From a virus: 29,001 nt of DNA. The stretch lies in IMG/VR virus record IMGVR_UViG_3300032246_001518, positions 1-29,001 of that record, one strand, 5' to 3'. A model generated the notes under the pieces. That model saw nothing but the letters and a program-made list of their open reading frames with translations, was not told the DNA's origin and ran no database searches. This document shows positions 1-29,001 of the stretch, in pieces. Positions within the stretch are counted from its first letter, which is position 1; each line of letters begins with the position of its first letter. A program made the position numbers and the translations under genes.

Positions 1-2
1 AC

Positions 3-1442
3 CGAGTATTCTTTAAAGGTTTTAATCAACGCATTGAAAAGTCACCTTGGTTTCAAGGAAGATATATAGCAAAAGCAAATATGGTTGAATTTGATAAGTC
101 TGTAACTGTACACTCAGGTCACTCAGAAAGAGAAGCATGGGAAGGTTATAACGTACTTGTGATTATTCTCGATGAAATTTCTGGATTTGAATTAGAATCA
201 ACAACAGGTCATGACCAAGCTAAAACAGCTTCAGCAATATATAAAATGTATCGTGCATCAGTAAATTCACGTTTCCCAGATTTTGGAAAAGTAATTTTGC
301 TTTCTTTTCCTCGTTTTAAAAATGACTATATTCAGCAAAAATATAATGAAGCTGTTGCAGAAAAAGAAGTTGTATTAAGACACCATAAATTTAAAGTAGA
401 TCCTGATCTTCCTGATAGTACTGAGGGGAATGAATTTGAAATTGAATGGGAAGAAGACCATATTGTTTCTTATAAAGTACCAAGAATGTATGCATTGAAA
501 AGACCAACATGGGACATTAACCCAACAAGAAAAATTGAAGATTTTACAATTGACTTTTATACGGATCCAACAGACGCCCTATCCAGATTTGCTTGCATGC
601 CACCAGACGCAACAGATGCATTTTTTAAAAATCGTGCAGTAATTGAAAAAGCTTTTTCTAATCCTAAATTAAATGTTGATTCATATGGAAGATTTGATGA
701 TGAGTTTAAACCAAAAGAAAACATGACATATTTTATGCACGTTGACCTCGCACAAAAACATGACCATTGTGCCGTAGCATTAGCTCACGTAGATGGCTGG
801 GTAACAATGAAAATTGGAGAACAATATAAAGAAGCAGCACCTAGAGTTGTGGTAGACGCAGTTAGATTTTGGACACCTACAGCATCAAAATCAGTAGATT
901 TTACAGATGTTAAAGATTATATTCTTTCTGTAAGAGATAAAGGTTTTAATTTAAAAATGGTTACATTTGACCGATGGAACTCTCACGATATGATGCAGCA
1001 GTTAGGTGTAAATAATATTAAAACTGAGATTCTTTCTGTTGCAAAAAAACATTATGAAGATCTTTCTTTATGTTTAACTGAAGAAAGATTACATGGTCCA
1101 AAAATACAGTTGTTAATTGATGAATTACTTCAGCTTCGTATTTTAAAGGACAAGGTAGACCACCCCAGAAAAGGCTCTAAAGACCTCTCTGATGCTGTTA
1201 CAGGGGCGGTATTCAATGCAATATCACTAACTCCTCCAGATCAAGATAAAGAGGTGGAAGTTTACACCTACTCTGGAGTATTTTCAAGCGAACTAGAACT
1301 ATTAAAAAAAGAATCAGATGCAAGATTAATAAACACTATAAGGTTGCCAGAAAAAAGAATTATGCCACAAGACATAAGAGATTTTTTTGATGATGAAGAT
1401 GGCGAATACAAAGATATAGTTGACAACTTTAAAATTTTATAG
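3..1442 (+). CDS. terL: Terminase large subunit (5' end outside window)
   Basis: This is the ATP-driven DNA-packaging motor and headful/cohesive-end nuclease of a tailed phage. The reading frame is open to the left edge, so the N-terminus with the Walker A loop lies upstream. A Walker B motif (VIILDE, Asp-Glu codons at 171-176) ends the ATPase domain. The C-terminal RNase H-like nuclease domain shows three spaced acidic positions: MHVDLA (Asp codon 744-746), VTFDRW (969-971) and KDLSDAV (1191-1193), the order expected for TerL nucleases. The first ATG in the window (81) is internal to the conserved ATPase domain and is not the start. The next gene begins 31 nt after the stop. Family assignment is secure from the motif order; the packaging subtype cannot be judged from this fragment. 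Confidence 0.9.
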   Translation, partial: RVFFKGFNQRIEKSPWFQGRYIAKANMVEFDKSVTVHSGHSEREAWEGYNVLVIILDEISGFELESTTGHDQAKTASAIYKMYRASVNSRFPDFGKVILLSFPRFKNDYIQQKYNEAVAEKEVVLRHHKFKVDPDLPDSTEGNEFEIEWEEDHIVSYKVPRMYALKRPTWDINPTRKIEDFTIDFYTDPTDALSRFACMPPDATDAFFKNRAVIEKAFSNPKLNVDSYGRFDDEFKPKENMTYFMHVDLAQKHDHCAVALAHVDGWVTMKIGEQYKEAAPRVVVDAVRFWTPTASKSVDFTDVKDYILSVRDKGFNLKMVTFDRWNSHDMMQQLGVNNIKTEILSVAKKHYEDLSLCLTEERLHGPKIQLLIDELLQLRILKDKVDHPRKGSKDLSDAVTGAVFNAISLTPPDQDKEVEVYTYSGVFSSELELLKKESDARLINTIRLPEKRIMPQDIRDFFDDEDGEYKDIVDNFKIL

Positions 1443-1473
1443 TAGAGTAGCACATACAATAAAAGGAGAAATA

Positions 1474-1761
1474 ATGCTTGCAAATGGAACAATAAAAACC
1501 ATAGAAGACGATAATGATATATATATCAGTTTAACTTCACTTTGTGAATACTTTACTCAGTCTGCCACAAATATGGAAAAAGAAATTAATGAAATTCACC
1601 CTTCAGAGTTTAAGTATGCAAGGGGTTTGAGAGACATGATGTTTACTATTGCACAAGAGATTGTTGAACTTGGTAAATTTGAGGCTCAAAGAAGATTGAT
1701 TAATAACCCAGATGATCTTTTAAAAATGATAGATAAAAATCCTTTTGGTAAGGTAGAGTAG
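1474..1761 (+). CDS. Hypothetical protein, 95 aa, downstream of terminase
   Basis: I do not recognise this family. An upstream in-frame TTG at 1420 exists, but ATG 1474 has a good ribosome binding site (AAGGAG at 1463-1468, 5 nt spacing), so I use it. The product is a small, soluble, mostly helical and acidic protein without cysteine motifs beyond a single Cys near residue 23, and without a signal peptide or membrane segment. It sits between terL and tRNA-Asn, in the same direction, and is probably co-transcribed with the terminase. Its position next to terL is compatible with a packaging accessory role, but nothing in the sequence proves that. Confidence 0.7.
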   Translation: MLANGTIKTIEDDNDIYISLTSLCEYFTQSATNMEKEINEIHPSEFKYARGLRDMMFTIAQEIVELGKFEAQRRLINNPDDLLKMIDKNPFGKVE

Positions 1762-1767
1762 GATCGG

Positions 1768-1839
1768 TGGTCATTAGCTCAACGGCAGAGCACCCGACTG
1801 TTAATCGGGATGTTCCTGGTTCGAATCCAGGATGACCAG
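1768..1839 (+). tRNA. tRNA-Asn (anticodon GTT)
   Basis: A complete cloverleaf can be drawn: 7-bp acceptor stem TGGTCAT/ATGACCA, D stem GCTC/GAGC, anticodon stem CCCGA/TCGGG around loop CTGTTAA giving anticodon GTT, and T arm CCTGG-TTCGAAT-CCAGG. The discriminator base is G, as expected for tRNA-Asn. No encoded CCA follows, so host CCA addition is needed. Confidence 0.93.
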
Positions 1840-1850
1840 CAATATAAAAA

Positions 1851-2300
1851 ATGAATAAACAATGGAATGAAAATAATAAAAAAATAATTGGTTTGCCAAG
1901 ACCATTTTTTACAGTAAATAAAAAAATATCTGAAAAGAAAAAACTTCATAAAAAATTTCCTTTGCCGTGGCAATCAGAACCAGGTTTTGTTGATTTTGAG
2001 TCGGGAGACTTTAACTTAAAGTTAATTCAAGAAAATGAAGATGTTGTTTCTAAGAATAACCTGTGTGCATATTGTGGTGTAAAAATTGAAGATGATGAAG
2101 ATGTTGTAAGATGGAAAAAAGATGACTTATTAACTGGAGATAAGGTACCTTCTGATTACCACCCATTTCACAAAAAATGTATGAAGCAAGCAAGAATTTA
2201 TTGCCCTTTTATGAGAAAAACCAAGGATGAAGAATTTGAATTTGGTAAGTATGCTGATTTAAAAAAGAATTTTTTAATAATTTTACAAGAGACTAAATAA
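1851..2300 (+). CDS. Hypothetical zinc-finger-like protein, 149 aa
   Basis: Unrecognised family. The central part carries a treble-clef-like set of potential metal ligands: CAYCG (CxxC, about residues 73-76) followed by HPFHKKC and a further Cys in IYCPF. The N-terminus is Lys-rich, the middle acidic, the C-terminus helical. There is no convincing Shine-Dalgarno in front of ATG 1851, which lies only 11 nt after tRNA-Asn; translation may begin on a tRNA-processed 5' end. It is followed by another Cys/His-rich small gene at 2311. A DNA- or RNA-binding role is possible from the ligands but not shown. Confidence 0.65.
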   Translation: MNKQWNENNKKIIGLPRPFFTVNKKISEKKKLHKKFPLPWQSEPGFVDFESGDFNLKLIQENEDVVSKNNLCAYCGVKIEDDEDVVRWKKDDLLTGDKVPSDYHPFHKKCMKQARIYCPFMRKTKDEEFEFGKYADLKKNFLIILQETK

Positions 2301-2310
2301 GGAGTATAAT

Positions 2311-2538
2311 ATGAATACAATGGTAAAACTTGAAGAAGATTATGTTTTAAATGCAACAGATCGCTGTGATTCATGTCATGCTCAAGCATACGTTGTTGTA
2401 AAAGGTGTTACTGGAGAACTTATTTTTTGCGGTCATCATTATGTAAAAAATAAAGAAGCTTTAAAAAAATTTGCTTATGAAATTATTGATGAAAGATCAA
2501 GGATAATACAATCACCATCTATAGGCCAGGTAAATTAA
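2311..2538 (+). CDS. DUF7455-like small zinc-binding protein, 75 aa
   Basis: The protein has the pattern DRCDSCHAQAYV (CxxC) then GELIFCGHHY (C-x2-H), which matches my memory of the actinobacterial DUF7455 family: short proteins of about 70-80 residues with a paired CxxC/CxHH zinc site and unknown function. The start is well supported by AAGGAG directly upstream (spacing 7). It is a useful host clue because this family is concentrated in Actinobacteria and their phages. Location between a second CxxC protein and tRNA-Ile suggests membership in the same transcript. Family recognition is from motif reading only. Confidence 0.7.
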   Translation: MNTMVKLEEDYVLNATDRCDSCHAQAYVVVKGVTGELIFCGHHYVKNKEALKKFAYEIIDERSRIIQSPSIGQVN

Positions 2539-2544
2539 AAATTA

Positions 2545-2619
2545 CCTGCAGTAGCCTAATCTGGTTTTGGCAGCACTCTTATAAGGTGTCTATTGTGAGT
2601 TCAAATCTCATCTGCAGGA
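2545..2619 (+). tRNA. tRNA-Ile (anticodon TAT)
   Basis: Acceptor stem CCTGCAG/CTGCAGG, anticodon stem GCACT/GGTGT around loop CTTATAA (anticodon TAT) and T arm GTGAG-TTCAAAT-CTCAT. It would decode the AUA codon directly. Bacteria usually read AUA with a lysidine-modified CAU tRNA, so a genuine UAU tRNA is an AT-rich phage adaptation. Discriminator A fits isoleucine. Confidence 0.88.
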
Positions 2620-2641
2620 CAAAAGGACAAAAGGATAAAAA

Positions 2642-2734
2642 ATGAAATTTATCAAAAAAATAAAATTAAAAATTAAAAAAATAATTTTTAAAATTAAACA
2701 AAAAAGATTTGAAAAAAAAGATTTTATTTATTAA
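2642..2734 (+). CDS. Possible 30-aa Lys-rich peptide
   Basis: ATG 2642 follows AAAAGGA with 6-nt spacing and opens a 30-codon frame that ends just before the ribosome binding site of the next gene. The peptide is strongly basic (about half lysine) and alternates Lys with Ile/Phe/Leu, so it could form a cationic amphipathic helix. Because A-runs in this very AT-rich stretch easily create Lys/Ile codons by chance, the call is tentative. Confidence 0.35.
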   Translation: MKFIKKIKLKIKKIIFKIKQKRFEKKDFIY

Positions 2735-2743
2735 GGAAAAATA

Positions 2744-3538
2744 ATGAAATTAAAACAATTATTTGGTTTTGTACATGATGATATGAATGTTCTTAAAAAT
2801 CATTATGAAAATACAAAAAAACATATAGAAATTTATTTTCCTAATGTTAATTTAAAAAAAGATGAATTTAATTCTTTTAATTATAGATCAGATAAATTTA
2901 TAAAAAATCATGAAGAAAAACATTTACTTTTTGTCGGATGCTCTTATACTTTTGGCTCTGGAATTGAACAAGAGCTAACTTGGCCAAAAATTGTTTATGA
3001 CAAAATATCAAAAAAAGAAAAAAATTCTGGATATTTTAACATAGGAACAACTGGAAGCTCTATAACAGATTCAATATATAATATGTTTAAATATTTTAAA
3101 ATTTACGGAAACCCTGATGTTATTTTTTTCTGCATGCCAGACGCACTGAGGTTTTATAATTTTGATGAAAATATAAATAAAATAAGAAATGCCTGGTACA
3201 GCGAAGAAGATTTAGAACTTCTTATGTTTATTAATAAAAACAATTACATGATTTTAGAAGAATATTGCAAAGCAAATAAAATAAAACTATATTCTTTTAC
3301 CTGGGTTTTTAATAAAAAAAGACATAAATCTGTAGATGATGTATTTGATAAAAATTTTTTTACGTTTTATAAAATTAATTTAGAAGATCAAGATGAATTT
3401 GTTTTTGCAGCTTTTGCAAAAGAAACAAAAAATCCTTACACACTATGGGCCAAAGATGAAAGACATAGGGGCACCGCATATCATGAATATTGGGCTAATT
3501 TTATTTATAATAAATATAACGAAAGTACTTTGCAATGA
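2744..3538 (+). CDS. SGNH/GDSL-like hydrolase, copy 1 (264 aa)
   Basis: The core matches the SGNH hydrolase fold: block I LLFVGCSYTFGSG with candidate nucleophile Ser67, a block II-like glycine in IGTTGSSI (about 100-106), block III NPDVIFFCMPD (123-133), and block V KDERH (Asp238-x-x-His241), the classical catalytic Asp/His spacing. SGNH enzymes are esterases, often acting on O-acyl groups of glycans. No signal peptide is seen, so it acts in the cytoplasm or on virion components. Its stop overlaps the start of a paralogue by 4 nt, which in turn overlaps a carbamoyltransferase, so the three are translationally coupled. Codon use is extremely AAA/ATA-rich compared with the structural genes. 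The substrate is unknown. Confidence 0.7.
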   Translation: MKLKQLFGFVHDDMNVLKNHYENTKKHIEIYFPNVNLKKDEFNSFNYRSDKFIKNHEEKHLLFVGCSYTFGSGIEQELTWPKIVYDKISKKEKNSGYFNIGTTGSSITDSIYNMFKYFKIYGNPDVIFFCMPDALRFYNFDENINKIRNAWYSEEDLELLMFINKNNYMILEEYCKANKIKLYSFTWVFNKKRHKSVDDVFDKNFFTFYKINLEDQDEFVFAAFAKETKNPYTLWAKDERHRGTAYHEYWANFIYNKYNESTLQ

Positions 3539-4287
3539 AATATAAAAATGTTTATTCTAAAGTTCATAGAAACCAATTTGAATTAATAAATTCTTCAAAT
3601 TACAAAAAAAATTTTTTTGGAGAAGAAAAAGAAATAAATTCTCACGGTTTTAGATCAGAAGAATTTAAAAATGCACATCAAGGCAAGCACATTCTTTTTT
3701 CTGGATGTTCTGTGACTAGTGGTGTTGGTTTGTTACAAGAAGAAATGTGGGCAAAAAAAACATATAATAAAATTTTAGAAAAAGAAGAATGTTCTGGATA
3801 TTTTAATATAGGCATTGGTGCAAGTGGGTTATGCGATCAAATATCAAATATGTTTAAATACTTTAACACTTATGGCAATCCAGACGTTATATTTTTTATG
3901 ATACCAGACGGAGGTAGATTTTATCATTATGAGGAATCTTCTGATCAAATAAGCCATTCTTTTATTGAAGATGAATATAAAAATTTTATATTTTTCTTGT
4001 ACATACAATACTACTTGATGTTAGAATCTTATTGCAAATCCAACAACATTAAGTTATTTTCTTTTAGCTATGTATCAAAAACACAAAAATATTTTGAAAA
4101 AAAATTTAAAACATTTTATAGTATTGATTTTAAAGATATGACTAATTTTGTTTTTAATTATGTTGAAAATAACAAAGGCATAAACTATTTAACAAAAGCA
4201 AGGGACGACATGCATTATGGAGTAGCTTATCACGAATATTGGGCTAACTTTATGCACAATACATACCTTGAAAGCAGCTCCTTATGA
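3535..4287 (+). CDS. SGNH/GDSL-like hydrolase, copy 2 (250 aa)
   Basis: A clear paralogue of the preceding gene: shared segments include FSGCSVTSGVG (nucleophile Ser59), SGYFNIG, MFKYF..YGNPDVIFF, and AYHEYWANFMHN. The catalytic Asp224-x-x-His227 pair (RDDMH) is kept. The start ATG sits in an ATGA overlap with the upstream stop, and its own stop overlaps the start of the carbamoyltransferase in the same way. Divergence from copy 1 around the active-site loops (GSGIEQELTW versus GVGLLQEEMW) hints at different acyl or glycan specificity. Tandem duplication is seen directly; the enzymatic role is inferred from SGNH family knowledge. Confidence 0.68.
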   Translation: MKYKNVYSKVHRNQFELINSSNYKKNFFGEEKEINSHGFRSEEFKNAHQGKHILFSGCSVTSGVGLLQEEMWAKKTYNKILEKEECSGYFNIGIGASGLCDQISNMFKYFNTYGNPDVIFFMIPDGGRFYHYEESSDQISHSFIEDEYKNFIFFLYIQYYLMLESYCKSNNIKLFSFSYVSKTQKYFEKKFKTFYSIDFKDMTNFVFNYVENNKGINYLTKARDDMHYGVAYHEYWANFMHNTYLESSSL

Positions 4288-5708
4288 AAATTTTAGGATT
4301 TAACGAAACATCTCACGATGCTGCAATGTCATTAATTAATGATGAAAAAATATTGTTTGCTGGACATGCAGAGCGGTATAGCAAGAAAAAAAATGATTGG
4401 TATAACAACAATGAAATATACCGTGATCTACTTAATTATGGTATTCCAGATGAGGCTGCTTATTATGAAAAGTCCCGTTTAAAAAAAATAAGAATTAGGT
4501 TGCGTGGCGGGGCATCAGATTGGAAGCCTGTTTATAAAGGCATAAAGGCAAAAGAATTTAAACACCATTACTCTCATGCAGCAGCAGGATATTATACAAG
4601 TCCATTTAATGATTCAGTTATTGTTGTATTAGATGCTATTGGAGAATTTAATACATCAACAATTTGGACGGGTATTAATGAAAAGATTTCTTTAGTAGAG
4701 AAAAGAAATTACCCCTTAAGCTTTGGACTATTTTATTCAGCATTTACACAATTGATTGGACTTATGCCCAATCAAGAAGAATATATCATGATGGGTATGG
4801 CTGCATATGGAGATAAAAATAAATATTTTGATAAAGTAAATGAATATTTTCCAAGCATTGAAAGGCAAAAATATAATTTTCATAAAGGAATTACTGATTG
4901 GGGCTGGGTAACTTCAGATCAAGATAAATTTGATATTGCAGCAGCAGTTCAATACGTGTATGAACTCAGATTAATTGAATTTATGAATCATGCAAAAATA
5001 ATGACTAGCAAAAAAAATCTTGTATTTATGGGTGGATGTGCATTAAATTGTTCTGCAAATACTTTATTGTGTAATATTTTTGATGATATATGGATTATGC
5101 CAAATCCAGGTGACGCTGGCTCAAGTTTGGGTGCAGCATTATCAATACGTGGATCACACATAAAGTGGGAAGGTCCTTATTTAGGATATGATTTAAAAAA
5201 TGAATATCCAGTTCAAAAAATTTTAGATGAATTGGTTAGCAAAGGAATAGCACCAGTAGCAGCGGGACGTGCAGAATTTGGTCCCCGAGCATTGGGCAAT
5301 AGAAGCATATTAGCTGATCCAACAGACATAAGGGTTAAAGATAAAGTTAATCAAATAAAAAAAAGAGAAATGTTTAGGCCTTTTGCTCCAGTTGTAATGG
5401 AAGAGCATGCTAATGAATGGTTTGATATGCCAAAAGGTAAGCCAAGCCCTTATATGCAATATGCTGTTAAATGCCTAAAGCCAGATTCAATACCCGCAGT
5501 TGTGCATAAAGATGGAACCTCAAGAGTCCAAACAGTAAATAAAGATCAACATCCAGGATTGTATGAAGTTCTCAGTATTTGGAATGAAATTACTGGAGTA
5601 CCAATTTTATTGAATACTAGTTTAAACATAAAAGGGCAGCCACTTTTAAATGATTGGGATGATATTAACGAGTGGAATAAAATGTACAAAACTGATATTA
5701 TAGTGTAA
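4284..5708 (+). CDS. NodU/CmcH-family O-carbamoyltransferase (474 aa)
   Basis: Enzymes of this family transfer a carbamoyl group from carbamoyl phosphate via carbamoyl-adenylate to a hydroxyl of a sugar, antibiotic or nucleobase. Recognisable elements are the N-terminal Kae1-like ILGFNETSHDAAMSL (His11-Asp12), the metal-binding FKHHYSHAAAGY (His94, His95, His98), FMGGCALNCSANT, and the start of the YrdC-like adenylation domain AEFGPRALGNRSILADP, FRPFAPVV and the C-terminal ILLNTSLNIKGQPL. It is somewhat shorter than typical members (550-600 aa), yet both domains are represented. It is coupled to two SGNH-like genes. In phages such enzymes have been linked to 5-hydroxymethylcytosine carbamoylation; here the neighbours favour sugar decoration, but both remain open. 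Confidence 0.88.
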   Translation: MKILGFNETSHDAAMSLINDEKILFAGHAERYSKKKNDWYNNNEIYRDLLNYGIPDEAAYYEKSRLKKIRIRLRGGASDWKPVYKGIKAKEFKHHYSHAAAGYYTSPFNDSVIVVLDAIGEFNTSTIWTGINEKISLVEKRNYPLSFGLFYSAFTQLIGLMPNQEEYIMMGMAAYGDKNKYFDKVNEYFPSIERQKYNFHKGITDWGWVTSDQDKFDIAAAVQYVYELRLIEFMNHAKIMTSKKNLVFMGGCALNCSANTLLCNIFDDIWIMPNPGDAGSSLGAALSIRGSHIKWEGPYLGYDLKNEYPVQKILDELVSKGIAPVAAGRAEFGPRALGNRSILADPTDIRVKDKVNQIKKREMFRPFAPVVMEEHANEWFDMPKGKPSPYMQYAVKCLKPDSIPAVVHKDGTSRVQTVNKDQHPGLYEVLSIWNEITGVPILLNTSLNIKGQPLLNDWDDINEWNKMYKTDIIV

Positions 5709-5714
5709 CAACAT

Positions 5715-5785
5715 TCCCAGATCGTCTAACGGTAGGACACCGCCCTTTGGAGGCGGGTATCTTGGTTCGAATCCAGGTCAGGGAG
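5715..5785 (+). tRNA. tRNA-Gln (anticodon TTG)
   Basis: Acceptor TCCCAGA/TCAGGGA pairs except for an A-A mismatch at the fifth pair. Anticodon stem CCGCC/GGCGG surrounds loop CTTTGGA (anticodon TTG, codon CAA), and the T arm is CTTGG-TTCGAAT-CCAGG. Discriminator G. The body is close to standard bacterial tRNA-Gln. Confidence 0.9.
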
Positions 5786-5788
5786 CAA

Positions 5789-5914
5789 GGCTATAAACGA
5801 CACAACTTAGGATGTTATAGTTACATATACACCCGAAACTCGGAAGCGAGTGGCGTGTGAGACAGATACAGCATGTACGTCATGTGCAACTGGAAGTCGC
5901 CATCGTTTATAGCC
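5789..5914 (+). ncRNA. Candidate structured RNA between two tRNAs (126 nt)
   Basis: The ends form a perfect 12-bp helix (GGCTATAAACGA at 5789-5800 with TCGTTTATAGCC at 5903-5914). Inside, AGTTACAT (5819-5826) pairs with ATGT-gc-AACT (5882-5891), ACAC+CC (5829-5834) pairs with GG-c-GTGT (5852-5858), and ACTCG/CGAGT (5838-5842, 5847-5851) closes a GAAG tetraloop. It lies 3 nt after tRNA-Gln and 3 nt before tRNA-Gly, so tRNA processing enzymes would release it. There is no T arm, anticodon loop or open reading frame of note. Phage T4 also encodes two stable RNAs of unknown function inside its tRNA cluster. I do not recognise this RNA as a known class. Confidence 0.7.
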
Positions 5915-5917
5915 CCT

Positions 5918-5988
5918 GCGAATATTGCATAGTGGTAGTGCGTAACCTTGCCAAGGTTAATGTGCGAGTTCGATTCTCGCTATTCGCT
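5918..5988 (+). tRNA. tRNA-Gly (anticodon GCC)
   Basis: Perfect acceptor stem GCGAATA/TATTCGC, anticodon stem TAACC/GGTTA around loop TTGCCAA (anticodon GCC), T arm GCGAG-TTCGATT-CTCGC, discriminator T. Unlike the other tRNAs in the window it reads GGC/GGU rather than an A-ending codon. Confidence 0.92.
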
Positions 5989-5993
5989 CTTCG

Positions 5994-6002
5994 TGGTATA
6001 AT
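5994..6002 (+). promoter_or_regulatory. Extended -10 promoter TGG-TATAAT
   Basis: TGGTATAAT immediately after tRNA-Gly, 24 nt before the ATG at 6027. No good -35 box is visible, but the TGn extension recurs at many promoters in this window and can replace it. Confidence 0.65.
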
Positions 6003-6026
6003 TTATATAAATAATTAGGGGGAAAT

Positions 6027-6878
6027 ATGCCATACAAAATTGTTCAACATGAAGGTAAGTTTTCAGTAGTAGCACAAAATACTGGACACGTTGCTGGTAC
6101 ACACCCAAGCAAGCAAAAAGCACAAGCACAAATGGCTGCTTTATATGCCAATGAACCAGAAGCAAGTGTAAAAAAATGTATGACTTGTGGTTGCGATGAT
6201 TTAGGTAATGATCATCATTATATTTCCGATACAGAAAAGTGTGTAAATTGCATTGATAAAGGTCAGGGTCCTTGCTGGGACGGATACCAATATGCTGGAA
6301 CAAAAGATCAAAATGGAAAAACAGTTCCTAATTGCATTCCAGTGAAAAAAGCTGATGGTGGATATCAACCAAATGCTGGCATGAAAGCAGCAGCACGTCG
6401 TGCATTAAAATGGAAAGAAGATGGTCAAGCCACGGGAGCGGGTACACCAGTTGGTTGGGGTCGTGCAAGCGATATAGTTGCTGGAAGATCAATGTCTCTT
6501 GATACAGTTAAAAGAATGTATTCTTTCTTTTCAAGACATGAAGTTGATAAAAAAGGAAAAAATTGGGATAAACCATCTAACGGTAAAATTATGTGGAACG
6601 CATGGGGTGGAGATGCAGGTTTTGCATGGTCTCGTGCAATTGTAAATAAAGAAGAAAAAATTGCAAAAGAAATTTGGAATGGCGCATTTTCACCAATTCA
6701 AAAGAAAAAAGATAAATTTAAAGATATAATTTCAGATAAAAAAGGAAAACCATCAGATAAAGAATTATATGCAAGAGTAATTGCTGATGCTAAAAAGAAA
6801 TTTGAAGTGTATCCTTCAGCTTACGCAAATGGTTGGGTTGTTCAGGAATACAAACGCCGTGGAGGAAAATACAATTAA
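6027..6878 (+). CDS. Multidomain phage protein with DUF5872-like C-terminus (283 aa)
   Basis: Three parts are visible. Residues 1-48 (PYKIVQHEGKFSVV...KAQAQMAALYANEPE) resemble a short module repeatedly seen in phage structural proteins. Residues 53-77 contain CMTCGC...CVNC, a potential zinc ribbon. Residues 111-200 (NAGMKAAARRALKW, GTPVGWGRASDIVAGRSMSLDTVKRMYSFFSRHE, WNAWGGDAGFAWSRAIV) match a domain I remember from head-associated phage proteins, and the end (VYPSAYANGWVVQEYKRRGGKY) fits DUF5872. Between them is EIWNGAFSPI (about 215-224), a motif shared with two other proteins here. A strong GGGGGAAAT ribosome site precedes ATG 6027. A virion or prohead role is inferred, not shown. Confidence 0.7.
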   Translation: MPYKIVQHEGKFSVVAQNTGHVAGTHPSKQKAQAQMAALYANEPEASVKKCMTCGCDDLGNDHHYISDTEKCVNCIDKGQGPCWDGYQYAGTKDQNGKTVPNCIPVKKADGGYQPNAGMKAAARRALKWKEDGQATGAGTPVGWGRASDIVAGRSMSLDTVKRMYSFFSRHEVDKKGKNWDKPSNGKIMWNAWGGDAGFAWSRAIVNKEEKIAKEIWNGAFSPIQKKKDKFKDIISDKKGKPSDKELYARVIADAKKKFEVYPSAYANGWVVQEYKRRGGKYN

Positions 6879-7302
6879 AAAAGAACGTGGCAATATTGCG
6901 GGAGATTCATCGGCAAGCTCTGGTCGCATAAGCGGTGGCGTTGGTTGGAAGATAGAATTTAATACTCCAGATTGCCAACACGGTTGGTCTGTAATTAAAG
7001 TGGGTTCGGGACAATCAATAGGTTGTTATCTTAAAGAAGAAGATGCAAAAGCAGCATTAGAAGCATTAGCAGTTACAGAACCAGTAGTAAAGGGTGCAAA
7101 TCCTACTCCAACAAAAGAATCAACTTCAATATGGGATGGAGTTTTTTTGCCACTCGGAGAAGCAATGTCTGGAACTAATTATGGTGAAATGTCGGGAGAT
7201 GCTGGATGGATGTCAACTTATAATTCACCACCACAACATGACGGTAAACCAACAGTTGGATATGGTAATCACGCAGATCCAAAAGGAAGATCTAACCAAT
7301 AA
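6858..7302 (+). CDS. Hypothetical protein with IWxGxFxP motif (about 147 aa, start uncertain)
   Basis: The coding part is clear from KIEFNTPDCQHGWSVIKVGSG to the stop, including SIWDGVFLPLG (codons 7129-7155). No ATG stands in a sensible place. GTG 6858 follows AGGA at 6844-6847; the alternative is ATT 6874, 8 nt after GGAGG (6861-6865) and overlapping the stop of the previous gene as ATTAA. A +1 frameshift from the upstream gene is a third option. The product is Gly/Ser-rich, hydrophilic and acidic towards the C-terminus, with no membrane segment. Its short motif is shared with the proteins at 6027-6878 and 14283-15011, pointing to a common partner. Function unknown. Confidence 0.6.
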
Positions 7303-7317
7303 TAGAAAGAGTAAAAA

Positions 7318-8190
7318 ATTAATACAACTTCTATCCAAGATGTAGCTCTTGTTAGGATTATAGGAAATGATATCCCAGGTATACACGGAAATTTGCAATC
7401 ATTAAAAAATTTAATTTACATTTTAGAAAATGAAAAAAAATTTAAAAATGTTAAAAAAATTTTTATTATTAATAAAATATTAAATAAAAAAATTGAAAAA
7501 AAAATAATTAATGAAATTAAAAAACATGGTTTTATTTATTATGTAATTCCATTTAATTATGATAAATTTTTAGAAACATTTAATGAAGATTTAAAAAAAG
7601 AAATTAAAAATGATATTGTTGAAAACAAAATTAAAAAATTTTTAAAATCAATTCATTATATAATAGATATAAATAATGCAAGAAACAAAGGTCTTGAAAT
7701 TGGTTTTTTACATTCAAAAACAGTATTAATATTTGATGGAAATTCTTTTTTTACTGAAGAACTTTATAATGATTTTAAAAACAAACATAAAAAATTTAAT
7801 GACCAAAAAAATATTTTTGTTTTTCCAGTTCACAGGTTAAAAAATTATGAACAAATCTTTAAAAAAGAAGAACATAATTTTTACTACGAACCACAAGTTG
7901 GACTAGAAAATATTAATTCAAAATTTGATCCAGATTGTTTTTATACAGATTTTGAAAAAATTGAATTTTTAATAAGACACGGCGTAGACGGATATTGGAA
8001 TGAATGGAAAAAAGACAATCAGCAATATGCGTTAAAAGATTTTAATAATGTATACTGCAAAGGAATATTTAGGCTTCCAACTCACACTAACTTTGATTTT
8101 AATGATAACAAACTGTCGTTAGAAAAAAAACAAGCAAGATATAAGGGAATGCTGGACCTTTTAGACTTAGCATTTTTAAACGCTTATTAA
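7318..8190 (+). CDS. Glycosyltransferase-like (GT-A-like) protein, copy 1
   Basis: A paralogue of the protein at 11850-12782. Conserved parts are the N-terminal strand LVRIIGNDIPGIH, SLKNLIYILENE, KKIFIINKILNKKIEKK, NARNKGLEIGFLHSKTVLIFDGNSFFTEELY, VFPVHRL, NFYYEPQVGLENI, FLIRHGVDGYWNEW and YCKGIFRLPT. The ARNxGLxxG...LIFDG block resembles the ARNxG/DxD region of GT-A glycosyltransferases, which is why I suggest that fold. The first ATG-like start in frame (TTG 7393) would remove the conserved N-terminus. ATT 7318, 6 nt after AAAGAG, keeps it; ATC 7333 aligns with the ATG of copy 2. Very Lys/Ile-rich codon use. Acceptor and donor unknown. Confidence 0.6.
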   Translation: MNTTSIQDVALVRIIGNDIPGIHGNLQSLKNLIYILENEKKFKNVKKIFIINKILNKKIEKKIINEIKKHGFIYYVIPFNYDKFLETFNEDLKKEIKNDIVENKIKKFLKSIHYIIDINNARNKGLEIGFLHSKTVLIFDGNSFFTEELYNDFKNKHKKFNDQKNIFVFPVHRLKNYEQIFKKEEHNFYYEPQVGLENINSKFDPDCFYTDFEKIEFLIRHGVDGYWNEWKKDNQQYALKDFNNVYCKGIFRLPTHTNFDFNDNKLSLEKKQARYKGMLDLLDLAFLNAY

Positions 8191-8202
8191 AAACCACAAT
8201 TG

Positions 8203-8211
8203 TGATACAAT
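8203..8211 (+). promoter_or_regulatory. Extended -10 promoter TGA-TACAAT
   Basis: TGATACAAT ends 21 nt before ATG 8233 and is followed by a good AGAAAGG ribosome site, so a transcript for the three radical-SAM genes can start near 8218. The -35 region is weak. Confidence 0.6.
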
Positions 8212-8232
8212 GTTTAAGTAGAAAGGCATAAA

Positions 8233-9225
8233 ATGATTCATCATATGAGTATAGACCCAAATGGTTTTTGTAACGCAAAATGTTGGTTTTGTCCTGTTGC
8301 ATACGTTGGCAATTCAAAAGAAAACAAAACAAACATGTCTCTTGAAACAATGGAAAGTATCTTTAAGCAATTAGATGAAGGTAAAGGCGATTGGGTTTCA
8401 GAAATGATTTTTAATACTCCAATTCATTTTAACGAAGTTTTGCTTTATCCGCATTTTGAAGAGATGCTAAGTTTGCATAGAAAATATAAAATTGGTGTAG
8501 GAATATATACCAACGGCGTAAACTTAACAAGAGAAAAAACTGATCTAATTAAAAAATATCGAGACACTGTTACGGTTGTTGCCATAAATGTCCCTTCTTT
8601 AGAAGCAGAACAATGGTCTAAATTTACTGGTTTTAATATTAAAATTTTTCCAAAACTATTAGATAATCTTAAATATGCAGAAGAAAAACTTTCTAAAATA
8701 TATTCACCAAAACATTTTTATATTATGGCAAACGGCGTTAATGAAAAATCATTATTTAAAAACGGGGGCTGGTTGGATATGTTGCCAAATGCTCCAAAAT
8801 ATGACATGGATTTAGATACAGGAACTCTTGCAAACATTGTAAAAAACATGAAAGAGTTGTTGCCAAATACAAACATATGGGGCAGAAATAATTTGGGTGA
8901 TAGAACCAGTGTATTAGAAGATTTAAATATTATTTCAAATCAATCTGCAATAAAAGAAAAAAATAAAGGAAAAGTAATTGGTTGTGGCTTGAAGTATAAC
9001 GAAAATCTTTATATATCAGCTACGGGCAATGTTTATATTTGTTGTATAGATTTTAATTATGAAACAGTTTATGCAAATATTCATGAAACACCACTTAAAG
9101 AAATTTGGTTGGGTGCAGACAGAAGAGAAGCAATTCAAAAAGCTTATGATGGACTTTGTTTAAATTGTTTGCATGGAGTTAGAGAAGAAGGATCTGGTCC
9201 AGCGATTAAAAAGGTTATAGAGTAA
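8233..9225 (+). CDS. Radical SAM / SPASM-twitch-like protein, copy 1 (330 aa)
   Basis: The N-terminus has the radical-SAM cluster motif CNAKCWFC (C13-x3-C17-x2-C20), which binds a [4Fe-4S] cluster and splits S-adenosylmethionine to start radical chemistry. A TIM-barrel core follows (LYPHFEEMLSLHRKY, GIYTNGVNL, AINVPS). The C-terminal part resembles a SPASM/twitch auxiliary cluster domain: VIGCGL, GNVYICCIDF, ETVYANI, LKEIW and LCLNCLH. Such enzymes mature peptides or modify sugars and aminoglycosides. No precursor-peptide gene is obvious nearby; GT-like, SGNH and carbamoyltransferase genes are. Two paralogues follow at once. A 71-nt block (8612-8682) is identical in copy 3. Confidence 0.88.
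   Translation: MIHHMSIDPNGFCNAKCWFCPVAYVGNSKENKTNMSLETMESIFKQLDEGKGDWVSEMIFNTPIHFNEVLLYPHFEEMLSLHRKYKIGVGIYTNGVNLTREKTDLIKKYRDTVTVVAINVPSLEAEQWSKFTGFNIKIFPKLLDNLKYAEEKLSKIYSPKHFYIMANGVNEKSLFKNGGWLDMLPNAPKYDMDLDTGTLANIVKNMKELLPNTNIWGRNNLGDRTSVLEDLNIISNQSAIKEKNKGKVIGCGLKYNENLYISATGNVYICCIDFNYETVYANIHETPLKEIWLGADRREAIQKAYDGLCLNCLHGVREEGSGPAIKKVIE
8612..8682 (+). repeat. 71-nt exact repeat within radical-SAM copy 1
   Basis: Identical base for base to 10629-10699 in copy 3, encoding EWSKFTGFNIKIFPKLLDNLKYAE-type sequence, while copy 2 differs at many synonymous sites over the same stretch. Confidence 0.9.
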
Positions 9226-9230
9226 TTTTA

Positions 9231-10223
9231 ATGATTAAAAGCATAAATATTGACCCTAATGGTTTATGTAATGCAAAATGCTGGTTTTGTCCAGTTGCTT
9301 ATGAAGGCAATCCTAAAAAACAAAAAACAAACATGCCCTTAGATTTAATGGAAAGCATTCTTTCCCAGTTAGATGCGGGAAGAGGAGAATGGGTTTCAAA
9401 AAAAATATACAATGCGCCAATTCATTTTAATGAAGTATTACTCTATCCATATTTTAAAGAAATGCTTGATTTGCATAGAAAATATAAGGTATTTGTATCC
9501 ATTTATACTAATGGTGTAAACTTAACAAAGGAAAAAACAGATACAATTGTGGAATACAGAGATGTTGTAGACTTAATAGCTTTAAATGTTCCATCTCTTA
9601 ATGCAGAGCAATGGTCAAAATTTACTGGATTTAATATTAAAATTTTTCCTAAGTTAATAGAAAATTTAAAATATGCAGAAGAAAAATTATCAACTGTTTA
9701 TTCCCCAGAAGATTTTTATATTATGGCAAACGGTGTTGATGAGAAGTCATTATTTAAAAATGGTGGGTGGATAGAAATGCTAGAGGATGCTCCAAATTAC
9801 AACCTAGATTTAAATAATGGAACCTTAGCTACAATTGTAAAAGAAATGAAAGAAATTTTACCAAATACAAATATTTGGGGAAGAAACAATTTGGGCGATA
9901 GAACTGGTGTTTTAGAAGAACTTAAAATAATTTCTAATCAATCTGCAGTTAACCAAAGAAATAGCGGTAAAGTAATTGGTTGTGGTTTAAAGTTTGATGA
10001 AAGACTTTACATTGCAGCAAATGGGGATGTTTATATTTGTGCTGTAGACTTTAATTATGAAATTGTTTACGGCAATGTAAAAGAAATACCACTTAAAGAA
10101 ATTTGGCAAGGATCACAAAGAAAAGATGCTATCAAAAAAAGCTACGAAACTTTGTGTCAATCATGTCTACATGCAATTAAAGAAGAAGGTTCTGGACCCT
10201 CATTAGTAAAGGTTATAAAATAA
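9231..10223 (+). CDS. Radical SAM / SPASM-twitch-like protein, copy 2 (330 aa)
   Basis: Same length and architecture as copy 1: IDPNGLCNAKCWFCPVAYEGN at the N-terminus with the CxxxCxxC cluster, barrel core with IYTNGVNL and ALNVPS, and C-terminal VIGCGL, GDVYICAVDF and LCQSCLH. The auxiliary region has one cysteine fewer than copies 1 and 3 (YICA instead of YICC), so the shared four cysteines (C, C, CxxC) are the likely cluster ligands. It starts 5 nt after the stop of copy 1 with only a weak ribosome site, suggesting translational coupling. It is the most diverged of the three at nucleotide level, so it may have a different substrate. Confidence 0.88.
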   Translation: MIKSINIDPNGLCNAKCWFCPVAYEGNPKKQKTNMPLDLMESILSQLDAGRGEWVSKKIYNAPIHFNEVLLYPYFKEMLDLHRKYKVFVSIYTNGVNLTKEKTDTIVEYRDVVDLIALNVPSLNAEQWSKFTGFNIKIFPKLIENLKYAEEKLSTVYSPEDFYIMANGVDEKSLFKNGGWIEMLEDAPNYNLDLNNGTLATIVKEMKEILPNTNIWGRNNLGDRTGVLEELKIISNQSAVNQRNSGKVIGCGLKFDERLYIAANGDVYICAVDFNYEIVYGNVKEIPLKEIWQGSQRKDAIKKSYETLCQSCLHAIKEEGSGPSLVKVIK

Positions 10224-10225
10224 AA

Positions 10226-11239
10226 ATGATAAATTTGTATAAACCAACAATTAAATATGTCAATGTTGATCCAAATGGAATATGCAATGCAAAATGTTGG
10301 TTTTGCCCAGTTGCATATGTAGGAAATTCAAAAGAAAATAAAACAAATATGTCCATTGAAACAATGGAAAACATTTTTAAACAACTCGCTGAAGGCCGTG
10401 GAGATTTTGTTTTTCCAGGAACAATTTATAATTCTCCAATTCATTTTAATGAAATGTTACTTTATCCGTATTTTGAAGAAATGCTAGAACTGCATAGAAA
10501 ATATAATGTTGCTATGATTGTTTTTACCAACGGTGTAAATTTAACAAAAGAAAAAACAGATTTGATTAAGAAATATAAAGATGTTGTTAAAGAAATAAGG
10601 TTAAATGTTCCTTCTGCAAATGCAGAAGAATGGTCTAAATTTACTGGTTTTAATATTAAAATTTTTCCAAAACTATTAGATAATCTTAAATATGCAGAAC
10701 AAGAATTGTCTACAATTTATGACTCAAAAAATTTTTACATAATGGTAAATGGCGTTAATGAAAAATCATTATTTAAAAACGGAGGCTGGACTGAAATTCT
10801 TGAAAATGCACCAGAATATAATTTAAGCTTAACAGATGGAACAATGTCAAAAGCAGTTGAAGAATTTAAAGTTATTTTTCCAAAAATACATGTTTGGGGA
10901 GGAAATAATTTAAGCGATAGAACAAGCATCTTGGAAGATTTAAAAATTATATCTAATCAACCTTCAATTAAAGCAAAAAATCAAGGAAAAGTAGTAGGTT
11001 GCGGAACATCTTTTAATGAAGGTTTTTACGTATCTGCAACTGGCAATGTTTATATTTGCTGCATAGATTTTGAATATGAAACAGTTTATGCAAATATTCA
11101 TAATACCTCTATTAAAGAAATTTGGGAAGGATTTCAAAGGCAAGAAGCAATTAAAAAAGCGTATTCTGGCTTATGTGTTGAATGCCTTCATGCTATAAAA
11201 GAAGAAGGATTTGGACCCAGCTTGCAAAAAACAATTTAA
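10226..11239 (+). CDS. Radical SAM / SPASM-twitch-like protein, copy 3 (337 aa)
   Basis: Third tandem paralogue, with a short N-terminal extension (MINLYKPTIKYVNVDPNG) before CNAKCWFC. The barrel differs locally from copies 1 and 2 (DFVFPGTIYNSPIHFNEMLLYP; MIVFTNGVNL; GGNNLSDRT in place of GRNNLGDRT), whereas the C-terminal GNVYICCIDF and LCVECLH ligands are kept. The start is 2 nt after the upstream stop. The block 10629-10699 is identical to copy 1, evidence of recent recombination or gene conversion between the outer copies. It ends just before the promoter of the small heat-shock gene. Substrate unknown; see the neighbouring GT-like genes. Confidence 0.88.
   Translation: MINLYKPTIKYVNVDPNGICNAKCWFCPVAYVGNSKENKTNMSIETMENIFKQLAEGRGDFVFPGTIYNSPIHFNEMLLYPYFEEMLELHRKYNVAMIVFTNGVNLTKEKTDLIKKYKDVVKEIRLNVPSANAEEWSKFTGFNIKIFPKLLDNLKYAEQELSTIYDSKNFYIMVNGVNEKSLFKNGGWTEILENAPEYNLSLTDGTMSKAVEEFKVIFPKIHVWGGNNLSDRTSILEDLKIISNQPSIKAKNQGKVVGCGTSFNEGFYVSATGNVYICCIDFEYETVYANIHNTSIKEIWEGFQRQEAIKKAYSGLCVECLHAIKEEGFGPSLQKTI
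10629..10699 (+). repeat. 71-nt exact repeat within radical-SAM copy 3
   Basis: Exact duplicate of 8612-8682; a further shared stretch of about 30 nt encodes GVNEKSLFKNG in both genes. Confidence 0.9.
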
Positions 11240-11250
11240 TATATTATAAT
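11222..11250 (+). promoter_or_regulatory. Promoter for small heat-shock gene (TTGCAA-17-TATAAT)
   Basis: -35 TTGCAA 11222-11227 and -10 TATAAT 11245-11250. The predicted transcript starts near 11257 with a small hairpin TGAGC/GCTCA (11256-11260, 11272-11276). The same GCTC could instead pair with GAGC at 11301-11304, next to the ribosome site. Confidence 0.65.
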
Positions 11251-11312
11251 ATAAATGAGCTGCCAATAGGGGCTCAAAATCTAACTAACTTGCTGAAAAG
11301 GAGCTAAGTAAA

Positions 11313-11747
11313 ATGACACATCTAAGATACACAGACCCATTCGTACAAATTCAATCTATTTTTAATGACCCGTTCTTTCTAGGGTTTAATGATCAATTTG
11401 TAAGGTGGGAATCAAATAAGAAAACAACATCACAATTTCCTCCATATAATGTAAAAAAGGTTGACGAAGACAATTACACAATTGAACTTGCAGTTGCGGG
11501 ATATTCCCGTGAAGACCTTGAGATTAAAGTAGAAAAAGATACTCTAACAATCAAAAGCGAAAAAGAAAAAGACGAAAAATCTGATTTCCTACATCGTGGC
11601 ATTGCGGGACGTAATTTTACTCAACACTTTACATTAGGAGAATATATGGTTGTTAAATCTGCTTCACTTGAAAATGGATTACTTTCAATTAATATTGAAC
11701 GTGAACTTCCAGAGGAAGCCAAACCTAAGACTATTAAAATCAAATAG
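11313..11747 (+). CDS. Small heat-shock protein, HSP20/alpha-crystallin family (144 aa)
   Basis: ATP-independent holdase chaperone that keeps unfolding proteins soluble in the cytoplasm. The alpha-crystallin domain runs from about residue 45 (YNVKKVDEDNYTIELAVAGYSREDLEIKVEKDTLTIKSEK) to 138 and contains the hallmark A-x-x-x-n-GLL motif (ASLENGLLSINI). The C-terminal IKIK supplies the I-x-I oligomerisation motif. The N-terminal arm begins HLRYTDPFVQIQSIFNDPFF, typical of phage and bacterial members. Length is normal. The gene has its own promoter (11222-11250) and an AAAGGAGC ribosome site. Related sHSP genes are common in cyanophages and other large aquatic phages, where they are thought to assist capsid or enzyme folding. 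Confidence 0.95.
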   Translation: MTHLRYTDPFVQIQSIFNDPFFLGFNDQFVRWESNKKTTSQFPPYNVKKVDEDNYTIELAVAGYSREDLEIKVEKDTLTIKSEKEKDEKSDFLHRGIAGRNFTQHFTLGEYMVVKSASLENGLLSINIERELPEEAKPKTIKIK

Positions 11748-11755
11748 TGTATAAT
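11748..11755 (+). promoter_or_regulatory. -10 promoter TG-TATAAT
   Basis: TGTATAAT straddles the stop codon region of the sHSP gene and precedes a structured leader of the second GT-like gene. The -35 is weak. Confidence 0.5.
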
Positions 11756-11759
11756 TAAA

Positions 11760-11820
11760 ATCTGCACCCCTTCATCGGGGAGTCGCAGATTGTGACCTGA
11801 GCAAGTCCTAAAACTGCTCA
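11760..11820 (+). promoter_or_regulatory. Structured leader with two hairpins upstream of GT-like gene 2
   Basis: Hairpin 1: ATCTGC (11760-11765) with GCAGAT (11785-11790), inner CCCC/GGGG (11767-11770, 11777-11780). Hairpin 2: TGAGCA (11798-11803) with TGCTCA (11815-11820). Neither is followed by a T-run, so they are not terminators. The roughly 90-nt leader lies between a -10 box and ATG 11850. It could be a regulatory leader or a small stable RNA. I do not recognise a known riboswitch class. Confidence 0.55.
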
Positions 11821-11849
11821 CATAGAAATTAGGGGTAAACAAAATATCA

Positions 11850-12782
11850 ATGCATCAAGTGTCTCTTGTTCGCATCATAGGAAATGATGTCCCTGAAATA
11901 CACAGCCAAGACCAATCTTTAAAAAATTTAGAATATATTTTAAAAAATGAAAAAAATTTTTTAAATTGTAAAAAAATATTTATTTTAAATAGAATAGTTA
12001 ATAAAAATATTGAAAAAGAAATTATTGATCAACTTAAAAAACATAATATTGAATATTTTATTATACCTTTTCAAACAAAAGAATTTATAAATTTATTTAA
12101 TAAAAATTTTAAATGTTTAGATAAAAAACTAAATTTGTTTAATTTTGAACCAGAAGATTCCTTTGCTTTGACAGAAACAATGTCGGAATCTATATATTTT
12201 TTAACAAATGTAAATAAAGCAAGAAATTTTGGAATAGAAAAAGGAAATATTTATTCAAATACAACTTTAATATTTGATGGCAGTTGTTTTATGACAGAAG
12301 AACTTTATTTTGATTTTTTAAATAATTTAAATAAAACAGATAAAAATGATAAAGCTATTTTTATTTTTCCAATGCATCGTTTATCAAATTACAATCAAAT
12401 AAAAAATAAAGAAAAACATAATTTTTGGTTTGAGCCACAAATTGGAATGAAAAATATTGTTTTAAATTTTGACAATAATAAACAATGGCCAGAAGATAAA
12501 ATTGAATTTTTACACAGATATGGCATAGAAGGTTATTGGGATTTATGGAAAGAAAAAAATCAAAAATATGAAAGTCTAGATTGTTTAAAGATTTATTGCA
12601 AGGGAGTATTTAGGCTTCCAACTTGGACATTTTTTGACATAAAAAACAAAAACAAAAAACCAGACCTAAATTCAATAAAAAACTTTGGATTAATACCTGG
12701 CAGAAATTTATTTAGAAAAGTAGGATTGATCAAGCTTTTAACATTGGCATATTCACAATCTTTTATTGACAAAGAAGGTTGA
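11850..12782 (+). CDS. Glycosyltransferase-like (GT-A-like) protein, copy 2 (310 aa)
   Basis: Paralogue of the protein at 7318-8190, with a normal ATG and the whole conserved N-terminus: MHQVSLVRIIGNDVPEIH, SLKNLEYILKNE, KKIFILNRIVNKNIEKE, NKARNFGIEKGNIYSNTTLIFDGSCFMTEELY, IFPMHRLSNY, NFWFEPQIGM, FLHRYGIEGYWDLW and YCKGVFRLPTW. The ARNxG...LIFDG region resembles the donor/metal site of GT-A enzymes. It has about 20 extra residues in the middle (residues 75-100) and a C-terminal extension compared with copy 1. The two copies bracket the radical-SAM triplet, so a shared pathway is likely. Its last codons contain the -35 box of the Dps promoter. Confidence 0.62.
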   Translation: MHQVSLVRIIGNDVPEIHSQDQSLKNLEYILKNEKNFLNCKKIFILNRIVNKNIEKEIIDQLKKHNIEYFIIPFQTKEFINLFNKNFKCLDKKLNLFNFEPEDSFALTETMSESIYFLTNVNKARNFGIEKGNIYSNTTLIFDGSCFMTEELYFDFLNNLNKTDKNDKAIFIFPMHRLSNYNQIKNKEKHNFWFEPQIGMKNIVLNFDNNKQWPEDKIEFLHRYGIEGYWDLWKEKNQKYESLDCLKIYCKGVFRLPTWTFFDIKNKNKKPDLNSIKNFGLIPGRNLFRKVGLIKLLTLAYSQSFIDKEG

Positions 12783-12794
12783 TGGGTATATAAT
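12766..12794 (+). promoter_or_regulatory. Consensus sigma70-type promoter for Dps gene
   Basis: TTGACA (12766-12771), 17-bp spacer, TATAAT (12789-12794): a perfect consensus, with the -35 inside the 3' end of the upstream gene. Expected start near 12801, 27 nt before the ATG. Confidence 0.85.
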
Positions 12795-12827
12795 TATATT
12801 TATAAAGACGTACAGGAAGTGGTAAAT

Positions 12828-13274
12828 ATGGCAACAAATCAAGAATTGGTAAGTGTTTTAAAAGAATTACAATCTATGGCGATGAAGATTTATGCACAGT
12901 CTCATGGCTACCATTGGAATATTAAAGGTCGGGAATTCAAACAAGACCATGCTTTTTTGTTAGAAATTTACGAAGACGTGTTTGATTCAATTGATACTTA
13001 CGCAGAAAATTTAAGAAAGATTGGCGTTAAAGCCCCGTTTGGCTTAGAGCAATTACAACAAAATAGTGCATTAAGAATAAATGATTCATTTGAATTAACA
13101 GCAGAACAAATGTTTTTTGAATTAAGTAAAACAAATTTACAAATAATTGATAAATTAAAAGATGGTTGCGATATTGCTGATAAAGCAAGGGAACAAGGCA
13201 TACTAAACTTTTTTGCTGATCGCCTAGACAAGCATGAATTTTGGCAATGGCAGTTGACAGAAACCCTAGCATAA
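12828..13274 (+). CDS. dps: Dps-like ferritin (DNA protection during starvation), 148 aa
   Basis: Dps proteins form 12-subunit cages that oxidise and store iron and often coat DNA, protecting it from Fenton damage. The signature AQSHGYHWNIKGREFKQDHAF...DSIDTYAENLRKIG is present, with ferroxidase ligands corresponding to His29, His41, Asp56 and Glu60; the position usually occupied by another Asp is Leu45, with Glu46 beside it. ATG 12828 is preferred over the in-frame GTG 12819 because it has AGGAAG 8 nt upstream. A consensus promoter drives it, suggesting strong expression. Phage-borne Dps is uncommon; together with thioredoxin and an Fe-S carrier it suggests iron and redox management during infection. 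Confidence 0.9.
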   Translation: MATNQELVSVLKELQSMAMKIYAQSHGYHWNIKGREFKQDHAFLLEIYEDVFDSIDTYAENLRKIGVKAPFGLEQLQQNSALRINDSFELTAEQMFFELSKTNLQIIDKLKDGCDIADKAREQGILNFFADRLDKHEFWQWQLTETLA

Positions 13275-13283
13275 TTATATAAT
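13254..13283 (+). promoter_or_regulatory. Promoter upstream of tRNA cluster (TTGACA-18-TATAAT)
   Basis: TTGACA 13254-13259 lies inside the last codons of dps and TATAAT at 13278-13283 right after its stop. Expected start near 13290, only about 17 nt before a terminator-like hairpin. Confidence 0.75.
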
Positions 13284-13306
13284 ATAAATATCAAACAAAA
13301 GATAAC

Positions 13307-13338
13307 AAAAGGTACTAGAGATAGTACCTTTTGTTTTT
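13307..13338 (+). terminator. Intrinsic terminator (or attenuator) before tRNA cluster
   Basis: Perfect 10-bp stem AAAAGGTACT/AGTACCTTTT, 6-nt loop, followed by GTTTTT. It ends the dps transcript but also lies just downstream of the promoter at 13254-13283, so it could attenuate tRNA transcription. Confidence 0.8.
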
Positions 13339-13343
13339 AATAT

Positions 13344-13417
13344 GGAGCAGTAGCTTAGTTGGTTAAAGCCCCGAACTCATAATTCGGTAATCGTAGGTTC
13401 AAGTCCTACCTGCTCCA
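13344..13417 (+). tRNA. tRNA-Met (anticodon CAT, elongator type)
   Basis: Acceptor GGAGCAG/CTGCTCC, anticodon stem CCGAA/TTCGG around CTCATAA, T arm GTAGG-TTCAAGT-CCTAC, discriminator A. The first acceptor pair is a normal G-C, so it is not an initiator. A lysidine-type Ile (AUA) tRNA cannot be excluded, but tRNA-Ile(TAT) already exists here. Confidence 0.88.
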
Positions 13418-13421
13418 CAAA

Positions 13422-13494
13422 GCCCCAGTAATCCAGTGGTAGAGATAGTAGACTTAAAATCTATACAGCGTTGGTTCGAATCCAACTTGGGGTA
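13422..13494 (+). tRNA. tRNA with anticodon TAA (Leu), lacking the long variable arm
   Basis: Acceptor GCCCCAG/TTGGGGT (G-T wobbles at both ends), anticodon stem GTAGA/TCTAT around CTTAAAA (anticodon TAA, codon UUA), variable region only about 5 nt (ACAGC), T arm GTTGG-TTCGAAT-CCAAC, discriminator A. Bacterial tRNA-Leu normally has a long variable arm, so this is unusual. Confidence 0.8.
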
Positions 13495-13495
13495 C

Positions 13496-13568
13496 GCTTC
13501 TATAGCTCAGTTGGTAGAGCAGCAGACTTTTAATCTGCGGGTCGTAGGTTCAAAACCTACTGGAGGCA
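13496..13568 (+). tRNA. tRNA-Lys (anticodon TTT)
   Basis: Acceptor GCTTCTA/TGGAGGC, D stem GCTC/GAGC, anticodon stem GCAGA/TCTGC around CTTTTAA (TTT), T arm GTAGG-TTCAAAA-CCTAC, discriminator A. It serves the very abundant AAA codon. Confidence 0.93.
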
Positions 13569-13572
13569 CTAA

Positions 13573-13645
13573 GCCTTTGTAGCTCAGGGGATAGAGCGAG
13601 ACTCTTCTAAGGTCTGCGTCGCAGGTTCGATTCCTGCCAAGGGCG
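13573..13645 (+). tRNA. tRNA-Arg (anticodon TCT)
   Basis: Acceptor GCCTTTG/CAAGGGC, D stem GCTC/GAGC, anticodon stem AGACT/GGTCT around CTTCTAA (TCT), T arm GCAGG-TTCGATT-CCTGC, discriminator G. It reads AGA, the main Arg codon of this AT-rich phage. Confidence 0.92.
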
Positions 13646-13668
13646 CATGTATTTATTTAATATTAGTG

Positions 13669-13674
13669 TATAAT
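13669..13674 (+). promoter_or_regulatory. -10 box TATAAT after tRNA cluster
   Basis: TATAAT directly followed by GATTTATGAGGAAAGG. It overlaps a nominal ATG at 13673, so that ATG cannot be the translation start. The -35 is weak. Confidence 0.55.
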
Positions 13675-13699
13675 GATTTATGAGGAAAGGTTTAACCAT

Positions 13700-14026
13700 A
13701 TGGATTATGATCCTTCTAATGAAGAGCATCAACAAATAATGAATTATTTGATTGAAGAAGGTGCAGCATTTTTAGACGGAGTAGATGAAGATGGTGAAGC
13801 CATATATAAGTTTGATATGGATGTTTTGGAAGAGATTATGCCAGAACTACATGCTGTTATGGAAGAAGATATAAATCAAGTTTTGGTTGATTTGTATCAA
13901 AAAGGTTTAATTGAAGTATCTTATGATGAAAATTTAAATGCCCTTATGGACATTTCAGAGCAAGGTAAAGTTGCTTTGATGGAAGCAGGGTTTGATTTTG
14001 ATGAAGAAGATGAATTCGAATTATAA
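13700..14026 (+). CDS. Hypothetical acidic protein, 108 aa
   Basis: Unrecognised. An ATG at 13673 in the same frame overlaps the -10 box; ATG 13700 follows GAGGAAAGG (13682-13690) and is chosen. The product is strongly acidic (MDYDPSNEEHQQI..., ending FDFDEEDEFEL) and mostly helical; the segment VLVDLYQKGLIEVSYDENLNALMDISEQGKVALMEAG has the look of a small winged-helix-like or helical domain, though I would not assign one. No cysteines, no membrane segment. It starts a run of co-directional genes with good ribosome sites. High acidity could indicate DNA mimicry or a scaffold-like role, but this is speculation. Confidence 0.7.
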   Translation: MDYDPSNEEHQQIMNYLIEEGAAFLDGVDEDGEAIYKFDMDVLEEIMPELHAVMEEDINQVLVDLYQKGLIEVSYDENLNALMDISEQGKVALMEAGFDFDEEDEFEL

Positions 14027-14046
14027 AACAAGGTGGTGATTTAAAT

Positions 14047-14283
14047 ATGGATAACAACCAACAAAGCAAAGAGGGTGGAGTACAGCAACCTGCTGTAGCA
14101 ACACCAGTTACAGAACAAGCAGGCCCACAAGCAAGCTTGGCTTCTGATTCAAGAACAGACCTAGGCGTTAATAACGCTGGTAATCTTAACATTGCAAGCC
14201 CTTTTACTGGGCGTGATGTTTCAATGACTACACCACAAAATGCTGGAGGAAATATTACTTCAACAGAGGCGGGGTCCAAGTAA
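14047..14283 (+). CDS. Hypothetical low-complexity protein, 78 aa
   Basis: A short, probably disordered protein rich in Gln, Asn, Gly, Ser, Thr and Ala with no hydrophobic core, preceded by a very strong ribosome site (AAGGTGGTGA). Its stop shares a base with the start of the next gene (TAATG), so the two are translationally coupled. Codon use (GCA, CCA, ACA) resembles that of the highly expressed secreted gene at 17891. Its composition suits a linker, scaffold or virion-associated peptide. No family recognised. Confidence 0.65.
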   Translation: MDNNQQSKEGGVQQPAVATPVTEQAGPQASLASDSRTDLGVNNAGNLNIASPFTGRDVSMTTPQNAGGNITSTEAGSK

Positions 14284-15011
14284 TGGAAACACAAACAAAT
14301 AATAATCTTTCTGAAAATTCTAAAGTTATTAAATTTATTGAAGAGGTAAAAGAAGCTTTTATTAAAGCAATTGGTACAAGTTCATCAATAGATCAAGAGC
14401 GAGACGAGAGATCAGTAGAGAATTACGTTAGAGGAAACACTAATACAAATGTTAATGCGGAACCTAGCGATTACACGATTGGAGGTAATTTAATGTCAAA
14501 TAATACAACAGAACCAGATCCACAGGGAGATATTGCTGTAACAAAGGTAATTGATCAAATGACACGTCCAGAGGGCGATGTATCAGTTTCAGATGCACCA
14601 AATAATCCAGCAATTGTTCCAGATCAAGCTACAATTCCAAGCTCTGCTACTTCAGCAGTTGCTCCAACATCTGAAGAGATGGCAGAGCCAGTTGAAAAAG
14701 CTGCAACATGTAAGGAATGTGGTCAAACACTTCCAGTTGCAAAGTTAGATGAAATTGCAAAAGTTGAAACATGTGCAGATTGCGGTAAGCCTGGAGATCA
14801 ATGCAATTGCGTTGATAAGGCAGTAGATGCAAAAGCATGTGCAGATTGCGGTAAGCCTATGAATCTATGTAACTGCATGGGTAAGGCAGTAGATGCAGAA
14901 GAATCTGCAAAGCATGAAGCAGAAGAAACTTCAGCAGAAGAAGCAAAAGAAGAAATGAAAAAATCAATTGGTTCGCCAATATGGCAGGGTTCATTCCTAC
15001 CAATTAACTAA
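14283..15011 (+). CDS. Hypothetical Cys-rich protein with C-terminal IWxGxFxP motif (242 aa)
   Basis: Disordered, Thr/Asn/Pro-rich N-terminal two thirds, then a zinc-ribbon-like zone: CKECGQ (about residue 140), followed by two tandem 22-residue units beginning CADCGKP and containing CNC and KAVDA. An acidic helix (EAEETSAEEAKEEMKKS) leads to the extreme C-terminus SPIWQGSFLPIN. That final motif also occurs in the proteins at 6027-6878 and 6858-7302. The pattern suggests an assembly factor or decorated structural protein with a docking peptide at its tail. It is coupled to the preceding gene and followed by a strong terminator. Function unknown. Confidence 0.65.
   Translation: METQTNNNLSENSKVIKFIEEVKEAFIKAIGTSSSIDQERDERSVENYVRGNTNTNVNAEPSDYTIGGNLMSNNTTEPDPQGDIAVTKVIDQMTRPEGDVSVSDAPNNPAIVPDQATIPSSATSAVAPTSEEMAEPVEKAATCKECGQTLPVAKLDEIAKVETCADCGKPGDQCNCVDKAVDAKACADCGKPMNLCNCMGKAVDAEESAKHEAEETSAEEAKEEMKKSIGSPIWQGSFLPIN
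14772..14903 (+). repeat. Two tandem 66-nt coding repeats
   Basis: Units 14772-14837 and 14838-14903 each encode 22 residues: CADCGKP-x3-CNC-x2-KAVDA-x2. The first 21 nt and the KAVDA codons are nearly identical, pointing to recent duplication of a metal-binding unit. Confidence 0.85.
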
Positions 15012-15031
15012 TCTATATATACGTATATATG

Positions 15032-15066
15032 TACACAAGGACGGTTTCCCCCGTCCTTGTGTATTT
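15032..15066 (+). terminator. Intrinsic terminator after Cys-rich gene
   Basis: Stem TACACAAGGACGG/CCGTCCTTGTGTA with loop TTTCCC, followed by TTT. A 16-bp AT palindrome centred on ACGT (15015-15030) lies just before it. Confidence 0.8.
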
Positions 15067-15078
15067 AGAAAGGAAATT

Positions 15079-15447
15079 ATGAGGGTATTAATTTTTGGCA
15101 GTAAAGACTGGAAAGATTATAATGATTTAATCAGACAATTAACAGTTTTAATTGATGATCGTAAACATTTTTATCCAGATGACAAAGAGTATGTTTTTGT
15201 TCATACGGGTTTAAAGGGTGCAGAAAACATGGTTACTGAGTATATTGGAAAGACTGAAAAATTTTTAAAACAAAAAGGATATAAAATCAAAGAAGAATTA
15301 ATTAGAGATAAAACATTGTTTTCTGATGTAAATTTAATTGAATCTTCGCCAGATTTTGCACTTGTTTTTGGTGATTCAGCAAGAAATAAGACTTGCATTA
15401 GTCTGCTTGAATCATATAGCATTCCACATAGATATGTTCAAGAATAA
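15079..15447 (+). CDS. SLOG-family (DUF2493-like) protein, 122 aa
   Basis: The N-terminal MRVLIFGSKDWKDYNDLIRQL matches the nucleotide-binding start of SLOG superfamily proteins (DUF2493/YspA-type, related to DprA and LOG lysine-decarboxylase-like folds), and VHTGLKGAENMVTEY sits where those proteins carry their Gly-rich HGGAxGAD-type loop. The last strand, DFALVFGDSARNKTCISLLES, also fits. SLOG proteins bind nucleotides or nucleotide-derived ligands; phage members have no established role. ATG 15079 follows AGAAAGGAAATT; the same frame is open upstream but crosses the terminator, so this start is firm. A consensus promoter for groES overlaps its downstream end. Confidence 0.72.
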   Translation: MRVLIFGSKDWKDYNDLIRQLTVLIDDRKHFYPDDKEYVFVHTGLKGAENMVTEYIGKTEKFLKQKGYKIKEELIRDKTLFSDVNLIESSPDFALVFGDSARNKTCISLLESYSIPHRYVQE

Positions 15448-15449
15448 GC

Positions 15450-15504
15450 TTGACAAATGTAATGCTGAACTGGTACAATTAAATACAACTACTAACAAAG
15501 GAAA
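15450..15504 (+). promoter_or_regulatory. groES promoter plus conserved leader
   Basis: TTGACA (15450-15455), 18-bp spacer ending TGG, -10 TACAAT (15474-15479), then 7 nt and the leader AACTACTAACAAAGGAAA (15487-15504). An identical leader at the same distance follows the promoter at 24595-24624. The leader contains the ribosome site. Confidence 0.85.
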
Positions 15505-15507
15505 AAA

Positions 15508-15810
15508 TTGACAAACATAGAGCCTTTAGGCGGACTAATTCTTGTTAAAAAAAATGAAAAAGAAGACACATCTACAGCATCTGGATTAATTCTAACTGCA
15601 GATTCAAGAGATTCAGAATTAAATCGAGGGGTAATTATTAAGGTTGGCCCAGGAGAACGTGATCAAAATGGAACAACACATAAGATTCCATTAAATGAAG
15701 GACAAATTGTTATCTATGCAGATTCACATGCTACAGAAGTTATAGATAAAGATAGAAATACATATGAATTTATTAACTGGAGAAATTTGTTTGGAGTAGA
15801 AAATGATTAA
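15508..15810 (+). CDS. groES: GroES/Cpn10 co-chaperonin (100 aa)
   Basis: Co-chaperonin that caps GroEL; phage versions such as T4 gp31 adapt the host chaperonin to fold the capsid protein. The product begins IEPLGGLILVKKNEKEDTSTASGLIL, in the place of the family's PL.DRVLVKRLE motif and mobile loop, and continues RGVIIKVGPGERDQNG, IPLNEGQIVIYADSHATEVI and a closing EFINWRNLFGV. Length is normal for the family. Translation starts at TTG 15508: the ribosome site and its 6-nt spacing equal those of the ATG-initiated gene at 24653 that has the same leader. No groEL is in the window, so the host chaperonin is presumably used. Confidence 0.88.
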   Translation: MTNIEPLGGLILVKKNEKEDTSTASGLILTADSRDSELNRGVIIKVGPGERDQNGTTHKIPLNEGQIVIYADSHATEVIDKDRNTYEFINWRNLFGVEND

Positions 15811-16027
15811 ATTAAATTATAAAGAAGCACATAATTTTGTTGAAAAAAATAAAAATCAAGGATTTTATTGGGACGGATGGACTTTAATTAAGTTCACCCC
15901 TCATAGCGGTGCATATACTGATGCAAAAGGTATTTACAAAAACAATAAATGGGGATACGCTAATCGTTATCAATTAAAGTCAGACGGTTTTTGGGAAATA
16001 AGCGACAAATATGCCAAGTTTATTTAA
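15803..16027 (+). CDS. Hypothetical protein, 74 aa
   Basis: Unrecognised, aromatic-rich small protein (GFYWDGWTLIKFTPHSGAYTDAKGIYKNNKWGYANRYQLKSDGFWEISDKY) likely forming a compact beta fold. ATG 15803 overlaps the end of groES by 8 nt and has GGAG 6 nt upstream, so it is translationally coupled. Its own end overlaps the WhiB gene start by 17 nt. Similar small aromatic proteins are common conserved hypotheticals in actinophages, but I cannot name a family. Confidence 0.75.
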   Translation: MIKLNYKEAHNFVEKNKNQGFYWDGWTLIKFTPHSGAYTDAKGIYKNNKWGYANRYQLKSDGFWEISDKYAKFI

Positions 16028-16349
16028 TCAAATAGGATTAGATGAAGAAGATGTAAAATGGTATCATCTTGCTGCATGTAAAGGGATGACTACAAACCCT
16101 AAATACGATTGGTTTTATGATTTATATGAAACAGACAAAATTGTATCACAACAAGTTGATCAAATTTGTCTTAGTTGTCCAGTTATAAAACAATGTTATG
16201 CAGAAGGTATTGCAGGAAAAGAAAAGGGAGTATGGGGTGGTATTTATATGGATCTTGGTAGGCCAGATAAACAACACAATTCACACAAAAGCCCTGAAAT
16301 TTGGAAAGAACTAAAAAAAATTCATGGCAAAAATAAAATACAGCGTTGA
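16011..16349 (+). CDS. whiB: WhiB-family Fe-S transcriptional regulator (112 aa)
   Basis: WhiB-like proteins bind a [4Fe-4S] cluster and control transcription through the primary sigma factor; they are confined to Actinobacteria and their phages. The four ligands are Cys23, Cys53, Cys56 and Cys62 (C...CxxC...C) and the G[VI]WGG turn is at 73-77 (GVWGGIYMD). The C-terminal tail is Lys-rich (KELKKIHGKNKIQR), in keeping with the basic DNA-contacting tail of the family. In mycobacteriophage TM4 a WhiB acts as a dominant-negative of host WhiB2 and causes septation block and superinfection exclusion. The gene overlaps both neighbours, so its level is tied to the groES operon. This is the best host marker in the window. 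Confidence 0.93.
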   Translation: MPSLFNQIGLDEEDVKWYHLAACKGMTTNPKYDWFYDLYETDKIVSQQVDQICLSCPVIKQCYAEGIAGKEKGVWGGIYMDLGRPDKQHNSHKSPEIWKELKKIHGKNKIQR

Positions 16350-16575
16350 AATGGCTAAGAAAGTTCGGGAAATAAAAGTTCCCGTAAAAAATCTAAAATT
16401 AAATATAATTGCTAGACCAAATTATCTTGCTTTAACGGTGTATGAAGAAAATGTTATGGAATACAATGAATCACAAAGAATGCAGTTAATGGAATATCTT
16501 TTAATGGTAAGAAGCTTAATACAGTCTTATGGTTCTCCATGTGAAATAGAAGGAGTTGCATCTAATGTCAAATGA
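16324..16575 (+). CDS. Hypothetical protein, 83 aa
   Basis: Unrecognised. The start at ATG 16324 overlaps the WhiB gene by 26 nt; another in-frame ATG at 16351 just past the WhiB stop lacks a ribosome site, so I keep the first. The protein has a basic N-terminus, a beta-rich middle (LKLNIIARPNYLALTVYEENVMEY) and an amphipathic helix (SQRMQLMEYLLMVRSLIQSYG). No metal motif or membrane segment. Part of an overlapping operon from groES to the Ntn hydrolase. Confidence 0.7.
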   Translation: MAKIKYSVEMAKKVREIKVPVKNLKLNIIARPNYLALTVYEENVMEYNESQRMQLMEYLLMVRSLIQSYGSPCEIEGVASNVK

Positions 16576-16768
16576 TGAAGGCACAATAACTTACGTATAT
16601 CTTCCAGATGATGGTATATACGGAATCATAGTAAGGCATGGTGTTTGGTCATCTTTAGTAGAGTACTATGATGGCGGATTTAAATATACAGTAGAAGTGC
16701 CTAACGACGAATTTATTGCTGTAGATGAAATAGGGGTAGGCTATTATGATGAAGAGGAAGATATTTAA
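16565..16768 (+). CDS. Hypothetical protein, 67 aa
   Basis: ATG 16565 is preferred to the in-frame TTG 16556 because GAAGGAG at 16549-16555 then has normal spacing. The product is small, acidic and beta-strand rich (TITYVYLPDDGIYGIIVRHGVWSSLVEYYDGGFKYTVEVPNDEFIAVDEIGVGYYDEEEDI). It overlaps the upstream gene by 11 nt and shares one base with the next start (TAATG). No family recognised. Confidence 0.7.
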   Translation: MSNDEGTITYVYLPDDGIYGIIVRHGVWSSLVEYYDGGFKYTVEVPNDEFIAVDEIGVGYYDEEEDI

Positions 16769-16998
16769 TGTTGTGTTTTTCATGCAATAAACAAAAAGAA
16801 CAATTACACCCGTTTAAATCAGAACTTATTTCTGGTATACAATTATTTATGTGTCAATCATGTATTGATTTAAAATACGAGCCAAGATGGGTTATTATTT
16901 TGGCAGGCAGGCAAAATGGACCAGAGTACGTTAAAGATTTTATAGTTAAAAATAGATATGTAGGTAACAAAATATTTGCGGAGGAATTAATTGCTTAA
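16768..16998 (+). CDS. Small double-CxxC protein, 76 aa
   Basis: Two CxxC knuckles (CFSCNK at residues 3-6 and CQSCID about 29-32) make a likely zinc-binding site, followed by YEPRWVIILAGRQNG...VKNRYVGNKIFAEELIA. I recall similar short proteins as conserved hypotheticals in actinophages but cannot name the family. It is coupled to both neighbours (shared base upstream, 8-nt overlap downstream with the thioredoxin gene). Location next to thioredoxin is compatible with a redox-sensitive zinc site; this is inference. Confidence 0.75.
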   Translation: MLCFSCNKQKEQLHPFKSELISGIQLFMCQSCIDLKYEPRWVIILAGRQNGPEYVKDFIVKNRYVGNKIFAEELIA

Positions 16999-17287
16999 AA
17001 TCACAGATAATGCTAAAGAATTTCAACAAGAAGATGAATGCGTAGTTTATTTTACTGGTGAATGGTGTAATCCATGCAAGCAATTAAAACCACATTATGG
17101 TAGGGTTTCAGTAATGGATCCAGATACTAACTACTACCTTGTTGATGTTGACAAGGTAGGTTCAAGTATAGTAGAATATTATGGTGTCAAAAGCATCCCG
17201 CAAATTTTTTTAATGCAAAAAGGAAAAATTATTGACACAATTGAGTCCAGAACATCCGAAGCTATTTTAGAAGAATTGGGTAAATAA
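16991..17287 (+). CDS. trxA: Thioredoxin (98 aa)
   Basis: Small dithiol oxidoreductase. The active site is WCNPC (Trp25, Cys26, Cys29), a close variant of WCGPC, and the cis-proline motif appears as KSIPQIFL. The rest follows the fold: VVYFTGEWC strand and helix, YYLVDVDKV, IVEYYGVKSIPQIFLMQKGKIIDTI. Initiation is at TTG 16991 with GGAGG (16981 region) upstream. Phage thioredoxins can serve as DNA polymerase processivity factors (T7 recruits the host one), supply electrons to ribonucleotide reductase, or keep cytoplasmic thiols reduced; this window does not tell which. Confidence 0.9.
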   Translation: MLKITDNAKEFQQEDECVVYFTGEWCNPCKQLKPHYGRVSVMDPDTNYYLVDVDKVGSSIVEYYGVKSIPQIFLMQKGKIIDTIESRTSEAILEELGK

Positions 17288-17288
17288 A

Positions 17289-17834
17289 ATGACAACAATT
17301 GTTGCTGTTGCTAAAAATGGTAATGTAATTATGGGAGCTGATTCACAAGTTACAGATCAATCAAGACCAAACCGACATGCTAAAATGGAAAAAATTACTA
17401 AGAACAATGGTTGGTTAATTGCTGGTAGTGGAGATGCTACGCCATGCGATATTTTGCAACACATTTTTATTCCACCAGTTCCAACTCTTAAAGAAAGAGA
17501 TAATCTTTATAAATTTATGATTACAAAATTTATTCCAGCAATGCGTGAATGTTTATCTGACAATGATTGGAAGCCTGACCAAAATGATAAAGAGTCTGGA
17601 TTTAATATGTTGTTTGCATTTGACGGAGAAGTATTTGACATAGGAAATGACTTTAGTGTAATGTTAAATAGTGATGGAATACATGGCGTTGGGAATGGTT
17701 CAGAGTATGCAATTGGCGCTCTTTATGCAGGAGCAAGTGTTGAAAAAGCTTTAGAAATTGCTTCAATTAACGACATTTATACTTCTGGTCCTTATCAAAT
17801 TGTAAAACAACAAAAAACAACTAAAACAAAATAA
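17289..17834 (+). CDS. HslV/20S-proteasome-like Ntn hydrolase (181 aa)
   Basis: The protein begins M-TTIVAVAKNGNVIMGADSQVT, the hallmark of threonine proteases of the HslV/proteasome beta family: removal of Met exposes Thr1 as nucleophile, Asp17 lies in GADSQ, and a Lys about 33 (in MEKI) completes the usual Thr-Asp-Lys centre. Later segments GWLIAGSGDATPCDIL and VGNGSEYAIGALYAGASVEKALEIASINDIYTSGP match the second half of the fold. There is no propeptide and no HslU/ATPase gene nearby. In a phage this could act as a stand-alone peptidase, mature the prohead, or degrade host proteins. It starts one base after the thioredoxin stop. Confidence 0.85.
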   Translation: MTTIVAVAKNGNVIMGADSQVTDQSRPNRHAKMEKITKNNGWLIAGSGDATPCDILQHIFIPPVPTLKERDNLYKFMITKFIPAMRECLSDNDWKPDQNDKESGFNMLFAFDGEVFDIGNDFSVMLNSDGIHGVGNGSEYAIGALYAGASVEKALEIASINDIYTSGPYQIVKQQKTTKTK

Positions 17835-17890
17835 AATTGGTTGCATAAGCAATCATTATCCTGTACAGGGATACAAACTATAGGAGAAAA

Positions 17891-18895
17891 ATGAACAAGT
17901 TCAAAAAGATCAGTGCAGTACTTGCTACAGTTGTAGCAGTAGGTGCACTTTCAACAATCTCCGCTTCAGCAGCAGTATCAACTGCTCTTACAGTGGGAGG
18001 ATCATCAGTATCAACAGGTACTGTTTCATCAAACCCTGCGGTACTTCCAGTACCAGCGGACAATTCAGTAGATTCAGCAGATGCACTTAAGATTGCACTT
18101 ACTGGTCTAGATACAGGTACAGTTGTTTCAGCAACTGCATCAAACGCAACAATTGTTCCAGCACTTGCAACAGTGTCAGCACCAGTTACTGCATCAGCGG
18201 GATCTGCGTCACTTTCAATTAGCACAGGCACAGGAACAACAGCAGACTTTTACGTCTACACAAAGACAACAACTGTTGGTACGGTTGTAGTTACAGTTGG
18301 TGGAAACACAACAACATACTATGTTAAGGGTTCAGCAGGACCTGCATACAACCTTTCAGTTGTAGGCGGAGATTCAGCATCAATCTCAACAGTATCAAAG
18401 GTATATGCAAAGACAACAGATATCTTTGGTAATCCAGTTGTTACAACAACTCCAACAGTTTCAGCAATTAACGCAACAGTTGGTTCTGTATCAGTTTCTG
18501 ATACAGCAACAGGTACATTTGTGTTTGACTTTATAGCACCAGCATTAACTGGTACAGCAGCACTTTCTGTAAACATTACAGCAACAGATGTTGCAACACT
18601 TGCACCAGCGGTTAAGACTGTTACAAAGTTTGCGTCAATCACAAACCCTGCAGATACACTTGCATCACTTAATGCACAGCTTGCAGCAGCAAGGGCAGAA
18701 CTTGCAGCAGAAAAGACTGGACGTGCAGCAGACAAAGCAGCAGCAGATTCAGCAGCAGCAAAGGCAGCAACAGATGCAGCAGCATCAAAAGCAGCAGCAG
18801 ATCTTGCATCAGCAGCTTACAAGGCAGAATACAATGCTCTTGCTAAGAAGTGGAATGCTAAGAATCCAAAGGCTAAGGTTGCACTAAAGAAGTAA
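17891..18895 (+). CDS. Secreted Ala/Thr-rich surface-type protein (334 aa)
   Basis: A clear Sec signal peptide (MNKFKKISAVLATVVAVGALSTISASA, cleavage after residue 27-28) is followed by about 220 residues of Ser/Thr/Val-rich beta-sandwich-like sequence resembling Ig-like or adhesin repeats, then an Ala-rich coiled coil (LNAQLAAARAELAAEKTGRAADKAAADSAAA...) and a basic end (KKWNAKNPKAKVALKK). GC content and codon bias (GCA, CTT, AAG) differ strongly from neighbours, giving long meaningless frames on both strands. Start ATG 17891 has AGGAG. Phage proteins with cleavable signals are unusual; it may coat the host surface or be a virion component exported during lysis. A strong terminator follows. 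Confidence 0.8.
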   Translation: MNKFKKISAVLATVVAVGALSTISASAAVSTALTVGGSSVSTGTVSSNPAVLPVPADNSVDSADALKIALTGLDTGTVVSATASNATIVPALATVSAPVTASAGSASLSISTGTGTTADFYVYTKTTTVGTVVVTVGGNTTTYYVKGSAGPAYNLSVVGGDSASISTVSKVYAKTTDIFGNPVVTTTPTVSAINATVGSVSVSDTATGTFVFDFIAPALTGTAALSVNITATDVATLAPAVKTVTKFASITNPADTLASLNAQLAAARAELAAEKTGRAADKAAADSAAAKAATDAAASKAAADLASAAYKAEYNALAKKWNAKNPKAKVALKK

Positions 18896-18905
18896 ATTAA
18901 AACAT

Positions 18906-18935
18906 AAAGGGCGGGAATAATATTCCCGCCCTTTT
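18906..18935 (+). terminator. Intrinsic terminator after secreted Ala-rich gene
   Basis: 10-bp GC-rich stem GGGCGGGAAT/ATTCCCGCCC with AAT loop, flanked by AAA and TTTT, so usable in both directions. The T-run leads straight into the next promoter. Confidence 0.92.
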
Positions 18936-18936
18936 G

Positions 18937-18945
18937 TGGTATAAT
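18937..18945 (+). promoter_or_regulatory. Extended -10 promoter TGG-TATAAT for lysin operon
   Basis: TGGTATAAT begins 2 nt after the terminator T-run and lies 31 nt before ATG 18976. The terminator arm occupies the -35 region, so recognition would rely on the TGn element. Confidence 0.75.
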
Positions 18946-18975
18946 AAATTAATAATCTTGGGAAAGAAGGATAAG

Positions 18976-19584
18976 ATGGCAATAAAAGGAAGTTTAGAGG
19001 CAATCATTGAGGTTGCAAAGAAAGAAATTGGAACTATTGAGGGTCCAAAAGATAACGAAACAAAGTATGGTAAATGGACAGGTGCAAACTTTCAACCTTG
19101 GTGCCAATCATTTGTATCTTGGTGTGCATTTACTGCAGGAGTAACAAAGTTTACAAAGTCTGCATCAACAATAGAAGCATCAGATCAATTTAAAAAAGAA
19201 AACCGTTGGTCAGATGCTCGTAATGATGATCCAACTCCAGGAGACTGGATTTATTTTGATTTTCCAGATGATGGCGTAAATCGTATTTCACATGTTGGTC
19301 TTTGTATTAAGAACAATGGGGATGGAACAATTCAAGTTATTGAAGGAAACACATCTGGAACTGCTAAGGGAGATCAAAGAAATGGCGGAATGTGCGTAGA
19401 AAAAACTCGTGCATATGTAAAAAACAACAAGCCTAAGTTAATGAATGCTATTGTTGGTTGGGGAAGACCAGTGTATGCTGGAGAAGAAAATGCTCCACTT
19501 CTAAATAAATTAGCAACAGTCTCAGCAGAAAAAGTTGTAGCAAAAACACCAGCAACAAAACTTACAGAAAAGAAAACTAAATAA
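18976..19584 (+). CDS. CHAP-domain peptidoglycan hydrolase, probable endolysin (202 aa)
   Basis: CHAP enzymes are amidases or endopeptidases that cleave peptidoglycan. The catalytic Cys43 lies in PWCQSFVSWC, His106 in ISHVGLCI and the third residue in VIEGNT (Glu123/Asn125); GDWIYFDF precedes the His as in typical CHAP domains. The N-terminal EAIIEVAKKEIGTIEGPKDNETKYG also fits. ATG 18976 follows AGAAGG. There is no signal peptide, so a holin would release it. The C-terminal 45 residues are a Lys/Thr/Ala-rich tail, not a recognisable wall-binding repeat. It overlaps the nuclease gene by one base. A virion-associated hydrolase is an alternative. Confidence 0.88.
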   Translation: MAIKGSLEAIIEVAKKEIGTIEGPKDNETKYGKWTGANFQPWCQSFVSWCAFTAGVTKFTKSASTIEASDQFKKENRWSDARNDDPTPGDWIYFDFPDDGVNRISHVGLCIKNNGDGTIQVIEGNTSGTAKGDQRNGGMCVEKTRAYVKNNKPKLMNAIVGWGRPVYAGEENAPLLNKLATVSAEKVVAKTPATKLTEKKTK

Positions 19585-19991
19585 TGTTTGAATATTATGT
19601 TAAAAAAGTTACCAAAATTGTAGATGGTGACACAATTGATGTAGATATTGATTTAGGATTTGACATATCGTTTAGTTCAAGAGTAAGACTTGCTGGCATA
19701 GATACTCCAGAATCTAGAACTTCTGACAAAATGGAAAAGGCTTTAGGTCTTGAGGCTAAGGCATATCTTAAACATGAAATAGAAGCAGCTAAATCTGTTG
19801 TAATAAAGACAGAAAAAATGGACTCATCTGAAAAGTATGGTCGTATTTTAGGCTGGGTATTTCTTGATGGAGCAACTGTATCTTTAAATGAAAAGATGAT
19901 TGCAGATGGATACGCTTGGGGTTATATGGGAGAAACAAAAATTAAAGATTTTGAAGCTTTAGCAAAAGCAAGAAAGAAAAGTGGTAAATAA
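19584..19991 (+). CDS. Staphylococcal-nuclease-like (SNase) protein (135 aa)
   Basis: The family cuts DNA and RNA with Ca2+. Catalytic residues are all present: Arg35 in SSRVRLAGIDTPES, Glu43 in the same segment and Arg87 in EKYGRILGWVF; the metal-binding Asp residues lie in VDGDTIDVDIDLG. Length is that of a single domain, without signal peptide. The start overlaps the lysin stop (TAATG). In a lytic phage it could degrade host nucleic acid late in infection or process concatemers; the coupling to the lysin gene suggests late expression. Family assignment is firm, role is inferred. Confidence 0.92.
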   Translation: MFEYYVKKVTKIVDGDTIDVDIDLGFDISFSSRVRLAGIDTPESRTSDKMEKALGLEAKAYLKHEIEAAKSVVIKTEKMDSSEKYGRILGWVFLDGATVSLNEKMIADGYAWGYMGETKIKDFEALAKARKKSGK

Positions 19992-19993
19992 AA

Positions 19994-20215
19994 ATGTCAT
20001 CAGTGCCTCTATCGTTAGTTCAACTTGAAGAAATTGTAGAAATAGTTTCAAGAGATTTATTAGAAAGTTGGGCAATCAATGATCGTTTTGCAGAAGATGA
20101 AATTGAAAAAGCTACAAACAATGCAGTAGAAGATACTGTTCTTGTTATAAATAATTTTATGTCTTTATTTAATGAAATTGCTTTAACAACTGCACAAGAA
20201 TCTAAAATTATTTAA
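19994..20215 (+). CDS. Hypothetical helical protein, 73 aa
   Basis: Two or three acidic amphipathic helices (LSLVQLEEIVEIVSRDLLESW, EDEIEKATNNAVEDTVLVINNFMSLFNEIALT). No cysteines, no signal peptide. It begins 2 nt after the nuclease stop, in the same operon, and is followed by a separate promoter. No family recognised. Confidence 0.68.
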   Translation: MSSVPLSLVQLEEIVEIVSRDLLESWAINDRFAEDEIEKATNNAVEDTVLVINNFMSLFNEIALTTAQESKII

Positions 20216-20231
20216 ATTAATATAAATACAA

Positions 20232-20240
20232 TGGTATAAT
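20232..20240 (+). promoter_or_regulatory. Extended -10 promoter close to start codon
   Basis: TGGTATAAT ends 10 nt before ATG 20250. The transcript would start about 3 nt before the ATG, and no Shine-Dalgarno is present, so the mRNA is essentially leaderless. Confidence 0.75.
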
Positions 20241-20249
20241 TAATTTACC

Positions 20250-20606
20250 ATGAAAGATTTTTTTTATAACATAAATAAAAGGCTAGAAGAGTTTTCTGAT
20301 TTAGTTGCAGAGAAAGCTTCTAGTCCTATCTTTTTAATATGTCATATTGTTTTTTGGGCAGCATGGATTTTGCTTAAAATAGAGCCATTTCCATACGGCT
20401 TACTTACTTTAGTAGTATCGCTAGAGTCCATCATTTTGGCTGGACTTTTATTATCTTCGGGAAGTCGGGAAGGCGAACAAGAAAAAAAGATCGCTAGAAA
20501 AGACTTGCGAATCAGTACTGAAACCAATATAATGGTTGAAGAAATAAGGGATATCATGAGTGATATTCAAGAAGATATTAGGGATATAAAGGACTTGGAG
20601 GAATAA
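20250..20606 (+). CDS. Two-TM membrane protein, DUF1003-like (118 aa)
   Basis: Two membrane helices are evident (SPIFLICHIVFWAAWILLKI and FPYGLLTLVVSLESIILAGLLL), linked by a short EPFPYG turn, followed by a charged coiled coil (EQEKKIARKDLRISTETNIMVEEIRDIMSDIQEDIRDIKDLEE). This arrangement, including PFPYGLLTLVVSLE, recalls DUF1003 or the related low-affinity iron-permease-like families; I am not certain which. Both termini should face the cytoplasm. It is followed at once by a 31-aa membrane peptide, and the pair could form a lysis or membrane-remodelling unit downstream of the lysin. Leaderless promoter. Confidence 0.72.
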   Translation: MKDFFYNINKRLEEFSDLVAEKASSPIFLICHIVFWAAWILLKIEPFPYGLLTLVVSLESIILAGLLLSSGSREGEQEKKIARKDLRISTETNIMVEEIRDIMSDIQEDIRDIKDLEE

Positions 20607-20701
20607 TGCCAACTCTGGAAATTGTTAACACAATATTGCTTTTGGTTAACACCACTGCAATTGTGTTAATGTCATTAACATGTCATTACAAAAATAAATA
20701 A
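20606..20701 (+). CDS. Single-TM micropeptide, 31 aa
   Basis: ATG 20606 shares a base with the upstream stop and has a strong GGAGG 5 nt upstream. The peptide MPTLEIVNTILLLVNTTAIVLMS... is one membrane helix with a short Lys-containing tail. A holin-, antiholin- or regulator-type membrane peptide is plausible from location and size. It ends just before a bidirectional terminator. Confidence 0.65.
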   Translation: MPTLEIVNTILLLVNTTAIVLMSLTCHYKNK

Positions 20702-20713
20702 TTGTTTAAAAAT

Positions 20714-20747
20714 AAAAAGGCTATAGTTAATTAACTATAGCCTTTTT
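20714..20747. terminator. Bidirectional terminator between convergent units
   Basis: A perfect 34-bp palindrome (AAAAAGGCTATAGTTAA and its complement) with A-run and T-run flanks. It separates the plus-strand lysin operon from the minus-strand operon ending at 20758. Confidence 0.92.
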
Positions 20748-20757
20748 ACATATATAA

Positions 20758-21054
20758 TTACTTTTTTGCTTTTGCTCTACGCTGTTCAACTTGAATATCT
20801 GCAACAGAAGGTGCTGCTGCATCAATTGTTGAAAATGCAGAATTAATTTCATCTGCTGTAAGTTTGCCATCATCCATAAATGAACGAGCTAATTTTTCAA
20901 CAACTGCAGCAACTGCTGTAAGTCCTGCCACTGTTATTGCTTTTGCTGTTGAAATTCCAGCTATTGCTCCTGCTCCTATAACTGCTAAACCATTTGCAGC
21001 AAAAACTGCAATGATACGCAAAAGGATATTTTTAATGTTTTTTACATTTTCCAT
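20758..21054 (-). CDS. Holin-like membrane protein with EF-hand-like segment (98 aa)
   Basis: The N-terminal half has one or two hydrophobic segments (LLRIIAVFAANGLAVIGAGAIAGIS and AKAITVAGLTAVAAVVEKLA). The C-terminal half, FMDDGKLTADEINSAF, resembles a degenerate EF-hand seen in holin-type proteins of actinophages. Start: ATG at 21054 with GGAGGA 7 nt upstream; an in-frame TTG at 21069 would place the ribosome site inside the gene. The end (EQRRAKAKK) is basic. As the last gene of the minus-strand operon, beside two more membrane proteins, it is a candidate holin for the CHAP lysin. Confidence 0.68.
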   Translation of the reverse strand: MENVKNIKNILLRIIAVFAANGLAVIGAGAIAGISTAKAITVAGLTAVAAVVEKLARSFMDDGKLTADEINSAFSTIDAAAPSVADIQVEQRRAKAKK

Positions 21055-21056
21055 TT

Positions 21057-21170
21057 TTAGTTCCTCCAATCATCATATTTACAAATTATTTCTGCAATTG
21101 CATATGAAAATGCATATATGGTTAAATATGCTGCAATTACCATTAATCCTAGCTTTAATGTTCCGTTCAT
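21057..21170 (-). CDS. Single-TM micropeptide, 37 aa
   Basis: Minus-strand ATG at 21170 with AGAGGAAG 4 nt upstream. The product (MNGTLKLGLMVIAAYLTIYAFSYAIAEIIC..., ending KYDDWRN) is one membrane helix plus a short polar tail. It overlaps the end of the upstream gene (TAATG), and its last codons hold the ribosome site of the holin-like gene, so all are translationally coupled. Function unknown; membership of a holin/antiholin set is possible. Confidence 0.65.
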   Translation of the reverse strand: MNGTLKLGLMVIAAYLTIYAFSYAIAEIICKYDDWRN

Positions 21171-21352
21171 TATTCTTCCTCTCTATGTCTAATTGGACTG
21201 GTCAATATCCAAACAATTGTTGTAAATATAATTCCGTATCCGACAACAACTTTTGCACTACCATCCAAAACTACCCAGGCAATAAACATACCAAGAAGGG
21301 TCCATGCCTGATCAATTAAGTCATTGATTACATTTTTAATTAGTCTTACCAT
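21170..21352 (-). CDS. Two-TM small membrane protein, 60 aa
   Basis: Hydrophobic stretches TLLGMFIAWVVLDG and VVVGYGIIFTTIVWILTS, a basic/amphipathic N-terminus (MVRLIKNVINDLIDQAW) and a charged C-terminus (PIRHREEE) give a small holin-like topology. ATG at 21352 overlaps the end of the large secreted-protein gene and uses GGAGGA inside it. Second of four coupled minus-strand genes. Could be a holin or antiholin; no family recognised. Confidence 0.68.
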   Translation of the reverse strand: MVRLIKNVINDLIDQAWTLLGMFIAWVVLDGSAKVVVGYGIIFTTIVWILTSPIRHREEE

Positions 21353-23748
21353 CTTTCATTCCTCCTTGAACCACCTGAATTTGTACCACCACTTGAACCA
21401 CCAGATGAAGGAGCACTAGGTGCACCACCTCCAGTAGCCAAACCTACTGCATTAAGTGCAGCTCCTGTTGCAACAACTGTTGCTACAACCATATTTGTTG
21501 CTTCTTTTCTTTCACTTGGAGTCATGTCTGCTCCAATGCTTCCAAGTGCTGCAAGTGCTGCTCCTGGATCTGTAAATGCTGCTTGTAGTAATGCTCCTGG
21601 ATTTTGAACTAATTCTACATTTGCAGCAACTTCTGCTGTAATAACTAAAACCTCACCAGATTCAGAAGTTCTAACTGCAACTGGAGTTTCTGGTGGAAGA
21701 TCAACATAAGAGACACCAGATGCTTTAACTTCTGCTGCTGATATAGATTCTCCAGGCTTTAAATTTTCTACTAATGATGTAACAACTGCTGCTACTTCTT
21801 CTTTTGTCAGTTCTTTTCCATTTTTAGCATTTTCTGCAATCTTTGCTAATTTATCTGCTTCTGCTTTAGCTTTTTCTGCTTCATCTTTAGCCTTTTGTTC
21901 TTCTAACTTTGCATTTGCTTCTGCTTTAGCTTTTGCTTCAGCTTCAGCTTTTGCTGCTTCTAATTTAGCCTTTGCATCTTTTTCTGCTTGAATTTTTGCA
22001 TCTTCTTCAGCTTTTGCTTTTTCAGCCTCTGCTTCTTTAGCTTTTTGTTCTGCTAATATACGAGCATCTTCTGCTGCTTTTGCTTCCGCTGCAGCTTTTT
22101 CTTGTGCTATCTTTGCTTCTTCAATTGCTTTTTCTGCAGCAATTCTATCTGCTTCTGCTTGTTTAGCTATCGCTTCTGCTATTGCTGCTCTTTCTGCTGC
22201 TGCAGCAGCTTCTTGTGCTGCTCTATCTGCTGCTATTTGTGCTTCTCTTGCAGCTTGTTCTGCTAATGCTCTAGCTGTTGCTTGTCTAACAGATTCTTCC
22301 GCTGCTAAAGTATTCTGAACAGTAGAGTTTGCTGCATCTACGGCTGATCCCATAGCATTTACTGATTGATTAACAAGCAACAAAGCTGAATCTAATTGTG
22401 ATTTTGCTATTTCAACTTGTGCTTGCCAATAGGATACTTCATTAGTTGCTGTTATCCAGTTAGATTGTGCTGCTTGAAGTGCTTGTTGTGCTGCATTTAT
22501 TTCTGATTGTAATGCATTTTTATTTGATTGTAATTCAGACATTACATTTTGTGCAGCAGTCAATGTTTGTTGTGCTAAGGCCAGATTGCTTTGTGCAGTA
22601 GTTAGTTGTTCTGCAAGATTTGTATTAGAAGCAGGGGGAGTGTAAGGAGTGTAACCAGTATTATCAATATGTGCTGTAAAGTTAGTAGAGTTTGTTCCAG
22701 ATGTTAGTGGAATTGATGTACTTTGCATTTGATTATTTACATATCGAACTAACTGTACTGGATTATTATAATTATTTCCATTCATTCCAACAGAAGAAAT
22801 ATCTGCTTTCCAAGAACCATCTAATGGGTTTACATCAGCATCAAATGTCATATAAGTTTTTGATGTATTCCATGATCTTGATCCGTAAGGAACAACATTC
22901 CATTCAACTAAAAGACTGTTAATTGTCGTTGAATATCTAACATATGTATCTGAGTCAACGTTCCACCAATCACGGAAGTTAACATAAACTGCTGGAGCAT
23001 TTCCTCCCCATCCTTGAGGAGTACCAAAAGATATTAATCCATTTGTAGCAACGTAAACATCTGTATATGTTTGATCTCCAAGTTTAAGAGCATATGGAAG
23101 ATTCATTCTAAATGCCCAGTCATCATCTTTTGGAAAGTTTGTAGTTTGTGGATTACCAGCATTTTCTAACCGTATCTGGTTTTGAACTAATGCTACATCT
23201 TCTTGACGAGCAAGGACTGTAGCACTATCTATATTTATTGTTACATTCTGGCTATCAATATGATTATTAAGAACTGTCATGCTATCTCTCAAAGATAGAA
23301 CTGTTGCTGATTCTGTGGCTACTAATTGTGTCATGGCTGTTTGAGTTTCTATCGCTTGAACCAGCAAATTTTGAGTTGAAACAACATTATTGATAGCAAC
23401 AGTAGCACTATCTACTATTGTTTGAGCTTGTTGAATGGAGGCCTGAGCCTGCGTAATAGTCGCTGTTATAGTCTCTGTAGGGCTTGTGATGGCTGTTGCT
23501 TGGGTTTGTATAATTGCCGTGGCAGTTTCAGCTACTGATATTGAATTATTTGCAGATAAAATTATAGAATTAGAATTTGTAATTAAAGGCGTAGATGTAT
23601 CTGTAATAAGTTGGGCTGGATCTGGAACAATTTCAGTATTAGTCTGACCTGTAAATGTATCTTCTGCATTAGCTTTATTAAAAGATAAAATGTTTATTAA
23701 TCCTATTATAAATAAGATTGCAAGCGTAATTTTAATCTTTCTGGTCAT
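21346..23748 (-). CDS. Large secreted protein with NIDO-like domain and long coiled coil (800 aa)
   Basis: Sec signal peptide at 1-28 (hydrophobic ITLAILFIIGLINIL, cleavage after KANA). Residues about 40-200 are a Thr/Ala/Gln-rich helical region. About 205-350 look like a nidogen-type (NIDO) beta domain (YTDVYVATNGLISFG, VYVNFRDWWNVDSDTYVRYS, LLVEWNVVPYG, YMTFDADVNPLDGSW). Residues about 370-690 form an Ala/Glu/Lys-rich TolA-like coiled coil. Then comes a Val/Ala-rich hydrophobic segment (NMVVATVVATGAALNAVGL), a Gly/Ser linker and a basic tail RRNERW. No LPxTG. Excellent ribosome site GGAGG. It could be an adhesin- or fibre-like protein, or a surface-exclusion protein; the coupled small membrane genes may anchor or export it. 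Confidence 0.78.
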   Translation of the reverse strand: MTRKIKITLAILFIIGLINILSFNKANAEDTFTGQTNTEIVPDPAQLITDTSTPLITNSNSIILSANNSISVAETATAIIQTQATAITSPTETITATITQAQASIQQAQTIVDSATVAINNVVSTQNLLVQAIETQTAMTQLVATESATVLSLRDSMTVLNNHIDSQNVTINIDSATVLARQEDVALVQNQIRLENAGNPQTTNFPKDDDWAFRMNLPYALKLGDQTYTDVYVATNGLISFGTPQGWGGNAPAVYVNFRDWWNVDSDTYVRYSTTINSLLVEWNVVPYGSRSWNTSKTYMTFDADVNPLDGSWKADISSVGMNGNNYNNPVQLVRYVNNQMQSTSIPLTSGTNSTNFTAHIDNTGYTPYTPPASNTNLAEQLTTAQSNLALAQQTLTAAQNVMSELQSNKNALQSEINAAQQALQAAQSNWITATNEVSYWQAQVEIAKSQLDSALLLVNQSVNAMGSAVDAANSTVQNTLAAEESVRQATARALAEQAAREAQIAADRAAQEAAAAAERAAIAEAIAKQAEADRIAAEKAIEEAKIAQEKAAAEAKAAEDARILAEQKAKEAEAEKAKAEEDAKIQAEKDAKAKLEAAKAEAEAKAKAEANAKLEEQKAKDEAEKAKAEADKLAKIAENAKNGKELTKEEVAAVVTSLVENLKPGESISAAEVKASGVSYVDLPPETPVAVRTSESGEVLVITAEVAANVELVQNPGALLQAAFTDPGAALAALGSIGADMTPSERKEATNMVVATVVATGAALNAVGLATGGGAPSAPSSGGSSGGTNSGGSRRNERW

Positions 23749-23779
23749 ATCTGACCTCCGTATAAAGCATATTTATTTA

Positions 23780-23788
23780 ATTATAACA
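23780..23788 (-). promoter_or_regulatory. Minus-strand extended -10 promoter (TGT-TATAAT)
   Basis: On the minus strand TGTTATAAT lies 32 nt before the ATG at 23748. Its upstream region overlaps the plus-strand promoter at 23795-23824, so divergent transcription may compete. Confidence 0.65.
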
Positions 23789-23794
23789 TTTCTC

Positions 23795-23824
23795 TTGACA
23801 AAAACATATTTTAGGTGATACACT
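23795..23824 (+). promoter_or_regulatory. Plus-strand promoter (TTGACA-18-TACACT), leaderless
   Basis: TTGACA 23795-23800, 18-bp spacer ending TGA, -10 TACACT 23819-23824. The start codon at 23830 coincides with the expected transcription start. Confidence 0.75.
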
Positions 23825-23829
23825 TGAGC

Positions 23830-24138
23830 ATGGACATAAAAGCTGCCGAAGAACATATTATGGAAACTACAGAAAATGATAAAATTATAGATAGATTTGA
23901 TGCTAAGCCACCTTGTCCATGCTCTACATGTGCTAAGTCAAGAAGTTGGGAAAGAAATCAAATAATAAATTCATTATTAATGCATAAAGCTGAATATTTA
24001 ATTTACAGGGGATCTTCATTTGATAATGAAGGAAATCTTTTATGGGCTAAAGATGATGCTGCTTCATACGCCGAAGGCATTGATAAGGTTATAGAATTTA
24101 TTGAAAATAGAGAGCCAAAAAAAGCTGAAAAAAAATGA
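23830..24138 (+). CDS. Hypothetical protein with CPCSTC motif (102 aa)
   Basis: A GTG at 23815 in the same frame lies inside the -10 region, so ATG 23830, at the predicted transcription start, is the true leaderless start. The protein contains AKPPCPCSTCAKS (three closely spaced Cys) followed by helices (SWERNQIINSLLMHKAEYLIY, DAASYAEGIDKVIEFIENRE) and a Lys-rich tail. Possibly a small metal-binding protein. No family recognised. It overlaps the next small gene by ATGA. Confidence 0.72.
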   Translation: MDIKAAEEHIMETTENDKIIDRFDAKPPCPCSTCAKSRSWERNQIINSLLMHKAEYLIYRGSSFDNEGNLLWAKDDAASYAEGIDKVIEFIENREPKKAEKK

Positions 24139-24284
24139 CATACGAAGAAGAAATAAATTTAAGAAACAAGATTGCTGATGAGATACTTGAAATGCAGTAT
24201 TTTGATGGCCAAGCATTGACTTCTGTATTTGCATTACTTTGGATTAAAAAATGTGCTGATGTGGCACGGGGTGTTGAAAAATAA
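24135..24284 (+). CDS. Hypothetical small protein, 49 aa
   Basis: ATGA overlap with the upstream stop. The product is helical and acidic at the N-terminus (MTYEEEINLRNKIADEILEMQ) with a hydrophobic C-terminal half (LTSVFALLWIKKCADVARGVEK). Similar helical peptides are frequent in phage early regions. Function unknown; coupling and frame integrity support that it is real. Confidence 0.6.
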   Translation: MTYEEEINLRNKIADEILEMQYFDGQALTSVFALLWIKKCADVARGVEK

Positions 24285-24308
24285 CACTTTTTATAGTAGG
24301 ATAGGTAT

Positions 24309-24452
24309 ATGAATACAAATAAAGAAAAAATGAAAAAATTGATTGAAAATCAGAATGGAATTGAGCATGTTCCAGTAACTGATGAAGATGCCGAGTTTTT
24401 CTTAAAAGCTTTGCTTGGAGATTATAGAGGGCCTGGTTATAGACAAGAATGA
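24309..24452 (+). CDS. Hypothetical small protein, 47 aa
   Basis: ATG 24309 is preceded by AGGATAGG. A helical basic N-terminus (NTNKEKMKKLIENQNG) is followed by an acidic part (TDEDAEFFLKALLGDYRG). It overlaps the next small gene by ATGA. No family recognised. Confidence 0.55.
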   Translation: MNTNKEKMKKLIENQNGIEHVPVTDEDAEFFLKALLGDYRGPGYRQE

Positions 24453-24598
24453 ATAATTTTTTAGCTATATTTATTTTATTAACAATGTTTTTTGCAGTAA
24501 AATACGTAATGCTTAAAATTGATTATAAAAATTTAATTAATCAAAATAATTTTTTAAAAAATTTGCAAAAATCAAAAAGAAAAAAAACTGACTCTTGA
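24449..24598 (+). CDS. Single-TM small protein, 49 aa
   Basis: N-terminal membrane helix (FLAIFILLTMFFAVKYVML) then a Lys/Asn-rich cytoplasmic tail (KNLQKSKRKKTDS). Start is coupled by ATGA; its stop codon lies within the -35 box of the next promoter. Unknown role. Confidence 0.58.
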   Translation: MNNFLAIFILLTMFFAVKYVMLKIDYKNLINQNNFLKNLQKSKRKKTDS

Positions 24599-24649
24599 CA
24601 GAATTAGTGTCAAGGTGCTAGAATTAGTCATAACTACTAACAAAGGAAA
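24594..24649 (+). promoter_or_regulatory. Promoter with palindromic operator and conserved leader
   Basis: TTGACA (24595-24600), 18-bp spacer ending TGC, -10 TAGAAT (24619-24624), then leader AACTACTAACAAAGGAAA (24632-24649), identical to that of groES and at the same distance. The -35 forms one arm of the inverted repeat CTTGACA-N7-TGTCAAG (24594-24614), a candidate repressor site. Confidence 0.82.
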
Positions 24650-24652
24650 TAA

Positions 24653-25519
24653 ATGAAAAAAGTATTGCTTGTTTTAGCAATTATTTTAGGCTCAACTGTT
24701 TCAATTACTGGAAATGCAAATGCAAGTGATTGTAACGCAACAAATGGTTGCGGTGATTGGGCAATGGTTGATAGTACTGGAACAGTTGTTGCAAATGTTG
24801 TTTGTCAAGAATCTGTTTGCGGTGCAAATGGATCGTGGGCTGGTAAAGTACCAGTGGAATTTGGTTGCAAAGATTGCACATATGTATTGCAAGTCCCAGC
24901 ATCAAAAACGGGGGAGTATCAAGGTTCATTTATAAGTCCACTTACAGATGCTTCACCAGTTAAATATGATGTTAAAACAAATACATTTTCTCAAGAAGGA
25001 AAAGCAAGTACTCTTGAAAATTCAACCGACTTCTCAAATCATGAAGCTCCACAAACTATTGAGACATCAGGCAATGTTGTAAAAGAAACTGTGGTATCTT
25101 CAACAACTGATTCAAACATTAGCATTTATACGAATTATAATAAGGTAGCTTTTACACCTAGCGTGGTTGATGAGACTAATAAACCTATTATTAATTTGAA
25201 CTCAAATTACGTAACAGTTTCTTCTATCTCCGTTTCAAGAAGTGAAACAACTGTTGCTACTACTTCTTATGAAACAAAAACAGTTGTTTCAACAGGTAAA
25301 CAAAATGAAACAATTGTAACAAATACAATAGAGGCAAAAACTGAGGTGACTACTTCTGGATTAAAGATTAGTCAGCCAATTGTAGAGTCAGTAACTATCG
25401 TCAAGGGCACAACAGTTCCACAGGTCATTGCTTCACTTACAGCAGTAAGAAAGTCAGCGCTAGAAACTTATAATGCTTATATTGTAAGAAAGCTTAAGGC
25501 GATGAAATTCCTCGGATAA
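24653..25519 (+). CDS. Secreted Thr/Val-rich protein with Cys-rich N-terminus (288 aa)
   Basis: Signal peptide MKKVLLVLAIILGSTVSITGNANA (cleavage after residue 24). The first 75 residues of the mature protein carry six cysteines (CNATNGCGDW, VVCQESVCGANG, FGCKDCTY), suitable for disulfides outside the cell. The remainder is Ser/Thr/Val-rich extended sequence (VSSISVSRSETTVATTSYETKTVV), ending in a basic helix (RKSALETYNAYIVRKLKAMKFLG). It is preceded by a strong promoter with the groES-type leader, suggesting abundant synthesis. Third signal-peptide protein in the window. Role unknown: host-surface modification, superinfection exclusion, or a virion appendage. Confidence 0.75.
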   Translation: MKKVLLVLAIILGSTVSITGNANASDCNATNGCGDWAMVDSTGTVVANVVCQESVCGANGSWAGKVPVEFGCKDCTYVLQVPASKTGEYQGSFISPLTDASPVKYDVKTNTFSQEGKASTLENSTDFSNHEAPQTIETSGNVVKETVVSSTTDSNISIYTNYNKVAFTPSVVDETNKPIINLNSNYVTVSSISVSRSETTVATTSYETKTVVSTGKQNETIVTNTIEAKTEVTTSGLKISQPIVESVTIVKGTTVPQVIASLTAVRKSALETYNAYIVRKLKAMKFLG

Positions 25520-25544
25520 TGAGCGAAAAACAGGAAGGTAAATA

Positions 25545-25850
25545 ATGAAAATTTGGTTGATTTTGATCATGTCATTCTACACAGTTGTAGTAGTTGGTGG
25601 CATTCATTATTATGAAGAAAAGATCAAAAATTGCAACAATAAGGTATCTGAAGCCATTAAAGCATTAGGAAAGCAATTAGATATCAATATTGAATTAGAT
25701 CAACATAATGAAATATTAAAAAATCAAATTAAATCTTTAAAGGCAGAAAATACAGAGTTTCGTAATGCCTATGGAAAGTATGAAGGTGAGCTGTATAGAT
25801 TAAGCCAAGGAACACCTTATGTAAACCCGTATGGACCAAAATTTGACTAA
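25545..25850 (+). CDS. Membrane-anchored coiled-coil protein (101 aa)
   Basis: N-terminal membrane helix (IWLILIMSFYTVVVVGGIHYY), then a coiled coil (EEKIKNCNNKVSEAIKALGKQLDINIELDQHNEILKNQIKSLKAENTEF) and a Tyr/Pro-rich end. The shape recalls Rz-type inner-membrane spanins, but a monoderm actinobacterial host would not need a spanin and no outer partner is visible, so I leave it unassigned. AGGAAGG precedes ATG 25545. Confidence 0.68.
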   Translation: MKIWLILIMSFYTVVVVGGIHYYEEKIKNCNNKVSEAIKALGKQLDINIELDQHNEILKNQIKSLKAENTEFRNAYGKYEGELYRLSQGTPYVNPYGPKFD

Positions 25851-25938
25851 TAAATGTAACCACAAATGGGTTCTTACACCCAATGCTATTAAATGTGACT
25901 ATTGTGATCAAATAAAGATTGAATACGGCAAAAAATGA
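25831..25938 (+). CDS. Zinc-ribbon micropeptide, 35 aa
   Basis: Overlaps the upstream gene by 20 nt in another frame. The peptide carries CNHKWVLTP and CDYCDQI, a C-x-H...CxxC arrangement typical of tiny phage zinc ribbons. Start is an ATG without a strong ribosome site, so coupling is assumed. Confidence 0.55.
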   Translation: MDQNLTNKCNHKWVLTPNAIKCDYCDQIKIEYGKK

Positions 25939-25994
25939 GGCGAAAACTGGAAGCTATTTTAACAAAAGTTTGGCTACGCCAACATTAAATGGTA

Positions 25995-26024
25995 TTGACA
26001 GATTAGACAGCAATTGGATATAAT
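25995..26024 (+). promoter_or_regulatory. Consensus promoter, leaderless (TTGACA-18-TATAAT)
   Basis: TTGACA 25995-26000 and TATAAT 26019-26024 are both perfect. ATG 26031 falls at the expected +1, and there is no Shine-Dalgarno. Confidence 0.85.
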
Positions 26025-26030
26025 ATAAGT

Positions 26031-26243
26031 ATGAGCCTACAAAGTTATGACATACCAGACCCATTTGAAGCATTTGTAGCCAAAAAATATGAGAATTATA
26101 AAGGCATGTTATACGATTTTTTTGCAGATGAATGGCATTTAAAAACTGCTTGCTGTGGGGAAGAGCTTTATGCCCCGAATAAGAAGACAATGAATAAGAT
26201 CAGACTATATCATACTCGCAATGAATGTATGGGAGGGTACTAA
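26031..26243 (+). CDS. Hypothetical protein, 70 aa
   Basis: First gene of a leaderless transcript. Sequence MSLQSYDIPDPFEAFVAKKYENYKGMLYDFFADEWHLKTACCGEELYAPNKKTMNKIRLYHTRNECMGGY is split here by features: an acidic aromatic N-half, CC pair, and a final Cys that might join a metal site. It directly abuts the Fe-S carrier gene (stop followed at once by ATG), so an Fe-S-related role is possible but unproven. Confidence 0.68.
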   Translation: MSLQSYDIPDPFEAFVAKKYENYKGMLYDFFADEWHLKTACCGEELYAPNKKTMNKIRLYHTRNECMGGY

Positions 26244-26573
26244 ATGATATTAACCGATGATGCAGTCAAGAAAGTGGCAGAGCTGATTAAAGAATCTCAG
26301 ATAACCACACCTGGAAGACCTCAATTCTTACGTATATCTGTTCAACCTGGGGGATGCTCAGGACTTAGATATCAAACCTACTTTGACTATGAAGAAAAAG
26401 AGGGGGATGTAATCTATCCCTTTGAAGGCTTTGATCTTAGATTAGATAGAATGTCAGATCCTTACTTACAAGGCTCAAACCTAGATTTTGTAGACACAAT
26501 AGAGAAGCAAGGCTTTACGATAGATAACCCTAATGCACAAGGCTCATGCGCTTGTGGGGATAGTTTTCACTAA
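26244..26573 (+). CDS. A-type Fe-S cluster carrier (IscA/SufA/ErpA family), 109 aa
   Basis: A-type carriers accept Fe-S clusters from a scaffold and hand them to apo-enzymes. The three conserved ligands are present: Cys38 in QPGGCSGLRY and Cys102/Cys104 in GSCACGDSFH (C-x-C near the C-terminus). The intervening fold matches (ISVQPGGCSG, YFDYEEKEGDVIY, YLQGSNLDFVDTIEKQGFTIDNPNAQGSCACG). Length is normal. It begins directly after the stop of the 70-aa gene. In this phage plausible clients are the WhiB regulator and the three radical-SAM enzymes. The specific subtype (IscA, SufA or ErpA) cannot be settled by eye. Confidence 0.93.
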   Translation: MILTDDAVKKVAELIKESQITTPGRPQFLRISVQPGGCSGLRYQTYFDYEEKEGDVIYPFEGFDLRLDRMSDPYLQGSNLDFVDTIEKQGFTIDNPNAQGSCACGDSFH

Positions 26574-26574
26574 A

Positions 26575-26673
26575 ATGAGCGATGCCCTATGCACTAAATA
26601 TGGATGTGACTATCAACTAGACATTGATGGTCAAGTAACATGTGCTAATTGTGGTGCTATGGGCGGTTGGTAA
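26575..26673 (+). CDS. Zinc-ribbon micropeptide, 32 aa
   Basis: Starts one base after the Fe-S carrier stop. Four cysteines (Cys6, Cys11, Cys23, Cys26; pattern C-x4-C...CxxC) in MSDALCTKYGCDYQLDIDG and VTCANCGAMGGW make a minimal zinc ribbon. Its stop overlaps the next start. Confidence 0.6.
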   Translation: MSDALCTKYGCDYQLDIDGQVTCANCGAMGGW

Positions 26674-26774
26674 TGACTCAAGAAGAGCTTGATCAAATGG
26701 TTAAAGATATTGTAGATAAAGCTAAAGCAAAAGTGCAGGCTAAATACGGGAACAAGAAAAGGCATAGACAATGA
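26673..26774 (+). CDS. Helical micropeptide, 33 aa
   Basis: TAATG overlap with the zinc-ribbon gene. An amphipathic helix, acidic at the start (TQEELDQMVKDIVDKAKAKVQA) and basic at the end (YGNKKRHRQ). Stop overlaps the next ATG (ATGA). Unknown role. Confidence 0.5.
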   Translation: MTQEELDQMVKDIVDKAKAKVQAKYGNKKRHRQ

Positions 26775-26875
26775 AAGAACCTAAAATCATGCGTATGGAT
26801 TGGAAGGCTTTAGGGTATTGGCCTGTATATAAAGATGGAAAACTTACATGGGAGAAAGAGCCAGATAATGATTAA
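26771..26875 (+). CDS. Hypothetical micropeptide, 34 aa
   Basis: ATGA overlap with the preceding gene. MKEPKIMRMDWKALGYWPVYKDGKL then an acidic end (TWEKEPDND). Aromatic-rich, no motif recognised. The downstream gene begins inside its last codons. Confidence 0.5.
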   Translation: MKEPKIMRMDWKALGYWPVYKDGKLTWEKEPDND

Positions 26876-27149
26876 TTGGTTAGTTGGTAGGATATTTTCA
26901 TGGGATAGGCTTCGAGATGCTGTAACTGATGAAGTTAGGCTTTATGACTCAGTACTTCGATCACTAAGGTCAAATGATTGGGATAGACATCCAACTAACT
27001 TATCTTGGACTAAAAATGATCTATGGTATGGATGGTCATATAGCCCAGAGAAAAAACGATACTACTTCGATGATTTGGGTTCTGAAAGCTTAATGGATTT
27101 GTGGGATTACTTAGGAAAGCGGGAAGCAAGCAATGGGCATATTGGATAA
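26868..27149 (+). CDS. Hypothetical Trp-rich protein, 93 aa
   Basis: ATG 26868 with GGAGAAAGAG upstream is preferred to the in-frame ATG 26835, which would sit deep inside the previous gene. The protein is rich in Trp, Tyr and Arg (INWLVGRIFSWDRLRDAV, LRSNDWDRHPTNLSWTKND, LWYGWSYSPEKKRYYFDDLGSES, LMDLWDYLGKRE). No metal or membrane motif. It overlaps the next gene by 17 nt. No family recognised. Confidence 0.65.
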   Translation: MINWLVGRIFSWDRLRDAVTDEVRLYDSVLRSLRSNDWDRHPTNLSWTKNDLWYGWSYSPEKKRYYFDDLGSESLMDLWDYLGKREASNGHIG

Positions 27150-27264
27150 CCTAGAAGCCTATATAAAAGAAGAAGACTCATATAAAGTGGCTTGCAATAA
27201 ATGTAAAAAAATATTTATTAAATCAAATAAAGATTCATTTCTATGTTTGATATGCTCACAATAA
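27133..27264 (+). CDS. Zinc-ribbon small protein, 43 aa
   Basis: Two CxxC knuckles (CNKCKK and CLICSQ) separated by 13 residues, with an N-terminal acidic helix (MGILDNLEAYIKEEDSYK). Start ATG 27133 lies within the end of the previous gene. A minimal zinc ribbon of unknown partner. Confidence 0.6.
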   Translation: MGILDNLEAYIKEEDSYKVACNKCKKIFIKSNKDSFLCLICSQ

Positions 27265-27282
27265 AAGAAACGGGGGGAAGAA

Positions 27283-27483
27283 ATGAACATCCAGTTACTA
27301 TTCTTACTAGTACTAATTACATGGTATACATCTAAGCTATATTACACAAGAGAGCCATATATCAATATGCCAGAGTTAGATGATTTTGGTCTTATGACAG
27401 CTAAATGCTCACACTGCTCACAATATCTTGTAATTAGCCAAGAACATATGCGTAATCCATTTTATTGCAATCTCTGTAAATAG
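27283..27483 (+). CDS. Membrane-anchored zinc-ribbon protein, 66 aa
   Basis: N-terminal membrane helix (IQLLFLLVLITWYTSKLYY), a linker with PELDDFG, and two CxxC knuckles (CSHCSQ and CNLCK) at the C-terminus. A strong GGGGGGAAG ribosome site precedes ATG 27283. It is the last plus-strand gene before the repeat-rich intergenic region. Confidence 0.68.
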   Translation: MNIQLLFLLVLITWYTSKLYYTREPYINMPELDDFGLMTAKCSHCSQYLVISQEHMRNPFYCNLCK

Positions 27484-27555
27484 AGCAGAATAGGCATCTA
27501 TCACTTATATCCCGCTCCCATTTATCTCCTTTATATGAGCCTCCTAGAGGCCTAT

Positions 27556-27585
27556 AAAGTGGAGTAAAGTGGAGCAAAGTGGTGA
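27556..27585 (+). repeat. Three 10-bp tandem repeats (AAAGTGGAGT type)
   Basis: AAAGTGGAGT, AAAGTGGAGC and AAAGTGGTGA follow each other with a 10-bp period, close to one helical turn, so a protein could bind all three on one face. Confidence 0.8.
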
Positions 27586-27700
27586 ATAATATACATAAGT
27601 ATTTAAATAAATTCAGTTATTAATTATATATACATTGTTACTAGTTATGAGACGATATCATATCGCCATCGTAATGTCAAGCCATATCGTGCATATAAAA

Positions 27701-27716
27701 TGTGATATTTGTCACA
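27701..27716. promoter_or_regulatory. CRP/GlxR-type palindrome TGTGA-N6-TCACA
   Basis: TGTGATATTTGTCACA has the exact arms and spacing of the CRP-family operator; actinobacterial GlxR uses the same arms. The central TA of the GlxR consensus is not present. Confidence 0.5.
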
Positions 27717-27777
27717 TATAATCCATATAAAAAATGCAGAAATTTTGCACATATTTTGCACAAAATAAAACAAAAAT

Positions 27778-27834
27778 AGATCAGAACTTGTACATTTTAA
27801 GACAGAATGTCTAATTATGTACAGATTTTGATCT
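27778..27834. repeat. 57-nt nested inverted repeat
   Basis: Three nested paired segments: AGATCA/TGATCT (27778-27783, 27829-27834), TGTACAT/ATGTACA (27789-27795, 27817-27823), AGACA/TGTCT (27800-27804, 27808-27812) with a GAA loop. Possible cruciform or RNA hairpin. Confidence 0.75.
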
Positions 27835-27884
27835 ACTTTTTTTATATAGTTATTTTAGTATACATTATATGTGATCAATATAAC

Positions 27885-27915
27885 TCCAGCGAAATTTGAC
27901 ATAGCTTCGTAATGT
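27885..27915 (+). repeat. Spaced repeat unit A (TCCAGCGAA-N12-TTCGTAATGT)
   Basis: First of three 31-bp units with identical 9-bp left and 10-bp right parts and a variable 12-bp core. The core of this unit contains a TTGACA box. Confidence 0.9.
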
Positions 27916-27925
27916 CTGGTATAAA
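27896..27925 (+). promoter_or_regulatory. Promoter inside repeat unit A (TTGACA-18-TATAAA)
   Basis: TTGACA 27896-27901 in the unit core, 18-bp spacer ending TGG, TATAAA 27920-27925. The conserved right half of the repeat forms most of the spacer. No plus-strand gene lies downstream, so the product could be a small RNA or an antisense transcript. Confidence 0.6.
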
Positions 27926-27951
27926 ATCTATTGGGATTTATAAATAAAAAG

Positions 27952-27982
27952 TCCAGCGAATTTTAGAGGTCCTTCGTAATGT
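27952..27982 (+). repeat. Spaced repeat unit B (TCCAGCGAA-N12-TTCGTAATGT)
   Basis: Starts 67 bp after unit A. TATATA occurs at the same offset (27987-27992) as TATAAA after unit A, while the -35 position reads TTAGAG. Confidence 0.9.
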
Positions 27983-28017
27983 ATTATATATAGTACTAGG
28001 GATTGTTGATAAAAAAG

Positions 28018-28048
28018 TCCAGCGAAATTCCCGCCCCCTTCGTAATGT
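28018..28048 (+). repeat. Spaced repeat unit C (TCCAGCGAA-N12-TTCGTAATGT)
   Basis: Starts 66 bp after unit B. Its core is GC-rich (ATTCCCGCCCCC), unlike those of A and B, and no good -10 follows. Confidence 0.9.
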
Positions 28049-28111
28049 CTATTTATTTTATGATATGTCTACGCCGTCACAAATAGGGCAAATCGGACAT
28101 TTGGTTTGATC

Positions 28112-28151
28112 AAAAAAAAGAGGGCCATCAGCTCTCCAACTGATGACCCTC
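28112..28151 (-). terminator. Intrinsic terminator for minus-strand genes
   Basis: Stem GAGGG-c-CATCAG / CTGATG-a-CCCTC with an 8-nt loop; read on the minus strand it is followed by a run of eight T. An outer 8-bp inverted repeat AATAGGGC/GCCCTATT (28082-28089, 28178-28185) brackets it. Confidence 0.88.
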
Positions 28152-28189
28152 GTGGACTTGGCAGGAACAGCCTGAACGCCCTATTGTTA

Positions 28190-28480
28190 TTATACTACTA
28201 GATACTCGTTTTGGTCAAGTGGTCTAGTAACCCCTGTGAGTCCCAACTCCTCAAGGGAAAGTTTTAACTCCTTACATGTTTGCTGAATTTCAGCCAACTG
28301 CATTGGAATTACTTTTTGCTCTGCCATAACAATTATATAATTAACTAAATAACCTAGCATGGCTTCATTTACTGCCTTGGGCTCTCTTGTCATTTTGACT
28401 GCTAATGCTGCAGGTGATACTCTTGTATCCGCCAGCCCAGCAGCAATCTTCTCGTGTACTTTATCATTAATGCTTGCCAA
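28190..28480 (-). CDS. Hypothetical protein, 96 aa
   Basis: Start is TTG at 28480, with GAGGTG 6 nt upstream inside the end of the preceding gene; no ATG fits better. The product is helical (INDKVHEKIAAGLADTRVSPAALAVKMTREPKAVNEAMLGYLVNYIIVMAEQ) with a second helical part (IQQTCKELKLSLEELGL) and no metal motif. It is the last gene of the minus-strand unit and is followed by the terminator at 28112-28151. No family recognised. Confidence 0.7.
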   Translation of the reverse strand: MASINDKVHEKIAAGLADTRVSPAALAVKMTREPKAVNEAMLGYLVNYIIVMAEQKVIPMQLAEIQQTCKELKLSLEELGLTGVTRPLDQNEYLVV

Positions 28481-28483
28481 TAA

Positions 28484-28861
28484 TTACACCTCTTCCTCTT
28501 CGGATTCTAGCACATCATCTTCGTCTTCGTCAAGCACATCATCAATAGGAATCAGGAATGAATTATCAACTAACCAATCAGTGACCGCTTCATCCATTTC
28601 CAGGGCACCGTATTCAAGGGTGAACGTTTCGGACGGGTTGGCCCAAAGAGTGTCCCAGATATCATCCAGAGTAATATCACGCTTAACTACATAGTCATTG
28701 TATTCAGCAACTTCTTTATACTCCTCATATTTAAATCTAATTAGGTCCCATGCCCATGTCCAAATAAGGGACATACCTACAGGAACATTGTTTAATCTAT
28801 CAACAATCTCATCAAGTTCTTTACGTACATCATTGCCTCTAATTTTATCTTGTAGGTCCAT
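28484..28861 (-). CDS. Hypothetical acidic protein, 125 aa
   Basis: ATG 28861 overlaps the stop of the upstream gene (TAATG) and has GGAG upstream. The N-terminal half is Trp-rich and helical (MSLIWTWAWDLIRFKYEEYKEVAEY), the C-terminus strongly acidic (DDVLDEDEDDVLESEEEEV). GC content is higher than in most of the window. No family recognised; the acidic tail could be DNA-mimic-like or simply disordered. Confidence 0.72.
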   Translation of the reverse strand: MDLQDKIRGNDVRKELDEIVDRLNNVPVGMSLIWTWAWDLIRFKYEEYKEVAEYNDYVVKRDITLDDIWDTLWANPSETFTLEYGALEMDEAVTDWLVDNSFLIPIDDVLDEDEDDVLESEEEEV

Positions 28862-29001
28862 TATTCTTGTGCTCCAATCGCAAATGATAAATCATATGTT
28901 AGTTGATATACTGCAGTTAAGGCGTCTAATCTTCCTTCCGCCTCTGTGCGAACCATAGAGTCCATTGCTTCTTCGGTCTCTTGTTCTCTTTCGCTAGCCT
29001 C
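28861..29001 (-). CDS. Partial hypothetical protein, C-terminal 46 aa
   Basis: An open minus-strand frame from the window edge to TAA at 28861-28863. The visible part (acidic helix EREQETEEAMDSMVRTEAEG, then RLDALTAVYQLTYDLSFAIGAQE) is helical. The stop/start overlap with the next gene supports that it is coding. The start lies outside the window. Confidence 0.65.
   Translation of the reverse strand, partial: EASEREQETEEAMDSMVRTEAEGRLDALTAVYQLTYDLSFAIGAQE

Follow-up and report, generated by a model that had tools for sequence, protein, structure and literature searches.

Analysis of the window, that is the whole 29,001 b stretch of IMGVR_UViG_3300032246_001518, itself a fragment of a virus genome, revealed that its island of tailoring-type genes (2744–12782) consists of one unit, conserved in many freshwater phages and formed by a micropeptide, a carbamoyltransferase (CTase) and SGNH-fold enzymes, and of radical SAM (rSAM) and glycosyltransferase-like (GT) genes that represent separable, optional cargo. 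Based on comparison with known systems, we tentatively favour, at somewhat less than an even chance, a three-part module of micropeptide, O-carbamoyltransferase and mostly one to three SGNH enzymes, in which the peptide would serve carbamoyl (acyl) transfer as a substrate or as a shuttle. What had been an unexplained collection of phage "tailoring" genes thereby becomes a testable unit, and a candidate substrate is supplied for the phage "Nol-like carbamoyltransferases" of the clade to which the CTase of the window belongs.

Gene content of the island and host of the phage

An ORF check of the window recovered, where an earlier note on this DNA had placed them, eight genes encoded on the plus strand, and profiles, predicted structures and invariant residues corroborated their identities as two SGNH-fold enzymes, one CTase, three rSAM enzymes and two GT-like proteins. 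SGNH1 (264 aa, 2744–3538) is followed by SGNH2 (250 aa, 3535–4287) and the CTase (474 aa, 4284–5708), each of the latter two starting 4 b inside the preceding gene, and these overlaps agree with the translational coupling proposed earlier. While the described paralogue pairs and triplet also held, the gene content had been incomplete: the island further includes, on the same strand and identified by Pfam, genes for a DUF5872-containing protein (6027–6878), a frequent phage neighbour outside the module, and for Hsp20 (11313–11747), an unrelated phage gene, and a micropeptide ORF (2642–2734, plus strand) ending 9 b before SGNH1 had been missed. The TTG start assigned to GT1 (7318–8190) had to be abandoned, as the real start lies upstream; the frame begins behind the stop codon at 7312, and its apparent start is ATT 7318. 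An ATG occupies the equivalent position in the sibling contig IMGVR_UViG_3300032303_002768 (33.6 kb; L004/L005/L027), in which the same region is present and near-identical.

The terminase large subunit (81–1442) is at most 62% identical to those of Streptomyces phages whose genomes measure about 130 kb. Because a WhiB gene (16011–16349, PF02467) is present in the window, the evidence points to an actinobacterial host, an argument that has likewise been made from WhiB for freshwater actinophages (PMC6802176, PMC10202952). Hosts and phages from the order of 'Ca. Planktophila' are in culture (PMC10202952).

SGNH1 and SGNH2 are 43% identical and belong to the SGNH/GDSL enzymes, as indicated by the alpha/beta SGNH fold, the block I Ser (within GCSYT in SGNH1) and the block V DxxH. 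Both Ser and DxxH were invariant in the first five SGNH copies compared, and 94 of the 97 family members compared retain the Ser/Asp/His triad. Structure comparison placed the AlphaFold2 model of SGNH2 (pLDDT 86) in the SGNH fold, with matches including TesA, GDSL esterases and PatB (Z 12.9, rmsd 3.5, 173 aligned). SGNH2 gave no match among reference phages, and no DUF6071 match was obtained for the SGNH proteins of the window in a Pfam search. Duplicate or triplicate SGNH genes occur in many viral loci, with three in the sibling contig.

The CTase matched PF16861 (4e-51), PF02543 (3e-37) and phrog_1601 ("Nol-like carbamoyltransferase", 2e-103), and it shares with NodU/TobZ enzymes the N- and C-terminal domains, the catalytic His/Asp and the PRALGNRS motif, the catalytic motifs being invariant. 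It differs from them in forming a clade of its own, 42–46% identical to the nearest outside relatives found, and in its linkage to micropeptide and SGNH genes. Across the phages carrying both enzymes, the CTases are 66–85% identical to that of the window, while the SGNH proteins mostly reach 25–47%.

The three rSAM enzymes (8233–9225, 9231–10223 and 10226–11239, plus strand) each contain rSAM and SPASM Pfam domains, with the copies 68–71% identical to copy 1, and the family shows the CxxxCxxC motif and the SPASM domain with invariant cysteines C13, C17, C20, C251, C270, C309 and C312. The two GT proteins (GT2: 11850–12782, plus strand) are 46% identical; the model of GT2 (pLDDT 83) adopts a GT-A fold (6p61, Z 15.9; TarP, Z 14.5), and at a possible DXD-type metal site the family has an invariant D143-G144 followed by N, S, G or D. 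Both groups are assigned at fold or superfamily level only. Neither rSAM2 nor GT2 matched reference phages, and no cellular rSAM relatives were found in the genome scan. A viperin (pVip)-type defence function of the rSAM enzymes was also considered and rejected, given that NF038283 scored 24–30 bits against a cut-off of 180 and PADLOC matches were partial only.

Co-occurrence and selection

A scan for the SGNH family yielded 18 further viral loci, 14 of which also contain the CTase, almost always as the neighbouring gene, whereas the four loci lacking it lie at contig ends or beside the terminase; because IMG/VR loci are related to each other, these and the following counts are not fully independent and do not equal separate events. 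Most of the compared loci are fragments with flanks of 4–10 kb. Approached from the CTase, an SGNH gene accompanied it in 51 of 80 held-out loci, in none of which a member of the rSAM or GT family was found. Of the 14 large SGNH-CTase phage contigs, all lacked the GT family, and a single one, of 160 kb, contained an rSAM gene, distant from the module at the far end. The complete set of eight genes is confined to the window and its near-identical sibling, while the combination of SGNH, CTase and rSAM recurs in two distant viruses, namely the marine single-cell virus AG-345-D19 (L028) and a second virus (L026), whose locus also encodes an aminotransferase and a kinase/nucleotidyltransferase. In relatives, the same slot is taken by a tryptophan halogenase (PF04820, 3e-108), a 2OG-Fe oxygenase or a GlcNAc-type GT.

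The earlier note had regarded the eight genes as one system, suggested a search for the gene set in other phage contigs and named failure to co-occur as grounds for giving the idea up. This failure is what we observed for the island as a whole, because the rSAM and GT genes are separable and the SGNH-CTase pair is shared by many phages, while the SGNH-CTase half does co-occur; joint function of all eight genes was accordingly rejected on the co-occurrence pattern. A literature search covering few subscription journals returned nothing relevant on SGNH enzymes combined with carbamoyltransferases in phages.

Diversification under selection in the manner of antigen variation, which had been proposed from the duplications, is not supported by the dN/dS values of 0.04–0.35, where defined, between window and sibling. 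The corresponding dS values span roughly 0.01–0.46 with tenfold jumps between neighbouring genes, and this sharp variation argues for mosaic exchange by recombination.

A micropeptide gene linked to CTase and SGNH

The micropeptide came to light through small ORFs beside the SGNH and CTase genes. In the window it comprises 30 aa (MKFIKKIKLKIKKIIFKIKQKRFEKKDFIY), is Lys-rich, ends in Asp-Phe-Ile-Tyr and has no Pfam match and no convincing PHROG match. A first, blind pattern, defined as short, Lys/Arg-rich and ending in aromatic-aliphatic-aromatic residues, with Phe allowed last and up to three further residues permitted, gave 10 matches in 11 module loci compared with 0–2 in shuffles. Rescanning the CTase family provided the held-out set of 80 loci, 45 of which contained the first pattern without any loosening. 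The final pattern (Lys-rich, C-terminal [FY]-[IVLTM]-Tyr), in which the second-last position was loosened after variants such as YTY had been seen in some held-out loci, identified 61 ORFs in 59 of the 80, with 0–2 in shuffles of the same DNA.

These ORFs lie directly before the CTase (34), directly before an SGNH gene (23) or directly after the CTase (4), with two more located elsewhere, and the commonest distance to the next gene is −1 (30 times), the stop overlapping the next start, so that the peptide is translationally coupled to its neighbour. Thirteen of the 80 loci combine peptide and CTase with no SGNH match within 4 kb, five have SGNH without the peptide, and 16 have neither. Among 60 distinct peptides from all loci, Tyr is last in all 60, as the pattern requires, with Ile at −2 in 50 and Phe or Tyr at −3 in 59. 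The peptides are cationic and 21–40 aa long; N-terminally, the composition (Lys together with aliphatic and aromatic residues) has been conserved but the sequence has not, which leaves the C-terminal tripeptide as the only fixed element. A pN/pS of 0.28 (32 pairs) indicates that the ORF is a real, constrained gene.

Comparison with known systems and possible functions

In the Dlt and Pat systems, an acyl group is first accepted by the Tyr of an F-X-Y-X-X-F motif (FIYANF, FIYSSF), which is found in the microprotein DltX and C-terminally in PatA; the resulting acyl-Tyr hands it over to the SGNH protein DltD or PatB and from there to the polymer (PMC12148441). The phage module has in common with them the SGNH enzyme and a short F-I-Y-type peptide or C-terminal motif, whose Tyr carries the group in Dlt and Pat (PMC12148441), and it differs in that a CTase replaces the MBOAT protein, that Tyr is the last residue of a [FY][IVLTM]Y terminus without XXF, and that the parts are phage-encoded. 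By analogy, the CTase would activate carbamoyl phosphate as carbamoyl-adenylate, following TobZ chemistry, and pass the carbamoyl group to the micropeptide, the invariant C-terminal Tyr being the simplest attachment site. The SGNH enzyme with its Ser-His-Asp triad might then take the group over, or transfer or trim an acyl group, onto the final acceptor, the hand-over from the FIY-type motifs of DltX and PatA to DltD and PatB serving as the model. This acceptor would probably be a glycan or nucleotide sugar that is produced or encountered in the course of infecting freshwater Actinobacteria, and the three rSAM/SPASM and two GT-A enzymes may act as further exchangeable tailoring enzymes in the same cargo slot downstream of the terminase.

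We prefer the carrier reading because the sole fixed part of the peptide is a C-terminal tripeptide ending in Tyr, while its N-terminal part varies. Against it stand the lack of XXF after Tyr, the 13 loci without a nearby SGNH match and the lack of an MBOAT protein, PF03062 being absent from the window, the sibling and the 14 large module contigs, although these are fragments in which absence is not proof. A relay through carbamoyl-Ser is made less plausible by the slow turnover of carbamoylated serines. For none of the module proteins was a membrane or secretion step identified. The most specific form of the proposal, in which a free-standing, cationic micropeptide of 25–35 aa would be the covalent carrier between CTase and SGNH, a counterpart of the DltX shuttle that is soluble, independent of membranes and based on carbamoyl chemistry, widespread in viruses and occasional in bacteria, appears rather doubtful. 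If Tyr does carry or receive the carbamoyl group, viruses of freshwater Actinobacteria would be using the acyl-Tyr/SGNH logic in a new way or making a peptide product encoded by the phage.

Close behind the carrier reading, with a limited chance of its own, we place a RiPP-like pathway in which the micropeptide would be the precursor, the SGNH enzyme a leader-removing hydrolase and the CTase the enzyme capping the [FY]IY core to give a small bioactive compound, possibly changed further by rSAM/SPASM and GT enzymes. This reading draws on crocagin biosynthesis, where CgnD releases the 21-aa peptide CgnA, whose C-terminal core is Ile-Tyr-Trp, and CgnI carbamoylates it (PMC10070186). Common to both are a peptide of roughly 20–30 aa with an aromatic C-terminal core, a carbamoyltransferase and an SGNH-fold enzyme, the hydrolase CgnD (8a2n) being the top VIA structural match of the SGNH2 model (Z 15.9, rmsd 3.3, 208 aligned, N-terminal extension included), although its lead over the next rows is small (Z 15.9 versus 14.3) and Foldseek TM values are modest (0.40–0.42). 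The phage peptide also differs in being strongly basic with a YIY/FIY instead of an IYW core. SPASM rSAM enzymes are often peptide-maturing, as reflected in the NCBIfam matches, and relatives contain 2OG-Fe oxygenase and Trp halogenase genes, but the rSAM family is unlinked to the peptide, with rSAM loci devoid of a CTase yielding no credible peptide ORF, and some module loci have no SGNH enzyme.

It is unlikely, in our view, that the peptide is instead an adaptor or anchor, whose cationic, amphipathic chain would dock CTase and SGNH on membrane, nucleic acid or virion through the aromatic-Ile-Tyr end while the enzymes decorate a glycan directly. The N-terminal conservation in composition rather than sequence would suit such a role, as would the otherwise ordinary, soluble appearance of both enzymes, yet a Tyr that is invariant at the C-terminus, has its side chain free and neighbours group-transfer enzymes suits a substrate or carrier no less well.

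Tailoring of a carbohydrate or other acceptor, as suggested in the earlier note, is reasonable in view of the GT-A folds, of fusions with alginate lyase or a PhyH domain among cellular GT relatives and of viral rSAM relatives (L007, L009, L012) that, by inspection, adjoin GT2-, sulfotransferase-, NDP-sugar epimerase- and GT32-like genes; cyanophage and pelagiphage CTases also adjoin sugar-nucleotide genes. That the eight genes together make and decorate a single glycan of the virion or host surface is decidedly improbable, since they occur together only in window and sibling, rSAM and GT genes are missing from nearly all module phages, and the peptide would be left unexplained. Although a phage enzyme of the same superfamily carbamoylates 5-hydroxymethylcytosine in phage DNA (PMC8670742), such DNA hypermodification is very improbable here, as the CTase of the window shares only 25% identity with that enzyme and has retained Gly421/Arg423 (TobZ numbering), specificity residues that are Cys/Thr in the DNA-modifying enzyme, and no thymidylate-synthase-family partner gene was found in the 14 SGNH-CTase contigs of 60–160 kb.

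Occurrence of the module in other viruses and on plasmids

No peptide ORF was seen near the more distant CTases of cyanophages and pelagiphages (27–34% identity by tblastn). The marine virus L028 shows the same arrangement as the window, with a peptide ending in ..RKSDPYIYEE. On Mesorhizobium and Streptomyces plasmids, a CTase of 43–45% identity adjoins DUF6071 (PF19547), which has an SGNH-like GCS motif; a search of 385 genomes from the class of G010 did not detect DUF6071. The plasmid of Streptomyces goshikiensis carries all three parts in a row, with a peptide (..RRTDPFMYK) followed by the CTase and then by DUF6071 with its GCS motif.

Mosaic divergence of the tailoring island

Comparison of the tailoring-gene island (window 2744-12782) with its counterpart L005 on the near-identical sibling contig revealed a jump in dS from 0.03 for the radical SAM gene rSAM1 and the glycosyltransferase-like gene GT2 to 0.46 for the carbamoyltransferase gene. 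Such a jump in synonymous divergence between genes of one island indicates mosaic recombination. L005 also carries a third, upstream SGNH gene (3696-4448; 54% identical), a copy that the window lacks.

At the apparent start of the glycosyltransferase-like gene GT1, the window reads ATT (7318-7320), while the sibling contig has ATG at exactly that position. Because a stop codon sits 3 bases upstream of the ATT, GT1 would either initiate at this rare codon or have a start that has decayed. The window additionally encodes eight tRNAs and, within 11313-27149, host-like Hsp20, Dps-like ferritin, GroES, WhiB, thioredoxin, a proteasome-like peptidase and an IscA-like Fe-S protein.

Related clusters and cargo

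SGNH paralogues near the carbamoyltransferase gene in loci L040 (8659-9501) and L046 (7854-8654) have lost both the catalytic Ser and DxxH, and are possibly non-catalytic partners. In related phages, the cargo slot downstream of the terminase holds tryptophan halogenases (PF04820, 3e-108, L043 5574-7157; assigned by inspection, L049 2281-3897) and DUF6065-like proteins, recognized by eye and with no Pfam match where tested.

A Mesorhizobium huakuii plasmid (L139) encodes a carbamoyltransferase (45% identical) accompanied by DUF6071, radical SAM, aminotransferase, 2OG-Fe oxygenase and kinase-like genes, and this bacterial cluster resembles the distant viral locus L026 in content. Another viral cluster (L053 3511-12210) combines rSAM/SPASM, a methyltransferase-like gene, GT2, a DXD-type GT, a GT-like family member, GT25 and a PIG-L-like deacetylase.
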